The notes under the pieces: model-generated
Told to the model about the DNA's origin: nothing
Databases searched by the model: none
The model's input: only the letters and a program-made list of their open reading frames with translations
Shown: one piece after another, positions 1-64,000 of the stretch
Position numbering within the stretch: position 1 is the first letter of the stretch
Layout: every line of letters begins with the position of its first letter
Made by a program: the position numbers and the translations under genes
From: Actinophytocola gossypii
GTDB lineage: Bacteria; Actinomycetota; Actinomycetes; Mycobacteriales; Pseudonocardiaceae
Assembly: GCF_025165815.1 (NCBI RefSeq)
Contig: NZ_JAFFZE010000026.1
Span: forward strand, 1-64,000
Length of the DNA stretch: 64,000 nucleotides
Reading direction: 5' to 3'

Positions 1-21
1 CCGGACACCAGTGGTGTGGGG

Positions 22-855
22 TCAGTGATCTTGGTCTGACCTGGTGTGCAGGGCTTCGAACGTGACGGGGCTGTGCATGCCGATGCTGGAGTGTCGGCGT
101 TTCGGGTTGTACCAGCACTCTATCCATTCGAATATCGCGTTAGCAAGCTCGTCTCGGGTGTGCCATTGTTTTTGGTCGAGGACTTCGAGTTGGAGTGTTC
201 CCCAGAAGGATTCCATCATGGCGTTGTCGTAGCAATCGCCGACGGTGCCCATTGAGGCGAGCAGCCCGGCGGTGCGAAGACGCTGGCCGAATGCCCACGA
301 TGTGTATTGCGAACCGTGATCGGAATGCAGAATGGTGGAGTTATTGTCGGGGTGCCGTCGAATGGTGGCCATGCCGAGGGTGTCGGTGACGAGTTCGGTG
401 CGCATGTGACTGTTGATCGACCAGCCGATGATCATGCGGGAGTAGGCGTCCATGACCGCGGCGCAGTAGACCTTCCCTTCTCCGGTGGGGTGTTCGGTGA
501 TGTCGGTGATCCACAACCGGTCTGGTTCATCGACGGTGAAGTGGCGGTTGACCAGGTCCGGAGCCGGTTCGGCTGCCGGGTCACGGACCGTGGTCCAGGA
601 CCGTTTGCGCCGGTAGAGGCCCTGGATGCCGGCCTGGCGCATGAGCCGTTCGACCCGTTTCCGGTTCACGGACATCCCCAAACCCAGGGTGAGTTCTGCG
701 TGCACCCTCGGTGACCCGTAGGTGCCGCGTGAATCAGCGTGGATCTGCTCGATATATTTCACCAGCAACTCGTTCTCGCGGGCACGACCCGACACCGGCC
801 GGTCGCGCCATTCGTAGTACCCGGAGCGAGACACGCGTAACACCCGGCAGGTCAC
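22..855 (-). CDS. IS3-family transposase OrfB (DDE integrase domain)
   Basis: This is the catalytic half of an IS3 transposase. It has an N-terminal HTH_21-like segment (SRSGYYEW) and then an rve integrase core. The DDE residues lie in DITEHPTGEGKVY, LHSDHGSQYTS and the DNAMMESFWGTLQLE motif. The frame stays open upstream to the slippery heptamer CCCAAAG (minus strand; 906-912 on plus). A -1 shift from OrfA there would give an OrfAB fusion, as usual in IS3 elements. The independent start at 855 is probably not the main product. It looks intact, so the element may still be mobile. Confidence 0.92.
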   Translation of the reverse strand: MTCRVLRVSRSGYYEWRDRPVSGRARENELLVKYIEQIHADSRGTYGSPRVHAELTLGLGMSVNRKRVERLMRQAGIQGLYRRKRSWTTVRDPAAEPAPDLVNRHFTVDEPDRLWITDITEHPTGEGKVYCAAVMDAYSRMIIGWSINSHMRTELVTDTLGMATIRRHPDNNSTILHSDHGSQYTSWAFGQRLRTAGLLASMGTVGDCYDNAMMESFWGTLQLEVLDQKQWHTRDELANAIFEWIECWYNPKRRHSSIGMHSPVTFEALHTRSDQDH

Positions 856-902
856 CGCGACATCAATGTTGTCGTCGGCGAGTTCACGGACCAGCGGGTA
901 GA

Positions 903-1220
903 TTACTTTGGGAGTACGTTCTCCCGCGCGAAGTAGGCGGCAGCACGTTTCAGGATCTCGTTCTCCATCTCGAGCTGCCGGTTCTTCTTACGCAGCTCAG
1001 CGAGTTCCTTCTTCTCCGCGCTCGTCAACCGGCCAGTGCTGCCGCCGTTGTCGTCGGTCTCGGCCTGGGACATCCAGTTCCGCAGACAGGACACGCTGAT
1101 CCCGAGATCCTTCGCCAGCTCAGCGACCGATTTGGTCTGCTCACGAGCCAGCTCGACAGCACGACGACGGAACTCAGGCGGGTGTGGTGCAGGCACGAAG
1201 ACATCCTCCCTGGTGACCAC
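903..1220 (-). CDS. IS3-family transposase OrfA (helix-turn-helix)
   Basis: A 105-residue DNA-binding protein with a HTH_Tnp_1 fold near residues 12-50 (PPEFRRRAVELAREQ... then a recognition helix SVSCLRNWM). A leucine zipper-like coil follows (ELAELRKKNRQLEMENEILKRAAAYFA). This is the standard layout of IS3 OrfA. It ends LPK at the CCCAAAG slip site, where the ribosome can enter the OrfB frame. Confidence 0.92.
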   Translation of the reverse strand: MVTREDVFVPAPHPPEFRRRAVELAREQTKSVAELAKDLGISVSCLRNWMSQAETDDNGGSTGRLTSAEKKELAELRKKNRQLEMENEILKRAAAYFARENVLPK

Positions 1221-1260
1221 AGGTCACCTCAGGTGAGGTGTCCGGGCAACGGGGGGAAGC

Positions 1261-1929
1261 TCAGACCTCGCCCCAGCGGCCGAACGGTTTGTTGCTGGTG
1301 ACGATCAAGCTGGCCCGCTCATAGCGGGACGAGACCAGCTGGAAGAACAGGTTCGCTGCTTCGGCTTCGAACGGGATGTAGCCGACCTCATCCACGATGA
1401 TCAGCGGGATCCGGCCGAGTTTGACCAGCTCAGCCTGCAGCTTCCCGGCTTGGTTGGCGTCGGCGAGGCGGGCAACCCACTCGGCTGCGGTGGCGAACGC
1501 GACGCGGTGCCCGGCCTGGCAGGCCCGCATCCCGAGCCCGATCGACAGGTGCGTCTTCCCGGTCCCGGGCGGCCCGAGGAACACCACATTCTCTTTCCCG
1601 GCAATGAAATCCAGGGTGCCGAGGTGGGTGATGGTGTCGCGTTTGAGCGAGCGTTGGTGGTCGAAATCGAACTCCTCCAACGATTTCCGTGCCGGGAACC
1701 GAGCGGAACGGATCCGGCCCTCCCCGCCATGGGACTCCCGCGCGGCCACCTCACGTTGCAGGCAAGCGGCGAGGAACTCCTCGTGCGTCCAGGACTCGGC
1801 GCGGGCGCGTTCGGCGAGCCGTTCGACGGCCTGGCCCAGCGAGGGGGCCTTCAGCGCTCGGGCGAGGTAGGCGATCTCGCCCTCGACGTTGCGGCCGCTG
1901 GTTTTCACGGCCGTTTTCGCGGTGGTCAT
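1261..1929 (-). pseudogene. istB: IS21 helper ATPase IstB, C-terminally truncated
   Basis: IstB is the AAA+ (DnaA/DnaC-like) regulator that helps IstA choose targets. The Walker A (FLGPPGTGKTHLSIGLG, about residues 116-132) and Walker B (LIIVDEVGYIPF) are present. The family normally continues for about 30-40 residues after SNKPFGRWGEVF. Here the frame stops immediately after GRWGEV because the IS3 end supplies TGA. The ATP-binding core is complete but the C-terminal helices are missing, so it is probably non-functional. Confidence 0.9.
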
Positions 1930-3234
1930 CAGGCGATCCCTTCGTCGCTGCCGGCGAGGCCGAACAGGCGGTCGTAATCGGTCAAGGCCCGGTGCTCGAC
2001 GCTCGTGTCGGCCTTGGGAACCGCGACCAGACGGCGGGCCTGGCGCATCCGGGCGGCCGCGGCCGCGTGGGCGGGGTCGGTGATGCTCTGGTGGCTGGCC
2101 CAGCAGCGGGCATGCCGGGCAACCGGTGTGTTGTCGCAGGTCACCACGACCTCGGCAAGGTCCGCGACGATCTGGACCCGGCGGCCGACCGCGCTCGGGT
2201 GGACCGAGTAGTCATTGGAATCGAGCCGGACATAGTGATCCCGCGGCAGGCGGGTGCTCAACCGCCAGCCGGTCACCGGCGCGACCGGCGGCAGCGCCAG
2301 CATCGCCGAGCGGTCCGCGTCCCACCGGTCCAGCGGCCGGCAGCCCAGCCGGCGGTGCTGGCGCTGGTTCGCCCGCTGCAGCCAGCCCGCGAGCTGGGCG
2401 TTGAAGTCGCCCGGACCGGTGAACGCCCGGCCGGGCAGGAACGAGGTCTCCAGATAGCCGTTGGCCCGTTCGACCAGCCCCTTCGCCTCCGGGTCGCCGG
2501 GCCGGCACTGGATCACCCGGATCCCGAGGGTTCCGCGGAACGCGTTCATCGGCTCGGTCAGCTGGGGCTTCCCGCCGCGCCATTGCCCGACCGCGGACTC
2601 GTTGTCCCAGACCAGGGCCTTCGGGACCCGGCCCCAGCCGCTGATCAGCGCCCAATGCCCGGCCAGCAGGTCCGGCGACTGCCGCGACGGCAGCATCACC
2701 GCAGTGATCACCCGCGAATAGCCCGACACCATCACCAGCACCGGCGGCCGACCGGTCTGCCCGAACCCACGCGGCACGTCCCCCGGCGGGAACCACAGGT
2801 CGCACTGCGCCAGCTCGCCCGGCTGGTACTCCGTCCGCGACGCCGGATCCGCCGGCCTGAACAACGGCCGCAGCTGCTGAACCCGCTCGAAGAACACCGT
2901 CTTTCCGCGTTCCCAGCCGACCCGTTCCAAGATCACCGTCGAGGGCATCTCCGGGAACTCCGCCAGCAATGCCCGGATCTGCGGCTCGACCGCGTCCACG
3001 ATCGAGCCTTTCGCCGCCCGCTCATACCGCGGCGGCTCATGCGAGGCCAGCGCCTTCTTCACCGTGTTCTTCGAGATCCCCAGCCTGCGAGCGATGGCCC
3101 GGATCGCCATCCCCTCAGCCCGATGCAACCGGCGGATCTCCGCCCAGTCCTCCACGTTCAACACCTCATGATCGTTCATGGGTGGGTCAATATTCGCCCG
3201 GAACCAGAGGGTCAGTCTTCAGGCGGAACCGACA
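1264..3234 (-). mobile_element. IS21-family element, 3' end lost to IS3 insertion
   Basis: istA and istB are arranged with an ATGA overlap at 1929. The outer end is placed at 3234, where the cas3 coding sequence stops matching and TGTCGGTTCCGCC begins (reading the minus strand; typical TG terminal dinucleotide). The other end has been replaced by the IS3 element at 1263, so no target duplication can be checked. The element inserted inside a cas3-like gene. Confidence 0.8.
1929..3179 (-). CDS. istA: IS21-family transposase IstA
   Basis: A DDE transposase of 416 residues. It has an N-terminal HTH (IRAIARRLGISKNTVKKAL, about 28-46), an rve-type integrase core beginning near residue 125 (AQCDLWFPPGDV) and a conserved ...GDPEAKGLVERANGYLE segment holding the catalytic glutamate. 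The stop overlaps the istB start (ATGA), the usual IS21 coupling. It appears full length. Because istB is truncated, the element is probably immobile. Confidence 0.93.
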   Translation of the reverse strand: MNDHEVLNVEDWAEIRRLHRAEGMAIRAIARRLGISKNTVKKALASHEPPRYERAAKGSIVDAVEPQIRALLAEFPEMPSTVILERVGWERGKTVFFERVQQLRPLFRPADPASRTEYQPGELAQCDLWFPPGDVPRGFGQTGRPPVLVMVSGYSRVITAVMLPSRQSPDLLAGHWALISGWGRVPKALVWDNESAVGQWRGGKPQLTEPMNAFRGTLGIRVIQCRPGDPEAKGLVERANGYLETSFLPGRAFTGPGDFNAQLAGWLQRANQRQHRRLGCRPLDRWDADRSAMLALPPVAPVTGWRLSTRLPRDHYVRLDSNDYSVHPSAVGRRVQIVADLAEVVVTCDNTPVARHARCWASHQSITDPAHAAAAARMRQARRLVAVPKADTSVEHRALTDYDRLFGLAGSDEGIA

Positions 3235-4099
3235 CTGCTCGGTGATCGTCACGAACGGAACCGCGACGATCACTCGCTTGCACCCCGGGCCGCGGCGTGG
3301 TGCAACGCGAACGCCCCCGACGCCAGCGTCTTGCCCGCCCCTGTCGGCGCCGCGAGCCGGAAGAACCCCGGCCCCCGCCGCTGCTTCCCGGCGGCCACGC
3401 ACGCCCGGTACACCTCCTCGCGCACCGGATCCATCGGCGACGCCGCCTTGTCGCGCAGCGAGTCCGCCCTCCGCCGCTCGAACCGGTGCACAAGGGACGT
3501 GAAGTCGGCATCTGGGCGAACCGCTGGCCGGTCGGTACCAGCGAAGTGCGCCGAGGTGTCCAGGAAGTCCGCATCGCACAACGCGCTGAACACCAACCGC
3601 ACCGCCATCTCCGCGACCAAGGGATTTCTGCGCCACAGCTCGGGGATGGGCTCCGGCTCAACACCGCGCAGCTCAGGAAACAACAGCGCTGCCACCCGGT
3701 CCGCGTCAGCGCAGCTCGCGAGTTCCTCGTCCGACAAGCCGGCCAGCCGCTCCGCCACGTCGGCCCGCGTTCTCAACCCACCATGGTGTCCCGCAGCACA
3801 CACCGCGAACACACCAAGGCCGCGGTCCTGTGCCAACCGCACTCCCAGGAACTTGTGGTCCAAGCCGACCCGAACACGGGTGCCCTCCACTGCGGCCAGC
3901 CGCTCCTGCCACACGCCCGACGTCTTCCCGACGTCATGCAACAAACCCCAGCCACCAGGCCACCTCCCCACCACCGAAAACGCCCTCGAAACGCTCAGCA
4001 AGCGCCGCCACATTCCGAGCGTGAAGTCACCAACCCATGCCGCACACCACGACGATTCACGCTGTACGCCCACACCTGATCCACCACAACAGAACCCAT
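3235..4099 (-). pseudogene. cas3 (HD-helicase) remnant, frameshifted and interrupted by IS21
   Basis: This is the 5' part of a CRISPR Cas3 nuclease-helicase. The start at 4099 gives MGSVVVDQVWAYSVN. A frame change is needed to read NVAALAERFEGVFGGGEVAWWLG, a second to read the HD domain (LLHDVGKTSGVWQERL, DHKFLGV, AGHHGGL) and Walker A (LAAPTGAGKTLASGAFALHH), and a third near 3280 to read RVIVAVPFVTITEQ (motif Ia). The sequence then ends at the IS21 boundary. The HD domain is N-terminal, unlike the intact type I-G Cas3 at 33982-36735, so this belonged to a different type I system (I-C-like or related; subtype not certain). No other genes of that system are in the window. Confidence 0.85.
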
Positions 4100-4489
4100 C
4101 ACATCCCCATCAGCACACCCGGCCTACTTGGCCAACCGCGCGCACCGTACAAGCAGCCACAGACACTCCGGCAGCGCTGCAGACGTGAACACCGAATGTC
4201 GCGATTTTCGCGGAAGACGCGAGTGTGACCGCAGGCTGAACCGGTCGACAATCAGAACGGCTCCTCACTGCACGCGAACCCACTTCAGCAATCACGGATT
4301 CATTGAAACTGACCTGAACTCATGCCACTCGACAACGGCGGAGTGCCGATCGAACGATGGGTCTGCAGTCCGGACACCACTATCTGGTCGAGTTCACCGA
4401 ACCGCCCATGGCGAAGCACACCGGCTCGACCCTGCTCGCGCCTGCTCTCGACCGGTCCCAGCAGGACGGCGAACTCGGCACGTGGTGGT
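4100..4489. other. Gap without a complete gene; holds a motif shared with 40.1 kb
   Basis: No convincing gene is visible. A short open frame on the plus strand encodes DRSQQDGELGTWWFVR just before the MFS remnant. Its 21-nt core (4457-4477) is identical to 40098-40118 at the start of the FxLD gene, where it encodes QQDGELATWW of a thiopeptide-type bacteriocin biosynthesis domain. This is probably a tiny fragment of a second RiPP locus joined to an unrelated gene. Confidence 0.5.
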
Positions 4490-4660
4490 TCGTGCGTATC
4501 ACCGTGGCCACCTTCGGTGGCACTGCCCCGCTGCTGATCAGCGACCTGTCCAACCCGGGCATGGCCGTCGCCTTCTTCTGGTACGTGGCGGGCGGGAGCG
4601 GCGATCGCCTTCGTGGTCGTCCTCACCCTGCCAGAGACGGGCGGCAGGTTGCTGCGCTGA
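4490..4660 (+). pseudogene. C-terminal remnant of an MFS (metabolite:H+ symporter-type) transporter
   Basis: The translation RITVATFGGTAPLL...MAVAFFWYVAGGS followed, after a +1 base shift near 4597, by AIAFVVVLTLPETGGRLLR and a stop matches the end of MHS-family major facilitator transporters (last two membrane helices and the LPET-G motif). Only about 55 codons remain. The 3' end overlaps the convergent gene ending at 4623. Confidence 0.6.
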
Positions 4661-6572
4661 CCGCCACGTCAGTTGGGGCGCAGCCACAGTCCGGTGAGCC
4701 CTGGCAGTAGCCGCACCACGGGCAACGAAAGCGCTGGGCCGGTTCACCGGCCGGGCAGGGTGAACTGAGAATGTCTGCGCCCAGGGCCAGGTCGAGTGCG
4801 TCCGCGTCACGCACGCCGGCGACTGTCTCACCTGGCCACAGAATCGGGTATCGCTCCTGGCAGTTCGCGCAGGTTCTGGTGCCCCACCACGCGGTCTTGC
4901 AGGCCAGGCACCGGCACTGGAATGTGTCGTCGCGACGTGGTTCGAACTCCGTCGCCTGGCCACCGCACAGTGGGCAGCAGGTGTACAGGTCGAACTTCGC
5001 CGCGCCCGTTCGAAGGGAGGCACGAAGACCCTCGATGAACTCTTCGTGCCGCTTGTCGAAGCGAGCACGGCCGTGATGGGTCTGCTGTTTGAAGACCTCG
5101 ACGAACTCCGCCAGTTCGGACTCGGCGGGGCGGCGGGCTAGCTCGATGCTCTTGTTCGTGGTTCGGAACCAGTCGGCGTCCGGCCGGGGCGTCCGTTTGG
5201 CCACCGGTACCCGAACGGGATATCCGGTGACCATCGGCAGGCCGAGCACGATCCACCGCAGTGCGCGCGCCAGGCGCTCGACGCTCTCGATCTCAAGTGG
5301 AGTCATGGGTATGACGGCGAACGGGCCCGTTGCCGCCTTCCCGGCGAGTCGGGGGCGTATCGAGTAGAGCCGGCGTCGGATCGAGGTGGGCAGTCGCTCC
5401 CGATCGGAGCGCAGCCCGGGGTACGCGACGATCAGTGGCGTGGGATCCGTGGCAGCCGCCGTGTGCAACCTGCGCACGCGGTCCAGCACCACCGGCTCCG
5501 GCGCGGGTGCGGACAGGTCGTGGCCGAGCGCGAGGATCCGGACCAGCACGTCCGGGCCGGCGGACACCAGGATGGCGCCGTCACCGTCGATCGTCACCGT
5601 CAGCTCCCGCGCGGGCGCCGCGATCCGGACGGTCACGCCTGGCCGGGGCGCCGGTCCGGCGGGAGTGACCGGCTCGTAGCCGAGCGTTTCGAAGGCACGC
5701 ATAGCGAGTGCGGCGACGTAGGCGTCATAGCCGTCGAGAAAACGCTCGTCAACCTGCCGTTGCTGATCCCTCGCGGTCGCATCGTAGAGCGCCCAGCTTT
5801 CCCACAGCGTGCCGACACGGCGATAGCGGGACTCGTTGCTGAACAGGTTGGTGCGCGCCAACCGCACCGGCAGCCGCACCCGACGGTTGGCCCGTTGGTA
5901 TGCCGGCGAACCGCGCAGTGCGAGCACTTTCCTCCTGACGTCGCGCAGCTCACGCAGGCTTTCCTGAATGAGCGGGGCGGCCTCCGTCGTCTCGCCGACC
6001 GTCGCCGCCAGCAACGTCGACAGCCGTTCGCGCTTGCGCCAGTTCTGTGGCCGGCGCAGCGACTGCTGGAACTCGTCGTAGCTGATGAGCCCGTTGGCCA
6101 GTTCGGTCAGCTCACGGATCCGGCGGGAAAGGTGCGCGCGCAGGCAATCGACCAGCTGCGCGGCGACGCGGTTCTCGTAGAAGTCGAGCTGCTCGACGTA
6201 CCGCATGGACACGAGGCGCAGCGGGTGGATCCGGCCGTGCTCGAACCCGGCCCAGTCCTCGGTGTGCTCGGCCAGCCTGGTGAGTCCGGCCGGCGGGACC
6301 CGCCTGGCCATGCCAGCGCGAACGAGCTCGGTGGTCGAGTCGAGCCGGTCGTGTGGGTTCCAGCAGACGGCACGGAGGGCGTCGGTCTCCCTGATCGTGG
6401 CCAGATCGAGATCGTTCAGGACCGCCCGGTCGGCGACGTCGGGGACGAACATGTTCGCCTCGGCCCATGCGGCGACGGTCGAGTCAGCCAGCAGTTCGTC
6501 GCCGATGTGCGTCACCGCGGCGAGAACGAGCTCGTCCGGCCGGCCGTCGTCGCGGGTGTTGGCGTGTCGCAC
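4623..6572 (-). CDS. McrC-like/DUF2357-type protein with C-terminal zinc ribbons
   Basis: Last gene of the six-gene operon, about 649 residues from a GTG at 6572 placed just past the upstream stop (GCTGATCGTG). The first half is helical, with a YVEQLDFYENRVAAQLVDCL segment that resembles the ENR motif of DUF2357/McrC-associated proteins. The middle is mixed alpha/beta. The C-terminus holds several CxxC pairs (CCPLCGG, CRCLACKTAWWG, CANCQERYP, CPWCGYC) predicted to bind zinc and probably nucleic acid. The position directly after an McrB-type ATPase supports a McrC-like partner. I could not identify a clear PD-(D/E)XK nuclease signature, so the catalytic role is unproven. Confidence 0.55.
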   Translation of the reverse strand: MRHANTRDDGRPDELVLAAVTHIGDELLADSTVAAWAEANMFVPDVADRAVLNDLDLATIRETDALRAVCWNPHDRLDSTTELVRAGMARRVPPAGLTRLAEHTEDWAGFEHGRIHPLRLVSMRYVEQLDFYENRVAAQLVDCLRAHLSRRIRELTELANGLISYDEFQQSLRRPQNWRKRERLSTLLAATVGETTEAAPLIQESLRELRDVRRKVLALRGSPAYQRANRRVRLPVRLARTNLFSNESRYRRVGTLWESWALYDATARDQQRQVDERFLDGYDAYVAALAMRAFETLGYEPVTPAGPAPRPGVTVRIAAPARELTVTIDGDGAILVSAGPDVLVRILALGHDLSAPAPEPVVLDRVRRLHTAAATDPTPLIVAYPGLRSDRERLPTSIRRRLYSIRPRLAGKAATGPFAVIPMTPLEIESVERLARALRWIVLGLPMVTGYPVRVPVAKRTPRPDADWFRTTNKSIELARRPAESELAEFVEVFKQQTHHGRARFDKRHEEFIEGLRASLRTGAAKFDLYTCCPLCGGQATEFEPRRDDTFQCRCLACKTAWWGTRTCANCQERYPILWPGETVAGVRDADALDLALGADILSSPCPAGEPAQRFRCPWCGYCQGSPDCGCAPTDVAVSAATCRPSLAG

Positions 6573-6574
6573 GA

Positions 6575-8977
6575 TCAGCCTTCCCTGCGCCGGATCTCCT
6601 CGTCCAGGACCCGGTGGCAGCGCACCGGGTCGCCACCGAACCCGATGTCCCGCCACTGTTCCTCGACAGCCGTCTTCAGCGCCCCGATCCGCTGCTCGTT
6701 CGCGTCGTAGCGCCCGCGCAGCTGGCGCAGCACCTTGGTTGCGACGAAGTGGTCGACCGCCAGGGCGAGCCCGTCCTGGTCGCCGTCGCCGTAGTCGTAC
6801 CGCGCGTCGACCTTCCCCACGTCGTGCCGCGCGGCGACCACCACCGGAACGAACCGGTCGACCTGACCCGTGACCCGCGGGGTCACGGCGATCCGGCCGT
6901 GCTCGTACAACGGATCGGCCAGCGCGGCGACGAACCTCCTCGCCTCCTGCACCGCCGTCCGGTGCCGTTGCCTGGCCGAGCCGAACGCCCTGCGGAGTGC
7001 CTCGGTCCCGAATGGCTGATCCTCCCTGGCGCTGGTGTTCTCCACCCACGGGCGCTGGGCAGGCAGCTCCATCACGTGCGCCCGGTTGTAGGTCTTGTCC
7101 GCGAACTCCAGGGTGGACTCATCCTGGTTCGCGGTGCCGACGAACCACACGTTGTCCGGCAGCGCGATGCTGGTGCCGCCCTCCCGCAGCAGCTCCGGCT
7201 CCCGCCCGCTGCTCTTGGTGACCAACTGGATCGGCTTGCCGTCGTCGTTCTCCAGCTTGGACAGGATCACCGAGAAGTACTGCTCCGGACGGGAGAGGTT
7301 CATCTCGTCCAGGACGACGAAGAACGGCCGGTGCCGGTATCGCGGCGTCTGCGCGAGGTAGAGCGCCTGCAGGAACTCCGACTCCTCGAATCGGCCTTCG
7401 AAGGTGTTGTGGTGTCCGAACAGGTCCGCGCGGTCCCGCCAGCCCGCCTGCACCTCCACGACGGTGCAGTGCGAGCCGAGTGCGGCGGCGAGCGCGCGCG
7501 GCAGCGAGGTCTTGCCGATGCCACTCATTCCTTCGAGCAGATGCAGCCTGCTCATGGCCAGCCCACCGAGCATCAGGCAGACGTCGTTGAGCCGGTATGC
7601 GCGCGTGCTCCTGGCGAGCATCGTGGACTGCAGGTTCCGTGCCAGCTCTGCGAGATCGGGCGGGTCGGTGACCAGCTCACCGTGGTCGTTCAGCGCCTCG
7701 TCGTCGTCCATGCCGACGCACTTCGGGAACAGAGGAGTGCCCAACTCGGGGCGGTCCCGGTACAAATCCTCGACAGTGGCCCGCAGCTCGGCGATGCGTG
7801 TCTCGTATCCCCTGGTCAGCACCGCGTAGTGCTGTTCGGCGTCGCGGAGTTGGGCTACCTGGAGGTTGTTGATCCGGTCTGCCAGCGCGGCGCCCCGGAG
7901 TTCCTGCGTCTCGTACTCGAGCTTCTCCCGCAGTGCCTTCAGCTCACTGTTCTCCCGCTCCAGCCGGCGCAACCGGTCGAGGTCGTCGTCGTCGAGCCGT
8001 GCGGCCAGCCTGTCTCGCAGGTCCGTGTTCTCCGCTTTGACCCGATCGAGCTGATCCTGCAACTGGCGGGGGTCGGTGTTCGCGAACTGGCGCAGGTCGA
8101 TCTCGTACCTGCGGAGCTGCTCGCTGAGCTCGTCGACGAGCTGGCCCGCCGACTCGGCCCTGATCTCCGCCAGGTGCCGCTGGCGGTCGCTCTCGGCCAC
8201 CGCTATCTCCGCGCGCGCGGAGATCTCGTCCTCCAGGGCGGCCTGTTGCCGTTCCAGAGCGATCCGGTCCCGGTTCAGCGCCCTTCTGGCCAGGTCCAGG
8301 CGCTCGTCGGCCTGCTCCAGCTCCGTGCGGACGCGCTGATGTTCCTTCTCTGCGGCCTCGCGCTCCCGCGCCAGCTCGGCGGCGTCGGCGGCGAGCTTCG
8401 CGTGGCTTTCAGTCTCCCGCTGCCGCAGTTCCTCGGTGAGCCGCTGGTGTGCCGCCGCGGCCCGCTCGGCGAACCCGGTCTCGGCTTCCTGCTCGCGGTC
8501 GCGCACCCGCTGCTCCCGGTCGGCGAGTTCGGTTGTCTTCGCGGTGGCCTCGGTGAGCAGCCGCTCCGCGGTGGCTCGGGCGTCCTCAGCCTGGGTCCGT
8601 TCCGTGTGGGCGGTCTCGCGCAGCTTCGCCAGCTCAGCGGCCCGAGTCTCGGCGAGCCGTTCCCGCTCGGCGGCCTTGTCAGCGAGTTTCCTGTACAGCT
8701 CGGTCTGCGCGTCGAGCGCGTCATAGGCGGCGAGCAGCTGGTCGTCGGTGACCTGACCGTTGACCGGAGGCACCTCGGGGAGTGTCACCGGCTCGGTCAC
8801 CCCCTCGGCCGCGAGCGCGGCGGTGAGCTCGTTGGTCTGCCCGGCCCGAGTCACCGCACGGCGCACGTCGGCCGCTCTCTGCTGCCGGGTGGAGGGCTGG
8901 CCGTTCGTCGAGGGCGTCGGCCGGCGCCCACCCGAGGGGCTGTTGTGCTGGCGTCGACTATTCCTCTTCTTCGCCAT
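6575..8977 (-). CDS. Coiled-coil McrB-like AAA+ ATPase
   Basis: An 800-residue protein. Residues about 85-420 are a long charged heptad region rich in Glu, Arg, Ala and Leu (predicted coiled coil). The C-terminal third is an AAA_5/McrB-type domain: Walker A GMSGIGKTSLPRAL (about 482-495), Walker B FFVVLDEMNLSRPEQYF, and sensor I NVWFVGTANQDES. McrB proteins are GTP/ATP motors that work with a nuclease partner. The start overlaps the end of the upstream gene by 20 nt (the ATGGCGAAGAAGAGGAATAG stretch serves both), which indicates translational coupling. The coiled coil suggests filament or ring assembly, or DNA sensing. Confidence 0.8.
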   Translation of the reverse strand: MAKKRNSRRQHNSPSGGRRPTPSTNGQPSTRQQRAADVRRAVTRAGQTNELTAALAAEGVTEPVTLPEVPPVNGQVTDDQLLAAYDALDAQTELYRKLADKAAERERLAETRAAELAKLRETAHTERTQAEDARATAERLLTEATAKTTELADREQRVRDREQEAETGFAERAAAAHQRLTEELRQRETESHAKLAADAAELAREREAAEKEHQRVRTELEQADERLDLARRALNRDRIALERQQAALEDEISARAEIAVAESDRQRHLAEIRAESAGQLVDELSEQLRRYEIDLRQFANTDPRQLQDQLDRVKAENTDLRDRLAARLDDDDLDRLRRLERENSELKALREKLEYETQELRGAALADRINNLQVAQLRDAEQHYAVLTRGYETRIAELRATVEDLYRDRPELGTPLFPKCVGMDDDEALNDHGELVTDPPDLAELARNLQSTMLARSTRAYRLNDVCLMLGGLAMSRLHLLEGMSGIGKTSLPRALAAALGSHCTVVEVQAGWRDRADLFGHHNTFEGRFEESEFLQALYLAQTPRYRHRPFFVVLDEMNLSRPEQYFSVILSKLENDDGKPIQLVTKSSGREPELLREGGTSIALPDNVWFVGTANQDESTLEFADKTYNRAHVMELPAQRPWVENTSAREDQPFGTEALRRAFGSARQRHRTAVQEARRFVAALADPLYEHGRIAVTPRVTGQVDRFVPVVVAARHDVGKVDARYDYGDGDQDGLALAVDHFVATKVLRQLRGRYDANEQRIGALKTAVEEQWRDIGFGGDPVRCHRVLDEEIRRREG

Positions 8978-10505
8978 GGATGACGTGGTCCTTTCCAGAC
9001 AGGTCGGGTAGCGGCTGCCCCAGATAGGCCGCAGTGATTTCCTGGGCGAGTTCCCATGCCGTCTCCGCGGACGCGCGGTTCAGCTCCACCGGATCGGCAT
9101 GCGAGACCTTGTTCCGGTCGCCGGACAGGAACGTCAGCTGGGTCAGCAGCTTCGGCCGAACGGCGGCCAACTGCCGAAACGGGTGGTTCGCGCCGCCGTT
9201 GACGGCGGAGATCAACGCGGCGGCGAGCAGTGGGGGTGTCTTGGCATCCCGCGGCTTCCGCAGGGCGGAGCGGATCGCCGGTGGGTCGGCCACCCGGAGA
9301 TGCTCATGCTGGGAGTACAGCAGACCGATCGCACGGCAACATTCCCCCAGGTACGGGCGCAGCGGTTCGTCGATCCTCCGCATTGCCGCCTCGGTGACGG
9401 GATGATCGGCGACTATTTCCCGCAGGATTGACTCGTGCAGTTGCCACGAGTTGCGGACGACGTCACCGAGCACCGGAGATCGCCCGGAATGCAGGCGCAG
9501 GCGGCTGATGTCGCGCTCAAGCAGGACCAGCAGCTCGTAGCGATACCTGTGTTCCCGAAGTCTCGGCGTGAACCTTCGCTCGATCGACTCCCCGAGAGTC
9601 TGCCGTAGGGCGACATCCAGCTGGTCGTACTCGACGAGCAGCGCGTCGCTGCGCTGACCGACGAACTCGTCGATGCGCGTACCGAGCGCAGACCACCTCA
9701 GGGCGCGGGTGGCGACGAGCCGGCGTAGGTAGGTGCTCTGGCGTCCGGTGAACGGGCTGTGTGCCACCCAGCTGACGCTCTCCACCCCGTTCTCGGTTCG
9801 CCTGCGCAGCCGCAGCTCGACCGGGACGTAGACCGGCTGCCCGGTGTTGATCATCGAGACCCGGGTGACCACGCGGTCAGGCGGGGGCGAGGCCCACGCG
9901 CGTGCCTTCTCGCCGCGCCGGTTGACCTTCTCTCCGCGACCGACCGCTTCGACGACCTGTTCATGGCTCGGCGGCTCGACGGCCGCATGAACGTCGTCCG
10001 GCACCGGCACCGGCAACGCGCGGATGCTCATCGGCGCCCCAGGTGTTCGCAGCTGGACGGTGACGGCCAGCCGATGACGCCACTCAACCAGCGCGTACTC
10101 CGGCCGCGTCGTGGACGCCGGCCACAGCGTTCCGGTGAACGGGTCCTGGTAGACGAACGTGACGATGGTCCTGGTCGGGTCAAGGAACCCGTCCTTGAGC
10201 GCGGCCCGACCGGACAGTGTCACCGCCCCCCTTGCGTCCATATAGGACAATTGGCGGAGATCGGCGTGGACGAGGCCGACCAACCCCGGTTCGAGGCCGA
10301 GCAGGCGGCCGATGTCCGTCCGGTCGCGGACCCCGGCACGGGCGAGACCGAGGACGGCTCGCTGGAACATGTTGAGCCGCTGCTCGTGCACAAGTGGCGC
10401 GACCACCCGGTACTGCAGCGTCGGCCAGAGAATCCAGCGCCGGGCACCCTTCGGCTCGACCTGGTTGGGCAACAGCACTGGCGTCTCAGGTCCGAATGCC
10501 GGCAC
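8958..10505 (-). CDS. Unrecognised protein with winged-helix-like N-terminus and HEPN-like RNxxxH motif
   Basis: I do not recognise the family (515 residues, GTG start at 10505 inside the 3' end of the helicase gene). Residues about 50-105 look like a winged helix (VRDRTDIGRLLGLE...LRQLSYMDARGAVTLSGRAAL). The central part is basic and mixed. The C-terminal ~150 residues are helical and contain GDRNKVSHAD (R464 and H469), which fits the RX4-6H active site of HEPN ribonucleases, usually RNxxxH. HEPN proteins are common toxins in antiphage systems. The HEPN call is an inference from this motif and helical context only. Confidence 0.5.
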   Translation of the reverse strand: MPAFGPETPVLLPNQVEPKGARRWILWPTLQYRVVAPLVHEQRLNMFQRAVLGLARAGVRDRTDIGRLLGLEPGLVGLVHADLRQLSYMDARGAVTLSGRAALKDGFLDPTRTIVTFVYQDPFTGTLWPASTTRPEYALVEWRHRLAVTVQLRTPGAPMSIRALPVPVPDDVHAAVEPPSHEQVVEAVGRGEKVNRRGEKARAWASPPPDRVVTRVSMINTGQPVYVPVELRLRRRTENGVESVSWVAHSPFTGRQSTYLRRLVATRALRWSALGTRIDEFVGQRSDALLVEYDQLDVALRQTLGESIERRFTPRLREHRYRYELLVLLERDISRLRLHSGRSPVLGDVVRNSWQLHESILREIVADHPVTEAAMRRIDEPLRPYLGECCRAIGLLYSQHEHLRVADPPAIRSALRKPRDAKTPPLLAAALISAVNGGANHPFRQLAAVRPKLLTQLTFLSGDRNKVSHADPVELNRASAETAWELAQEITAAYLGQPLPDLSGKDHVIHGEEEE

Positions 10506-13500
10506 CGGACTCCCCCTCGCACAACTCCAGGAACGCGACCAGCCCTTCGCCCATCGACCGCGTCTCGCCGCGCTCGTTCTCCTGGACCGGCAGCGCCGAG
10601 CGGTCCGCCATCGCGGCGTCGCCGACCGCGATCAACAACCTGCGTTGCCTGCTCATCGCGACACACATCCGGCTGTCCCGCAACAGGTGGCCGTAGCGAC
10701 GAATCGCCTCGTCGACCCGCACCGGTCCCTCCGGCGGTTCGCTGCTGCGGGTGACCGACAGCAGCACGACGTCGAACTCCATGCCCTGGAACGCATCCAC
10801 CGTGCCGACCCGCAACCGCGGTCTGGGTTTCTCCTCCCTGGTCCACTGCAGCTTCCTCGCCGGCTCGAACTCGTCGTCGTCGTTCATCACGCCGAGCTCG
10901 GCACTGACCAGCTCCGCTTCGATGGCCTCCTTCTGCGCCTTGTAGAACGTGATCAGCCCGAAGGTCAACGTCTCCTCGGTGTCGAGCTCGACGAGCCGGG
11001 CCAGCTCCCGCACGAGCCGTTCCGCCTCGACGAGGCGCACCCTGCTGGTGCCCGACCGCTGTTCACCACCCGAGGCGAGCGGCACGTCGATCCACCCGGC
11101 GACCTTGCCCCGGTACGGCGACAGGTCGTGCGTCAGCGACTCGGTAGACGGGTGCGACCTGATGGCCTCTGGCCCGCCGTAGAACACCTCGCTGACGAAC
11201 CGGCCGAGGTCGGGGTGCATCCGGAACTGCGTGTCCAGCCGGATGGTGCGGATCTTCGCATCCTGCTCGCCGAACATGGTGAACCAGCGCTCGAACAGAC
11301 TCGTCGACAGGTCCGCGGTGTCCGCCTTCCTGTTCCGGAGCAGTTCGCGTTCCACCTTCTGCTCGAGCACGTGCGGCAGCTGCTTGTGGTCGCCGACCAG
11401 CACGATGCGGGTTCGCGCACAGGACAGCGGAATCATCAGGTCGAGCGGGTTCGCCCGGGCCGCCTCGTCGACGATGACCGTCTCGAACACCGGCAGCGGC
11501 GCGTCGAGCACCCGGTTCATCTCCATCGACTGTGCCTGCTGCACGGTCGATGCGAGTACCGAGTTGTACGCGCCGAGCGTCGACTCCACCTCGGCGAGGT
11601 CCTCGGCGAGATCGGCGCGGTAGGCGAGCAGCACGTCGTCCGCACTGTCGACGTGCTCGGTCGTGGCCTCCGCCACCGCCTCGGCGAGTTGGTCGAGCAG
11701 GGTCTCGACCTCCGGGTCGCGGGTCGGGCCGGTCAGGTTCAGCCCGCCGGAGCGCAGCCCGTCCAGCAGGGACAACCGGAGCTTCGCGAGATCGGCCACC
11801 AGTGGCATGCCGCCATCTGGCTCACTGTCTCCTGCCAGCTCGAGCAGCGCCTTGTCGTTCTCGTCGAGCAGCCCGAGCTCGGTGAGCCGCGAGAGGGCGA
11901 AGGCGGCCCTGGCCGGCCCGTCGTCGGCGAAGGCGACATCGATCGCCCTGATCGACCGGATGGTCGCGCTCGCCGCCGCCAGTTCCTTCGTGGTCAACGA
12001 ATGCCGGCCGCGAATCCTGCCGGTGATCGCCGAGCGCGCCCGCTCGATCCGGCCACGCAGCCGTGCGGGCAGGTCGTCCCCGGCGAGCCGCTTCGCGGTG
12101 TCCAGGATGCCGACGAGGTCGGCGTCGCCGACCGGTCGGTCACCGATGCTCGCCGCGAGTTGCCGAAGCTGGTTGACCTCCTCCCGGCGCAGCGCACTGC
12201 GCCGGTGCTCGGCGAGGTAGCCGTTGACCACGGCCAGCGTCTCGGTCCGCCATTCGCGCGCATGCTGGCGGCGGCGGGCGAGCTGCGAGTCGACCCTGGT
12301 CGGCGGGAGTCCCCGGTGCCTTGCCCGCCCGGCGACATTGTCCACCGCATCGTGCTGGAAGCTGGTGATCAGGGTGCGGTTCAGGGCCAACGCGTTATCC
12401 CCCAACAGGTCCAACGCACGCAGCAACGCGGTGATGAACTGCGTCTTCCCGGTTCCCGGCGGTCCCTGCACCAGCACGATGTCCGGTGTCCGCAACGCCA
12501 GCTTCAGCGCCTCCAGCTGGGAGCTCGTCGGATCCTTGCCACCGAACGCCTCCCGCACCGCAGCGGTCAGCACCCGGTCGTAGTTCCTGTCGACCCGCTG
12601 CCGCGCGTTCGGATCCGGTTGCCCCTCGAACAGCAACGCCAGCCCACGCATCTCCGCCTGCCCCGACCAGATGCGGTCACGTGCCTCGTCTCGCCGCCGC
12701 AACCGGGTGCGGTCACCGGAAAGCGACCGGAAAAGATAGCCGAACGGCGGCGGGTCGGGCCGGTCACCGTCCTGGGGCAGCGTGAGGTTGACCGTCCAGT
12801 TCAGCCGCGAGACGCTCTCCACGACACCTCGCGTGCCGGAGGACCTATTGCCCCCCGGCCCGGCAATCTCCGGCGGCGGATCGGCGGCAGCCTCCAGCTC
12901 CAGCTTTCCGTCGTAGGACGCCGCGGCACGAAGAAACTCGGCGGCCCGGTCACCCGGATGGAGCTGGAACTCGATGACCCCGTCGGCCTGAACCTGCCAT
13001 CCCCGGTACTGCCCCCACTTGAGGCGCAGAGCCTCCTCGATGATCGCGTCCCGCTCGATGTTGTTGTACTCGCTCCACATCTCCATGTACGGGCGGGCGC
13101 CGTCGGCGAGACCGGCCAGCGCGGCGCGCACCTTCTCACCAGCCAGCGCGGCGGAGGTCCGGTCGGTGAAGGTCAGCTCGACCTCACTGAGCCGGACGAA
13201 CTTGGGCAGCGGCCGGTTGTCGGTCATGCGCACGATGCACAGCCGGTCCTCGGTGATGACGACGTCGGCGACCCACCGAACGCCGTGCATCGTGAACGCC
13301 CCGAGACCTCCCCAGGGGTCGACGCTCGGCCCGCCACTGTGCACCAGGCGCTGCCGGCCTCGGCCCGGTGCGGCGGGCAGCGCGAACTGCTCGCGCAACC
13401 ACCGCGCGACGTCCTCGAACGGCGCTCCGTCGGACCGCAGCTCGGTGCGGACCAGCCTGGCGACCTCGTCGTCGACACTGACACTCAACGGCTCGAGCAA

Positions 13501-13839
13501 CGGCATACTGGCGAACCCGTGGCACTGGACCATCACCCGGATGTCGTCGTGTCCGGACTGCCTTGCCTGCGCGATCCAACTGGCCACAGCACGGCCCTGG
13601 GTAGCGAACAGGTTAAGCCGCGCCCGGTCGACCGCACGCGCCCGGAGCCGGCTACCGTCGGAATGGCGCAGCACGGCGTCATATCCCGCGCCCGGTCCCG
13701 CCTGGGTCACCGAGACCTCGTTCGGTTGGGCGAGTTTGGGTTTGCGAATCAGCGTCGTCAACCACGACGGCACCTGGGCCGAGGGCACGATGAACTCGAC
13801 CATGTCGACCTCGCCGACCTGAAGCTGGTTCGCGAACAT
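10486..13839 (-). CDS. SF1 (UPF1/DNA2-like) helicase
   Basis: About 1,117 residues from ATG 13839, chosen because it lies 4 nt after the kinase stop. The C-terminal 670 residues form an SF1B helicase: Walker A VQGPPGTGKTQFITALL (about 456-470), Ia (TLITSFQHDAVDNVA), Walker B VIVDEAARANPLDLM (about 785), motif III VLVGDHKQLPHVLE, motif IV FRMHPDLGRFVSEVFY, V GTVDAFQGMEFDVVLLS, VI CVAMSRQRRLL. An arginine-rich helical insertion separates motifs Ia and II. The N-terminal 430 residues are specific to this system and unrecognised. The gene is embedded in the overlapping operon between the kinase and the HEPN-motif protein. Confidence 0.88.
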   Translation of the reverse strand: MFANQLQVGEVDMVEFIVPSAQVPSWLTTLIRKPKLAQPNEVSVTQAGPGAGYDAVLRHSDGSRLRARAVDRARLNLFATQGRAVASWIAQARQSGHDDIRVMVQCHGFASMPLLEPLSVSVDDEVARLVRTELRSDGAPFEDVARWLREQFALPAAPGRGRQRLVHSGGPSVDPWGGLGAFTMHGVRWVADVVITEDRLCIVRMTDNRPLPKFVRLSEVELTFTDRTSAALAGEKVRAALAGLADGARPYMEMWSEYNNIERDAIIEEALRLKWGQYRGWQVQADGVIEFQLHPGDRAAEFLRAAASYDGKLELEAAADPPPEIAGPGGNRSSGTRGVVESVSRLNWTVNLTLPQDGDRPDPPPFGYLFRSLSGDRTRLRRRDEARDRIWSGQAEMRGLALLFEGQPDPNARQRVDRNYDRVLTAAVREAFGGKDPTSSQLEALKLALRTPDIVLVQGPPGTGKTQFITALLRALDLLGDNALALNRTLITSFQHDAVDNVAGRARHRGLPPTRVDSQLARRRQHAREWRTETLAVVNGYLAEHRRSALRREEVNQLRQLAASIGDRPVGDADLVGILDTAKRLAGDDLPARLRGRIERARSAITGRIRGRHSLTTKELAAASATIRSIRAIDVAFADDGPARAAFALSRLTELGLLDENDKALLELAGDSEPDGGMPLVADLAKLRLSLLDGLRSGGLNLTGPTRDPEVETLLDQLAEAVAEATTEHVDSADDVLLAYRADLAEDLAEVESTLGAYNSVLASTVQQAQSMEMNRVLDAPLPVFETVIVDEAARANPLDLMIPLSCARTRIVLVGDHKQLPHVLEQKVERELLRNRKADTADLSTSLFERWFTMFGEQDAKIRTIRLDTQFRMHPDLGRFVSEVFYGGPEAIRSHPSTESLTHDLSPYRGKVAGWIDVPLASGGEQRSGTSRVRLVEAERLVRELARLVELDTEETLTFGLITFYKAQKEAIEAELVSAELGVMNDDDEFEPARKLQWTREEKPRPRLRVGTVDAFQGMEFDVVLLSVTRSSEPPEGPVRVDEAIRRYGHLLRDSRMCVAMSRQRRLLIAVGDAAMADRSALPVQENERGETRSMGEGLVAFLELCEGESGAGIRT

Positions 13840-13843
13840 CACC

Positions 13844-15247
13844 TCACCTCGCCACCGGCTCGGTGGGCCGAATCTCGAGAACCCGGTGGTGATGCCGTTC
13901 GGGGCCGAAGTGGTAGCGCCACGGCGCCGCCAACTGCTCGACCTCCCTGCCGCCCGGGTGTACCTGCCTGCCGTTGCCACCACGTTCGGGCACCCGACGG
14001 ACGGTTCCGCCGAGATTGCGGACGACCACCTCGCCGCCGCCGTTCCACGACACCCGCAGGACGGCGGCGTCCGGCTCGACGTCTCCCCGGTGGACGAGTC
14101 GCGATCGAACGATGACATCGTGCCGTTGCTGCACTAGGACGAACCAGTGCGGATCGTCGATGTGTGGTTTCCCGACCATGTCCGGCGCGGGAAACTGATC
14201 GAGCACCTGAAGGGCGACGACCGGTGGCGGCGAGGCCTTGCACCATGGGCAGTGCTCGGCCGTGCCGTAGTAGGTCTGCGCGCACGACGGGCATACCACC
14301 GTGAGGTCCGCAGCCCGCCACAGCGCGTCCGCCCACTCGCCCGCCGCCGGACGCCGTCGCCAGTCCGCCAGACCGTCCTCGAAGTTGCGGGCGAACAGCT
14401 CGCGCAGCTTCGCGGTGAGGATGGATCGCGACGAGAAACCGCCCTGGGTGCTGCGGTTGCGGTCGTCCGTACGGTGCCCGACCCACGGCAGGAGACCACG
14501 TTGGACGTCGTCTTCGTACTCCACCGGGCCGTTCGCCACCAGGTCGCCAAGCAGCGGATGGTTGGCCATAAGCGTCTCGAAGGCGATGACCGCGAACGAG
14601 TACACGTCGCTGTGGACGGTGTTGCCGGTCTGGCCGCGCAGTACCTCCGGCGCGGTGTAGAACGGGGTCACCAGCCGCCGGCCGAGCACCGCGCTCTCCA
14701 GCTGGAGGTTGTCCGCGTCCACGAACCACACCTCGGCGTGGTCGACCGGTGCGGAGATCAGCACGTTGCCTGGTGACACGTCGCCGTAGACGATTCCCCT
14801 GCCGTGGAGCAGACCGAGCACCTCGGCACACCGCGCCAGCAGCCGTAACCGCCTGCGCAGCCCGCCACCCCGCGCGTACCACGGACCGAGGTCGCCCCTG
14901 GGCGGATCGCAGATCGTCCGCAACGCGACCATGTCCGCAAGCAGCGGCATCACGTACCCGGCGTGCGGCTCGGCCAGGCTCTCCTCCGGCCGGCTGATCG
15001 GTATGCCGTCCAGTGGCAGCCAGCTCAGCTTGGTTAGCCGGGCGGCCAGGTCGGCCGCGACGGTCGGGTCGTCGTCGACCTGGCACAACTTGACGGCGAG
15101 CCGGCCGAGGGTGGTACGAAACACCGTTCCCTCGCCACCCTGTCCCAACGGCTTGTCGAGCACCAGATCGTAGTTTCGCCCGCTCACGCCACGCACCCTC
15201 GCCGGCCATTTCGCCGGATCGTGCCCCGGCAATAGAAATCCGCTCAC
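13844..15247 (-). CDS. Serine/threonine kinase-like protein with zinc ribbon (TerY-associated type)
   Basis: A 467-residue protein with a kinase fold: glycine loop LGQGGEGTVF (34-43), ATP lysine in LAVKLC (K53), catalytic loop VYGDVSPGN (D156, N161, with Tyr-Gly in place of the usual His-Arg/Gly), and metal-binding VDADN (175-180). It probably keeps activity because Lys, catalytic Asp, Asn and the magnesium Asp are all there. A zinc ribbon CPSC...CPWC follows near residues 313-335, then a beta-rich C-terminal domain. The GTG start overlaps the vWA stop (GTGA). Kinases of this layout accompany TerY vWA proteins. Confidence 0.85.
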   Translation of the reverse strand: MSGFLLPGHDPAKWPARVRGVSGRNYDLVLDKPLGQGGEGTVFRTTLGRLAVKLCQVDDDPTVAADLAARLTKLSWLPLDGIPISRPEESLAEPHAGYVMPLLADMVALRTICDPPRGDLGPWYARGGGLRRRLRLLARCAEVLGLLHGRGIVYGDVSPGNVLISAPVDHAEVWFVDADNLQLESAVLGRRLVTPFYTAPEVLRGQTGNTVHSDVYSFAVIAFETLMANHPLLGDLVANGPVEYEDDVQRGLLPWVGHRTDDRNRSTQGGFSSRSILTAKLRELFARNFEDGLADWRRRPAAGEWADALWRAADLTVVCPSCAQTYYGTAEHCPWCKASPPPVVALQVLDQFPAPDMVGKPHIDDPHWFVLVQQRHDVIVRSRLVHRGDVEPDAAVLRVSWNGGGEVVVRNLGGTVRRVPERGGNGRQVHPGGREVEQLAAPWRYHFGPERHHHRVLEIRPTEPVAR

Positions 15248-15918
15248 GACATATCCAGGTCGGCCAGTCTCACCGCTTTCCCACCGGTGTGTTCATGCAG
15301 TTTGCCGGTGACCGTGGCGGTCACCCAGCGGAAGAGGCCAGGGATTTCATGCACCTGGTCGGCACGCATGACCGGCAGCCCAGGAGCGCCGAAGTCGGCG
15401 AGCACGCGAACCGCCTCCTCGGTCCGGTCCGCCCCGATTCCCACCGCCACCCGCAGCGCCTTGCTACCCCACCTGCTGGACACGAGCGCGTCGAACGGCT
15501 CAGTCCAGTCGTCCGTCGGAGCGCCGTCGGAAACCAGGATCAGCGTAGGCGGGAAGGACCTCACCGGAACGGCGTCCGAATCGTCGAGCACCGCACTGGC
15601 GACGTCGAACGCGGCGCCGAGCGGTGTTCTGCCTGCAGCCTCCATGTCCGACCAGGAAACCCGCGAAGCCGGCGTCATGGCTTGATGCAACCGCGCGGTC
15701 TGCCCACCGAACGCGATCACCGCCACGTGGATCTCCCCACGGGCCGAATCCTCGTCCGCGAACGCCCGCAGCATCGCCTCGACACTGCGGTTCAATAACG
15801 CGATCTTCTCCCCCTGCATACTGCCGCTCACGTCGGCGAGCACGATGATCGGCATCGGACGAGGCTGCCGCCGGCTCCGCGTCGACAGCAACGAGTCCTC
15901 TTCGGAAGAGCGTTCCAT
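15244..15918 (-). CDS. von Willebrand factor A domain protein (TerY-like), first gene of the operon
   Basis: A 224-residue vWA protein with the MIDAS motif DVSGSM (about residues 29-34), a downstream threonine (GRTPLG) and a MIDAS aspartate in LVSDGAPTDDW. Start at ATG 15918 is preferred because GGGGAGGA lies about 9 nt upstream; an earlier ATG at 15942 would put this ribosome site inside the coding region. TerY-type vWA proteins nucleate signalling complexes with a kinase and sometimes a PP2C phosphatase. No phosphatase gene is present here. Likely cytoplasmic; no signal peptide. Confidence 0.88.
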   Translation of the reverse strand: MERSSEEDSLLSTRSRRQPRPMPIIVLADVSGSMQGEKIALLNRSVEAMLRAFADEDSARGEIHVAVIAFGGQTARLHQAMTPASRVSWSDMEAAGRTPLGAAFDVASAVLDDSDAVPVRSFPPTLILVSDGAPTDDWTEPFDALVSSRWGSKALRVAVGIGADRTEEAVRVLADFGAPGLPVMRADQVHEIPGLFRWVTATVTGKLHEHTGGKAVRLADLDMS

Positions 15919-15963
15919 TTCGACAGGTCCTCCCCATGACATGCAGATACCGTAGCGGAGCCG

Positions 15964-16311
15964 TTATCCTAGTTCGGCAGAACCGCACAGTGTCTCAGCT
16001 CGGGACCAGTCGATCAACCCCTGGCTACCCAACTCGTCCAGTACCGCGTGATGGAGTTGGCGCCACAACCCGGCCTTGGTCCACTGGCTGAAGCGACGGT
16101 GCGCGGTCTGAAACGGTACCCCGAACGAGGGCGGCAGATCCCGCCATGAACATCTGCTGGTCAGCACGTACACGATCGCGGTGAACACCGAACGAGCCGG
16201 CAACGGGGCCGTCCCACCACCCTGTGGACGGGATCGGAACTCCGGAACCAACGGCTCCACCAACGACCACAACTCGTCGGGCACCAACCGCAACGACAAC
16301 CGATCAACCAC
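15964..16311 (-). pseudogene. IS5-family transposase, 5' fragment
   Basis: The N-terminal DUF4096 part of an IS5-group transposase (LVPDELWSLVEPLVPEF, RCSWRDLPPSFG, WTKAGLWRQLHHAVLDELGSQGLIDWSRA). Intact elements continue into the DDE domain. Here the frame leaves the family after DWSRA and stops about 11 codons later, so the catalytic half is gone. It lies immediately upstream of the vWA operon, so the operon's native promoter region may have been cut by this insertion or deletion. Confidence 0.85.
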
Positions 16312-16796
16312 GGCCCGAGATCATAAACCCAAGATCATCAAATCCACGCGAGACGTGGTCTTAACCAGCGGGTTCGGGTTCGCGTCCCTGGCGGCGGCAG
16401 TCCCGACCAACGACCAGGCCGTTCCGCCCCGGCACACCACCCCACCCGGCTCCCTGACATGAGATCCCAGGCAATTCGCACACAGGACGGCGTTCGATCC
16501 CACCGCCGGGCCACCACGGCGATCCTCAAGACACCAGGCACGCCAACTGGAGCACTATCATGTCCCCATTTCGGGGTGATCATGACCGTGCTCCAGTTTT
16601 GGCCCAGTTTAGATGCGGCTGTCCACAAGTGCCGAGGAAACAAGATCGCCCGCCGACCATGCCTTCGCAGGTCAGCGGGCGTTTCCCGTGAGCAACTTAT
16701 GAGTGGGCCTAACGCTTCAGCATACGAACCGCGAAGTGTTGGTCGAAGGCCCTGAGATCACGATCCGCCCGGTAGGCACCCGTCTTCTCGCGGCGG
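16312..16796. other. Gap without a recognisable gene
   Basis: No gene could be supported. The interval contains the hairpin at 16546-16597 and the upstream flank of the IS5 fragment. A minus-strand frame opposite the hairpin can be translated (NWSTVMITPKWGHDS) but matches nothing I recognise. Confidence 0.5.
16546..16597. repeat. 52-nt inverted repeat (hairpin)
   Basis: The outer arms ACTGGAGCAC (16546-16555) and GTGCTCCAGT (16588-16597) are perfectly complementary. Inside, CATG and CCCC/GGGG segments can pair as well. It could be a transcription terminator, an IS end structure or a protein-binding palindrome. There is no T-run directly after the arms except TTTT at 16597-16600. Confidence 0.6.
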
Positions 16797-17006
16797 GTGG
16801 TTCCCGATGAGGCACCGCACGATCATTACCGGGTCGACGGCCGTGCAGGCCGACGGCTGGCCTGCGTGGTGTGCGGAGCTGACTACCTCCGTGTCCGGGT
16901 TCCGCATGTGCCGGTGGGTCGGTCGGTGACCGGCTCGCAGGTGTTCGCCTGCGTCGGCTGCTGCCCGGACGACGAGCGCCGCGCGGCGGGAGGTGTGCTG
17001 CGGTGA
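16797..17006 (+). CDS. Small zinc-ribbon protein of an integrative element
   Basis: A 69-residue protein with CVVCGADYLRVRVPHVPVG...CVGCC, two CxxC-like pairs suggestive of a zinc ribbon. Its stop overlaps the start of the DUF2637 gene (CGGTGAGC). Small proteins of this kind precede SpdB/DUF2637 genes in actinomycete integrative conjugative elements (AICEs). The start is uncertain. Confidence 0.55.
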   Translation: MVPDEAPHDHYRVDGRAGRRLACVVCGADYLRVRVPHVPVGRSVTGSQVFACVGCCPDDERRAAGGVLR

Positions 17007-17800
17007 GCGCCACGGCTACCCCTCGGAGGGACCGCGCGCTGTGGGTGCAGTGCGCGTGCACAGCGCTGGTCGCGCTCGGCGCGGCATACGCCTCTTACCG
17101 GCACGGCCGCGAGTTCGCCTTGAGGTTCGGTGCCGATGAGGCCACGGCGGCGATCTGGCCGTTGATCGTGGACGGCATCCTGACCACGGCCACGGTCGAG
17201 TTGTGGAAGACCACCGGTTACGGCCGCCGTGCCGGTGGCCGGTGGGCGGCCTGGTTGTCCTTCGTGTTTGGCATCGTGCTGTCGCTGTGCGCGAACGTGG
17301 CGGCGGCCCCGGAGCTGAGTGTGTTCGCCGTGGCGGTGGCGGCGTGCCCGCCGCTGGCGCTGCTGTTGGCGGTCGAGTTGCTCAACCGCGCGCTCAAGCG
17401 GCACCGCGCCGAGACCGCGAACGAGACCAGCATCGAGACCACCGAGACGGACGAGACCGGCACGAGACCGGGTCGGTGGTGCGTCTCGCGGAGGTCCCGG
17501 ACGAGGCGCGGCCACAGGCCGAGCCGCCCGCCGAACCGCAGAAGTGGGCGTACTACAATACCGAGCGGGGCCAGCGACGGGGTGGGGGGTGGGTCGCGGG
17601 GCGGGCCCGTAGGCGGCGCGGCCACGGGCCGCCCCGACCGCCGAACAGCAGATGTGGGCGTACTACATGACCGAGCGGGCCAAGAGGCGCACGCCGACCG
17701 GCGCGGAGCTGGACCGGATCGCGGGCACGAACAAACTATGGCCGTCGCGTTCTGCGGGAGTGGCGACGGCAGGGCCGCATTACGGATGACGCGGCGGCTG
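17003..17800 (+). pseudogene. DUF2637/SpdB-like membrane protein, frameshifted
   Basis: The first ~135 codons encode a DUF2637 protein with four hydrophobic segments (VALGAAYASYRHG, AAIWPLIVDGILTTATVEL, WAAWLSFVFGIVLSLCANVAAA, FAVAVAACPPLALLLAVELL). This is typical of the spread proteins of AICEs and actinomycete plasmids. After ETDETGT the reading frame changes at least three times. The expected C-terminal DNA-binding region (ERAKRRTPTGAELDRIAGTN, then RRVLREW after another shift) is still visible near 17680-17760. A tandem duplication interrupts it. Probably dead; marks a decayed integrative element. Confidence 0.7.
17531..17679 (+). repeat. Tandem ~110-nt duplication within the DUF2637 gene
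   Basis: Two near-identical 39-nt blocks (17531-17569 and 17641-17679), each containing GTGGGCGTACTACA, are spaced 110 nt apart. The flanking GGCGCGGCCAC segments repeat too. The duplication may be the origin of the local frame loss. Confidence 0.75.
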
Positions 17801-17903
17801 ATCAGCGCTCCAGATCGGTGTGCAGGGGCGTCGAAGTCAAGTGAGTGCTGTCGACATACTGGGCTATGCATACAGATGAACGTGCCTGGTGGCGCGCTCG
17901 GCA

Positions 17904-18377
17904 TCAGGAGGTGATCGCCTGCAAGGTGGCGATCAGTTCACGGTCCGGGCTGATGTTTCTGCTGTAGAGCGGGCTGCAAGGGGTCGCGGCCAGCCGGATC
18001 GCGAGTTCAACGAGGTCCACGGCGGGATCGTCGTGGTGATGAATATCGGCGAGACGGGCGAACTCGGTCATGACGCCCACTACGCTGCGGTTCGCGGTAA
18101 CACCGAACTGAGCGGTCCGCATGTGCTGCCGTTCCTGGTTTACGAACGCGGCGGGAGCCTGGTGGACGGTCAGCGCTGTGCTGATATGCTCCGCGATCCT
18201 GCTGGTCAGGGTCGCCGTAGGTGCCAAGGGCAGCAGCACGGGGAGCAACGTCATCTCGTTGACCAGCAGGGCAGCCCGAGGCCGCCAGAACAAGACCGTG
18301 GCATACCACGGACCCAGCAACGTCGTGCCCCGAGACGCGGGATCGACGGCAACAACCACACGGCGGCGTACCCCCAC
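17904..18377 (-). CDS. DUF6933-type protein
   Basis: A 157-residue protein whose body TTLLGPWYATVLFWRPRAALLVNEMTLLPVLLPLAPTATL...FVNQE...TANRSVVGVMTEF...DLVELAIRLAATPCSPLY matches the DUF6933 family. The function is unknown. The first ~18 residues do not resemble the usual family N-terminus, so the 5' end may have been altered by rearrangement. Not obviously in an operon. Confidence 0.65.
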   Translation of the reverse strand: MGVRRRVVVAVDPASRGTTLLGPWYATVLFWRPRAALLVNEMTLLPVLLPLAPTATLTSRIAEHISTALTVHQAPAAFVNQERQHMRTAQFGVTANRSVVGVMTEFARLADIHHHDDPAVDLVELAIRLAATPCSPLYSRNISPDRELIATLQAITS

Positions 18378-18506
18378 GTCAAGAATGCATTACCCAAGTT
18401 CGCCGCTCGCACAGCCTGACTCCCCCGCCACCCTCGACGCCCGCTCATGATGACGAGCGCATAACAGGGCCGCATGGCACACGACTGGTGAAAGTCACAG
18501 AGTTAG

Positions 18507-18677
18507 TCAACGACGATTCGCCTGTTCCTCGGCATGGTCATCGATGATCCACCGCATCGCGCTGATGGCATTCGAGTAACGAAGATACCTTGGGTTCTGG
18601 TTCGACTTGGGTTCACAGCCCTCACGCATCCGACGCAGCTCGTCGATCATCTGCTGTAGTCGCTCGGTATCGGTCAT
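18507..18677 (-). CDS. Small hypothetical protein (56 residues)
   Basis: ATG at 18677 begins MTDTERLQQMIDELRRMREG, a charged helical protein ending EEQANRR. I do not recognise it. The predicted helices suggest a small regulator or antitoxin-like protein, but that is a guess. It lies downstream of the broken TIR gene on the same strand. Confidence 0.4.
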   Translation of the reverse strand: MTDTERLQQMIDELRRMREGCEPKSNQNPRYLRYSNAISAMRWIIDDHAEEQANRR

Positions 18678-18868
18678 GCGGGAAGCCTCGTCAACCACCA
18701 GGTCCAGAGCAACCGTCCTGTCATGCCGACGGGCGACATGTTCAGGGCGCGGTTGAGACTCAGCCAGCTGAAATCCATCACAGACAGTCCCACACGCCCG
18801 CGTAGTACCCTGCCCATATCGCCTGACCAGCCACACATGACGATGCGGTGCCCGAGGGTGCCGCGTCA

Positions 18869-19285
18869 GCCGGTGACGGCGTCGACCAGCCGCCGCAGCG
18901 GCTCGGCCTCGAACACTGGCTTCCGGAACCGGACGAAGCTGAACTGCCGGAGGAACAGGAGTTCGGGCGGCGGGTCGGCGACTCCCGGCAGCGGCATCGG
19001 CAGCACGCTGACCTGGTCGGCGACACACCGGTCGATAGAGGCGCACACCTCCAGCTCCTGCCACCGCCCGAGGCCGCGCTGGCCGACGAACACCACAAGT
19101 CGTGCGCACCATCCGGAGGGCCGACTGGATGCCGGTCTGGACCAGCGTGCCCGGCCGGAGCTGCTCGATGTCGAGCCACGGGTACCCGCCGTGGCGGCGC
19201 AGTACCTGGCACACGTCGAGCACTGCGGCCGCGTCCTCGGAGTGATAGGCGACGAAGGCGTCGAACTGGCTCGTTCCCGTGCATG
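18869..19285 (-). pseudogene. TIR-domain protein, frameshifted
   Basis: The N-terminal half SQFDAFVAYHSEDAAAVLDVC...GGYPWLDIEQLRPGTLVQTGIQSALRM is a clear TIR domain (box 1 FDAFVAYHSED; the WLD..QLRPG box 2). A shift near 19095 is required to continue CVVFVGQRGLGRWQELEVCASID...VLPMPLPGV...PEAEPLRRLVDAVTG. The putative NADase glutamate lies in RWQELE. TIR domains act as NAD-degrading effectors in defence. This copy cannot make one continuous protein, and its start is fused to hydrolase debris. Confidence 0.75.
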
Positions 19286-19822
19286 ACCAGCGCTGGCGGG
19301 GTTTCCGTGCCGGCGTGCCGCAGCGGCGAGTAACGCAGTGCGTGATCGTCATCGGCGAAGTGCCTCCTGCCGAGGCCGTCCGGGAACTCACCGGTCGTCC
19401 TCGTCAGCGGGTTCAACAGGACGAGGGCCGCGGGCCGGTGGCCGGGATCCGTGTTCGGCAGGTCGAGCACGGCCGTCGCCAGTGCCAGGTGTCCCCCGGC
19501 CGACCCCCAAGCGCGACGACGCGCTCGGTGTCGCCGCCGAGGTCCGGCGCCCGCTGGAAGACCGCGTTCATGGCGGCCACCGCGTCCTCGGTCGCAGCCA
19601 TGGGCCCTCGGTGCGGTACTCGACCAGGACGGTGAGCATGCCCAGCGCGTCGAGGCGCGCAGCCTGAGGACGGAACTGCCGCCAACTCCCCTTCACCCAG
19701 CCGCTGCCGTGGTAGAACACGGCCACGGGGACCGGCCGGCCATCCGGTACACGCGGCGCCGAGACATGAAGGAACAGCGTCCTGCCACCTACGGACGTGT
19801 AGGGGATCTTCCGCACCACAGC
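19280..19822 (-). pseudogene. Alpha/beta hydrolase (esterase) remnant
   Basis: Segments VAVFYHGSGWVKGSW (oxyanion region), TEDAVAAMNAVFQRAPDLGGDTERVVALGG (nucleophile elbow expected as GGSAGG but shifted), HLALATAVLDLPNTDP and ALVMHG occur in at least three frames. This is the order of an HSL-type hydrolase. It ends at the junction with the TIR remnant. Confidence 0.65.
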
Positions 19823-19860
19823 CGATCTTGCGCAGCTCGGCCCTAGACCAAGCGCGCGGA

Positions 19861-20165
19861 TCAGGGGTTCACGGCCGCGCAGTTGCCGTACGCGGGCGGC
19901 TTCGCGGGTGAGGTGGTCGCGTTCCGGCTGGCAGGTGGCGGCGCGGGCGGCCTCGACGTACAGGTCGGCGGCGTGGAGTGAGGTAGCCGGCGCGTTCGTG
20001 GAGGTATGCCGTCGCCGCGCTGTGGCGGGTAGGTCGGGGGCACGTCGGCCCGTGCGGCCAGGCCGGCGTGGGGTCCGTCGGTCTCGCCGACGGCCACTGC
20101 GCGGTTGAGGCACACGACCGGGCTGTCGGTGAGGAGGGGCAGTTCGTCGTACCCAGGGTCAACCT
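19861..20165 (-). pseudogene. C-terminal remnant of an ECF42-type sigma factor
   Basis: VCLNRAVAVGETDGPHAGLAA followed in other frames by fragments of the TPR-like tail (YLHERAGYL...; YVEAARAATCQPERDHLTREAARV) matches the C-terminal domain of RpoE-like ECF42 sigma factors. The sigma domains themselves are absent and the frame is broken. Confidence 0.55.
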
Positions 20166-20278
20166 AACGAGACGAGCCACTGGGTATCTGGCGGTGCGGA
20201 CTGGGTCGCAACTTCTTTGATTCCGCGATTTGGCCATGGGAGGCGGTCGTTGGGTGCAGCCCGCGTTAAGGTCGATTT

Positions 20279-23200
20279 ATGAACGATGGGGGCCCTGATC
20301 AGGTCGTCAACAGTGTGTCCGGTGATGTGTTCGGGCATCTGGTGCAGGCCGGGTCGATCTCCGGCGGCGTTCACTTTCATCTCGGGGCCCGTTGGTCCCC
20401 GTCTTCTCGTAGCCGTGCGGCCCAGAGGCCGTCTTGGCTGGCGCGTCTTTCCGACGGCACGGCCGGCGTCCTCCTGGATCCGCGTCGAGTGCTGGTCCTC
20501 GGATCGCCTGGGCAGGTGCGGGTCGACATGCCGTTCGGAGGCGTCGCGGGGCTGCGTGCGGCCGTGTTATCGCGCTGTGCGGCGGCGACGGTGTTGGAGC
20601 TGTCCGAACCTCTCGACGTCGTCGCCGCACCGCTGGCCGCGCCGGTTCTGTGCGATGGCCACGAGTTCACCGTGCACGGGTTTCGTGAGGCGGAGGTCAT
20701 CGCGGCGAGCGGCGTTCTCGGTGGTCTCGCCGGCCCCTGGTTCGCTGTCCGGGAATTCCAGGGGCCTTCTGGCGCAGGGTTCGCTGGGACACCGGTCTTC
20801 GACCGCGACGTCGACGCCGTAGTAGGTCTGCTCGGTGAGACCGGTGTGTACCCGCTTGCGAACCTGTTGGAACCGTGGCCGTGGCTGCGGGATCTGCTGG
20901 GGTGGCGTCTCGACCACGACCCGGCTCTGCGCACGCACTGGCTGCCGCGGGCTCGTGGCTCGGAGGTCGAGGCGGACACCGGATCGTGGTACTTCACCGG
21001 GCGGACCGAGGCCCGCCGGGAGCTGTGTGCCTGGCTCGAGGCCGGTCCACCGTTGCTGGTCGTCACCGGTGGTCCGGGAACCGGCAAGTCGGCGGTGCTC
21101 GCGCACGTGCTCGTCGGCGCGGACGCCCGGTGGGCACCGCGCGTTCCCACCGGTGGCCCGCGGCCCGCTCCGGGGACTGTCGACATCGCGCTACACCTGA
21201 AGGGCTTCGCCTTCGACGATGTTGTCGAGTGGCTCGCCGCACTGTCGGACGTGACCGCCGCCGATCCGGGCGAGTTGTTGGTCGCACTCCGGGACCGGCG
21301 TGAGACTGCGGGTCGGGCGGTGACGGTGCTGTGCGACGCGCTCGATGAGGCGGTCACGGCGGAGGAGTCGGTGCGGATCGCGCGGCTGCTGGCCGAGTTG
21401 GCCGTCGCGGGCGTGGCCCGCGTCGTGGTTGGTGTCCGCACGGCGCCGCCGGGCAGTCTGCGCGCCCGCGTCCACCGGGTGTGGGGACGCTCCACACCGG
21501 TACTGGACCTGGAGTCGGAGCGTTTTCTGCGACGCGAGGACATCGCCGAGTACGTCGCCAGCCGCCTCGCGGGTGACGACACCGAGGGCCGCTACCGCGA
21601 CGGGGCCGCCCTGCGCGACATCGCGGAAACCGTTGCCACGCGCGCCCGGCACAACTTCCTCGTCGCACAACTGACCAGTCGCTGGCTGCTGCTGCCCGGT
21701 ACACCGGTTGCCAGCGCGGACCTGGACGAGGCGCTGCCCACGACCGTCGGCGAGGCGATGGAGAAATACCTCGACGCGTTCGGACCCGACCGGGGCCTGG
21801 TCGAGCGTGTGCTCACCGCCCTGGCGTTCGCGAGGGGAAGCGGTCTGCCGCGCAACGATCTATGGGTGCGGCTCGCCGAGGCCCTCACGCCCGGCTACGA
21901 CGCGTCCGCCGCCGACCTTGCGCGCGTGTTCGACTCCGCCGCTTCGTACCTGATCGAGACCGAGACCCGTGTCGACGGCTCGCCGACCTACCGGCTCTAC
22001 CACGAGGTTCTCGATGAGCACCTGCGGGAGAACTGCGCCGTCGCCGCTCCGCACCGGGCGGTCGTCGAGACGTTGGTACGGACGGTTCCCGAGCAGGGCT
22101 CTCGGCGGAACTGGGAAGCGGCGGACTCCTACGTCCGTACGCAGCTCGCGGGCCATGCCGCTCGTGCCGGGGTGTTGGACGACCTGCTCACGGACGGCGG
22201 GTTCCTGGTGCACGCCGATCCGAGCCCGTTGCTCGCCGTCCTGCACAAGGCGGTGACGACGAACGGCCGCCTCGCGGTCGCCTGCTACCGGGCGTCCAGT
22301 GCCGACCACCGGAGTCTCGCTCCCAGCGCACGTGCGCAGGTGCTCGCGCTCGACGCCGCCCGGCTCGGAGCGCACGACCTGCGGGAACAGTTCGCACGCG
22401 AGTCGATCTGGCCGGTGACCTTCTCCACCGGAGCCCGCCAGCACGGCGCCCTGCTCGCCACCTTGCGGGCCGAGCAGGGCAACGTCAGCTCGATCGCGGC
22501 CGGCACGTTCGAGGGCCGGGCCATCGCGGTCAGCGGCAGCGAGGGTGGCCGAGTGCGTTTGTGGGACGTGGCGGATCAGCGCCCGATCGGCAGCGTGATC
22601 AGTGGCCTGCCGTGGTCGAGTTACCAGTCGCCAGCCCTCGCACTCACCACGCTCGACGGCCGTCTGATGGCGGTCGTCGGCGGGCGGAACCAGGTGCAGG
22701 TGTGGGACGTCCTCGCCGCGAGCATGGTCGCCGAGTGGACCACCGGTAAGAGCGACTCGATCACTGCCGTCGCGGTGGTCGAGCACGACGGGCGGGTGTT
22801 GGTCCTGGCCACCAGCTGGGAAGGGATGAACGCGTGGGACCTGCGCACACACCGCCTCGTCGCAGGCCCGGTGGGCAAGCGGCTGCAGGCCCTGGCGTTC
22901 GCTGAGCTGCACGGTGTTCCCGTCGTGGTCACCGGCGGGTGGACCGAGATACGGACATGGACTCTGGACGGTCTGCGCGAAACGGGCCAGGCGATGACCA
23001 GTGCGGAATCTGTGTTCCAGCTCGCGGTGACCGAGGTGGCGGGGCGGCCCGTTGCCATCACGGGGACGGGCGACGGCTCCGGCGCGGTGGAGCTCTGGGA
23101 CCTCTCCTTCCGCAGTCAGATCGGTGAGACCCGCACCGACCACGGGTGGTCGGTGTCCGGCATCGCCGTCACCGAGATCGCCGGCCGTCCCGTCGCGGTG

Positions 23201-24442
23201 ACGTCGTCCGGGCACAACTCGCCGGGACCGGACGACGAGGACACAACACTGCTCGTGTGGGATCTGCTCGAGTGGCGACGGGTCGGCAAACCGCTGGCCG
23301 GTCACACCCAAGGCACCCAGGCCGTGGCCGTCGTGGAGGTGGACGGCCGTCCGACAGCGGTGACCGGTGGGGGCTGGGACGGCACCGTTCGGCTCTGGGA
23401 CCTGACACTGGCTGAGCAGCAGGTCGGGGATCCCACCCCCGGGCACGGCATGCACATCCTGGAGATGGCCGTGCTCGACCGGGGCCCACACCGCCTCGCC
23501 GTCTCCGCCGCCCTCGACGACACCGCGTTCGTCTGGGACCTCCGAGGACACCGCGTAGTCGGACGCGCTCCCGTGAACTTCTGCAACTTCGTCGGTCTCG
23601 AGGAGTCCTTCGGAGAGGTTGTCGCGGTACTGGCGGGCATCGGGTTCGCGGAGGTGCACAACCTCGGTACCGGCTCGCTGATCACCCTCCAGCCCGCCAG
23701 CCGGCCCCTGCGGGCTTCCCGGCAGTACGCCTCCGGACCAGCGCACGTGTCGGCCGGAGCGATGGCGCGGTGGGGTGGGCGACCCGTGGTGGCCTTGGGG
23801 TCCTCCCACCGGGCGGTGCAGCTCCACGACCCCGTTTCGGGGAGGACCGTCGGACGCGCGATCGACGTGAGTGCCCCCGCCGCGACACCTGCGGACAAGG
23901 TCGACGCGACAGCGAACGTACCGGCGAGAATCGCGTTGCTCCTCGTGGCCGGCCGGCCGGCCGCCGTAGTGCTGAGTAGCCGGAGGGCGTCCGACGACGG
24001 CTTCACCGGGGCCGTCTGGGACCTCTTGGACGGCACGCTGATCGCCACGCTGGAACCACCGGCGTCGCAGGCGGCCACAACCTGCGTCGTCGGTGGTCTG
24101 ACCACGGTGATCACTGTGGGGGCGCAGGGAGTAATCCGGGTGTGGGACGCGGGCGCACAACGAACCCTGCGCACCATCGAGAGCGGTGGCGACCACATCC
24201 AGTACCTCGCGTCCGGCCTGCGTCGAGGGAGACCGGTCGTGCTCGCGGCGGGCTATCGCGGTCCTCTCGGCGTCTGGGACCTGGCCACCGGCGCGGCCGT
24301 GGACGAAATCAGGCTGCCCGACGCGTGCCGCGGGATCGCGCTCGGCGAGGACGGAGCGCTCGTCGTCGCCATCCAGAACGACGTCGCGGTCTTCGAGACC
24401 GAGATCCGCGGCGTCGTCCCGGACCTCGGTCCTCGGTCATGA
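20279..24442 (+). CDS. STAND NTPase with amyloid-like N-terminus, protease-like domain and WD40-like repeats
   Basis: A 1,387-residue protein. Residues 8-35 (VNSVSGDVFGHLVQAGSISG then GVHFH) form an actinobacterial motif resembling RHIM-like amyloid signalling sequences. Residues about 45-220 look like a trypsin-type domain, but the serine position reads GFAGTPVF instead of GxSGxPV and no catalytic His is evident, so it is probably inactive. The NACHT/STAND NTPase follows (TGGPGTGKSAVLAH at about 262-275; VTVLCDALDEA). From about 740 onward there are WD40-like blades (VRLWDV, VQVWDV, VELWDL, VRLWDL, IRVWDA). Proteins of this design bind a trigger through the repeats and oligomerise. Single gene, plus strand. 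Confidence 0.82.
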   Translation: MNDGGPDQVVNSVSGDVFGHLVQAGSISGGVHFHLGARWSPSSRSRAAQRPSWLARLSDGTAGVLLDPRRVLVLGSPGQVRVDMPFGGVAGLRAAVLSRCAAATVLELSEPLDVVAAPLAAPVLCDGHEFTVHGFREAEVIAASGVLGGLAGPWFAVREFQGPSGAGFAGTPVFDRDVDAVVGLLGETGVYPLANLLEPWPWLRDLLGWRLDHDPALRTHWLPRARGSEVEADTGSWYFTGRTEARRELCAWLEAGPPLLVVTGGPGTGKSAVLAHVLVGADARWAPRVPTGGPRPAPGTVDIALHLKGFAFDDVVEWLAALSDVTAADPGELLVALRDRRETAGRAVTVLCDALDEAVTAEESVRIARLLAELAVAGVARVVVGVRTAPPGSLRARVHRVWGRSTPVLDLESERFLRREDIAEYVASRLAGDDTEGRYRDGAALRDIAETVATRARHNFLVAQLTSRWLLLPGTPVASADLDEALPTTVGEAMEKYLDAFGPDRGLVERVLTALAFARGSGLPRNDLWVRLAEALTPGYDASAADLARVFDSAASYLIETETRVDGSPTYRLYHEVLDEHLRENCAVAAPHRAVVETLVRTVPEQGSRRNWEAADSYVRTQLAGHAARAGVLDDLLTDGGFLVHADPSPLLAVLHKAVTTNGRLAVACYRASSADHRSLAPSARAQVLALDAARLGAHDLREQFARESIWPVTFSTGARQHGALLATLRAEQGNVSSIAAGTFEGRAIAVSGSEGGRVRLWDVADQRPIGSVISGLPWSSYQSPALALTTLDGRLMAVVGGRNQVQVWDVLAASMVAEWTTGKSDSITAVAVVEHDGRVLVLATSWEGMNAWDLRTHRLVAGPVGKRLQALAFAELHGVPVVVTGGWTEIRTWTLDGLRETGQAMTSAESVFQLAVTEVAGRPVAITGTGDGSGAVELWDLSFRSQIGETRTDHGWSVSGIAVTEIAGRPVAVTSSGHNSPGPDDEDTTLLVWDLLEWRRVGKPLAGHTQGTQAVAVVEVDGRPTAVTGGGWDGTVRLWDLTLAEQQVGDPTPGHGMHILEMAVLDRGPHRLAVSAALDDTAFVWDLRGHRVVGRAPVNFCNFVGLEESFGEVVAVLAGIGFAEVHNLGTGSLITLQPASRPLRASRQYASGPAHVSAGAMARWGGRPVVALGSSHRAVQLHDPVSGRTVGRAIDVSAPAATPADKVDATANVPARIALLLVAGRPAAVVLSSRRASDDGFTGAVWDLLDGTLIATLEPPASQAATTCVVGGLTTVITVGAQGVIRVWDAGAQRTLRTIESGGDHIQYLASGLRRGRPVVLAAGYRGPLGVWDLATGAAVDEIRLPDACRGIALGEDGALVVAIQNDVAVFETEIRGVVPDLGPRS

Positions 24443-24576
24443 CAGTTGCATGAGGGTGCGGCCGACCATATTCCGCCTGCGGCTGCTGAGACAGGAGCGG
24501 TCCCGAGCCGCTCAGTGACCCGACGTCCATATCGTCACCAGCACAAACACACGAAACACCCGCAACGGCAAAACGA
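24443..24576. other. Short intergenic stretch
   Basis: Nothing recognisable apart from imperfect inverted GC-rich segments after the STAND gene stop that could act as a terminator. Confidence 0.3.
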
Positions 24577-24768
24577 TCAACGGCTCGGTCTTCGAGACCT
24601 GGTTACCGCTACCCCGGCCACTCCTGATGCCTCGTCGGTCAACACGCCGGTAGTGATCGCACCCCAGAACCTCACGCGGTCCTCGCGCCAGGCAACAGTC
24701 GGCCGGCCCGGCGACGGCAACTGTCCTCGGTACTCCCGAACCTGCCTCTGCCTCGACTCACCGGCCAT
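24577..24768 (-). pseudogene. IS30-family transposase N-terminal fragment
   Basis: MAGESRQRQVREYRGQL...PGRPTVAWREDRVRFWGAITTGVLTDEASGVAGV is the N-terminus of actinobacterial IS30 transposases. The usual continuation (SSPVGFRWFRHAGG) is absent and the frame stops after 63 residues. Confidence 0.7.
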
Positions 24769-24852
24769 CGCTCCACCTCTCGATCAGGGTGTTGCGTCCA
24801 CCAGTTGAATCCACCGTTTCGCCGTCAACCGATCGCCGCTACAAAGGGACGC

Positions 24853-25116
24853 ATGGAACACCACTGCAGAGAGATCGGGTCGTGCGCGGGCGGCGCTCAG
24901 TTCGAGCTGGAGCTGCGCGGCCCAACAGGCAGGGTCTGTCTCATGGACGCCGACAACTATCAGGCGTACCTCGATGGTGACGAGTACGAGTTCCATGGCG
25001 GCTTCTGGGAGTCGAGTCCCGTCGGGCTGGAGATTCCCTACGACGGATTCTGGTATCTCGTGATCGACAGCAATCAAGGCGAGATCAAGTATTGGCTCGA
25101 CGGCCCGTTCGGGTGA
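24853..25116 (+). CDS. DUF1883-type small protein
   Basis: An 87-residue protein, ATG 24853 with AAGGGA about 6 nt upstream. The core VCLMDADNYQAYLDGDEYEFHGGFWESSPVGLEIPYDGFWYLVIDSNQG fits DUF1883: a compact beta domain with a conserved NYxxY, a GG turn and a P..G.W.VV.D strand. In other bacteria DUF1883 occurs fused or adjacent to TIR domains. A broken TIR gene lies 5.6 kb away with the STAND gene between, so a link is only suggestive. It is followed by a strong terminator. Confidence 0.7.
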   Translation: MEHHCREIGSCAGGAQFELELRGPTGRVCLMDADNYQAYLDGDEYEFHGGFWESSPVGLEIPYDGFWYLVIDSNQGEIKYWLDGPFG

Positions 25117-25129
25117 ACGTGTGGTGATC

Positions 25130-25166
25130 GAGCAGGGTGTGCCGAGAACGTGGGCACACCCTGCTC
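25130..25166 (+). terminator. Stem-loop terminator after the DUF1883 gene
   Basis: A perfect 14-bp stem (GAGCAGGGTGTGCC, 25130-25143, pairs with 25153-25166) with a 9-nt loop, 13 nt after the stop codon. There is no T-tract, as is common in high-GC actinobacteria. Confidence 0.85.
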
Positions 25167-25608
25167 GTCGCCACGCGCTACATGATCAGGTGCCGGACAT
25201 GCGGCCACGGCGTCCGCCAGCGGCACGGCGGCCGAAGGCACGAGCCACACCACGGGCCATCCGTCCAAACGCACGACGCATGGTTGTCCCCTCCCCTCCC
25301 TACCTCAGCCTCGGCAACAGATCACCGCCTGACCCCGCCGCCCGGTCCGGTGCCCGCATGGCGCTGCGAAGGATGCGGCTGTCCGGTACTCGGCCGGCGC
25401 CACCACAGCTTCCCCAGGTCATCTCGGCTCGAACTTGCCGGGCGGCTGAGCACTGGCTCGGGCTGTGGTAATAACGTCGACCCGGCCGATCTGACGACCG
25501 ATCCGATCCCGCCGACCGTCCCCGAGTGCCGACGTTCGACGAGCACATCCGTAGGTCGAGGACGCCGCTTCCACCGGTACGGCCAAGACCTACGCCACGC
25601 GCTGATTC
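25167..25608. other. Gap of about 440 nt without a recognisable gene
   Basis: Open frames here are short and of atypical composition. It separates the DUF1883 terminator from the 3' end of the convergent Avs-like gene. Confidence 0.5.
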
Positions 25609-28600
25609 CTACTCGTTCTCTAGCTCGTCGTAGCGAGCAGCGAGGCCGCGGATCTCGTCGTCGAGCCAGTCGCGGGTGGCCTGGACCGCGTGACGCAGAT
25701 CGTCGTTCTCGTACTCGCCCGTCAAGGCTTCGTCCGCGGCGGCTCGATACCGGTTGAGCTCCTCAGACACCCCTCCGGACCAGCCCCAGTGCGACGGTCG
25801 CATCGCCGACGTGACCTGCTGCCGGATCGTGTCTGCGGTGGCCCGGTCCGCGAGCCTGGCCGCGCTGAACACGCGGTCTGCGAGGCGGGGATGGTAGAGC
25901 GGCCACCCCTCCACAACGTTCAACGCGCAAGCCAGAGCGGCGAGGGTCTTCGTGTCGACGGTCTCAATGATGTGATCGAGCGATCGAGCCTGGTTCTCGG
26001 TCATGCCATGAGACATGACCACTCCGGCGACGGAGTACGCCGCGACAGGGCTTCTCACGGCAGTCGTGACCAACCACCCCGCCAGCACATCCGAGTGCCG
26101 GTCGAAGGCGTCGGGGATGCCGTCGGAATCGTACGGCGCGGAGTCTCGGGTCTCGGCGAGCGCGGCCAGGCGATCGAGGACGAGTTCCGGGTGCGTGTCG
26201 GCAACACCACCTGCGATCTGCTGTACGAGGTAGTCCGACCATCCGCAGTGGTCGACCAGGTCCAGGACCGCGAGCGCGGCTTCTCGACCGAGTCCTTGCC
26301 CCCACTGCGCTCCGTCGTACTCGCTGGCGTGTTCCAGGAGCCGTTGGGTGGTCAGCGACGTGATCCCGGCCCGGAGCAGGTGAGGCGCCACCGCGGCGGG
26401 GTTCGCTGCCAGTAGCGGGTGAGCACCGAGGAGGAACCGATCCCGAAGCGCGGGGTCGGGGTCATTGCTTCCCTTCCGGTGGACGTCGCGGAACGTTCCG
26501 GGACGGGTCGCCCACTCCGCCATGACGAATGCGTCCGCCACTGCCTCCCTCACCTCGTGGCGGCGGTTGTCGAACCCCGCGAGCCACTCGGTGAAGGCGC
26601 TTTCGTCGCTGTCGGCCCATCGGCACAGCAGGGAGGGGAGGTGCTGGTCAAGGGGGCCGGGAGGGCCTGAGGCGACCTTGTGCACCAGATCGCTTGTGAG
26701 GGTGGGCCGGAGGTCGGCGAACCGGCACAGCAGGAGCGGAGTGACACCGCGGGCGGGCGCCGCGAGCCGCACCTGCCGGAGCAGGTCGTCGAGGTCGCGC
26801 ACGAGCCGTGCTAGGCCGCCGTCATCACCGACGGTCTCCACAACCCGGGCGGTGAGGGCTTCGACCTGGGCTTGCTTGTCTTCTCGTCTGCGGCGGGCCC
26901 TGCGCAGGTCATGTTCCCGACGTTGACGGTCGTCGAGACCGGCCGCGTCCGCCGCGCGCGCGAGGTCGGCAGCGTGGAGTTCCTCGATCGTGGGAACCGG
27001 GGCCGTCTTGCGTGTGCCGATCGAGTGGACTGTGTCCACGACGAGCTGGGCGAGGTCGTCACCGTGGTCGTCGAGCCGTGTCACCAGGACCAGCGCGGCA
27101 TGACGGAGGTGGAGCGACTTCGCCCGTTCCGCCGTCCACGCCACGGACTCGCGGACCAGCCTGCGGATCACCGGACTTCCGGTTCCGGAGGCTACCTCGG
27201 TGAGGGTCACGATGGTCGCGAGATCGTCGTCTTCCCATCCCAGCACCTCGTCGTCGAGCGGTGTGTCTCCGAACCCGCCCTGCGGTGGGCGGATCGCGAC
27301 AGCGAGAAGCCGGACGGCGTCACCCGCGCGACCGAGGTCGTCGCCCGTCGCCGCGGTCAGGAGGATCGTCCTGATGTGGTCCCGGACTGGCCGCGCCCAC
27401 GACGTGCTCACGTGATAAGTCCTGAAGCCGAGCTTCAGCCGGGCTTCCTGGACCGCTCGGTGGCCGTCCTTCTCCAGGAACGGTTTCACCGCGAACAACG
27501 GTGATTCCACCCCTTTGGGTTCGGCGAGCCACATCTCGACGCGGCCGAGGATGCGGTTCGGGAAGGAAGCGTGTCGTAGAGTGCCGAGATTCGCGAGCTC
27601 GTCGGTTATCACCCGCTCAGCACGGTTGGTGTTGCTGTTGGTGAACCGCGAGTCGAGGCACCGGAGCGACCACAGGGCGTCCAGCGCGGTCTCGAGGAGG
27701 TCGGGATCGGTTGTGGCGCACTTCCCGTACAGGTCGGCGAGTGTGCTCCGGACTCGTTGTGCCCTGAGGTCATCCGTCGCCGAGGTGTCCGGCCGGGCAC
27801 GCACGGCCTCGAGCACGTCGATCAGCAGGTGCGGTTGGGTGACAGCCAGTCCGCTGATCCTGCTGAGTGCTCTGGCAACGCCGTCCAGGTCGGCTTCCCC
27901 GATCTCGGCACGTACGCTCTCCCACACACTCGCGAAAACGGACGGACCGTCCTGCCGGCGCAACCGCCAGTCGAGTTCGGCGAGCTCGGTCACCAACCGG
28001 CCGGCGTGCCGCTCTCCGAACGACTGCCACAGCTGCCGCGCGAACCCGGTGTCGCGTCCGTCCGCCACAGACTCCTGCTCCAGGACGTAGTCGGCGAGCA
28101 CATCCGGGGTGACCTGTGTGCCACCGTGATGGGACACCAGAACGCCTCGGTCGCGCAGCTGCGCCACCCACCGGAGCACGACGACGGGATCGAGACCGCA
28201 GAACCGGGCGATGTGCGCGCGGACCTCCTCGTCGTCGTCGACGACGTTCCCGAGCGCTGCGTAGACCGCCAGCACCCGGCGTGCGGGCACGTCGATGTCG
28301 TCGAGCGCCAACTCCTGGTACCGAGTGAGGACCTGCCCGCGAAGACCGGCGTCCACAGCCAACGGGGCTGTCAGCTCCCCACGACGGATCAGGTGGGCCG
28401 CCACAACCGCCACCAGGGGACTGTGCACCGCCTGGTTCGCGAAGTACGCACGCCCGGTCCACGGGACATCGAGGCCCTCGGTCAGCGATGCGACCAGAGC
28501 CGTGGCCTCACGCTTCGACAATTCGCCCACGACCACCTCGCGCACGTCCGCAGGCGAGAACCGGGCGGTCGCGACCTGCGCGCGTACGACCTGTGCGCCG

Positions 28601-29514
28601 GACGGCCTGACACCGAGGACGAGCTGGGTGCCAGGCACGGTCTCTGCATAGGCGAGTAAGGGCGCGAGTGCCTCCGGGTCCTGGTGCGCGTCGTCCACGA
28701 CCACCACAGCCGGCGTCTGGGGTAGCTCACCCAGCGCGGCGCGGTCGAACCGGTAGCCGGCCGAGGCGAACAGGACCGGCACCTCCGGATGAGCCGCTTC
28801 GAACGCGGTCAGCGCCTCGACCAGCAGCCTGGTCTTCCCCCGACCACCGGGCCCGGTGACCAGGACGACCGCCGGTTGTGACTCGTCGACATCGAGGACC
28901 TCATCGAGGTCCCGCAACTCCGACTGCCTGCCCACCCGAAGTCCGCAGTCGTTGGGCACCCGGAGCGGGTTCTCCCGGGCCTCGGTGAACGCGGCGAGGC
29001 TCAGGAAGGCGTCCTCGCCCGGCACCTTGAGAAGCCGCTTCCGCGTGGCGCTCCCCCACGTCTGGTCGAGGACATCACGCTTCTTGTGCAGCGGGAGCTC
29101 GTCGAGCATCCGCCCCAGCCCTCGGCGATCCACCAAAGCCCAGTGCGGGTGCTTCGCGATCTCGGCCCTCACGGACGCAGACGCCTCACCGGAGCACACC
29201 AAGTAGTACTTGTCGGCCGGGTACGAGCAGTCGGACACGAACCCGCGCACGTCCGCCGGGGTCAGCTTGGCGTAGCGCTTGCACTGCCACGCAGCTGTCG
29301 CGCCGTCACTGAACTTCCCGACGAGATCGACCCCCTGCTGCCCGTCACCACGGCGTCCCCACCGCTCCACCTCGACGACCTTGCGGACCGGGCCGACGCA
29401 GAAGCGGTGCGCACTCAACAACCGGTCAGTGAAGTCCTCGAACGGCCCAGGCTCCAGCAACGGAGTGGGCAGCAACGTCGGCTCGGTATCCGGCCCGACA
29501 ACCCCATCGATCAT
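25609..29514 (-). CDS. Avs-like protein: Mrr-type nuclease fused to STAND NTPase
   Basis: About 1,301 residues from ATG 29514 (MIDGVVGPDTE). An N-terminal PD-(D/E)XK domain has GVDLVGKF...AAWQCKRY (about residues 60-77), the D...QxK signature of Mrr endonucleases. A STAND-type NTPase follows with Walker A VTGPGGRGKTRLLVEAL (about 212-228) and Walker B AVVVVDDAHQD. A long helical C-terminal region with no repeat I can name makes up the remaining ~800 residues. This is the layout of antiviral STAND (Avs) proteins, where the C-terminus recognises a phage protein and the nuclease then degrades DNA. Single gene. The frame remains open 21 codons upstream, but that part is low-complexity. Confidence 0.78.
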   Translation of the reverse strand: MIDGVVGPDTEPTLLPTPLLEPGPFEDFTDRLLSAHRFCVGPVRKVVEVERWGRRGDGQQGVDLVGKFSDGATAAWQCKRYAKLTPADVRGFVSDCSYPADKYYLVCSGEASASVRAEIAKHPHWALVDRRGLGRMLDELPLHKKRDVLDQTWGSATRKRLLKVPGEDAFLSLAAFTEARENPLRVPNDCGLRVGRQSELRDLDEVLDVDESQPAVVLVTGPGGRGKTRLLVEALTAFEAAHPEVPVLFASAGYRFDRAALGELPQTPAVVVVDDAHQDPEALAPLLAYAETVPGTQLVLGVRPSGAQVVRAQVATARFSPADVREVVVGELSKREATALVASLTEGLDVPWTGRAYFANQAVHSPLVAVVAAHLIRRGELTAPLAVDAGLRGQVLTRYQELALDDIDVPARRVLAVYAALGNVVDDDEEVRAHIARFCGLDPVVVLRWVAQLRDRGVLVSHHGGTQVTPDVLADYVLEQESVADGRDTGFARQLWQSFGERHAGRLVTELAELDWRLRRQDGPSVFASVWESVRAEIGEADLDGVARALSRISGLAVTQPHLLIDVLEAVRARPDTSATDDLRAQRVRSTLADLYGKCATTDPDLLETALDALWSLRCLDSRFTNSNTNRAERVITDELANLGTLRHASFPNRILGRVEMWLAEPKGVESPLFAVKPFLEKDGHRAVQEARLKLGFRTYHVSTSWARPVRDHIRTILLTAATGDDLGRAGDAVRLLAVAIRPPQGGFGDTPLDDEVLGWEDDDLATIVTLTEVASGTGSPVIRRLVRESVAWTAERAKSLHLRHAALVLVTRLDDHGDDLAQLVVDTVHSIGTRKTAPVPTIEELHAADLARAADAAGLDDRQRREHDLRRARRRREDKQAQVEALTARVVETVGDDGGLARLVRDLDDLLRQVRLAAPARGVTPLLLCRFADLRPTLTSDLVHKVASGPPGPLDQHLPSLLCRWADSDESAFTEWLAGFDNRRHEVREAVADAFVMAEWATRPGTFRDVHRKGSNDPDPALRDRFLLGAHPLLAANPAAVAPHLLRAGITSLTTQRLLEHASEYDGAQWGQGLGREAALAVLDLVDHCGWSDYLVQQIAGGVADTHPELVLDRLAALAETRDSAPYDSDGIPDAFDRHSDVLAGWLVTTAVRSPVAAYSVAGVVMSHGMTENQARSLDHIIETVDTKTLAALACALNVVEGWPLYHPRLADRVFSAARLADRATADTIRQQVTSAMRPSHWGWSGGVSEELNRYRAAADEALTGEYENDDLRHAVQATRDWLDDEIRGLAARYDELENE

Positions 29515-29859
29515 CGCGCAAGCATAAGCAGACGCACCGACGGAACCAGATGACGACGTGGTGCCGGTGCCGGTCAAACCGTCGATCCCGGCGGTGAGGC
29601 GTTCGCCAGCGTCGTCATCGCTCGGGTGTCGTCGTTGACGTTCTGCTCCTCGTTAACGTGGCCCGAGGAGTTCGAGCAGGATCAGCCCCTGCCGCAGCGC
29701 GGCCTCCGACCGCGAGCCGATCGGCGGTGATGCTGTTGGCGACGACCTTGTCGCCGTAGATCAGTTGCCCGATCAGGTCGGGCGGCACTAGGGGCGCGGT
29801 GGCGATGGTAACCGCTTCGGACGGGGCCGAAGTGGTGCCGGAACGGTCGGTGGTGGTGA
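29515..29859. other. Gap with degenerate sequence
   Basis: No intact gene. Multiple short frames with in-frame stops; probably part of the same decayed prophage-like block as 29860-30218. Confidence 0.4.
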
Positions 29860-30218
29860 GGTGTGGACGAGGGTGTTGTCCAAGAACGCCTCGATGGTGC
29901 GGCCGGCGACGGTCAGCGCGAGGGTGATGCCGTCGATGCTGGAGCCAGCGGGGAGCGGGATGGCGATCTCGCGCAGGCCGGCGGCGGTGAAGATGTAGAG
30001 GCCGATGTCGTCGGCGCTGCCGCTGCCGGGTGCGCGGCGGGCGGTCGGGGGATGGACCGCTGACCGTTGGGGCGAGCCGGAAGTGGGGCCGGGCAGGTAG
30101 CGGGCGATGACCCGGCGCGGAGTGTCTCGCCGATGTAGAGGTCGTTAATCCGGTCCTTCCGGTCGCCGTGCAGGACCCGCAGCGCGGTCGGCTTGGGTGC
30201 CGGTCCTCGCTTGCCCAT
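29860..30218 (-). pseudogene. Prophage remnant starting with a terminase small-subunit N-terminus
   Basis: ATG 30218, preceded by a good ribosome site (GAGGAGGGTG), encodes MGKRGPAPKPTALRVLHGDRKDRIND, the hallmark start of phage terminase small subunits (P27 family). After about 30 residues the family match ends. Following a frame change, an unrelated beta-rich segment (LREIAIPLPAGSSIDGITLALTVAGRTIEAFLDNT) is readable down to about 29860. Non-functional. Confidence 0.65.
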
Positions 30219-30288
30219 CGTCACCCTCCTCGGTGACCCGCTCGAAACACCGTCCCGGTGCTGGTCGGTGTCCGGCAGACTTGCGGTC

Positions 30289-31185
30289 ATGAGCAAAAGG
30301 AAGTTCGCGGACTCCGTGTGCGTCTTCTGCCGTGAGCGGCCGTCTTCGCGGCTGGGTGAACACGCGTGGCCGATGTGGCTGCTGGAGATGTTTGCCGAGC
30401 ATGAGGGGCCGTACCACAGCGAGATCAACGGCAAAGCGGTACTCAAGAGAGACGGTCACCGTCGAGGATATGCCTCCATCCCCACGGTCCAGACACCCTG
30501 CTGCGAACCCTGCAACCGCGAACTGAATCGGCGCTTCGAACAGCACCCGAAGCCCATCATCCGCAAGGTGATCGACACCCTCGGCATGGTTGTACTCACC
30601 CCGGAGGAAGCCGGCCTGTTCGGATTGTGGTGGCTGAAGACGATGCTGCTGCTGAGTCACGAAGAGACTGTGGACTCTGCGGTCGGCGTCTCGCCCGAAC
30701 GGTGGGACCTCCGGCAGGTGCCGGATGACCTGTACTCGTGGATGGTGACCGGCGAGTCCCCGCCGGGTGGCCTTTCGGTCTGGTTCGCTCGCCGCTCAGA
30801 CACCGCGGTTCCGGCGATCAGCGACCCGCCGGTGATGTTCCTACCGATCGTAATCGCTGACGGGCGGGAGACTCGGTTCATGATGAAGCGGGCTTGCTTG
30901 AAGTTCTGCGAGGTGACCCTGGTCTACCACCCGGGTTGGCCGATCGAGCACCCGCTAGAGGCGACCAGTGAAACTGTCCGCATCTGGCCGACGTCCGAGG
31001 AAGGCCTCGACTTGTCAGCTCTCCGTGGGACCAACCCGTGGCCCACGATGTGGGTTCCTGGCCCAAAGCTCCGGTTCGCTGACGGCGCGTACCGATCGGC
31101 GTCCTTGCCCTCACCCCAGAATCTGCTCCACGGAGCACTGGTGCCCGGAGTTGTCTTCAGTCGCGGCCCTGGCACAGACCTCTGA
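30289..31185 (+). CDS. HNH-like nuclease
   Basis: A 298-residue protein, ATG 30289 (MSKRKFADSVCVFCRERP). The zinc-binding CVFC, the EHAWPMWL segment and CCEPCNREL (about residues 10-85) form the HNH/treble-clef pattern (CxxC, EH, CxxCN) of a family usually annotated HNH endonuclease. The remaining ~200 residues are a mixed fold that I do not recognise. It is intact although both flanks hold terminase small-subunit fragments on the opposite strand. It could be a phage-borne gene or a defence cargo. Confidence 0.6.
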   Translation: MSKRKFADSVCVFCRERPSSRLGEHAWPMWLLEMFAEHEGPYHSEINGKAVLKRDGHRRGYASIPTVQTPCCEPCNRELNRRFEQHPKPIIRKVIDTLGMVVLTPEEAGLFGLWWLKTMLLLSHEETVDSAVGVSPERWDLRQVPDDLYSWMVTGESPPGGLSVWFARRSDTAVPAISDPPVMFLPIVIADGRETRFMMKRACLKFCEVTLVYHPGWPIEHPLEATSETVRIWPTSEEGLDLSALRGTNPWPTMWVPGPKLRFADGAYRSASLPSPQNLLHGALVPGVVFSRGPGTDL

Positions 31186-31311
31186 TGTGACGCTGGACGT
31201 CGCCTGCGTGTCCCGCTGGCGCGTCCAGCCCTGCGCAGTCGGGCGTCAGTGTACTTCCTGGTCAGGGGCCGGAGGCGGTCTCCCGGCCGTCGCCGACCTC
31301 GCCCTCGGCAG

Positions 31312-31444
31312 ACCCGATGGTCGCGACCACGGCCGAGGCGGAGGAGTTCGCCGCCGCCGTGCGCACCGGCTCGGCGTCGTTGATCCGATCCTTTCGGTCA
31401 CCACGCAGGATCCGGAGCGCGGCCGGCTTGGGCTTGGCAGGTCT
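31312..31444 (-). pseudogene. Second terminase small-subunit fragment
   Basis: Reads RPAKPKPAALRILRGDRKDRINDAEPVRTAAANSS on the minus strand, again the P27-type terminase N-terminus but lacking its ATG and continuation. Together with the copy at 30218 it brackets the HNH gene. Confidence 0.6.
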
Positions 31445-31614
31445 TGCCCACAGGGGACCAGCGGGAAAGAGAATCCCCTGCGCGATGCAGGACAGTTCAG
31501 ACCCGTTGAATGCAGTTTACTCCACTAACAACATAGTGAACTCTCCCGATTTCTCCTTCTCCTTCATCCACGGTTTGACCGACCGAGTCGCACCAAAGCG
31601 CCGCCGTCCGGTTG
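31445..31614. other. AT-richer intergenic stretch
   Basis: Locally lower GC (ACTAACAACATAGTGAACTC and TTTCTCCTTCTCC) with no gene visible. It could hold a promoter or be a scar. Confidence 0.3.
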
Positions 31615-31965
31615 CTACGGATGGACGGAGGAACCCAATGCAGCGACAACACGCACGGGCGACACAGCCTCGTGCCAGACAACACGCAGCCCCATTGTCA
31701 GCAGCTCGGGGAGGTCGAAGCTACCGGTGAGTCCGTGGATGACCGTCTCGTCGAGCAGTCCGACGGATGTCCATTCGCCGGCGGACACCACTTGCTGCCC
31801 ACGCTTGCGCAGGCGGTCCGCCAGGATGGCCTGGCCCGCCGGAGTGCCGTGCACGAGCATCACGCCCTTCGCGGCAACCTCAGCGCTGATAGACACCAGC
31901 TCGTCGGGCTGTCGCGTGCGCGCCGAGGCCGTCGCTTCGACTTCCCACAGCTCGCCGTTCTTGAC
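31615..31965 (-). pseudogene. Coding-like fragment downstream of CRISPR array 1
   Basis: The minus-strand frame reads EVAAKGVMLVHGTPAGQAILADRLRKRGQQVVSAGEW...DLPELLTMGLRVVW and looks like genuine protein (balanced, helix/strand alternation), but it has no start. It enters directly from the array frame and stops at 31615. The family is not recognised. It may be the tail of a gene fused to the array by deletion. Confidence 0.35.
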
Positions 31966-32293
31966 GCCTCGATGAAGGGCCGCCCCGGCGAGGACGGCGA
32001 GCAACTCGTTGAGGTCGGCGTCGGAGGCCAGCTGGATGTGGCCTCGATGAAGGGCCGTCCCGGCGGAGACGGCGACACATGACCGGCGTTGAACGCCTCC
32101 GCGATCTGCGGGCCTCGATGAAGGGCCGTCGGGGCGGGGAACGGCGACCCCTTGCGCCGGCCTCGACGCGCGAGACCTTTGCTTGCTCGATGAAGGGCCG
32201 TCCCGGCGGGGACGGCGACGTGCCGCCGGACAGCTGGGGGACGTCGTCGAGGAACTTGCCTCGATGAAGGGCCGTCCCGGCGCGGACGGCGAC
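31966..32293 (-). CRISPR. CRISPR array 1: five repeats, four spacers, degenerate
   Basis: 36-nt repeats start at 31966, 32041, 32112, 32184 and 32258. On the plus strand each begins GCCTCGATGAAGGGCC or a variant and ends GGACGGCGAC. Spacers are 39, 35, 35 and 38 nt. The repeat at 32112 is 37 nt with several changes and the one at 32184 starts TGCTCGAT. The leader lies at higher coordinates, so transcription runs on the minus strand. Variation even near the leader agrees with loss of new spacer acquisition. Confidence 0.93.
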
Positions 32294-32468
32294 AGGGTCC
32301 AGATCTGATCCCATTTGACCTGCGGTTTCGTGAGCGCTCGCGAGAGGTGTCGGTTGGGACGGGCGTCGATGATCTTCACTGGCGGATTGCGGGTCGGACA
32401 GGTGCTCTGCCCGAACAAATAGTATGCGAGGGCTGGCCGTGGTTTTCGCGGTGACGGAGGGTTCGCAA
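32294..32468 (-). promoter_or_regulatory. CRISPR leader 1
   Basis: Lies between the cas2 end and the first repeat. It is closely similar to 39827-40004, including TGAGCGCTCGCGAGAGGTGT and the ACAAATAGTAnGCGAGGGCTGG stretch. By position it should carry the array promoter and, formerly, the integration signals. Confidence 0.75.
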
Positions 32469-32769
32469 TCATAGGACCAGTGGGCCGTGGGTTGTTACGG
32501 GTCGTCGAGGCCCCAGGAACTCGATCCGGTGGTTGTCGCCGTCCTTCAAGGGGACCGAGGTCGCAGATCAGGAGTGAGTCGGTTGTCTGGTCGAGTTGGG
32601 TGGTGACGGTGAGTTTGAGGCGGACGATTTTGGCGGGTTTGGCGTCGATGAGGAAGACGCTGTACGGCAGTCGGGTCCCGTATGATTCGAGTGTTTTCGC
32701 CACTCGTGTTCGCCGGGTGTCCGACGTAACGTCGTAGGCAAGGATGTAGCGGTGGACCGTGTCGCTCAC
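32469..32769 (-). pseudogene. cas2: cas2 with a one-base frameshift
   Basis: GTG 32769 starts VSDTVHRYILAYDVTSDTRRTRVAKTLESYG, a normal Cas2 (ferredoxin fold, catalytic-site Asp in YDV). At a run of four C (minus strand; 32550-32553) the frame shifts. With three C the protein would read DLGPLKDGDNHRIEFLGPRR and stop at 32469 (99 residues). The duplicated cas2 tail at 40005-40075 keeps exactly that HRIEFLGPRR...PLVL frame, which shows it is ancestral. As it stands the frame runs on through leader and array without a stop. Sequencing error remains possible. Confidence 0.85.
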
Positions 32770-32999
32770 CGGATTGTCACGCCTCGGTACCGGCTCTGCG
32801 TTCCATCCACGACTAGCCACGTCGACGGAGCAGGCGTGCCGGGCCGAGACCGGGCGGGGTCGTCGCTGGCCCGGTGAGTGGCGACGCCGACAGCTACCTG
32901 GTGGGTGTCGGTCGTCTCGCCCATCGCTTACAGCCAGGCACGGCGCGGGCAGAAGACGTGGTGTGCGACGAGGCTGATCGGAATGGGTTCTCGGTTCAC
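32766..32999 (-). pseudogene. cas4-cas1 remnant, internally deleted
   Basis: GTG 32999 (overlapping the csb3-like stop, GTGA) starts VNREPIPISLVAHHVFCPRRAWL, the N-terminus of Cas4 in type I-G Cas4-Cas1 fusions. TAA follows at once, then in the same frame AMGETTDTHQVAVGVATHRASDD continues Cas4. After about 55 codons it jumps to a short tail ending YRGVTIR and a TGA overlapping the cas2 GTG. About 78 codons remain where a fusion of more than 500 is expected, so Cas1 is absent. Confidence 0.85.
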
Positions 33000-33985
33000 G
33001 CTGGCCTCGTGATGGGGATCGGGTCGGCGCGGAGGGCTCGGCGTTCGGGGGCGTTGTCGCTGCCGAACCGATGGATGGGGAATCGGGCGACTCCGCGTAC
33101 GCCGCGGTCGCGGAGCCAGGCTTTCGCTGCCGCGGCGGTGAGGTCGTTCGGTGGGTCTGGGATCGCGGCGTCGCGGAGGGCAGCTGAGGCGAGGATGGAG
33201 CGGAGCCGGGCTGGTCGCCAGGGTCCGTCCCAGACGGGGGCGACGAACCATTCTCGGCGGCCGTGGCGGAGGTGGCCGCTGGTGTGGGCGGCGGTGTTGA
33301 CCCGTGGGGCGGCCGGCAGCTGACCGATCCCCCACAGCGCGCACCAGACGAGCGCGTTGTCGATGGGGCCGGGCGTGGTCAGGCCGGTGGCGGTCACGCT
33401 GTCGGGTTTGCCGCCGAGTTCGTCGTGGACGATCTCGCCGGCGACGCCGGCGGCGAGTTGGCCGGGAGTGCGGGTGGGCAGCCGCGCGGCAAGCGGGCGG
33501 AGGCGGTTGCCGACGAACTCGGAACCGCGGTTGCGGGGTTGCATCTCGTAGCGGCTCGCTCCGTCGTCCTGCCTTGGGTCGCCTCGGTAGGTGCTCCAGT
33601 AGCAGGGTTCGCCCAGCGCGGCGAGATACCGCAGGTCCGACCAGGCTTGGGCGCTGGTCAGCTTGTCGAGCACGTCGTGGCGGGCGTCCTGGAGTTGTTC
33701 CCAGGCCTGCCGGTCCTTGAGCGTGGAGAGGCGGGGGCTCATCAGTCCTCGCTTGTCGCCGTACTCGCGGTTCACCCATGTGCGTCGGTTGGCGAGGTGG
33801 GTTCGGATCGCTTGGTCGACGCGGTTGTCGTCGAGGCGGGTGCCGGTCAGGACGGGACGGTCCGCGTTCCAGTGCAGACGCAGGTCACCGATCCCGTCCT
33901 CGGCGAGGATGTCGGCCAGGCCGTAGAAGGCGAGGTGGTGGACAAGGACGAGCGGGTCGGCTCCGGTCAGCACGAATGTGGTCAC
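32996..33985 (-). CDS. Type I-G Cascade subunit, Csb3-like (probable Cas8-type)
   Basis: 329 residues from GTG 33985, which overlaps the cas3 stop (AAGTGA). It starts VTTFVLTGADPLVLVHHLAFYGLADIL. Located between cas3 and cas4-cas1 in the usual I-G/I-U gene order, where csb3 or the larger csx17 is found. Features include EMQPRNRGSEFVGNRLRPLAARL and a conserved VWCALWGIGQLP segment. It is too short for Csx17, so a Csb3-type subunit is the best guess. It should contribute to crRNA-guided target binding with Csb1 and Csb2. Confidence 0.6.
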   Translation of the reverse strand: MTTFVLTGADPLVLVHHLAFYGLADILAEDGIGDLRLHWNADRPVLTGTRLDDNRVDQAIRTHLANRRTWVNREYGDKRGLMSPRLSTLKDRQAWEQLQDARHDVLDKLTSAQAWSDLRYLAALGEPCYWSTYRGDPRQDDGASRYEMQPRNRGSEFVGNRLRPLAARLPTRTPGQLAAGVAGEIVHDELGGKPDSVTATGLTTPGPIDNALVWCALWGIGQLPAAPRVNTAAHTSGHLRHGRREWFVAPVWDGPWRPARLRSILASAALRDAAIPDPPNDLTAAAAKAWLRDRGVRGVARFPIHRFGSDNAPERRALRADPIPITRPA

Positions 33986-36735
33986 TTGCCCTCCGCGGAG
34001 ATCTGGCCGTCGGCGGCGCGTAGCACGGCTTCGAGGAACGAACAGACCCACACCCCGTATCGGTGGTGGGTGCGTTCGATGAGGTCGTCCCATTCCCCCT
34101 CGTCGAACAGGTCAGCAGCTTGTTGTTTGGTCTCCGGGGAGTCGGCTGTGTTGAGCAGATCCGTCGCGGCGTGGGGGAATCCGGTGCGGCCGTGGCCGTG
34201 GCTGGTGCCGATCAGTCGTGCGACCAGGTCGCGGTCCGCGCCGTCGGTGGCGTCGGTGGCGAGTTCGGGCCAGGAGTGTACGACCGACCGCTGTTCGTGT
34301 CGCCATCGTGGCGGCAGCCCGCTCGCGTCGTGCCGGCGCCGCAAGGTCACCGGGCCGACTGTGCTACGGCTCTTTGCCAGGATCGTGTCGCTGGGGGCGC
34401 CCAACCGGGTTTGGAAGCGTGGGTCGTATTTGCCGTCGTCGTGGTGGAGTCCGGCCAGATACAGCACGTCCCGGATCGTGTCGGGCAGACCGAGCCGGCC
34501 TGCCAGTTCGGCGGCACGGTCGCCGACGTCTCGCTGGTGGTTGTCGAGGAGGACCAGCCTGCGGATGGGGGGCTGGGGGACGTCGTCGTCGGAGGTGGCG
34601 CGGCGTCCGTCGAGAACCAGGACCAGGCCGGGGCTGTCGAGGTCGGGAAGGACGACCACGTGGGTGGGATCGGCGGCGGGTCCGGTGAGCAGCCGGTACG
34701 CCTCCGCTGCCATGCCCGTGGTGTCGGTGGCGAGGAACTCTGTGACGACGTCCCGCGGGTCGGCGGCGGGCTCCTCGTCGGATGGGGTCAACGCTCGGTG
34801 GAGGTCGCCGCCGGGTGGGACGGTGATCCGGTGGACCACGTCGCCGGGGGGTACGTTCCGGTTGAGCTCGGCGGGTGCTTCCAGGACGTCCTCGGCGGTG
34901 TGGGTGTCGTGGTTCCATCCGAGCGGGACGACGACCTGGGGTGTGGTGTGCTCGTCGTGCGTGGGGGATGCGGTGAACAGGCGAGTGGAGCTGTCCAGAA
35001 CCACGATGTCGCCGGGGCGCAGATGAGGGCGGCGTCCGTCGTCGGTCTCGGTCCAGTCGAGTTCGTCCACCTCGTCACCACGCACGAGCACGCCGGTGAG
35101 TCGGCTGTCTCGGTCGGCCGCGGTCAACGCGGCGCGGGCGGTGCGCAGCGGCGTGCCGAACACCTCGTGGCGGCGTGGCGGCAGGTACCGGACCAGCGTC
35201 ACGGGGTCGACGACTGGGGACACAAGTTCGTCGCGGACCACGACACCGACCGCGTTGTCCGGTTCGAAGTCCTCGGACAGCCACAGATCCAGCTCCGGTG
35301 CCGCGGCCAGTTCGTCGTTGGTGCGCGCCCAGTGCCACACGTGCCCCAGCTCGGGGCGCTGCCAGAGCGGCCGGCGTCGGCTCGCCGACGGGGGCGGGTC
35401 GCCGCGTAGAGCCCAGGGGGCCAGCCCGTCTCGATCCTCGGCGCGCCGCGCGAGCCATTCCAGCGCTGGGGCCAGGTCGTCGTGGGTGTAGGGGCCTGAC
35501 CGCACGTCGGTCCTGATCTCGGCGTCCGGGACGATCACCGATATGGGCCCGGTTTCCCGTGTCCCGAGCCGGTTGACCCGCCCGGCGCGCTGGGCGAGCG
35601 CGGACCCGGAGGCCAGTTCAGTCACCATCCCGCCGAAGTCCAGATCGGCTCCGACCTCGAGCGACTGGGTACTGACCAGGACGTCGACCTCGTCGTTCCC
35701 CCGGGTCGACAGCACTCCGGGATAACGCGCGTCCAACCGGGCGATGTCGATCGGGCGGACCTGCCCGCAGATCAGCGCCACGGTCAACCCTTCGGTCTCC
35801 CGCAACCGGCGGGTGACCGCCACAGCCCGCTCCACGGAGTTGACGAAACACCCGACGGTCCGGTCCCCCTCAGCCCGCAGCGCCGCCACCCGCCGCACGA
35901 GCTCTCCCACCACGGACGACCGGTTCCAGTCCGAGCACGGCACGAGCGTGACCGGTTTCCGCCGCAGCATCCGCTGCGCGAGCACCTCGTCGCGGGCCAG
36001 GTCCTCCTCATCCACACCGACCCGGCGCCCGGCGGCGGCGACCGGGGTCGCGGTCGTCTCCACCACCCGCAGCGGCGACAGCCACGACGTGTCACCCTCG
36101 GCAACCGGCACCAGTTCCGCCACCCGCCGAGCGGTGCGCAGAACCTGCCGGGCGAGGTGGGCCTCGTCGACCACCGCCACCGTGTCTGCCGCCAGAAGTC
36201 CCGCTTCCCTCGGCCACGCCCGGGACGAAGACCCGTAGCCGCGGAACAACAGCCGGCTCCCCCACATCTCCGGTGTCGCGCAGAGCACGGCCGCGGCCTG
36301 CGGGTGGTCCACCCAGCGCCGGGACGGCGGCAGCCCACCACGAAGGCGAGCGACGGTCAGCACGTCCTGCGGGGCGGGTCCCGCGAGCGACCGCAGTCCG
36401 GCCGCGACCCGCCGCACGATGTCAGGCGCGGTGCTGTCGCGCAGCCGGTCCCGCAGGGCACGGGCGTGCTCGTACTGGTCGTCCACCAGCACCCGCCGCC
36501 CCACCACCATCACCAGCCGACGCGGCGGAAGTGGTCGACCGGTCAGCGCGGCGAAGGCGAGCGCGAACACGTGCACATCGATCGCGGCGGTCTTTCCGGC
36601 CCCGGTCGGCGCGTCGATCGTGTCCGGCCAGCCCTCGGCCAGCACCGTGTCTAGCAACCGCTCCTGCCACGCGAACGGCCGATGGTCGTGGACCGCGGCG
36701 AAGAACTCGGCGAAGTCACCGCGCTCCAGGATCAA
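33982..36735 (-). CDS. cas3: Type I-G Cas3 helicase-nuclease (C-terminal HD)
   Basis: 917 residues, TTG start at 36735 overlapping the csb2 stop (TTGA). SF2 helicase motifs: Walker A DAPTGAGKTA (41-50), DEAH (190-193), VETTATP motif III, and QRAGRVNRLG motif VI. The HD nuclease is C-terminal: LAGLHHDDGKYDPRF (around residue 750) and GTSHGHGRTGFP. Helicase-then-HD is the arrangement of type I-G (I-U) Cas3, opposite to most type I Cas3 proteins. It unwinds and degrades DNA recruited by the crRNA complex. No frame damage seen. Confidence 0.9.
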   Translation of the reverse strand: MILERGDFAEFFAAVHDHRPFAWQERLLDTVLAEGWPDTIDAPTGAGKTAAIDVHVFALAFAALTGRPLPPRRLVMVVGRRVLVDDQYEHARALRDRLRDSTAPDIVRRVAAGLRSLAGPAPQDVLTVARLRGGLPPSRRWVDHPQAAAVLCATPEMWGSRLLFRGYGSSSRAWPREAGLLAADTVAVVDEAHLARQVLRTARRVAELVPVAEGDTSWLSPLRVVETTATPVAAAGRRVGVDEEDLARDEVLAQRMLRRKPVTLVPCSDWNRSSVVGELVRRVAALRAEGDRTVGCFVNSVERAVAVTRRLRETEGLTVALICGQVRPIDIARLDARYPGVLSTRGNDEVDVLVSTQSLEVGADLDFGGMVTELASGSALAQRAGRVNRLGTRETGPISVIVPDAEIRTDVRSGPYTHDDLAPALEWLARRAEDRDGLAPWALRGDPPPSASRRRPLWQRPELGHVWHWARTNDELAAAPELDLWLSEDFEPDNAVGVVVRDELVSPVVDPVTLVRYLPPRRHEVFGTPLRTARAALTAADRDSRLTGVLVRGDEVDELDWTETDDGRRPHLRPGDIVVLDSSTRLFTASPTHDEHTTPQVVVPLGWNHDTHTAEDVLEAPAELNRNVPPGDVVHRITVPPGGDLHRALTPSDEEPAADPRDVVTEFLATDTTGMAAEAYRLLTGPAADPTHVVVLPDLDSPGLVLVLDGRRATSDDDVPQPPIRRLVLLDNHQRDVGDRAAELAGRLGLPDTIRDVLYLAGLHHDDGKYDPRFQTRLGAPSDTILAKSRSTVGPVTLRRRHDASGLPPRWRHEQRSVVHSWPELATDATDGADRDLVARLIGTSHGHGRTGFPHAATDLLNTADSPETKQQAADLFDEGEWDDLIERTHHRYGVWVCSFLEAVLRAADGQISAEGK

Positions 36736-38267
36736 CCCAACACCGTCCCCTCATCGTGATCGGCCGGAACGAGCAACCCACCGCCGAGATGCCTGCTCTG
36801 CCCGATCGCCAGCACCGTCGTGAGCGTGCCGAGATCACCGAGCGTCAGCGTCGCTGTGTAGGGCCGCACTACCGCATGCTCGTTGAAGTGGTGCACGAAG
36901 TCGCTGGGTCGGCTGCTGCGCACGGCCGCGACATCCACGACCGCGACCCCGGCCGCGTTGACCGCCTCCACGATCGCCTCGTCGCGCTGCGCACCACGAC
37001 CGGACGAGCGGGCGATCCCGGTGCCTTGCCACACGAACCCGACCGACAGCAGCGCGGCGTGCAGGAACGTCCATCCCTTCCAGCCCCGCGTGTCCGGGAC
37101 CGCCGCCGGGTCGGGGCGCCACAGCCGCACCCGCCCCACCCCCGGTTCCCGCCAGAACCGATCCCCCGCCCTGACCTCCGGTCCTCCGACCACCGGCAAA
37201 ACCACCTGACCACGACGCAGCGCCCTGATCGCACCCACCGCCCGGTACACCGCGTCCCGTTCCGCCTCCGAAACACCCCGCGGTATCAGCACCGCCAGCG
37301 CCGACCTTCCGCCACCCGGAAGATCGACCGGCATGCTCGCATCCAGCAGATGCAGCGCGACCCGATTTGGTGGACGACGCGCACCGGCCGGGTAGACACC
37401 GGTGAGCACCGGTGGCGCGTCCTGATCCAGCACCCGGATCAGCGCGCGGTGCGCGGCCACAGCCCATCGGACGCGATCGCGTGCCGGGACCGCCGTCTCA
37501 AGCGGCAACACCAACACCTCCGACCACGGAACCTCGGCCGCCGGCACCGCGAGATCCCGGTAGCGAGCCGGTCGCACAGCCCCACGAGGCGGCGCCACGC
37601 TTCGTGAACGCTCATCGGTCCCCGCCCGATCCGAACCCACCGCACCCGTCCGCTCCGCCCGATGCGCCGCCCTCAACTCCATGAGCCGACCCCCGACAGG
37701 AACGTCGACGCTCATGCCCGGCGCGTGGTCGAACACGCCAGCATCAGCCGCACGGCGATGCGTGGATACGACGTCGTCCTCGCTGACGGTCAGCACGACC
37801 GGCGACTCGGCGGCACCCAAATGCGGGACATCCGGGCACAACGCCCGCAAGGCCTCCACCACCAGCTCCGGCGGATGCTCCCGCCAGGTCCACACGAACG
37901 GGCCGCCCACCGCAGTGACAGCCTCCTGTTTGGGCAAACGACGCAGCGTCCTGGCACCCCGCGAACCACGAATCGTACCGTCCTGCCGGTACGCGACCGC
38001 GTCCCGCCGGCTGGCCCGCAGCGCCGGAACAGACACCTCATCCGGCGGGTTGTCCTCCAACCACCGCAGCGCCACGACGTCCTCGTCGCAGGGCTCCCAA
38101 CCATCATCACCAGGCACAGCACGAGGACCGAATCCCGCCGCACACAGGAGCGCCGAGTACAACCGCGCCACCGACGGAACCTGGTCCGGCGAGCCATCCG
38201 CACGATGCCCTCGATAGGTGCCCAGCGGCAGACGGGCCACCACAGAGAACGGCACGTCACTCCCCAT
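36732..38267 (-). CDS. csb2: Csb2 (type I-G Cas5-Cas6-like protein)
   Basis: 511 residues. Start ATG 38267 (MGSDVPFSVVARLPLGTYRGHR) overlaps the csb1 end by 11 nt and begins with the expected RAMP strand; a longer frame to 38309 adds residues overlapping csb1. PSVARLYSALLCAAG, FVWTWREHPPELVVEAL, KGWTFLHAALLSVGFVWQGTG and the final RHLGGGLLVP are RAMP-like glycine-rich elements. In type I-G systems Csb2 fuses Cas5 and Cas6 functions: it caps the crRNA 5' end and processes the pre-crRNA. Confidence 0.85.
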   Translation of the reverse strand: MGSDVPFSVVARLPLGTYRGHRADGSPDQVPSVARLYSALLCAAGFGPRAVPGDDGWEPCDEDVVALRWLEDNPPDEVSVPALRASRRDAVAYRQDGTIRGSRGARTLRRLPKQEAVTAVGGPFVWTWREHPPELVVEALRALCPDVPHLGAAESPVVLTVSEDDVVSTHRRAADAGVFDHAPGMSVDVPVGGRLMELRAAHRAERTGAVGSDRAGTDERSRSVAPPRGAVRPARYRDLAVPAAEVPWSEVLVLPLETAVPARDRVRWAVAAHRALIRVLDQDAPPVLTGVYPAGARRPPNRVALHLLDASMPVDLPGGGRSALAVLIPRGVSEAERDAVYRAVGAIRALRRGQVVLPVVGGPEVRAGDRFWREPGVGRVRLWRPDPAAVPDTRGWKGWTFLHAALLSVGFVWQGTGIARSSGRGAQRDEAIVEAVNAAGVAVVDVAAVRSSRPSDFVHHFNEHAVVRPYTATLTLGDLGTLTTVLAIGQSRHLGGGLLVPADHDEGTVLG

Positions 38268-39453
38268 TGCTCTCGTCGTCCACCGCTCCAGCACCAATCG
38301 CCGGGTCACCCTCGAACCGCAGTGTCACCCCATCCCACACCACCTCCGCGGTGCGCTCGGCGTGGTCGAGCGCCGCCGCAAGCAGCGCGTCGGCGTCCTC
38401 TACCGACAACGACGCGAACTCGCGGGACTGACCGGCCCGCTCATGCTGCACCACCCGAGTAGGGCCGGCCTCCACGAGGTCACAGTTCGCCCGCAGGACC
38501 AGTTCAGCGTCCGACCGGGCAAGCCCGGCCAGCGCCAGCGCCGCAAGCAGCGCCCGGCAAGCACTGTCTCCTTCCGGCCCCTTGCCGAACCGGATCTGCC
38601 GCAACGCCGCGAAACTCAACACATGCGACCGCGTGATCGACTCACACGCGACACCGGCGAGGGTCTCCAACGAAGGCGGAATACCCCCAAGCCCCACCGC
38701 GGAGGCGCTGACCAGCTTCTCGCCCTTCGCAGCCTTGACCACCTTGTCGAAGGTCTTCTTGCTCAACTCCTCCCGCTGCCGCTCCGCAAGAGCCTTCAAC
38801 GCCGCACCAGTCAGCTGAACCTGCATCCCATGCGGGTCGACCCGAGCGCCACCCTTGAGCTCCGGCAAACCCGACGGCGCCTCACAAAACCCGATGATCT
38901 CCCCCACCAGGATGCTCCGCCACCGCCCCTGCCGCGCCGCCCGACTGGAATCCCACGCACCGAACACCAAACTCGCCGGGCTGTTCTCCAACAACGCGAG
39001 CGCGTTGCCCGGATTCGCGTCACGAATCCGGCGATAGCTGTCATTCTGTGTCGCCGGCTTCCCATCGATGAACCCCGCCCGGAAATGCCCATCAAAGGCC
39101 CGATGTGGCAAATCCAGATCCGTGTACTCCGCCGACTCGTAAGACACCACCATGCGCGGAACCCGGACCAACGTCTCGTGCCCATCCACGATCGCCGCAG
39201 ACAGCGCCTCCTCAACCCGGTTAAGCTGCGACTGCTTCGAGTCAATCAGTACGACGTCACGGGCGACACCCTTGTCATACCTGGTCTCATACGCATACGT
39301 CCCCTGCGGTGAAACCCGCGAAGCGAACTTCGCCGGTGCCACAGACGCGTGCGCCCCCACAGCCGGCGCCAGATCAGTGACCGCCGTCAGGCAACTCGCA
39401 CCACCAGAGGTAGACGCGCTCAACAGGTCCGCCAACCCCAACCTCGATACCAC
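38257..39453 (-). CDS. csb1: Csb1 (type I-G Cas7)
   Basis: 398 residues, GTG 39453 with GGGAG 8 nt upstream. It reads VAPAKFASRVSPQGTYAYETRYDKG..VLIDSKQSQLNRVEEAL then PHRAFDGHFRAG and SLVFGAWDSSR, the conserved backbone-subunit features of the Csb1/GSU0053 family. It assembles along the crRNA spacer. First gene of the interference operon; the spacing and overlaps of csb1-csb2-cas3-csb3-like imply one transcript, starting just downstream of array 2. Confidence 0.9.
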   Translation of the reverse strand: MVSRLGLADLLSASTSGGASCLTAVTDLAPAVGAHASVAPAKFASRVSPQGTYAYETRYDKGVARDVVLIDSKQSQLNRVEEALSAAIVDGHETLVRVPRMVVSYESAEYTDLDLPHRAFDGHFRAGFIDGKPATQNDSYRRIRDANPGNALALLENSPASLVFGAWDSSRAARQGRWRSILVGEIIGFCEAPSGLPELKGGARVDPHGMQVQLTGAALKALAERQREELSKKTFDKVVKAAKGEKLVSASAVGLGGIPPSLETLAGVACESITRSHVLSFAALRQIRFGKGPEGDSACRALLAALALAGLARSDAELVLRANCDLVEAGPTRVVQHERAGQSREFASLSVEDADALLAAALDHAERTAEVVWDGVTLRFEGDPAIGAGAVDDESNGE

Positions 39454-39646
39454 TCAGAACTCCCGTCATCCACATCACCGTCGAGCCGCAGTCACGTATC
39501 ACCATCGCGAATCAGAGCCAGGACGCTACAACGACCACCACAGATCACGACGACCTCGCCCTCAGACGCAACCCCACAACCACGCTGCTTCCAGACGAAA
39601 CCAGACGAAAATCAACGCGCCAAGAGTGCCCGACACCGACGAACCG

Positions 39647-39826
39647 TCATCAATGAAGGGCCACCCCGACGGGGACGGCGACCCTCGACCGGGTGGAGCA
39701 CGTCGGCGCGCGGCCGCCCGCCTCGATGAAGGGCCGTCCCGGCTGGGACGGCGACCGGCCCACCGTGACGATCTCGTTCCCCGCGTCGTCGCCTCGATGA
39801 AGGGCCGTCCCGGCTGGGACGGCGAC
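39647..39826 (-). CRISPR. CRISPR array 2: three repeats, two spacers
   Basis: Repeats at 39647-39682 (degenerate, starting TCATCAATGAAGGG), 39720-39755 and 39791-39826. The last two are identical 36-mers starting GCCTCGATGAAGGGCC. Spacers are 37 and 35 nt. The leader is on the right, as in array 1, and the most decayed repeat is the leader-distal one, as expected for a terminal repeat. The csb1 gene starts 194 nt downstream on the same strand. Confidence 0.93.
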
Positions 39827-40004
39827 TGGGTCCAAATTTTGGCCCGTTTTGACCTGCGGTTTTGTGAGCGCTCGCGAGAGGTGTCGGCCGAGGCGGCCAT
39901 TGATGATCTTCACTGGTGGATTGCGGGTTTGGACACGTGCTCTGACCTGGACAAATAGTACGCGAGGGCTGGCCGTGATTTTCGCGGAGACGGAGGGTTC
40001 GCGG
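39827..40004 (-). promoter_or_regulatory. CRISPR leader 2
   Basis: A near copy of leader 1 (shared TTTGACCTGCGGTTT, GTGAGCGCTCGCGAGAGGTG and GATCTTCACTGG blocks). It probably drives array 2 and perhaps the csb1 operon behind it. Confidence 0.75.
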
Positions 40005-40075
40005 TCACAGGACCAGTGGGCCGTGGGTGGTGACGGGTCGTCGAGGTCCCAGGAACTCGATCCGGTGGCTGTGGC
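40005..40075 (-). pseudogene. 3' fragment of a second cas2 copy
   Basis: On the minus strand it reads SHRIEFLGPRRPVTTHGPLVL and stop (TGA at 40005-40007), the last ~22 codons of cas2 in the unshifted frame. Upstream codons are missing; the sequence joins the FxLD gene. It marks the edge of a duplicated cas2-leader-array block. Confidence 0.85.
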
Positions 40076-40078
40076 TCA

Positions 40079-42133
40079 GTGCGCTGTCGACCACGAGCCC
40101 AGCAGGACGGCGAACTCGCCACCTGGTGGCATCTCCGCAAGACGCCCGCTTGGCGGCTGCGCTACCAGCCGCTCAACCCTGAGACAACCGTGGTCGACGC
40201 GCTGCTGTCCGAGCTGGAAGCCGACGGGAAGGTCGCGCGCTGGACCCGCGGCATCTACGAACCCGAGACCCGCGCGTTCGGCGGCACCGCCGCGATGAAC
40301 ATCGCGCACACCCTGTTCCACCACGACAGCCGACACTGCCTCGCCCGCGCCCGCGACACCGCACCTACCGCCTTGGGACAGCGTGAGACCACCCTCCTGT
40401 TGTTCAGCGCGATGCTGCGCGCCGCCAGCCTGGACTGGTTCGAGCAGGGCGACGTCTGGGCCAAGATCGCCGCGCTCCGGCCCGCCGCCCACGCCCACCA
40501 CACCGACTCCCAGCGCCTCGAGCGGTGGAGCCAGGCCGTGCGACGCCTGATGACCACCAACACGCACACGATCACCGACGTGGCGCCCGACCAGGTGCCC
40601 GAGACGTGGTGGGCGGCGTTCGACACCGCTGGCCGTCAGCTCGCCGACCTCGCCCGCGACGGACACCTCGAGCGGGGCCTGCGCGCCGTCCTGGCGCACC
40701 ACTTCATCTTCCACGCCAACCGCGCCGGCCTCTCCGGACCCGACCAGGCCACCCTCGCCGCGCTGGCCATCGACGCCGTCTTCCACACCGACTCTCACAA
40801 CACGCCTACCCGGCAGGCACGCGCCGGGACCACCACCACCTCAACCACCACCACCGTTAGGGTTCCCGCGATGACGACCACTGTCAGTGACGCTTCCACC
40901 GACTCCGCCGACGAACTGCGCGCCCAGCTCGCCGACCGCCTCGTCCAGGACGGCACGATCCGCACCAACGCCGTCGAGGCCGCGTTCCGGCAGGTGCCGC
41001 GCCACCTGTTCCTCCCCGGCGTCGGCCTGGTCGAGGCGTACGCCGACGAGCCCGTCTACACCAAGCTCGAGGGCGACGGCACCCGCATCAGCGCCGCCTC
41101 CCAGCCCACGATCGTCGCCATGATGCTCGAACAGCTCGGCATCCAGCCCGGCGAGCGGCTGCTCGAACTCGGAGCGGCCACCGGCTACAACGCCGCTCTG
41201 ATGGCCACCCTCACCGGCCCCACAGGACATGTCACCACCATCGACATCGACTCCGACATCGTCACCGGTGCCCGCGAGCACCTCGCCGCCGCCAGCATCG
41301 ACAACGTGGAGGCCGTGGCCGCCGACGGCGCGCTCGGCCACCCGGAGACCGCACCCTTCGACCGCGTCATCGCCACCGTCGGCGCCCACGAGATCCCCAC
41401 CGCCTGGCTCGACCAGCTCGCCCCCGGCGGACGCCTGGTCGCCCCGGTACGGCTGCGCGGATGCGCCTCACGCAGCATCGCCTTCGAACGCGACCAGAAC
41501 GGCTGGACCAGCATCGGCAGCGAGATGGCGATCTTCATGCCGCTGCGGGGCCTCGGCGACGACGCCCGCCGCGTCCTGGACCTCACCGGAACCGGGCTGA
41601 CCACCGGTGACGTGACGCTGCAGACCCACAAGGACAACAACCACGCCACCGACCCGGACACCCTTTCCGGCGTCTTCGACACCCCCGCCCAGGAGGTGTG
41701 GGCCGGCGTGCACGTCGCCCCGATGGAGTCGTTCGAGTGGCTGGACCTGTGGCTGGCCTGCCACCTGCCCAACCCCCTCATGCGCATGCAGGTCGCCCCG
41801 AGCGCGAAGGACAGCGGCCTGGTCCGACCGATGTTCCCCTCGGTAGCGATGGCCACCACCACCGCCGACGGCAGCCTCGCCTACCTCACCGTCCGCGCCG
41901 CCGAACCCGGACCGGACGGGGGCCGGCGCTACGAGGTCGGCGTGATCGGCCACGGGCCCCGCGGACAGGAACTCGCCGAACAGGTCGCGACCGAGATCGC
42001 CACCTGGGACCAGGGCTTCCGCTCCCGCACCGTGCGTTTCGCCATTCCCGACACATCGCCACAGCCGAACGCCGGCCCCGGCCGCGTGGTCCTGGACCGC
42101 CCGACCAAGCCCATGATCGTCACCTGGGAGTGA
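40079..42133 (+). CDS. FxLD-system fusion: thiopeptide-type domain plus PIMT-like methyltransferase, N-terminus cut
   Basis: Residues about 8-240 resemble the thiopeptide-type bacteriocin biosynthesis domain (DGELATWWHLR, IYEPETRAFGGTAAMNIAHTLFHHDS). A Thr-rich linker leads to a protein-L-isoaspartate methyltransferase-type domain (EPVYTKLEGDGTRISAASQPTIVAMMLEQL; motif I LLELGAATGYNAALM), as in FxLD-system methyltransferases of lanthipeptide-like loci. An internal ATG at 40871 could make the methyltransferase alone. The 5' end abuts the cas2 fragment, so the native start is lost and the GTG at 40079 is nominal. No precursor peptide, dehydratase or cyclase gene is seen nearby. Confidence 0.75.
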   Translation: MRCRPRAQQDGELATWWHLRKTPAWRLRYQPLNPETTVVDALLSELEADGKVARWTRGIYEPETRAFGGTAAMNIAHTLFHHDSRHCLARARDTAPTALGQRETTLLLFSAMLRAASLDWFEQGDVWAKIAALRPAAHAHHTDSQRLERWSQAVRRLMTTNTHTITDVAPDQVPETWWAAFDTAGRQLADLARDGHLERGLRAVLAHHFIFHANRAGLSGPDQATLAALAIDAVFHTDSHNTPTRQARAGTTTTSTTTTVRVPAMTTTVSDASTDSADELRAQLADRLVQDGTIRTNAVEAAFRQVPRHLFLPGVGLVEAYADEPVYTKLEGDGTRISAASQPTIVAMMLEQLGIQPGERLLELGAATGYNAALMATLTGPTGHVTTIDIDSDIVTGAREHLAAASIDNVEAVAADGALGHPETAPFDRVIATVGAHEIPTAWLDQLAPGGRLVAPVRLRGCASRSIAFERDQNGWTSIGSEMAIFMPLRGLGDDARRVLDLTGTGLTTGDVTLQTHKDNNHATDPDTLSGVFDTPAQEVWAGVHVAPMESFEWLDLWLACHLPNPLMRMQVAPSAKDSGLVRPMFPSVAMATTTADGSLAYLTVRAAEPGPDGGRRYEVGVIGHGPRGQELAEQVATEIATWDQGFRSRTVRFAIPDTSPQPNAGPGRVVLDRPTKPMIVTWE

Positions 42134-42138
42134 CGGTC

Positions 42139-43263
42139 ATGGACCCCACCGGCGAGTTCGCCCGCCGCTTCCCCCTGGTCGCCCGCACCCGCCCGGCCTG
42201 CGTGCCGCTGGCCCGGCGGGTGGCCGAGCTGTGCGACCGAGCCCGCGAGGCCGCACGCACCGGCGACCTCACCGAAGCAGCCGCAGTACACAACCAAGCC
42301 GCGCTCGTCGCCTCCGACTGCAGCCTTCCCGACCTGGCCCGGCAGTGGTGCCATCGGCAGGTGAACATCTACCTGCGCGCCCGACCCCTGGGCGCGCAGG
42401 TAGCCCGCCTCGCCCTCGAACCCATCACCAACCTCGCCCGCCTCTACATCCGCGAGGGCCAAGGCGAGCACGCCTTCGCGCTGATGGACACCCTGTTCAC
42501 CGCGGTCTCCACCCGCGCCGACGCCACCGTCGACGGCATCGACATCCCCGCCGACCTCACCGACTCCACCGAGACGCACCAGCACATCCGCAGCTGGCTG
42601 TGGGCGGTCCTGCTGGCCACCGGTGCCCGCGCTCTGGCCGCCGCCGGGCGGTGGGCCGACGCCCACACCCGACTCAGCGACTACAAGGGCATCGGCCGCC
42701 GAATGCTCGACGGGCGCCAAGTCGCGGTCATCGCCCACGCCGTCAGCGCAGACACCGACGGTGCCCTCGCTCTCCTCACCGACACCACGCCCGGAGAGCC
42801 TTGGGAGAACGCCGTGACCGCCTGCCTGACCATCCAGTGCCACAGCGGCTCAACCATCCCTGACCTGGACACACTGATCGAGCAGTACCACGCTCTCGAC
42901 ACATCCTCGCCCGGTCTCGCGGTGTTCCACACCCGCCTGGGCCTGTCCTTCGTCGACGCGCTCGGCTCCACCGACAACCCCCACGCCCGACACGTCGCCG
43001 CCGGCCTGATCGACCACGCGGTCCACAGCCGCGACGGATACGTTGCCCGCGACATCCTCCGGCACAGCGGCTGCCACGAGCTGCTCACCAGAACCCAGGA
43101 GAACGACCTCACCTCCCTGGTCAAAGTGTGCGGACTGGACAGCGGCACGATGCCCCCGGAAGCCCTGGCAAATCTCACCACCGCGCTTGCTCACGCCGAA
43201 GAGGTCATCGCAGCTGCCTGCCTCATACGCCACCGCAGTCGTCTCACGGAACAGGCACGTTGA
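42139..43263 (+). CDS. TPR-like helical protein of the FxLD locus
   Basis: 374 residues, ATG 42139, 5 nt after the methyltransferase stop, so co-transcribed. All-helical with repeated Ala/Leu-rich pairs (GDLTEAAAVHNQAALVASDC, LARLYIREGQGEHAFALMDTL, GARALAAAGRWADAHTRLSDY), typical of tetratricopeptide proteins that accompany actinobacterial peptide-modification or XRE-regulated loci. Precise role unknown. Confidence 0.6.
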   Translation: MDPTGEFARRFPLVARTRPACVPLARRVAELCDRAREAARTGDLTEAAAVHNQAALVASDCSLPDLARQWCHRQVNIYLRARPLGAQVARLALEPITNLARLYIREGQGEHAFALMDTLFTAVSTRADATVDGIDIPADLTDSTETHQHIRSWLWAVLLATGARALAAAGRWADAHTRLSDYKGIGRRMLDGRQVAVIAHAVSADTDGALALLTDTTPGEPWENAVTACLTIQCHSGSTIPDLDTLIEQYHALDTSSPGLAVFHTRLGLSFVDALGSTDNPHARHVAAGLIDHAVHSRDGYVARDILRHSGCHELLTRTQENDLTSLVKVCGLDSGTMPPEALANLTTALAHAEEVIAAACLIRHRSRLTEQAR

Positions 43264-43315
43264 ATCGGCCGTCCCCTGTGTCGCGCCATGCCCGCCGGTG
43301 ACGTAGGAGTAGGGC

Positions 43316-43978
43316 ATGGTGACCGCAGTGGTGTTCGACGTGGGCGAGACGTTGCTGGACGACTCGCGCGAGTGGGGTGCATGGGCCGACTGGGTCGGAG
43401 TACCGCGCCACACCTTCTCCACGGTTCTCGGAGCTGTCACCGCGGCCGGACGGGACAACGCCGAAACCTTCCAGTACTTCAAGCCCGGCTTCGACCTGGC
43501 CCGCGAACGCCAACTGCGGGAGGAGGCCGGGCTGGGCGAGCGCATCGAGGACAGCGACCTGTACCCCGACGTCCGGCCCGGCCTGGCAGCGCTGCGCGAC
43601 CGTGGCTTGTGGGTAGGCATCGCGGGCAACCAGACCGCGCGCGCCGCTGCTCTACTACGTGGACTGGGGCTTCCCGTGGACGGACTGGCGACTTCGGGCG
43701 AGTGGGGCGTTGCCAAGCCGTCTCTCGAGTTCTTCACACGGGTGGCGGAGATAGTTCCCGACGGTCCCGCCCAGACGCTGTACGTGGGTGACCACCGGGA
43801 CAACGACGTGGTAGCTGCCAAGGCGGCTGGGTTCAAAGCAGCGTTGATCAAGCGCGGCCCCTGGGGCTATCTGTGGGCCGACGATCCGCTGGCGCGCCGC
43901 GAGGCGGACTGGGTCATCGATTCCCTGCTCGACCTGCCGGACTTGCTGTGCCAGCGTACGGACCCGACGGACGGGTGA
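43316..43978 (+). CDS. HAD-superfamily hydrolase
   Basis: 220 residues. Motif I VVFDVGETLLDD keeps the nucleophile Asp but has GET where many phosphatases have the second Asp (DxD). Motif II is GIAGNQT, the motif III lysine lies in WGVAKPSLEFF, and motif IV is YVGDHRDNDVVAAKAAG. The cap region between motifs I and II is helical (subfamily I). Substrate unknown. Same strand as the FxLD genes, 52 nt downstream. Confidence 0.85.
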   Translation: MVTAVVFDVGETLLDDSREWGAWADWVGVPRHTFSTVLGAVTAAGRDNAETFQYFKPGFDLARERQLREEAGLGERIEDSDLYPDVRPGLAALRDRGLWVGIAGNQTARAAALLRGLGLPVDGLATSGEWGVAKPSLEFFTRVAEIVPDGPAQTLYVGDHRDNDVVAAKAAGFKAALIKRGPWGYLWADDPLARREADWVIDSLLDLPDLLCQRTDPTDG

Positions 43979-44092
43979 GTTGCCACGTGCGCCACCTTGG
44001 CACAGAGCGCCGCACGCTCCGCTTTCGCCTGGCGGCCGGTCGCCGGATCGTGATGCCGGGCGCGGTACCAGGCACGTGGCTGGCGACTGAAC

Positions 44093-45373
44093 TCAGCAGG
44101 CGCGGGCCCACGCGGCGAGGTCGAGCAGTCCGGAGCTCGGGCTGCTGTGGGTACGCAGCAAAGCCGAAAGGGACTGACGGACCTGGAGATGAGCGCGGGT
44201 GTGTTCGGGCGCGGCTTGGCGTGCAGCTTGCAGGCACAGGTAGGCGTCCTCGTGACGACCGAGCGTGAGCTGGGCTCGCGCGAGGTCGATGAAGTAGTGG
44301 GAGCGACGTTCCGCAGGCAGGTTCTCGGGGGGACGCCAGGCAGCCGCTCGTTCGATGCCCATGGGATCGCGCAGTTCGACGGCGACGGCGAGTTCGTGGA
44401 TGCGCAGGGAGGCCGGGCCGAACGCGGTGCCCCGGTAGACGCCTTCGGGAACGACTCGCGCGGGGCTGCGGGCTTCGCGCAGGTGGTCGGCGGCCCGGTC
44501 CGCCTTGTTCGCCCGGCCCGCGACGACCGCGGCGCGCATGTGGAGGGCGCCGAACGCGGCCAAGGATGAGGCGGTGTCGAGTTCGGGTACGTGGTCGGCG
44601 GCGATTTCGAGGGCGCGGGCGGCGGTGTCCAGGTCGCCGGTGGCGAAGAAGGTCTCGGTGCGCACGTACGCCACGGCGGCCAGCAGCAGCGGGTCCTCGG
44701 CGAGCTGGGCGGCGGAGCGCATCAGGTCGATCAGCCGCGCGGACAAGTCCAGGTAGCCGAACTTGAAGGCCACACCGTCGGCAGCGCGCAGCGCCAGGGT
44801 GAGCTGGGCAGCGGCGTGACGGCGGTCGACGCTGTCGCCCAACTGGCCTGCGCGGGCGAGTTCGGTGATGAGGTCTGGTAGGCGGCGGGCGAGGTTGCCA
44901 TAGCGCGACTGCAGCCGGTCGTCGCTGGCGCGGGCGATCTCGTCATACAGGTCGGCCGAAGTCCTGATGGGTCCGTCGTCGGGCAGGTCCAGTCGGTCGA
45001 GGGCACGGCGCAGGCGCGGGATGGCGGCATGGATGACGTCGACCTCGGCGACGAGTTCCCGTTCGCGGCCGTCGCTGGTGCGTGGTGTCGACGCGACCCG
45101 CTCAACGGCGATCTGTGGGGGGTCCAGCACCGCAACCGAGTTGGTCTTGCTAGGGCCTCGGCCGGTGCGGCGCAGCAGGTCGTCCAGCTCCTCGAGGGAG
45201 ACCTGCAGGGCGCGAGCCAGACCCGGCCGCTGCCACGGCTGGGGTGACTGGACGCCGCGTTCCCATCGCCCGATGGTGCTGCGCTCGACCTTCAGCACGA
45301 GGGCGAGGCTCTCCTGGGTGTAGCCAGCGGCTTCGCGAGCAGCGGCCAGCGGAGTGAGCGGCCGTGCTGCCAT
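44093..45373 (-). CDS. XRE-family regulator with TPR-like C-terminus
   Basis: 426 residues. An HTH_3 domain occupies about residues 8-70 (AAREAAGYTQESLALVLKVERSTIGRWERGVQSPQPWQRPGLARAL), followed by a long helical, TPR-like sensor region. Convergent to the HAD gene. XRE-TPR regulators of this type often control secondary metabolite or peptide loci in actinomycetes and may respond to a small peptide or metabolite. Confidence 0.85.
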   Translation of the reverse strand: MAARPLTPLAAAREAAGYTQESLALVLKVERSTIGRWERGVQSPQPWQRPGLARALQVSLEELDDLLRRTGRGPSKTNSVAVLDPPQIAVERVASTPRTSDGRERELVAEVDVIHAAIPRLRRALDRLDLPDDGPIRTSADLYDEIARASDDRLQSRYGNLARRLPDLITELARAGQLGDSVDRRHAAAQLTLALRAADGVAFKFGYLDLSARLIDLMRSAAQLAEDPLLLAAVAYVRTETFFATGDLDTAARALEIAADHVPELDTASSLAAFGALHMRAAVVAGRANKADRAADHLREARSPARVVPEGVYRGTAFGPASLRIHELAVAVELRDPMGIERAAAWRPPENLPAERRSHYFIDLARAQLTLGRHEDAYLCLQAARQAAPEHTRAHLQVRQSLSALLRTHSSPSSGLLDLAAWARAC

Positions 45374-45696
45374 CGCGCGCCCCTCCTTCCGGCCCCGCCA
45401 TTAGCGCAGAGTACTCGTCCGTTCTCGCACGTACGGCCGGCGGCGCCTCATGAATGCCTCATCGTCGCTCCGCATCCGACCCACCCACCACGCACCACCG
45501 GCCGCCAGATTTCCACTCCAGGCACCCGTTCAAGGGCTTTAGCAGCGTTCGGCAGGGAGAACCTGCTGGTCAGATGGGGTATCGCCCATGGACGCCTCGC
45601 GGCCGCCCCACGGTCGCTCTGGTGATCAGGTGGGCAGCGCCCTTGACTGGCCTGCATCCTTCGCCATCGCCCCCGTCCGTCGATCGTGAGAGCACC
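45374..45696. other. Intergenic region upstream of the XRE gene
   Basis: No gene could be supported. It should hold the XRE promoter; no clear -10/-35 pair stands out. Confidence 0.35.
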
Positions 45697-46041
45697 ATGA
45701 CCACCACCCACGTCGTCGGGCCACTGGCGGAGCGGGCCGGAGCCGATGTACTCGCTGTTTCTCAGCCGCGAATCATGCAGATGGTGACCGGGCGACCGGT
45801 CACTGAAGTCCTCGACCACACTGGCCTCCGCTCAATCCCCGACGCCGGAACCTCCGGAGGAGCGCACTTGCCCGCCAACCCTGCGCTGGACCTCGCCAAC
45901 GAGCGCGTCCGCCACCAACAGGCAACATCCTGGGTGACGCAGATCGCCTTGGACGGCCGGTCTGCTCGGGATGGAGAGCGTTCTCGGACGAGCGTCCTGA
46001 GCTCTGCCAGCAGCGGCGGTGAGCTGACGATGCCCGCCTAG
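45697..46041 (+). CDS. Hypothetical small protein, doubtful
   Basis: ATG 45697 after GTGAGAGC gives 114 residues (MTTTHVVGPLAERAGADVLA...). I do not recognise it, and its second half is Ser/Arg/Thr-rich like random high-GC frames. The MTTT start and acidic first third could be real, but there are no motifs. It does not look like an FxLD precursor: no Cys-rich core. Confidence 0.25.
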   Translation: MTTTHVVGPLAERAGADVLAVSQPRIMQMVTGRPVTEVLDHTGLRSIPDAGTSGGAHLPANPALDLANERVRHQQATSWVTQIALDGRSARDGERSRTSVLSSASSGGELTMPA

Positions 46042-46365
46042 TGGGCCATCCTGCTCCGCAGAACGGCCCCGACACTCCAGACACACTGCACAAAACACCC
46101 AGATGCTGCACCCACGCAGGTCAAGCGAGCGGGCTCGTTCAACCGTACAGCGGCAAAGGTGTCCGAGAAGAACGAAGTCAAGCTGATCCGGCCACTCGAC
46201 CATCGAACGACCGCGACCGTATCTCGATCGATCAGCTATAGGTCGCTGACGTGCACTCGGAGTACCTGAGGCCATGCCAGCAGCGGGCTTGCCACCCGTT
46301 AAAGTGGCCTTCACGTCCGTCTTGGCCGGAGTGCGTGCCGGAGACCTAGCAGGGGAGATCGCCAG
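46042..46365. other. Upstream region of the type ISP gene
   Basis: No gene. Contains the promoter and the ribosome site (AGGGGAG at about 46350) of the restriction gene. Confidence 0.4.
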
Positions 46366-49300
46366 TTGGCCACCACGGTTCATGACATCCTGGAAGCCTT
46401 CCGTGCCCTCCCGGTGTCCAACCGAGAACGGGGCGACAAGTTCGAGCGGTTGATGGTCCAGTACTTGAAGCTGGACCCGCTGTATGCGGAGAAGTTCTCC
46501 GAGGTGTGGATGTGGGCGGACTGGCCGGGCCGCGCCGGCAAGCCCGATACCGGGATCGACATCGTCGCCGAGGAGCGTGAGACCGGGGGCTTTTGCGCGA
46601 TCCAGTGCAAGTTCTACGAGCCGGACCACTACATGCAAAAGTCCGACATCGACTCCTTCTTCACCGCGTCGGGCAAGGCACCATTCACCAGCCGGATCAT
46701 CATCTCCACCACCGACAAGTGGGGCCAGCACGCCGAGGACGCTCTCGACGATCAGCGCATCCCGGTCTCACGCGTGGGGCTGGCCGACATCGGACAGAGC
46801 CCGATCCGATGGGACCTCGCCTGGCCCCGACCCGGTATCGACATCGAACTGCGACTCGAACACAAGAAGACGCTACGGCCCCACCAGCAAGACGCCGTCA
46901 ACGCCGTGTTCGATGGCTTCGGGTCCCACGACCGGGGCAAGCTGATCATGGCCTGCGGCACGGGCAAGACGTTCACCTCGCTGAAGGTGGCCGAGCAGCT
47001 CGCCGCCGAGCGAGACGGTCAGCCGACGAACGTCCTGTTCCTGGTCCCGTCGATCTCGCTACTGTCCCAGACCCTGCGGGAGTGGACCGCGCAAACGCAA
47101 ACGCCGATGCGTACCTTTGCCGTGTGCTCGGACACGAAGGTCGGCAAGCGCTCCGAATCCGAAGACATTAGCGTCCACGACCTCGCATTCCCGGCGACCA
47201 CCGACACCACCAAGCTGGTTGCGCAGGTCGCTCGGACGGATGGTGCCACACCGCTGACCGTGATTTTCTCCACCTATCAGTCGATCACTACGGTCTCGGC
47301 CGCGCAGAAAGCCGGCTTTCCCGACTTCGACCTGGTGATCTGCGACGAGGCGCACCGCACGACCGGTGTGACCTTGGCCGGCCAAGACGAGTCCCAGTTC
47401 GTCAAGGTGCACGACAACACCGTCATCAAGGCTACGAAGCGGCTGTACATGACCGCGACACCGCGCCTGTTCGACGACAACACCAAGACCTCCGCCCAGC
47501 AGAACTCCGCCGAGCTGTGCTCCATGGACGACGAGGCCCTCTACGGCCCCGAGTTCCACCGTCTCGGGTTCGGCAAGGCCGTGGCCGAGGGCCTGCTCAC
47601 CGACTACAAAGTCCTCATCCTCACCGTCGACGAGAAATACATCGCCACGTCGCTGCAATCCCAGGTGGCTGACGAGAACAATGAGATCAACCTCGACGAC
47701 GCGGTGAAGATCGTGGGCTGCTGGAACGGCCTGTCCAAGCGCTCCGGCCGCACACCCGATGGCGAGGGCTTCCCACCAGGGTCCCAGCCGATGCGCCGCG
47801 CGGTCGCGTTCTCCCGCAGTATCAAGGAATCCATGAAGCTCACCGAGAGCTTCGCCGAGGTAATCGGCGCTTACGACGACGCCGACGAGGCCACCCTGCG
47901 CTGCGAGGTCCGGCACGTCGACGGTAGCTACAACGCGCTGCAGCGCAACGTCGAACTGGACTGGCTCAAGGCCGACGCGGAGGCCAACACCTGCCGCATC
48001 TTGTCCAACGCGCGCTGTCTATCCGAGGGGGTCGACGTACCTGACCTGGACGCGGTGCTGTTCCTCAACCCGCGCAACTCCGTGGTCGACGTCGTTCAGT
48101 CGGTCGGGCGGGTCATGCGCAAGGCCGAGGGCAAGGACTATGGCTACATCATCCTGCCCGTCGGCGTCCCGGCCGATGTCGCACCCGACAAGGCTCTGTC
48201 GGACAACAAGCGCTACAAGGTGGTCTGGCAAGTCCTCCAGGCGCTGCGGGCGCACGACGACCGGTTCAACGCCACCGTCAACAAGATCGAACTGAACAAG
48301 CGCAAGCCCGACAACATCATGATCGGAACGGTTGGGTTCGACGGCGACGGTGGCGACGGCTCGACCAACGACGCCGGCAGCGCCGCCGCTGGCGTGCAGG
48401 CCACGCTGGACCTCCCCGTGGAAATCTGGCGGGACGCGATCTACGCCAAGATCGTCACCAAGGTCGGCGAACGCGCTTATTGGGAGAACTGGGCCAAGGA
48501 TGTCGCGGCCATCGCTGAGCGGCACGTCGCCCGCATCGCGGCGCTCGTGGACGACCCGACGTCGGGGAAGCGGGCAGCGTTCGAGAGGTTCCTCGATGAG
48601 CTGCGCTCCAACATCAACCCCGGCGTCACTAAAGCAGACGCCATCGACATGCTCGCCCAGCACCTGATCACCAAGCCGGTGTTCGACGCTCTGTTCGCCG
48701 GCTACGACTTCTCGACCAAGAACCCGGTCTCGCAAACGATGCAGAAGATGCTCGATATCCTCGGTGACCAGGCCCTGGGCAAGGAGGCCGAGACCCTGGA
48801 GGCGTTCTACGCCTCGGTCCGTGTGCGGGCAGAAGGCATCGACAACCACGAGGGCCGACAGAAGGTCATCACGGAGCTGTACGAGAAGTTCTTCAAGACC
48901 GCGTTGCCCAAGACCGCCGACGCCTTCGGGATCGTCTACACACCTATCCCGATCGTGGACTTCATCCTCCGCGCCACCAACCAGGCCCTGCAACGCCACC
49001 TCGACACCTCACTGTCGGCACCCGGCGTGCAGATCATCGATCCCTTCACGGGCACCGGCACGTTCATCGTCAGGCTTCTCCAGTCAGGGCTGATCAAGCC
49101 AGAAGACCTGCTACGGAAGTACACCAGCGAGCTGCACGCCAACGAGATTCTGCTCCTTGCCTACTACATCGCCGCTGTGAACATCGAAGCGGCCTTCCAC
49201 CAGTTCCGCGCAGACGACTACACCCCGTTCGAGGGCATCGTCCTCACCGACACCTTCCAGCTCGCCGAAGACGTCCAGTCCCTCGACGCTGAGATGTTTC

Positions 49301-51171
49301 CTGAGAACAACAAGAGGGTAAAGCGCCAAAAGGCCCAAGACATCCGTGTCGTCATTGGCAACCCGCCCTACTCGGCCGGACAGACCAGCCAGAACGACGG
49401 TAACCAGAACGAGTCTTATCCGACTCTCGACCGGCGAATCGAAGAGACCTACGCGGCACGATCAACGGCCACGAACAAGAACTCTCTTTACGATTCCTAC
49501 ATCCGCGCCATCCGATGGGCTTCCGATCGAATTAAGGCAGAAGGCGTTGTGTGCTTCGTCTCCAACGGTGGCTACATCGACGGCAACACCGCGGACGGCC
49601 TCCGCAAGACCCTTGCCGAAGAGTTTAGCACCATCTACTGCTTCAACCTTCGAGGCAACCAACGCACAGCGGGTGAGTTGTCTAGGCGGGAAGGCGGCAA
49701 GATTTTCGGTTCCGGCAGCCGAAGCACCGTGGCAATCCTGCTATTGGTAAAGGTTGCGAGCCCGGCGCCCGTCTGCCGACTTCACTATCGTGACATCGGC
49801 GACTACCTCACCCGCGAACAGAAACTCGCGATCATCGATGACAGCGACCTCCACACGATTGACTGGCAGGCCATTGAACCTAATGCAGAAGGCGACTGGG
49901 TCAACCAGCGCAACACTGCATTTGATTCGTTTACCGTCATCGGAACAAAAGGCACCAAGGGGCAGCAGCAACCCCTGACCTTCTTCCGGAACTATTCACG
50001 AGGACTTGAGACTGGCCGCGACGCCTGGGTATACAACTACTCGCATGACAGGCTTTCTCGGAACATTCAGCGTACGATCAAATCTTACAACGAACAGGTT
50101 GAAGATTTCAGCGACCTATGTTCTAAGCGAAACGTTAGAGACGTCAAGCCCCTAGTCGACGACTTCATTGATCGGGATCCAACCAAGATCAGCTGGTCGC
50201 GCAGCCTGAAAGGGTACCTCGCCAAGCGCGAGTCGATCTCTTTTGTTCCCAGTCACTGCACGGTTGGAATGTACCGCCCCTTCTCTAAGCAATGCGTCTA
50301 TTTCGATCGGCATCTTAATCATGAGCGGTCACAGATGCCGAAGATTTTCCCGGATGTCGACCATACGAACTTGGGAATCTACTACGTTGGAATGGGCTCA
50401 GCCGTTCCGTTCTCGGTCTTTGCCGTCGACATGATCCCCGACCTCCACACGACTGGTGCGGGGAGCGGCGGTCAGTACTTCCCGCGCTACACCTACGAGA
50501 AAGTTGAGGCCGAGCCTGACCTGTTCGGCGGTAGGAACGACGACGAGTACGAGCGCGTCGACAACATCACGGACGAGATCCTCTCGGACTATCGGAAGAC
50601 CTACGGGTCTGGCCTGAGCAAAGACGACATCTTCTACTATGTGTACGGGCTGCTGCACTCGCCGACCTATCGGACCGAGTTCGCCACCGACCTGAAAAAG
50701 ATGCTGCCTCGCATCCCCAAGGTGAAGGATTTCCGTGGGTTCGCCGATGCCGGTCGCGAGCTGGTGACGCTGCACGTCGGGTATGAGGCTGTCGCGCCGT
50801 ACGCGCTCGAGGAAATTGTCACCTCAACTCGCGGGGTGCCTGACGCGACCTTGTACCGCGTGCAACAGATGGTCTTCGGCAAGGGCAAGGGAGCAAGTAA
50901 GGACCGCAGCCGGATTGTGTTTAACAGCCACGTGACCTTGTCAGGTATTCCGGAGGAGGCGTACCGCTACACGCTCGGCGCGAAATCGGCCATCGAGTGG
51001 ATCATGGAGCGGTATCAGGTCAAGACCGACAAGGCCAGCGGCATCGTCAACGACCCCAATGAATGGTCCGAAGATGCCCGATACGTTCTAAATCTGTTGA
51101 AGCGGATCGTGACGGTCAGCGTGGAGTCTGTGAAGATCATTGATTCACTGCCAGCGCTCGACGAGCTATGA
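46366..51171 (+). CDS. Type ISP-like single-chain restriction-modification enzyme
   Basis: 1,601 residues. The TTG start (46366) is supported by AGGGGAG 9 nt upstream and a sensible N-terminus (MATTVHDILEAFRALP). Order of domains: Mrr-type nuclease (TGIDIVAEE...AIQCKFYEP, about residues 65-85), SF2 helicase (ACGTGKTFTSL about 196-206; DEAHR about 327; QSVGRVMRKAEG motif VI), N6-adenine methyltransferase (IDPFTGTGTFIVRLL about 891; IGNPPYSAG about 998) and a C-terminal target-recognition region. It modifies one strand of an asymmetric site and cleaves unmodified DNA after translocation. All four activities appear intact. No separate partner gene is needed. Confidence 0.92.
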   Translation: MATTVHDILEAFRALPVSNRERGDKFERLMVQYLKLDPLYAEKFSEVWMWADWPGRAGKPDTGIDIVAEERETGGFCAIQCKFYEPDHYMQKSDIDSFFTASGKAPFTSRIIISTTDKWGQHAEDALDDQRIPVSRVGLADIGQSPIRWDLAWPRPGIDIELRLEHKKTLRPHQQDAVNAVFDGFGSHDRGKLIMACGTGKTFTSLKVAEQLAAERDGQPTNVLFLVPSISLLSQTLREWTAQTQTPMRTFAVCSDTKVGKRSESEDISVHDLAFPATTDTTKLVAQVARTDGATPLTVIFSTYQSITTVSAAQKAGFPDFDLVICDEAHRTTGVTLAGQDESQFVKVHDNTVIKATKRLYMTATPRLFDDNTKTSAQQNSAELCSMDDEALYGPEFHRLGFGKAVAEGLLTDYKVLILTVDEKYIATSLQSQVADENNEINLDDAVKIVGCWNGLSKRSGRTPDGEGFPPGSQPMRRAVAFSRSIKESMKLTESFAEVIGAYDDADEATLRCEVRHVDGSYNALQRNVELDWLKADAEANTCRILSNARCLSEGVDVPDLDAVLFLNPRNSVVDVVQSVGRVMRKAEGKDYGYIILPVGVPADVAPDKALSDNKRYKVVWQVLQALRAHDDRFNATVNKIELNKRKPDNIMIGTVGFDGDGGDGSTNDAGSAAAGVQATLDLPVEIWRDAIYAKIVTKVGERAYWENWAKDVAAIAERHVARIAALVDDPTSGKRAAFERFLDELRSNINPGVTKADAIDMLAQHLITKPVFDALFAGYDFSTKNPVSQTMQKMLDILGDQALGKEAETLEAFYASVRVRAEGIDNHEGRQKVITELYEKFFKTALPKTADAFGIVYTPIPIVDFILRATNQALQRHLDTSLSAPGVQIIDPFTGTGTFIVRLLQSGLIKPEDLLRKYTSELHANEILLLAYYIAAVNIEAAFHQFRADDYTPFEGIVLTDTFQLAEDVQSLDAEMFPENNKRVKRQKAQDIRVVIGNPPYSAGQTSQNDGNQNESYPTLDRRIEETYAARSTATNKNSLYDSYIRAIRWASDRIKAEGVVCFVSNGGYIDGNTADGLRKTLAEEFSTIYCFNLRGNQRTAGELSRREGGKIFGSGSRSTVAILLLVKVASPAPVCRLHYRDIGDYLTREQKLAIIDDSDLHTIDWQAIEPNAEGDWVNQRNTAFDSFTVIGTKGTKGQQQPLTFFRNYSRGLETGRDAWVYNYSHDRLSRNIQRTIKSYNEQVEDFSDLCSKRNVRDVKPLVDDFIDRDPTKISWSRSLKGYLAKRESISFVPSHCTVGMYRPFSKQCVYFDRHLNHERSQMPKIFPDVDHTNLGIYYVGMGSAVPFSVFAVDMIPDLHTTGAGSGGQYFPRYTYEKVEAEPDLFGGRNDDEYERVDNITDEILSDYRKTYGSGLSKDDIFYYVYGLLHSPTYRTEFATDLKKMLPRIPKVKDFRGFADAGRELVTLHVGYEAVAPYALEEIVTSTRGVPDATLYRVQQMVFGKGKGASKDRSRIVFNSHVTLSGIPEEAYRYTLGAKSAIEWIMERYQVKTDKASGIVNDPNEWSEDARYVLNLLKRIVTVSVESVKIIDSLPALDEL

Positions 51172-51520
51172 GTCGTCCCGCCCGTAAGACACATAGGCAG
51201 TGAATGCGTTTCGCGCAGCGCGCGTCCGGCGACGGTGTCGACGGCGACCTGGGCGAGTTCTACGGTGGCGGCGGAGGGTTCCCCGCTCGGGCGACAGGCG
51301 ACCGAACCGACGCCGCTTAAGTCGCCGGCCTGCTCGCCGACGCTGCCTCGTGGCTGAGGACGGCCTTCGCGCACGCCGCCCGCACGCCGTCGTCGACGAG
51401 AGACGATGTCACTTAAGCGACGCTTCCGTCAGCGACGGTGATGGTGTTGTCTCGCCATCAACTAGGGACCGAAGCGTCGTCGATTGACCGCCGAGCACCG
51501 ATTCCGACGCTGCGCAGCGC
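51172..51520. other. Gap between type ISP and Gabija genes
   Basis: No gene. The end holds an imperfect inverted pair (GCGACGCTTCCGTC near 51418 and GACCGAAGCGTCGTC near 51467) that could terminate both converging transcripts. Confidence 0.4.
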
Positions 51521-53179
51521 CTAATCCTCGTAGGCGAAGTCCAAGAGTTTCTGGTGCTGCGTGCGCAACACATCCCACCTACTTACTGGTTGCCCTGGCC
51601 GCTCGCGACGCTTGGCATGGGTCAGGACGAGATGATGTTTCGCGCGGGATACCGCGACGAAAAACTCGGACATGACCGTAGTGGGGTTGCCCCAGAAGAG
51701 TTGCTCCTCCACGCCGAGCACCACGACCTTTTCGAATTCCAGACCCTTGCATTTATGGATGGTCAAGAACCGGATCGCATCAGTCTCCGAAAGCCGCTTG
51801 AGTGCTGCGACTGCGTCGCCATCAACGGCAATCTCCCTGCCAAAAGCTTCAACCGCCTGCTCAATCAAATCGTCAAGCCGCGTTCCCTGCTGATAGCCAG
51901 GTGACATCGCGGCAAGTACCGATCGGGACACCAGTTGCAAAAACTCGTGGACAAGCGGCCTCCACGTGGCGAGTTCCCCCGACTTGAACGCCGGTTCGCG
52001 GACGGCCTCTCGGGTTTCGCGGAGCATTCGCTTCAGCTGACTGTCGAAGCGTGCCCCTTCGTCCTCGGACGCGCTCAAGCGGTTGACGACCCCCATCATC
52101 TCGGCATAGGCGTCAGGCTGACTGTCACCATTGATCACACGGAGGAAGTTGAACACGAGCGCAACTGCTGGCTCCGCGGTGAGGTCTTGACTCTCTTGCT
52201 CGTTGCGGAATGGAATGCCGCGGTCCGTGAGCTCACTGCCCAGCGCTGCCGCGACCAGGTGCGGCTGCTGACGAACGAGGATGGCGATCTCGCTCGTCTC
52301 CACGCCCTCTTTGAGCCAGTGTTCGATGAGATCCGCGACCGCCTCTGCCTCGTCGTACTCGTTGTCGAAGCCGCGCACCTGGATGGCGCCGTCGTCTCCC
52401 GCCAGATCCTCGGCGGGGCTGACTGCTTCAGGGTCCATCTCCGCGATCATCCGGTTCTGCATCCGTCGTAGACGCGGTGCCGAGCGGAAGTTTTGGTAGA
52501 GCGGAAGCGGCTGGGCCGAGAAGTCGTCGGCGAAGGTCTGCAGCACACCGTCCAGCGCGCCGGCCCACACCATGATGCGCTGTTTAGTGTCACCGACCGC
52601 CGTCAGAACGGCTGTTGACTGGCCGAACGTCACCTTGATCAGCTGATACTGCTGTCCGGTGCAGTCCTGGAATTCGTCGAGGAAGACGTGGCTGTATGTC
52701 TGGCGGATGCCTCCGCGGGCATAGGCATTAGACTCGACTATCTCCAACGCCAGCGGCACCAGATCAGCGAAAGTAATCTGCTCGCCCGCAATCCTCGTGG
52801 CGGGATCAATCCGGTAGTCCGGACTGAGGGCGTTGTATCCCGTGAGCGCAGGCCGAAAATTATCGATCAGACGTTTGGCAAAAGCGTGGAAAGTGAGGCT
52901 GTCGAACCTAGCCGCAAGCTGCGTGCCGGAACGACGACGGACCCGCTCTCGCAGATTACGGGCAGCGTCAACCTTGAACGAAACCGCCAAGATCCGGCGC
53001 GGGTAGGGGCACTGCCCTGTACGCAGGAGAAAGTCTGCTCGTTGGGCGAGCAGCTCAGTCTTCCCCGCCCCAGGTCCCGCTGCGACGACCACGTTCTCGT
53101 CCGGCGTCGTGGCGGCCTTCATCGCGTTCGGTTCGAGAACGAGATCGTCGACCGGGCGCCACTGATCGGGGCCTATCAT
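51521..53179 (-). CDS. gajB: GajB: UvrD/PcrA-like helicase of a Gabija system
   Basis: 552 residues, ATG 53179 overlapping the gajA stop (ATGA). UvrD motifs: Walker A VVAAGPGAGKTELLAQRA (about 30-47), motif II YSHVFLDEFQDCTGQQ, motif III VGDTKQRIMVWAG, motif V TIHKCKGLEFEKVVVLGVE, motif VI FFVAVSRAKHHLVLTHA. GajB senses nucleotide or DNA ends and activates GajA. Length is close to known GajB (about 500). Confidence 0.88.
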   Translation of the reverse strand: MIGPDQWRPVDDLVLEPNAMKAATTPDENVVVAAGPGAGKTELLAQRADFLLRTGQCPYPRRILAVSFKVDAARNLRERVRRRSGTQLAARFDSLTFHAFAKRLIDNFRPALTGYNALSPDYRIDPATRIAGEQITFADLVPLALEIVESNAYARGGIRQTYSHVFLDEFQDCTGQQYQLIKVTFGQSTAVLTAVGDTKQRIMVWAGALDGVLQTFADDFSAQPLPLYQNFRSAPRLRRMQNRMIAEMDPEAVSPAEDLAGDDGAIQVRGFDNEYDEAEAVADLIEHWLKEGVETSEIAILVRQQPHLVAAALGSELTDRGIPFRNEQESQDLTAEPAVALVFNFLRVINGDSQPDAYAEMMGVVNRLSASEDEGARFDSQLKRMLRETREAVREPAFKSGELATWRPLVHEFLQLVSRSVLAAMSPGYQQGTRLDDLIEQAVEAFGREIAVDGDAVAALKRLSETDAIRFLTIHKCKGLEFEKVVVLGVEEQLFWGNPTTVMSEFFVAVSRAKHHLVLTHAKRRERPGQPVSRWDVLRTQHQKLLDFAYED

Positions 53180-55122
53180 TCCGGCAACTCGGCAAGGCTC
53201 GTGCGCACGTGCTCGATCAGTCGATTGAGCACGTCGGGGATGTCCTTCAACAACTGCTCGTCACTCAGGTCGGCAAGAGCAGCCAGATGGGCAGCGGGCT
53301 TGCTACCCAGGTCGAATATCTCGTGGTAGTCGTCGAACAGTGCGAGGACCTCTTCGGGCAGGCGGTCTTCGTTTACGTGGCTCTTACCGAGTACAGCCAC
53401 TATCGTCTCCTCGTCCGGCTCGATCGACTCACTCGGCTCAATGTCGTAGGCGTGGGGATATTCCGCCAGCATCATCAGATCGAGGTCGACCGGATGGGAA
53501 AAGAAGACAGCTTGCCGTTCCAGCGCCTCGACCGGCCCGTGCCCGTCCTCGAAATCAGGATCAACAAGTGTTGGAAAGTCGTGGCTATCATTCCACTTCG
53601 GAAGGTTGCCAATCGCTTCCTTTGTGTAGGTACCTGGCTGGACGGTGTTGACCTGTTTCAACGCGTTGCGTACCCGCCCCCAGCCGCCGTGGTATCGGCC
53701 GCTGTCGAGGTCGAGCAGTGTCGCGTGCGGGATCTGCAAGTCGTTAAGGAGCCGCCAGAAGTGATTGACGTGTCGGCCGCCCAGTGGGACCACCGACACG
53801 GACGCATCGTCTTCGGCGATGCCTGCTGCCGCTAGGATACGAGGCAGGACCAACTGTTCGCTGGCGCCTTCGCCGAGCATGACGAACCGGGAGAAGTAAA
53901 GTTCGGGGTAGGCTTGGACGGCCTCTCGCACGTACTTTGCGGCTGACTCGTCGTCCTCGGGAAGGGTGATGCGATGAACGGTCGTTTCTCGGACGGTATT
54001 CAGCCTCAAGAAACAGATCGAGCGGGGGTCGACACGTCGCAGCAGTGTTGGCGCATGCGTGGCAATCAGTGATTGCACGTCACCGTACGCGCACGCTCTG
54101 CGCAGTTGACGGATGATCCGACCGAGGTATTGCGGCGCGAGGCTGTTTTCGGGTTCCTCGAGCGCGATGACAGTGTGCACCGGCGGCCGCAGGCGGTCCG
54201 CATCGAGGGATGTCTCCTCGCCGCTGAGGACCCGCCGCGCGAGGGACTGCCAGGCAAGTACAAGCGAAATGTACAACAAGGACTTCTGTCCATCACTCAG
54301 CCGTTCGAAGGCCAGCGGTGCTCCGTCGTGCGACGGCGAGAAGCTCACGGTGAGCTGACGCAGTACCCCTTCCAGCTCACCCCGCCCGAAGGCGATCGAC
54401 GGATCCTTGAAGTACTCGCCGCGGTGCAGGCCGTGCCACTCAGAGGTCAACCGATCGCCGATGCTGGCCACCGTGGTGTTGGCGACGAGCGATGCAGTGA
54501 TCTGAGTGGTGAGATCGCTCAGCGTCTCGCGCTCCGTCGTCCAGTCGGCCGCTCGCAGGCTGCGCCCGATAAGCGAAGCCGTGGTGTACGAAATGTGGTC
54601 AGCCGGGTCACGGCGAGCAGGCAGGTAGTGCACTTCGATGTGGCCACGGTCGTAGCGCGTCATGTCCGCACGACGGATGGGCTCGCCTGCCTCGTCAGCC
54701 TCCAGCACGTACTCGATCTTCTCGTCAATGACACCGTCCGGGGCCAACGAAGCTGTCAGGCGTACACGGGTTCGCGGAACTCCGTCCGCCGTATGGATGG
54801 CCATGTGAGAGAAGTTCGGTGGAACGGACGCGTGCTGTCCGCTGACTCCCGCTTCCGGAAACTCGACATCGACCTCCAGCCACAGGCTCGGCTCTCCGCC
54901 CTGCACCTCACTCGTCAGTTGGTCGACAGGCACGTGGAAGTCGTCTAGGCGAATCCTGCGCTGAACTTCCAACGGACTGAAAAGCCGCGAAAGCGCTTCG
55001 AGCACGGCGGTCTTACCTGACCCGTTGGCACCAAGAACATACGTTAGATCGTCGAGATCGATCGCCGTCGGTTCCGGGCCGAAGGACTGGAAGTTGCTCA
55101 GCCGCAACGTCGTGATCCTCAT
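53176..55122 (-). CDS. gajA: GajA: OLD-family ATPase-TOPRIM nuclease of a Gabija system
   Basis: 648 residues. An ABC-type ATPase has Walker A YVLGANGSGKTAVLEAL (about 30-46), an LSDGQKSLL signature and Walker B VIALEEPENSLAP. A TOPRIM domain follows with VMLGEGASEQLVLPRIL (Glu) and TLLDLDSGR (DxD). This is the OLD nuclease layout of GajA, a nicking nuclease. Together with GajB directly downstream it makes a complete two-gene Gabija operon. It is slightly longer than the type protein, with an insertion between the two domains. Confidence 0.88.
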   Translation of the reverse strand: MRITTLRLSNFQSFGPEPTAIDLDDLTYVLGANGSGKTAVLEALSRLFSPLEVQRRIRLDDFHVPVDQLTSEVQGGEPSLWLEVDVEFPEAGVSGQHASVPPNFSHMAIHTADGVPRTRVRLTASLAPDGVIDEKIEYVLEADEAGEPIRRADMTRYDRGHIEVHYLPARRDPADHISYTTASLIGRSLRAADWTTERETLSDLTTQITASLVANTTVASIGDRLTSEWHGLHRGEYFKDPSIAFGRGELEGVLRQLTVSFSPSHDGAPLAFERLSDGQKSLLYISLVLAWQSLARRVLSGEETSLDADRLRPPVHTVIALEEPENSLAPQYLGRIIRQLRRACAYGDVQSLIATHAPTLLRRVDPRSICFLRLNTVRETTVHRITLPEDDESAAKYVREAVQAYPELYFSRFVMLGEGASEQLVLPRILAAAGIAEDDASVSVVPLGGRHVNHFWRLLNDLQIPHATLLDLDSGRYHGGWGRVRNALKQVNTVQPGTYTKEAIGNLPKWNDSHDFPTLVDPDFEDGHGPVEALERQAVFFSHPVDLDLMMLAEYPHAYDIEPSESIEPDEETIVAVLGKSHVNEDRLPEEVLALFDDYHEIFDLGSKPAAHLAALADLSDEQLLKDIPDVLNRLIEHVRTSLAELPE

Positions 55123-55234
55123 CAGCGCCTTCCACCTTCCTCACACACTGTCACCCACCGGTTGGCCAATTGACCTCAAGCCAGTTGCTGAACTGATCGA
55201 CATCAGGAACTGACCGTTACATCGATCAAGCAGT

Positions 55235-55254
55235 ATTCATCCATTCGGGTGAAT
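55235..55254. promoter_or_regulatory. Palindromic operator-like site upstream of gajA
   Basis: ATTCATCC-ATTC-GGGTGAAT is a near-perfect inverted repeat (7 of 8 positions) in a relatively AT-rich stretch about 110 nt upstream of gajA. It resembles a dimeric regulator site. No matching regulator gene is identified. Confidence 0.4.
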
Positions 55255-55832
55255 GTTGTACCCTCTGATGCTGACGCCCGGAGGAGGTAACGCCCGTCCT
55301 CCTCTCTTTCTCGACCTTGCTACCTGGGATTGACCTTGACCGTCTTGCTGCGGGGCGACGACGGGACGGGTCTCCGAGGCGACCGTGCAGCGCATGCTCA
55401 GCGCCGCCGAAGCGATCGGCTACTCCACCCAACGAAGAAGCGGCCGATCCGTGCGAAGTGCGCGGTCATGGCTGATCGGGTTGGTACCGTTCTCGGTGAA
55501 CCAGTAGGATTGTGGATAGGCTACGTGCCAGTGTGGGTGAGCAGACCATGTTGCTGTACCAGCCAGCGTCAGCTACCGCGAATTGCGGGTACTACTTCGC
55601 CCGACGAGCGGTCAACTGGCCGAGCTGTTCCCACTCGTCGATCTTGCCGGCTTCCACGAAGCGTCGCGCGAGTATTTGACCGGCCTTGAACGCGACCCGG
55701 TTCGGTCGCCATCGGGTCAGGTATGTGACAGATGCTTGACCGCGCCGAACGGTCCACTCACGACGAGAGCCGGCGGGCTGGTGTTAACACAGATGGGCCA
55801 CCCATGTGTTAACGACTGGTCGGCTGCGGCAC
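55255..55832. other. Gap with unrecognised coding-like fragments
   Basis: No intact gene. The plus strand near 55370-55430 reads RVSEATVQRMLSAAEAIGYS, which resembles an HTH segment. The minus strand at 55585-55717 reads FKAGQILARRFVEAGKIDEW then stops. Both are probably scars of lost genes. Confidence 0.35.
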
Positions 55833-57152
55833 CTAGGACGCCTTTGAACGTTTGCCGCCAGCGGGCGGCTGTCCCTTCGTGGCAGCGCCCGGAGACACCA
55901 CGGCTTTCCGCTCGTCTGCTGGCGGAAGCGCCCCTGGGCGCGACACGATGATCACGTCGGCGATCCCAGGGAGATCGATCAACGCGCGGCGTGTCTCGTC
56001 GTGATGCTCCGTGGAACACGAGTCGTCGTAGATGAAGACGATGATCTCCCGGTAGCGCTCGTTGTCCTTGAGGTAGCCGACCGAGTCGATGATCACCTCC
56101 TGCTCCACGTCCTTGAAGTCGCTTTTGCTGCGCACGAACTTGACCTCGATGAACAGCCCAAGGCCGGGCAGCGCGAAGTCCGCGCGATAGGCGCTGTGGC
56201 CGAGCTTCGGCAGGTTCTCCTCGTCGACCACGTCGTCGAAGACCGCGCGGAGCATGACCCACAAGATGGCCTGCACCTCGCGTTCGGCGTCGACCCGCCA
56301 CCACTTGGGGTCCTTGAGCTCGGCGGAGTCCCACACCCATCGCTTCATCGCGGGAGGAAAACGCCTGAGCACTTGGCTCACCTGGGGAACGCTGATCACC
56401 AACTGGTCCGCGCTGGCCGTCGCCACCGCTTCGGCGAAGTGCAGCCACAAAGCGGCATGCCGAACCTCCAGATCAGCGGGATCAGTGCGCAGGAAGGCGT
56501 GCATGGCCCGTTGCTGTGCGGTGCGCAGCTCCTCCGGGGTGTCCCTGGCCACCCCAGTGCCGGAGGCGAGTAGGTAGAACGCCGCGACGAGCGCATGGTC
56601 GGCCAGCCCCGCCAACGCCGGCAACGAGGCCGGTTCACCGGTGAGCTCAGCGAGGACGTGCTGATGCATCAGATCGAGCCACGGGTCGTTGGGTTCCCTC
56701 ATCGGGTGGTTGAGCGCCTTCTGAAGCCAGCTCAGGAACCGCGGCACGCGGTCCTGCACCGCCCGCGCGGCGAGGTGCAGCCCGAGGACGATTCCTGCCG
56801 AGTACAGCGGGGTCACTCGGTCGCCTGGGTACGGATCACGCCCGGCCAGACCTTCAAGCCCGTGCACCAGCACGTCGGCGAAGACCGGAAGCCGCGTCGG
56901 CTGGGCCTCCGCGACATACCCCAGCACGGCGAGCGCGGGCGCGTCTTCCAATCGGCTCACGTTCGCCTCGAGCCAGGCGTCGAGGTCTGGTTCGACGTGC
57001 CATCGAATCGACGTGCCGTCGCCGAGGACCTGCCGGGCGAACATGCCGTGCAGGCTGCCCGGCGTGTTCTCGGTGTCGATCCAGCGCCGGAACACTCTAA
57101 GCTGCGTGCTGAAGAGCAACTGCCCGGTAGTCGCGTCATCAGGTCCGGTCAC
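55833..57152 (-). CDS. pAgo-associated PD-(D/E)XK nuclease
   Basis: About 439 residues from GTG 57152, which overlaps the Argonaute stop (GTGA); GTG 57161 is an alternative. The N-terminal ~270 residues are helical and unrecognised. The C-terminal domain reads YRADFALPGLGLFIEVKFVRSK (D and ExK at about 322-336) and then EVIIDSVGYLKDNERYREIIVFIYDDS, a restriction-endonuclease-like fold of the kind found next to prokaryotic Argonautes. It probably acts as the effector that the Argonaute switches on when guide and target pair. Confidence 0.8.
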   Translation of the reverse strand: MTGPDDATTGQLLFSTQLRVFRRWIDTENTPGSLHGMFARQVLGDGTSIRWHVEPDLDAWLEANVSRLEDAPALAVLGYVAEAQPTRLPVFADVLVHGLEGLAGRDPYPGDRVTPLYSAGIVLGLHLAARAVQDRVPRFLSWLQKALNHPMREPNDPWLDLMHQHVLAELTGEPASLPALAGLADHALVAAFYLLASGTGVARDTPEELRTAQQRAMHAFLRTDPADLEVRHAALWLHFAEAVATASADQLVISVPQVSQVLRRFPPAMKRWVWDSAELKDPKWWRVDAEREVQAILWVMLRAVFDDVVDEENLPKLGHSAYRADFALPGLGLFIEVKFVRSKSDFKDVEQEVIIDSVGYLKDNERYREIIVFIYDDSCSTEHHDETRRALIDLPGIADVIIVSRPGALPPADERKAVVSPGAATKGQPPAGGKRSKAS

Positions 57153-59464
57153 AGGAACCACCTGCTGTAGCGCAGCTTCCCGAAGATCACGTCGGAGTTC
57201 CAGTTCGTCACGTGGCGCAGCTTGCCCAGCAAACCGGCGATGAGGTCGGAGTACAGGATGGTCACCGGCTTCGTCGAGGGGTACGGTCTCCGCCAGGACA
57301 TCGCCGTGAACCTGAAGAGCTGTCCGGCCAGGTAGTCGATGTCGGTGAACGTGGACTCGCGGTGCAGCTTGAGCTGCAAAGGCTTCGGCGCGCCCTGCGA
57401 CTCGCTCTTCATCTCTCGCGGTCCCTTGACCGTCACCAGCATCTCACTCTTGCTGATCGGCACGGCGAAACCGCGTCGTGCCACGTACTTCCCCTTGCTC
57501 CCCTTCCCCGCGCTGACCCCCCTAGCGTTCTCGTCGAGGATCATCCACGGGTGGTCGTCGACGACAGTCACGAACGCGAACTCGACGCCGGCGAAGTCCG
57601 CCGTCAAACCCTCCACGAGCTCCTTGATGGCTTGGGCCTCTTCGTCTTTCAGGAGTTTGAAGACGTGGAAGACCAGCCGGATGAAGTCGTTGGACTTCCA
57701 CCCCTGGCGCCCCTTGATCTCCGTGAGGCAGACCCGCAGGGCGTCCTGCAGCGCCTTCGGATACTGCTCGTACGGCGCCTCCCTGGACACGTTCGACACG
57801 AGGTAGGTGCCGTCGGAGTTGAAGACGGTGGTGATCCCGACGACGCGCTCCCCCTTGCCCAACCGGTCCTCGAACACCTGCGCGCTGCCGATGCCGAAGA
57901 TCAGCTCTCGCCTGGTCGGCTGGCCGTTGTCCTTGATCGCGAACGGCGTCCCGCCCAGTTTGGCGTAGACGGCGAGCGCCATCGTGCTCAGCGGGTAGGC
58001 GATGCTCGGGCTGTCCGTGATGTTCTCGACCTGGAACTCCTGGACCGCGATCGACTGGCTCATGAAGGTCGACTTGGACACCAGGTAGGGACTCTCGTTG
58101 CCCGTCAGGTGCTCCTGGGCAGCGCTGGTGAAGACGAACGCGAGGTCGATCTTCTCCTTGGCCTCCAGCGCGCTCAAGCAGGCGCGCTTGTAGGCGCTCG
58201 CGTCCTGCACATCGCCGTCGAAGACGGTGAGGGTGAAGGTGCAGTCAGTCAGGCGAAACTTTCGGACGAACCCTTCGGGGAACGCGGATGAACCGCGGAC
58301 ACCGTCGCGAAACCTGGTGAGAAAGGTCTCCACACGGCCTTGGAACTGGCGGGGAACCACCACGGCGATCGTCGGCGCTTTCGGGGTGAACGACTCCGTG
58401 TCGAAAGGACCGAACCTGTTCAGCCCGGCTTCCGGGTACCGATCCGTCTTGTCCCCGGACTGGTCGAACACGAAGGTCGGCTCGCTCAAGGTGCGCACGT
58501 GCGGATGCTGGTTGCCCTTCAACCGCAGCGGCCTGGCCAGGTGCGCCGTCATCCCGGCCGCGACGTCGAGCGGTCCACGGTCCAGCAGCGCGTTCGCGAT
58601 CTTGTCCGTGTCCGCGATGCGCCGCTCGGCGTTGTTGAACGCGGCGATCTTGCCGTCCAGCGCGACCAGATCACGCTCGAACGACCGCCCGCACGCCTTC
58701 CGGAGCACTGTCTGGAAGTTGGCCAGATTGGACTCGATCCACGTGCGCACCGCGTCGAGCTTCACCTCGCCCTCCCGCGACTGCACAAGCAGCTTGCCGT
58801 CGACCACATCGGTCACCCGGCCGACCAGCTTGCGCCGCGCGTGTGCGTCCTGGGACGGCCAGGCACGCGCCGACTCCAACTCCGTCAGCACGTAGACCCC
58901 GACCACCGGAACGCCACGTCGCAACAGGACGTCCACGGGAAGATCAATCTCGTAGCGGGCCTTCCTCCCGATCACCACGCCGGGGTACTCGCGCGGCCCG
59001 CTGCGGCGGACATCCAGCGAGTACTCCGGATACACGTGCAACCTGTCGATGCCCCGGCCCAACGCCTGCTCCACGAGGTCCTTGCCGGCCAGCCTTGACA
59101 CGAAGCGCACTGGGTACTCACGCCTGAGCAGGTACTTCCACTCCACCGTGAGGATGCGCCTGAGGCGCTCTTCGAGCAGCCGGGTCTGCAGCAGCACGTC
59201 GCGTGCGGTGGAGGCGATCACCCTGCGCTCGCCGATCTGCTCGGCGCCCTGTGCCAGTGGAACGCACACGACGTCGTTTCGATCCCGGACGACCACATGA
59301 GACTCGCGGAGCCGACTGCGGAAATCCTCAAGGTGGCCTGCCGACTCGTAGGGCAGCACACCAGCAACCACCTGACCTGCGAACCGGACTGGCAGGAAGT
59401 TGGTGAACAACAACGGACCCCCACGGCCCACTGACGCTGAACGATCTCCGGAGTACCCCATCAC
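57149..59464 (-). CDS. Long prokaryotic Argonaute, PIWI catalytic site apparently lost
   Basis: 771 residues. The N and PAZ-like regions are weakly conserved. The MID segment ESPYLVSKSTFMSQSIAVQEFQVENI fits the guide 5'-end pocket. PIWI follows: MALAVYAKLGGTPFAI, ELIFGIGSAQVFE, RVVGITTVFNSDGTYL and a C-terminal YSDLIAGLLGKLRHVTN...LRYSRWFL. Active pAgos have GID with the first catalytic Asp; here it is GIG (about residue 522), and no DEDX set is evident. This is the pattern of inactive long-B pAgos that rely on an associated effector, here the nuclease gene downstream. Confidence 0.85.
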   Translation of the reverse strand: MMGYSGDRSASVGRGGPLLFTNFLPVRFAGQVVAGVLPYESAGHLEDFRSRLRESHVVVRDRNDVVCVPLAQGAEQIGERRVIASTARDVLLQTRLLEERLRRILTVEWKYLLRREYPVRFVSRLAGKDLVEQALGRGIDRLHVYPEYSLDVRRSGPREYPGVVIGRKARYEIDLPVDVLLRRGVPVVGVYVLTELESARAWPSQDAHARRKLVGRVTDVVDGKLLVQSREGEVKLDAVRTWIESNLANFQTVLRKACGRSFERDLVALDGKIAAFNNAERRIADTDKIANALLDRGPLDVAAGMTAHLARPLRLKGNQHPHVRTLSEPTFVFDQSGDKTDRYPEAGLNRFGPFDTESFTPKAPTIAVVVPRQFQGRVETFLTRFRDGVRGSSAFPEGFVRKFRLTDCTFTLTVFDGDVQDASAYKRACLSALEAKEKIDLAFVFTSAAQEHLTGNESPYLVSKSTFMSQSIAVQEFQVENITDSPSIAYPLSTMALAVYAKLGGTPFAIKDNGQPTRRELIFGIGSAQVFEDRLGKGERVVGITTVFNSDGTYLVSNVSREAPYEQYPKALQDALRVCLTEIKGRQGWKSNDFIRLVFHVFKLLKDEEAQAIKELVEGLTADFAGVEFAFVTVVDDHPWMILDENARGVSAGKGSKGKYVARRGFAVPISKSEMLVTVKGPREMKSESQGAPKPLQLKLHRESTFTDIDYLAGQLFRFTAMSWRRPYPSTKPVTILYSDLIAGLLGKLRHVTNWNSDVIFGKLRYSRWFL

Positions 59465-60310
59465 CTGAGGCTACGACGTCACCCCGACATTTCCGGGGAC
59501 CCCCTCGGCGGCCACGTCGCACAGGAGCTGACTGTCCGCACCGACCTTCGCCGGTGCGGACAGACCTACTCGATGATCTCGGGAACCAGCGCGAACCAGA
59601 CTTCCCACCTGATCGAAGGGCGCCTGCGGTGCCCTACCCCTGACCGCCCAAGCCCGTGGTGTGCGATCAAGCCCCTGTGGGCAAGCATGCAAGCGAAGCG
59701 CTACGCCGCACATGCTTGGCATGGTCACCTTGATGCAGGCAACCCGAAAGACGACTCGATGACCAAGTTGCCAGCATGAATCCCCTGGTCGGCCCTGTTC
59801 CCATCCTTTGGTACTCCCGCCCGAGGTCCGGCCCTCCGCAGAACGGGTCTCGCGCAGGTTGGTGCCCTCCCCGAGGTCCGGCCAGGGCGGCGGCACTGGC
59901 CTCCGATAAGCCCAACCTCCGTTGGATGGCGTGGTCGCCAGGGCTGTGGTGACGGGCGTGCTGGCGGCTTGGGCGCGGGGGCGGCGGCTTGGTCGCCGGG
60001 GTCGTCAGGCGCGGCCCCTGCGGGGTAGGTGGTGGTGGCCAGACGTCAGGGCCGAAAACCAGCGCCGCGACGTCGACGCCGAACGCGCCGTCGCGGCGAT
60101 CAAGCAGCCAGCGGCAACGATCTCCGATTGCCTCGTCAACCGCGAGCCTGCAGGCCACGAACCTGGGCGGGGACGTCCTGGACGCCTGTCCGCACCATCC
60201 TCACGTGCATCGCTGCTATAACGCCGTGTAACACGCGAGTGCCTCGCCACGGTTAACGGCGGGACGGCCGGATCATGTGATCGGCGGGCGACGCGGCGGG
60301 GAGGTTCGGG
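59465..60310. other. Long gap without a recognisable gene
   Basis: Frames here are Pro/Arg-rich and look like chance open frames. A short block containing CCCGAGGTCCGGCC occurs twice (near 59821 and 59870). This may be a scar or attachment remnant between two defence systems. Confidence 0.4.
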
Positions 60311-60676
60311 ATGAGTGAGCAGATCGACTTGTTCGAGGCGTCGGCTTCGGCGGTCGGCTACCTCTATCAGCTCCGCAAGGCGCTCTACTTCTGCGTCGAA
60401 CAGACAGGAGCCGGTCCCGACTGGTCCGTGGCCATCGAAGCGGGCGACGACATCGAGGTCCACGAGGACGCAGGACCGGGCCTCTGCCAACTCAAGCACC
60501 GCGCCCCGGGGACCAAGATGACTGACAAGGCCACTGACCTGTGGAAGAGCCTGCGGATCTGGGCCACCGGTTGGGCCGAGTCTGCAGCCAGCCAGGATCG
60601 CCCCACCTTTTTCCTGCTAACGACCGCCGAGGCCGCCGCGGAGGGCGCCGCCTACCATCTCCGGCTCCGGGCCTGA
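60311..60676 (+). pseudogene. Truncated Cap4/DUF4297-like nuclease domain
   Basis: ATG 60311 has a good ribosome site (GGGGAGG) and encodes MSEQIDLFEASASAVGYLYQLRKALYF...VAIEAGDDIEV...LCQLKHRAPG...LWKSLRIWATGW...FFLLTTAEA. The E...DD...QLKH pattern matches the dsDNA endonuclease domain at the N-terminus of Cap4-type and related effector proteins. The frame stops after 121 residues just past the nuclease core, whereas such proteins normally carry a large sensor region. Probably a remnant; a stand-alone nuclease is less likely. Confidence 0.65.
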
Positions 60677-60845
60677 CGCGCGGCGTTGCGCGCGCGTTGA
60701 GCTACGCGTCAGACGACCACATTCAGCGCCTTGGGAGAAGTGGTATGGACGGCATTGTGCAGCAGCCTGCAACGGAGAGTTGCGGTCAACGTTCGTTTGT
60801 GTAACGATTCGCAGCTTTGCTCAAGACGAACGGGGAGTACTGCTT

Positions 60846-62156
60846 GTGAACAGCGAGAGAGAGCTGCTGGCCCGGGTCCGGGAGGACCTCCGGGCGGCTG
60901 GCTACCCGCTCGTCCTCGCCGACATGCGCTTGCCCACCACCCGCAAGGAGCATCGCCTCGACGTCGTCGCGTTCGCCGCAGACAGCACCGGCGCTCTGCA
61001 GCCCGCTGTCGTCGTCGAGGTCAAGCAACGAAGGGTTCACGACCCGCAACTCGTCCTCGACCAGCTCGCCTTGGCCCGCGACATCCTCGGAACCCGACTG
61101 CACTACCTCGTCACCCCCGACGGCTGGCTCGAGGCTGATGGCGGCCTGCGCCGCCTGCAGCAGGTCGACGGCCCTGCCGAGGCGGACCGGCCCGGCGGCG
61201 AACTGCGTGACATCTCCACCGTCGAGCTTCTGCTGCAGCAGTACCTGTGGGCCGAGAGCAACCGGCACCGCAACGAGGCCGGACCAGATGCCGCCCTGGG
61301 CGCGGTTCGTGATTTGCTGATTCGCTTCGCCAGCCCGGCCACTGTGCCTGCTGACCAGACCGTGCCGATGGACCCGGCAACGCGGTGGCTCGCCGTGCGC
61401 GACGTCGTCCGCAAGTACCTGGCTCGCGACAGGCATCTCGAGCCGCTGCTCAGCCAGCCAGCGCTCGCTCGGCCAGTGGCTCAGCTCCTCGGCGACGTCG
61501 TCCCTCCGCGCGTCGAGGATCCGTTCGCTGGCCTCGGCGCCTTCCTGTGGGCGGTCGCCGACCGAGCAGTGGAAGCTGGCACCGTGGTGCAGCTGTCCGG
61601 CACGGACATCAACTCCAACGTGGTTGAGCTCGCTTCGGCGGTGGGTGCGCTCTGCCCAGTGCCGCTGCAGTTCCGCGTCGGCGACAGCTTCCGCCTACAG
61701 GATGGCGATCCGGTCGACGCGGTCCTCACGCAGCCGCCGCTGGGCCTGCGACTCCCCGACCCGTTCCGTCTGTCCAGCGGTGCGACGACGAAGGACGGTG
61801 AGCTGGCCGCGATCGACGTCGCCCTGAGCCGCCTCACGCCAGGCGGCCGCGCTGTCCTGCACATCAGCCGTGGGTGGACGTTCCGCAGCGGAGACGCGGC
61901 GCGGTACCGCGCGTACCTGGCGGCGAAGTGGCGCGTCGCTGCGCTCATCGGGCTGCCAGCCGGGGCGTACGCCGGCACGAGCATCCCGTCGACGATCCTG
62001 GTCGTTGACCGTGCTCAGCCCGGCGAGACGTTCGTCGCGAACCTCGAGGCGAACTGGGCGGAGGAGCTCGCCCCCGGCGGCTCCGTGCTCACCGAGTGCC
62101 TGAAGCATCTCGACGCACCGCACATGCTTGGCGGCGCGGGCGGCCAAGGTGAGTAG
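60846..62156 (+). CDS. HsdM-like protein with N-terminal nuclease domain and altered motif IV
   Basis: 436 residues from GTG 60846 (GGGGAG about 9 nt upstream). Residues about 30-100 form a PD-(D/E)XK-like domain (HRLDVVAF, AVVVEVKQRRV). An HsdM-type methyltransferase fold follows: helical region, motif I PFAGLGAFLWAVAD, SGTDINSNVVEL, and the place of NPPF/NPPY reads DAVLTQPPLGL. Then LTPGGRAVLHISRG and AALIGLPAGAYAGTSIPSTILVV are HsdM-like. The catalytic Asn is Gln, so methylation is doubtful. It may bind DNA or SAM and cleave through the fused nuclease. First gene of the operon continuing beyond the window. Confidence 0.75.
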   Translation: MNSERELLARVREDLRAAGYPLVLADMRLPTTRKEHRLDVVAFAADSTGALQPAVVVEVKQRRVHDPQLVLDQLALARDILGTRLHYLVTPDGWLEADGGLRRLQQVDGPAEADRPGGELRDISTVELLLQQYLWAESNRHRNEAGPDAALGAVRDLLIRFASPATVPADQTVPMDPATRWLAVRDVVRKYLARDRHLEPLLSQPALARPVAQLLGDVVPPRVEDPFAGLGAFLWAVADRAVEAGTVVQLSGTDINSNVVELASAVGALCPVPLQFRVGDSFRLQDGDPVDAVLTQPPLGLRLPDPFRLSSGATTKDGELAAIDVALSRLTPGGRAVLHISRGWTFRSGDAARYRAYLAAKWRVAALIGLPAGAYAGTSIPSTILVVDRAQPGETFVANLEANWAEELAPGGSVLTECLKHLDAPHMLGGAGGQGE

Positions 62157-63327
62157 TCCCGTCACTGCTGTTCTCGATCTGCGGGAGCGAGCAACCTGGG
62201 ACGTCACCGCGTTGCTCGCGCCGACGCCCGACGAGCTGTGGGGTCAGCAACCGCTCGTTCCGCTGGGTGCGCTCGTGCAGGTGCGCACGCCGCGCAACGA
62301 GGCGAAGGAGGACGAACCTGTCGTCGGTCCGGGGAGCGTTGACACCGTCACTGGTGACGTCCGCACCCGCCGTGGCCGTGGCGCCCATCGACTCGTCCTG
62401 CGCGTCGGGAATACGGACGCCGCCGCCCACCTCGGTGACGTCCTGGTGCCGCAGCTCGGCGACGGCCCCTGCGTGCTCATCGGCGAGCAGCACCGCGCCC
62501 TGACCTTCGTCAACTTCGTCGCGCTGCGCCCCGAGCAGCCGACCACCGGCCTCTGGCTGTGGGCCGCGCTGAGCTCTGCTCGTGGACGCGCGCTGCGCCG
62601 AACCCTGACGGTCGGCACTACCGGGCGACTCCCGCTGACCGCGCTGCTCAACACGCCCGTTCCGGTACCGCTCCCGCCCGCCGACCCGTGCTACGCCCAG
62701 CTCTCAGCGCTGCACGCGCGGACCAGCGTCGCCGTGAGCTCCGAAGGGCGCAGCTGGTGGCGCGTCACCACGCTGCCAGTTGACGGCCAGTGGCACCGCT
62801 ACCTCGTCACACCCACACCCGAGGTCTTCAACGACGGCGTTCCACTGAAGGAACTCGCCACTATCATCGCTGGCCGCAACCCGCCTGGCGTCTTCGAGCA
62901 GCCGCGGCCAGGCGCCCTGCCCGTCCTCAACGGTCGGTCGGTCGATGGGAACAAGGTGCAGCGCTGGGCCGAGCCGGGGACCGGTGTAGTCGCGGAGCCC
63001 GGTGACGTCGCCGTTGTCGAGGTCGGGGTGCGCGGACGGGCAGCCCTGGTCACGCAATCAGCCATCGCCGGGACGGGCGTGCTGCTGGTCAAGCCGCACG
63101 ACCGCAGCCATGGCGAAGCGCTGGCCGCCTATCTGCGCAGCGAGCCCGCTCAAACGCTCCGCGGCACCCTCATCACCGGCGGCGTCATTCCCAGGCTGAG
63201 CCGTAGCACCCTGGCGCAGCTGCCCGTGCCGCACGACGCGCTGTCCGCCTCCGGGGATGCCCATGCGCAGCAGCCGTCTCCCCACGCCCCACTGAGCGAG
63301 CAGTTGGAGCAGCTGCTGTGGAACTGA
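62149..63327 (+). CDS. HsdS-like specificity protein
   Basis: 392 residues from GTG 62149, which overlaps the stop of the upstream gene (GGTGAGTAG). It has two half-repeats typical of type I specificity subunits. The first contains LVPLGALVQVRTPRNEA..GDVLVPQLG and TTGRLPLTALLNTPVPVPLPP; the second contains VPLKELATIIAGRNPP, GPGDVAVVEVG-type and GGVIPRLSRSTLAQLPVP. Presumably recognises a bipartite DNA site for the HsdM-like protein. No HsdR gene is seen within the window. Confidence 0.7.
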   Translation: MSSPVTAVLDLRERATWDVTALLAPTPDELWGQQPLVPLGALVQVRTPRNEAKEDEPVVGPGSVDTVTGDVRTRRGRGAHRLVLRVGNTDAAAHLGDVLVPQLGDGPCVLIGEQHRALTFVNFVALRPEQPTTGLWLWAALSSARGRALRRTLTVGTTGRLPLTALLNTPVPVPLPPADPCYAQLSALHARTSVAVSSEGRSWWRVTTLPVDGQWHRYLVTPTPEVFNDGVPLKELATIIAGRNPPGVFEQPRPGALPVLNGRSVDGNKVQRWAEPGTGVVAEPGDVAVVEVGVRGRAALVTQSAIAGTGVLLVKPHDRSHGEALAAYLRSEPAQTLRGTLITGGVIPRLSRSTLAQLPVPHDALSASGDAHAQQPSPHAPLSEQLEQLLWN

Positions 63328-64000
63328 CCGCACGGCTGGCGCCCGTGGTGTTTGCTGAGCTGTACCAGGAGCTCCAGAGCAGCTGCGCCACACAGATGGC
63401 TGACCGGCTAGCCGACATCGACCGCGATCTCGACTGGCTCAGCTTGACCATCCAGCGGTACGAGGCGCTCTGGGCGTACCGGCTCACCCTGCCGGACCCG
63501 CAGGAGCGGTACCAGCCGCTCGACGCCGACCACGCAGCCCTTGCCGCCTGGATCGCTGCCGGACTGCGCGGCTACGGCCCGAGCAACGAGATCAACCAGG
63601 CCGTGCAACAGGCCGTGCGCGACCGGACCGCCGGCGACCCGCCGGAGCTCGTCCGGGACCACAGCCGAGTCGCGCTCGTCGCCTGGAGCCTCGGGCAGGT
63701 GGTTGGCGACTACGACCGCTCGCTGCCCGTTGTGTTCTGCGAACCGCTCGCTGACCGCAGTGTGCAACTGGCCTACGAGGGGCTCGTGCAGCACGTAGTC
63801 GGGCTGCCGGAGGTGGACGAGTGGCCCGAGATGCTTGGCAGCGCCGTGCTGTGGCGGGCGTGCGGGCTCGCGGACGGCCTACGCCCACAAAGGGGCGGCC
63901 GATCCAACCTGGAAGCGAGCGTGAACGAGCTCATCGCCGGGATGCGCCGCTACGTCAGCTCCACCGTGCTCCTCCAGTGGGCGAAGGAGTGGCCCGAGTA
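63318..64000 (+). CDS. Unrecognised protein, third gene of the HsdM-like operon (partial)
   Basis: GTG 63318 overlaps the HsdS-like stop. It begins VELTARLAPVVFAELYQELQSS and is open to the window end (227 residues seen). Predominantly helical, with MADRLADIDRDLDWLSLTIQRYEALWAYRL and a later ELIAGMRRYVSSTVLLQWAKEWPEY. I do not recognise the family. The overlap implies a functional partner of the methyltransferase-like and specificity-like proteins. Confidence 0.6.
   Translation, partial: MELTARLAPVVFAELYQELQSSCATQMADRLADIDRDLDWLSLTIQRYEALWAYRLTLPDPQERYQPLDADHAALAAWIAAGLRGYGPSNEINQAVQQAVRDRTAGDPPELVRDHSRVALVAWSLGQVVGDYDRSLPVVFCEPLADRSVQLAYEGLVQHVVGLPEVDEWPEMLGSAVLWRACGLADGLRPQRGGRSNLEASVNELIAGMRRYVSSTVLLQWAKEWPE

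Follow-up and report, generated by a model that had tools for sequence, protein, structure and literature searches.

A receptor gene in the window, by which we mean the whole analysed stretch of 64,000 nucleotides from Actinophytocola gossypii (contig NZ_JAFFZE010000026.1), encodes a protein in which a short N-terminal motif stands in front of a trypsin-like domain that has lost its catalytic triad. The same motif ends a small conserved protein encoded on another contig of the genome, and among the trypsin-STAND proteins compared the presence of the motif was associated with a broken triad. The reading that we regard as rather probable is that a shared effector acting in trans has taken over the output from the receptor's own protease, by templating between motifs that is probably of the amyloid kind. 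If true, an immune receptor would have changed its output, the built-in enzyme being retired once a short motif plugged the protein into a common effector.

Architecture of the receptor

The open reading frame, its coordinates and the motif were as originally predicted: the gene starts with the ATG at 20279, it encodes 1387 amino acids, and the motif covers residues 8-36 (Table 1). The Walker A (GGPGTGKS) and Walker B (TVLCDALDE) motifs of the NTPase could be read from the sequence, and the nSTAND1 match (26.1 bits, E 8.5e-6) lies slightly below the Pfam cut-off of 27.1. The C-terminal part matched Pfam WD40 with E 2e-10, and no high-identity tandem repeats were found in it; it is probably the ligand-sensing part of the receptor. 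The features of STAND/NLR-like proteins found were the P-loop ATPase with Walker A and B motifs and the C-terminal repeats, and as judged from its sequence the receptor is an NLR-like (STAND-WD40) immune-type protein of a soil bacterium.

Table 1. Features of the receptor gene and their positions in the window.
Feature	Position	Strand	Evidence
Whole receptor gene, 1387 aa (motif, pseudo-trypsin, STAND NTPase, WD40)	20279..24442	+	ORF; Pfam nSTAND1/AAA_16 and WD40
N-terminal signalling-type motif QVVNSVSGDVFGHLVQAGSISGGVHFHLG, residues 8-36	20300..20386	+	Profile E 5e-15 in own genome; kept in 164/297 family genomes
Trypsin-like domain, predicted catalytically dead, residues 43-207	20405..20899	+	Alignment with active homologues; AF2; PDB fold matches
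Connector with the THWLPRARGSE region, junction of pseudo-protease and NTPase	20900..20989	+	Conserved; common to active-protease homologues (alignments)
STAND NTPase, residues ~238-460	20990..21658	+	Pfam nSTAND1, AAA_16, NPHP3_N; Walker motifs
C-terminal WD40 beta-propeller repeats, residues about 716-1376	22424..24406	+	Pfam WD40 and several propeller models, matching residues 723-1376

The trypsin-like domain

The absence of the catalytic serine had been noticed originally, which understated the damage, as all three residues of the triad are gone in the alignment with homologues. The serine loop reads GFAGTPVF, with Ala169 at the Ser site, where homologues have GFSGAPV. The Asp site is occupied by Ala102 (CAAATVLEL vs the usual GDxAVLRL, as in GDLAVLRL), and the His site is lost or deleted, RVLVLGS standing where homologues have TC(A/S)HV. 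With His, Asp and Ser all replaced or deleted, the domain is predicted to be catalytically dead.

A structural model, which had been suggested as a check on the original prediction, gave a confident trypsin-type barrel over about residues 43-206 (AF2; pLDDT about 90-95), and the alignment showed no intact triad. In a Foldseek search against the PDB the domain matched MucD, HtrA1, DegS and Rv3671c (E about 1e-6 to 1e-5). The double-barrel fold of the S1/PA clan is present and the His-Asp-Ser triad absent. No Pfam trypsin match was found for the window receptor; its homologue L007 matches Trypsin_2 at 7e-14.

Between the window receptor and its closest homologue, L066, dN/dS of the trypsin-like domain was near 0.3, and the ratio of trypsin-domain dN to NTPase dN in this closest dead pair was 2.5 (both Nei-Gojobori). 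The same dN ratio was 0.7-1.1 in active pairs and 1.06-1.27 in more distant dead pairs. Taken together, the raised dN ratio of the closest dead pair and its dN/dS near 0.3 indicate a constraint on the pseudo-protease that is relaxed yet not absent, and the domain is best described as being under relaxed purifying selection.

A dead protease is by itself not new, because inactive trypsin domains have been reported earlier in vWA-linked effector positions (PMC7159879). Trypsin-STAND and CARD-NLR systems of the LypABC type likewise link a trypsin-like domain with a STAND/NLR-type ATPase, and there the catalytic serines of LypA and LypC are required for lysis (PMC13236601), which is what makes the dead domain of the window receptor notable. 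The systems differ in that the window protease is dead and has the motif in front of it, and in that LypA and LypB are separate proteins.

The pseudo-protease might instead serve as a sensor that binds peptides or phage proteins in its former active-site cleft and controls the ATPase. The confidently retained trypsin fold (AF2) and the continuing purifying selection would agree with such a role, and a peptide-binding function has been proposed for the inactive trypsin domains of related conflict systems (PMC7159879). We consider it unlikely, however, as in the dead lineage the domain changes more quickly than the NTPase, the serine-loop region is wholly deleted in one motif-bearing homologue (L015), and the usual position of the sensor is the WD40 part. 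Under the preferred reading, a transfer of the output in trans, the trypsin-like domain would have been the built-in output of the ancestor, its catalysis lost after the gain of the motif, and would now be a folded spacer or a binding domain.

The N-terminal motif

A homologue search with receptor residues 1-244 across 297 genomes of the same family returned, besides trypsin-STAND relatives, many unrelated STAND proteins that match residues 5-43 only. A motif profile of 18 rows, seeded from matches to the N-terminus of the window receptor itself, found the receptor (E 5e-15) and one other strong match (E 2.5e-8) in the own genome of 7.4 Mb, which places the motif well beyond chance expectation. 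With the same profile the motif was present in 164 of the 297 genomes, with up to 25 occurrences per genome. Its carriers in these genomes are mostly diverse STAND proteins with the motif at their front; among the loci checked it lies nearly always within 25 amino acids of the start codon, and in a few at the protein end. The consensus is xVxNxVSGxVxGxxVQAGxIxGGVHxH, and the motif of the window receptor is G/Q/H-rich. A degenerate but strict DNA pattern for the motif had a single match in the own genome, the window receptor, and missed the second carrier because the pattern was too narrow. No meaningful PDB match to the motif profile was found, nor did the letter string of the motif occur in the literature searched. 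The distribution across unrelated proteins marks the motif as a real, mobile and modular element, predicted to be of signalling type.

Identity of the motif with RHIM or BASS3 was rejected, as Pfam RHIM (PF12721) matched none of the 18 motif rows and none of 22 hub proteins (see below), while as a positive control it matched three of six canonical BASS3/Bell proteins (E 2e-5). A known BASS3 peptide is VDLRDAKGVQVGDGNVQINRF (PMC8086366); in a profile alignment the motif and BASS3 ends had four columns in common only, a comparison that covered BASS3 among the ten published BASS families and sets the motif apart from it by profile. The RHIM core has been described as G-phi-Q-phi-G (PMC7885112) and is absent from the motif consensus, in which Q is followed by Ala and the second position ahead of it is not Gly. 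The motif resembles RHIM and the fungal PP motif in its hydrophobic-Q-x-G core (VQAG) and N/G-rich flanks, and differs from them in the lack of the G-phi-Q-phi-G core and of a Pfam RHIM match. The original prediction of a prion-like motif that activates a partner carrying the same motif is supported as far as the mobile module and the matching motif on an effector-like protein are concerned, whereas the label RHIM-like, taken as family membership, has to be dropped, the VQxG tetrad alone being in common. As a separate observation, the Bell-like protein L170 (G477) has VEGVVVGNQNQVRMHF in its C-terminal region where the BASS3 motif would be expected, and this may be a further class of motif.

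The candidate partner protein

A scan of the genome for the same motif, likewise suggested originally, gave the receptor N-terminus and the C-terminus of a 112-aa protein as the two strong matches. The latter, here called the hub protein (L034, G000:C47:120237-120575), starts with MPEPVLISIAAALAGKAVSGLYEFVKRKF and ends with GGVNNQISGTVSGKVVQARDIRGDISF-stop. It had been stated that no cognate effector lies in the neighbourhood, which was right, the candidate sitting on another contig; the suggestion that the signalling target is encoded elsewhere gains support from the C-terminal motif of this protein. The motif profiles of receptor and hub align over 25 columns with 98% probability (profile-profile alignment).

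Homologues of the hub protein were found in 156 of the 297 family genomes, 127 of these having exactly one match, and they share the MPEP start and the position of the motif at the very end. In the AF2 model residues 4-86 form five helices and the motif is disordered. No match was found for the hub fold in the PDB, and no consistent match for the protein in Pfam and NCBIfam. Comparison of the hub domain with BASS3-carrying Bell domains gave an hhalign probability of 45-50% and a score of 27.6, vs at most 16.9 in 40 column shuffles; this weak similarity is suggestive only. The 112-aa helical protein is probably the partner switched on by the receptor.

The motif could also act as a homotypic docking tag that is not amyloid, gathering the hub and other motif proteins with no self-propagating fibre. 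This is the logic of the EAD adaptors (PMC8195603), and the conservation of the motif at either terminus of diverse proteins, as well as the lack of a Pfam RHIM match, would suit it. EAD-based conflict systems (Kaur et al., PMC7159879, PMC8195603) are also alike in having a homotypic adaptor in receptor and effector, and inactive trypsin domains are known from them. EADs, however, are folded and mostly helical, whereas the present motif is short, with only ~27 residues, predicted to be disordered alone, and has no Pfam EAD match; its conserved G, N, Q and V correspond to the composition of amyloid signalling motifs already known and not to that of a folded adaptor. A docking tag of this kind therefore appears rather improbable.

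Genomic linkage of motif proteins and hub

Other motif proteins were present in 119 of 147 genomes carrying the hub, vs 32 of 150 without it (Fisher p 6e-26, uncorrected for phylogeny and genome size). In the window genome the receptor and hub genes are unlinked, on different contigs, and no receptor was found near the hub gene in most neighbourhoods fetched, that of the window genome included. Receptor-effector adjacency of the Bell type, absent from the window genome, is present on a Nocardia plasmid and nearly so in four relatives. The plasmid (NZ_CP109567.1) carries, 172 bp upstream of the gene for a hub homologue (ending ...ALQARDIQGGINF), a gene for a STAND-TPR protein that has the motif at its N-terminus (beginning ...DVVQARDVHGGIHFH). 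The hub gene of G107 is convergent with a gene for a NACHT protein, and in G282, G009 and G182 genes of the NB-ARC type lie about 5 kb from the hub gene. In G285 a motif-bearing receptor was present and the hub protein was not found.

In G094, a member of the same genus, a SEFIR/TIR gene ending in the motif overlaps the hub gene (L145 8328-8963); its product may represent a second kind of effector that uses this motif. The gene after the hub in the window genome (L136 8161-9957, G000:C47) codes for a component of a ternary conflict system, in which a cyclase-like N-terminus is combined with VMAP-M0 and VMAP-C. A fixed VMAP-hub operon was rejected, the pairing being kept in the own genome and G066 only. 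Because the hub is unlinked from the receptor and adjoins a VMAP gene in the window genome, it may also serve other systems.

Motif presence and loss of the triad

The triad was read in homologues from the family, the class and a scan of genomic contigs, the last of which gave 8 trypsin-STAND loci. All six distinct motif-bearing trypsin-STAND proteins had a broken triad, with the His/Asp/Ser patterns -/A/A in the window receptor, S/A/T in L004, P/D/T in L005, R/D/T in L068 and H/N/S in L006; L015 had D/D and a deleted serine-loop region. The motif-less trypsin-STAND proteins, about 40, were all intact wherever the site was present. The association between motif and broken triad was significant in the close subfamily (Fisher p 2e-4) and overall (1e-7).

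In the tree the six motif-bearing receptors and L009 form one clade (93/100) with two label changes, and because the six fall in one clade the correlation does not represent six independent events. The sole motif-less clade member, L009, has an intact triad. The sequence upstream of L009 was free of the motif in every frame, and in its genome the motif profile had no match and the hub search no confident one. Searching two further whole genera did not enlarge the motif-bearing clade. The gain of the motif may have been a single event, with the correlation resting on few independent changes.

Motif and dead protease could also have nothing to do with each other, the correlation stemming from one loss by chance within a single clade, as the one clade with its two label changes would allow. 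This seems fairly unlikely to us, since the members differ in the residues that break their triads, and the only clade member lacking the motif is the one that has stayed intact. As the six share the clade with the intact, motif-less L009, one gain of the motif followed by piecemeal decay of the triad is the economical reading.

Proposed mechanism

By analogy with NLR signalosomes (PMC7889193), binding of a ligand to the WD40 part would lead to ATP-driven oligomerisation of the STAND ATPase. The clustered N-terminal motifs of the receptor could then template the C-terminal motif of the separate hub protein of about 112 residues, and its N-terminal hydrophobic helical bundle would be released onto the membrane to execute the response. 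This response would most likely be membrane damage with cell death or dormancy, as with Bell/HeLo effectors.

The arrangement resembles the bacterial Bell-BASS/NLR amyloid signalosomes (Dyrka et al. 2020, as described in PMC7889193 and PMC8086366) in its short motif at the NLR N-terminus and in the small helical protein with the same motif at the C-terminus and a hydrophobic N-terminal helix. It differs from them in that the motif is not BASS3 by profile and the hub domain only weakly similar to Bell, and in that the pair is usually unlinked, with many receptors to one hub. As a tentative generalization, possible though short of probable, Pseudonocardiaceae-type actinobacteria may have a hub-and-spoke network in which many different STAND receptors, tagged with a motif that is neither RHIM nor BASS3, share one conserved small helical effector, encoded as a rule by a single unlinked gene; receptors that gain the motif would lose their protease output. 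The many orphan bacterial NLRs that bear a motif tag would then have, in the hub protein, a concrete effector candidate that is widespread and not represented in Pfam or NCBIfam.

Neighbouring genes in the window

The divergent neighbour of the receptor (18507-20237, minus strand) includes a TIR_2 fragment (E 4e-5) and hydrolase-like sequence upstream. It looks like a frameshifted TIR gene, its reading frame seeming to break, and the motif was not found in it in any frame. Directly downstream of the receptor lies a gene for a 103-aa DUF1883 protein (24805-25116, plus strand). At 10486-15942 (minus strand) genes for a helicase that strongly matches PADLOC MkoA (E 2e-80), for a protein kinase-like product and for a vWA protein stand in a row, probably a further defence-type cluster. 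Beside the receptor, at 25609-29577 (minus strand), lies the gene of a second NLR-like defence candidate, a protein of 1322 aa in which an Mrr-type nuclease is joined to a STAND NTPase.

Follow-up and report, generated by a model that had tools for sequence, protein, structure and literature searches.

Type I-G CRISPR-Cas systems, formerly designated I-U, are described in two reports (PMC9638904, PMC10333696) as systems with Csb1, Csb2 and Cas3g that are accompanied by a Cas4-Cas1 fusion. The window analysed here, a 64,000-bp stretch of the Actinophytocola gossypii genome (contig NZ_JAFFZE010000026.1), carries a locus which resembles those systems in possessing csb1, csb2, cas3g and cas2 and in the order of cas2, leader and array, and which differs from them in that a second set of cas2 tail, leader and array is located ahead of csb1. 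The loci of related type I-G genomes carry the Cas4-Cas1 fusion, whereas in the window cas4-cas1 is gutted and cas2 is frameshifted.

Gene content of the type I-G locus

The interference genes are represented by csb1 (cas7g), with matches of 47.7 bits to TIGR02570 (cut-off 38) and 129.7 bits to PF09617, csb2 (cas5-cas6), with 196.3 bits to TIGR02165 (cut-off 45), and cas3g, with 704.9 bits to TIGR02621 (cut-off 400), and repeat arrays with leaders are present as well (Table 1). No NCBIfam match to the large subunit (Csx17/Cas8g) was found in the window locus. The gene following cas3 matches NF049934 with 28.2 bits, which is below the cut-off of 65, as are the values for two relatives (30.3 and 24.7 bits). 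Only a stub and the last codons remain of the Cas4-Cas1 fusion, and no match to PF01867 (Cas1) was detected in the genome, which is 99% complete. The window locus is a degenerate type I-G locus and not a complete member of the type. Cas1 was found in seven of the eight other Csb1-containing genomes searched, the exception being that of A. taiwanensis (G208). Judging by the gene content, the present system would be restricted to interference and unable to gain spacers without Cas1 supplied from elsewhere.

Table 1 Coordinates of the features of the type I-G locus and of the adjoining FxLD gene in the window.
Feature	Position	Strand	Description
Front CRISPR array	39647..39826	-	Repeats at 39791 and 39720 and a degenerate terminal repeat at 39647; 2 spacers
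Front leader	39827..40004	-	178 nt; 5′ motif begins 2 nt past the cas2 stop codon
Front cas2 tail	40005..40067	-	Last 20 codons and stop; peptide HRIEFLGPRRPVTTHGPLVL; weaker homology to ~40075
Junction of cas2 tail and truncated FxLD gene, approximate	40076..40092	.	From the end of the block alignment and comparison with the congener FxLD gene
FxLD methyltransferase gene, N-terminal part of thiopeptide-type domain missing	40079..42133	+	Profile match from 27/263
Weak terminator-like hairpin in the gap between front array and csb1	39617..39636	-	Pattern scan: 1 found, 0.4 expected
csb1 (cas7g)	38257..39453	-	Profile match
csb2 (cas5-cas6)	36732..38309	-	Profile match
cas3g	33982..36735	-	Open frame; DEAH and HHD motifs present
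Cas3-extension-like gene, 325 aa	33011..33985	-	Open; 60% identity to P. halophila
Gutted cas4-cas1	32767..33002	-	N-terminal stub with nonsense codon, joined to last cas1 codons
Back cas2	32469..32769	-	Frameshift between ~32532 and 32560; tail 32531-32469
Back leader	32294..32468	-	175 nt
Back CRISPR array	31966..32293	-	5 repeats: 32258, 32184, 32112 (with indel), 32041, 31966

The back cas2 gene is frameshifted just 5′ of its tail, and the frame stays open through the leader and the array, forming a 401-aa ORF. The inner repeats of the front array are identical over 36 nt, and the four ungapped repeats of the back array differ pairwise at 2–5 positions, so the front array may have been the last to grow. 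Of the two front spacers searched against phages, one gave no match at an E-value of 1 and the other gave partial matches only, with a best E-value of 0.04.

Two stretches beside the locus, 25609-29577 and 20279-24442, encode large proteins whose matches to nSTAND/AAA and to Mrr-like or WD40 are weak, and these are possibly other defence genes. Beyond the back array there is an open frame (31618-31980) with no Pfam match, which resembles a coding remnant.

Homologous blocks, cas2 tails and the start of the leader

The original prediction placed a cas2 3′ end, a leader and repeats, in this order and on the minus strand, on either side of the operon, regarded them as a duplicated array block and proposed comparing the divergence of the two copies. 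The alignment of the right block (39791-40075) with the left block (32258-32539) bears out the order, the strand and the position on both sides of the type I-G operon, with 249 of 285 aligned positions being identical (87%, i.e. a divergence of 13%) and an E-value of 2.4e-94 for this match in the whole-genome BLASTN search. The duplicated part comprises the cas2 tail, the leader and the first repeat only; the arrays themselves are not duplicated and no spacers are common to them, so the prediction stands for the former and not for the latter.

The block homology ends at about position 40075, beyond which an FxLD methyltransferase gene begins on the opposite strand. Its methyltransferase domain is present (TIGR04364, 447.6 bits with a cut-off of 320) and the frame is open across 684 codons. 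The match to TIGR03891, the N-terminal thiopeptide-type domain, covers the profile only from position 27 of 263 onwards and falls short of a complete domain, and the homologue in a congener (L056) has an extra N-terminal stretch ahead of the aligned part, in agreement with the predicted N-terminally cut gene abutting the block. A search for the empty FxLD site in five congeners yielded no orthologous site (best matches of 35–44% identity), nor did the DNA next to the FxLD gene show any remnant of a first operon. A second FxLD-type methyltransferase gene is located elsewhere in the genome (G000:C4:252436-253593).

The front and back cas2 tails (60 nt) encode the same 20 residues and differ at four nucleotides, all of the differences being synonymous, an outcome with a P value of 0.010–0.015 (kappa 1–4). 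The front and back leaders differ at 25 of 175 compared positions, and at this rate about 8.6 changes would be expected in the tail against the four observed. Because the tail differences are all synonymous while the leader differs to this extent, the front tail seems to have belonged to a translated, working cas2 during a large part of the period after the two copies diverged, the argument being one from four changes only, and a short copied block is less likely to lie behind this tail than a truncated second locus. Slower evolution of the front leader than of the back leader was rejected, as the relative-rate counts of 12 to 8 are not significant.

All 11 aligned sequences have a GCGA...TCG motif that starts no more than about 40 nt past the cas2 stop codon, the distance being 1–2 nt in the window and A. 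taiwanensis. This comparison of stop codon and motif would mark the start position of the type I-G leader at the cas2 stop, and therefore any retained leader would keep a cas2 tail, the length of which (from ~13 to ~60 codons) is set by where the break fell. A conserved function of the front cas2 tail within the leader might also be considered, but this is unsupported, since tail length varies over the range just given and since old tails erode while the adjacent motif is kept: in the old front copy of genome G606, 43 of 45 positions of the leader 5′ motif are retained against 37 of 58 in the cas2 tail, and in that of P. halophila 35 of 44 against 37 of 59. The motif in G606 (L087:16611-16656) is an inverted repeat of 23+23 nt, 83% complementary; the leaders of the window showed no such repeat in this form.

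Front blocks and solitary arrays in related genomes

The locus table compiled with TBLASTN includes 23 loci, the window among them. With the TBLASTN setting used, csb1, csb2, cas3 and the extension are all present in ten of these loci, eight of which possess a full-length cas4-1, with a stub in the other two (the window and A. taiwanensis).

In A. taiwanensis DSM 45107 (NZ_JAFB01000058.1) the operon is preceded by a cas2 tail of about 60 codons, a leader and three repeats and is followed by the stub of cas4, to which a cas2 tail is joined, then by a leader and an array, and no Cas1 match was found in the genome. The locus is thus like that of the window in its front tail, leader and three-repeat array, its interference genes, the cas4 stub, the second leader and array and the lack of Cas1. 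It is unlike the window in that the two blocks are 99% identical (309 of 313 positions), the front cas2 tail is longer, the back cas2 is only a tail, a transposase ORF lies upstream and the two are not sisters in the cas tree. In the concatenated Csb1-Csb2-Cas3-extension tree A. taiwanensis groups with cas4-1-bearing Prauserella and a Nocardia MAG with 100% support (71, 79, 57 and 80 for the single genes). Because the tree places it with these intact relatives and not with the window, the front-block layout and the degenerate loci probably arose twice, separately in the window and A. taiwanensis. Shared ancestry of the two front blocks is not favoured, given the tree placement and the csb1 upstream regions, which do not align between the two genomes; gene conversion within one shared old duplication is a possible alternative. 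In neither genome does the sequence that follows the front array match the one following the back array.

P. halophila and P. aidingensis possess a second leader upstream of csb1 in inverted orientation, with scores of 183 and 125 against shuffle maxima of 60 and 48, respectively. In the former it includes an eroded cas2 tail, and the front copy is matched by a sequence-only model of the cas2 tail and leader start, hereafter R1, with an E-value of 5.5e-9; in the latter the end of cas2 is where the match sets in. No significant front leader match was found in G251 (52 against a shuffle maximum of 69), and the Nocardia contig reaches no further than 165 bp upstream of csb1, which places the front-block region there outside the comparison. 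G606 has a co-oriented front block with an eroded cas2 and an intact cas4-1, so front blocks are not strictly tied to the loss of adaptation. Its duplication runs from the front array into a flank of about 1.3 kb that is also found after the back array (83%). A 1.2-kb duplicate is kept in G577 (86%), where no front block was found.

In the distantly related G021 (Csb1 identity with the window of 31%), two arrays whose long leaders are nearly identical lie upstream of csb1 (L030:7467-8690), and no cas4-1 or cas2 match was found by TBLASTN in its 20-kb stretch. According to the original prediction, two independent arrays with leaders in relatives, the second lacking a cas2 tail, would count as evidence against a duplicated block; such an arrangement was not seen in A. 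taiwanensis, G606 and P. halophila and occurs in the distant G021.

The R1 model was used to search overlapping sets of genomes from the family, the order and the class. It matched 21 of 390 family genomes at an E-value of 0.001, with at least two places in five of them (window, G208, G070, G153 and G201), 7 of 397 order genomes at 1e-4, with at least two places in three (window, G070 and G606) and a single match in G370, and 2 of 394 class genomes, with two places in one (window). Twelve of the 28 places in the family list have E-values of 1e-6 or higher; two of these weak matches, L128 (also L132) and L111 (also L137), are both at full cas4-1/cas2/array loci. Two contigs of G153 (L130, L131) carry an array, a leader and a short cas2 tail, and no cas genes were found on them by TBLASTN. 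These solitary (orphan) arrays have a leader and a cas2 tail, as in the front block of the window, but the extra array of the window adjoins a full interference operon. A decayed cas2-leader relic is common to G153 and G201 (L129, L133), both genomes being drafts with an estimated contamination of 6–7%. These findings suggest that cas2 tails beside arrays are markers of lost cas loci. Two degenerate copies of the same repeat as in the window arrays, about 71 nt apart, with no R1 leader match, are located at G000:C12:13963-13999 (L027:4964-5000) and are the relic of a third array.

Origin of the front block

It is fairly likely that the front block represents the remaining 3′ stump of a second type I-G locus copy that has otherwise disappeared, and that the present system is interference-only. 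Directly observed are the homologous blocks, the loss of most of cas4-cas1, the frameshift in the back cas2, the missing start of the FxLD gene at the junction and the absence of a Cas1 match from the genome. Against this explanation, the synonymous argument consists of four changes, the longer duplication of G606 is not visible in the window or A. taiwanensis, and the neighbourhood of the FxLD gene holds no trace of a first operon. A second copy, including at least a working cas2, a leader and an array, would once have been located upstream of the present operon in the same direction, having originated from duplication of the locus or a module or from the arrival of a related locus. The loss of the back cas4-cas1 would have taken place at a time when adaptation was still provided by the other copy, and a later deletion may have taken the front adaptation genes along with the start of the FxLD gene. 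Both arrays would be transcribed in the direction of the cas genes from their similar leaders and processed by Csb2. Read as a stump, the block gives a readable history of a CRISPR system losing adaptation and keeping interference and two arrays, which probably happened twice in one family.

Less probably, the front block is a xenolog, which would have come from the related type I-G locus of a different strain or species and recombined ahead of the operon. The 13% divergence and the exclusively synonymous tail differences suit separately evolved cas2 genes, and the distribution of type I-G is patchy, Csb1 being present in 10 of 297 genomes of the family and in one of six in the genus. However, the leader tree makes the two window blocks neighbours, no closer block was found in the other sampled genomes, and the A. 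taiwanensis blocks also pair by genome.

It is unlikely that recombination moved or copied just a short block of cas2 tail, leader and array to the operon front, where the leader would now drive csb1, as was originally predicted. Duplication by recombination is retained from this proposal, but a short move is less likely than the loss of a larger copy, because the front tail differs synonymously only and the G606 duplication extends 1.3 kb past the array. The front block is co-directional with csb1 and its terminal repeat is only 193 nt away from the gene, although a pattern scan of 39430-40120, a region including the front leader, yielded one sigma-70-like site on the plus strand and none on the minus strand, and the gap between the front array and csb1 contains one weak terminator-like hairpin, likewise a pattern-scan result only. 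Both observations speak against a new upstream promoter for csb1; read-through from the front leader into the gene is possible alongside the pattern-scan result. In relatives where the leader points away from csb1, as it does in Prauserella, or is absent, csb1 must be expressed without it.

An assembly artefact joining two loci is highly improbable even in a draft of 53 contigs, as the 13% difference shows that a single locus was not assembled twice to give the two blocks, the reading frame of the FxLD gene is uninterrupted and the same layout occurs in A. taiwanensis.

No published account of cas2 tails duplicated together with leaders was found among titles and the beginnings of abstracts, though one may exist in print, and the window feature is best read as decay of a known kind in a new variant form, repeated in several lineages. 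Since the start of type I-G leaders appears to coincide with the cas2 stop codon, stumps of cas2 tail, leader and array would be left by duplicated loci. We tentatively propose that such stumps, being direct repeats flanking the operon, could exchange sequence and drop or amplify the operon and would thus offer a repeated route to adaptation-free type I-G systems with a fixed memory; the near-identity of the two A. taiwanensis blocks is cited here for sequence exchange between the repeats.
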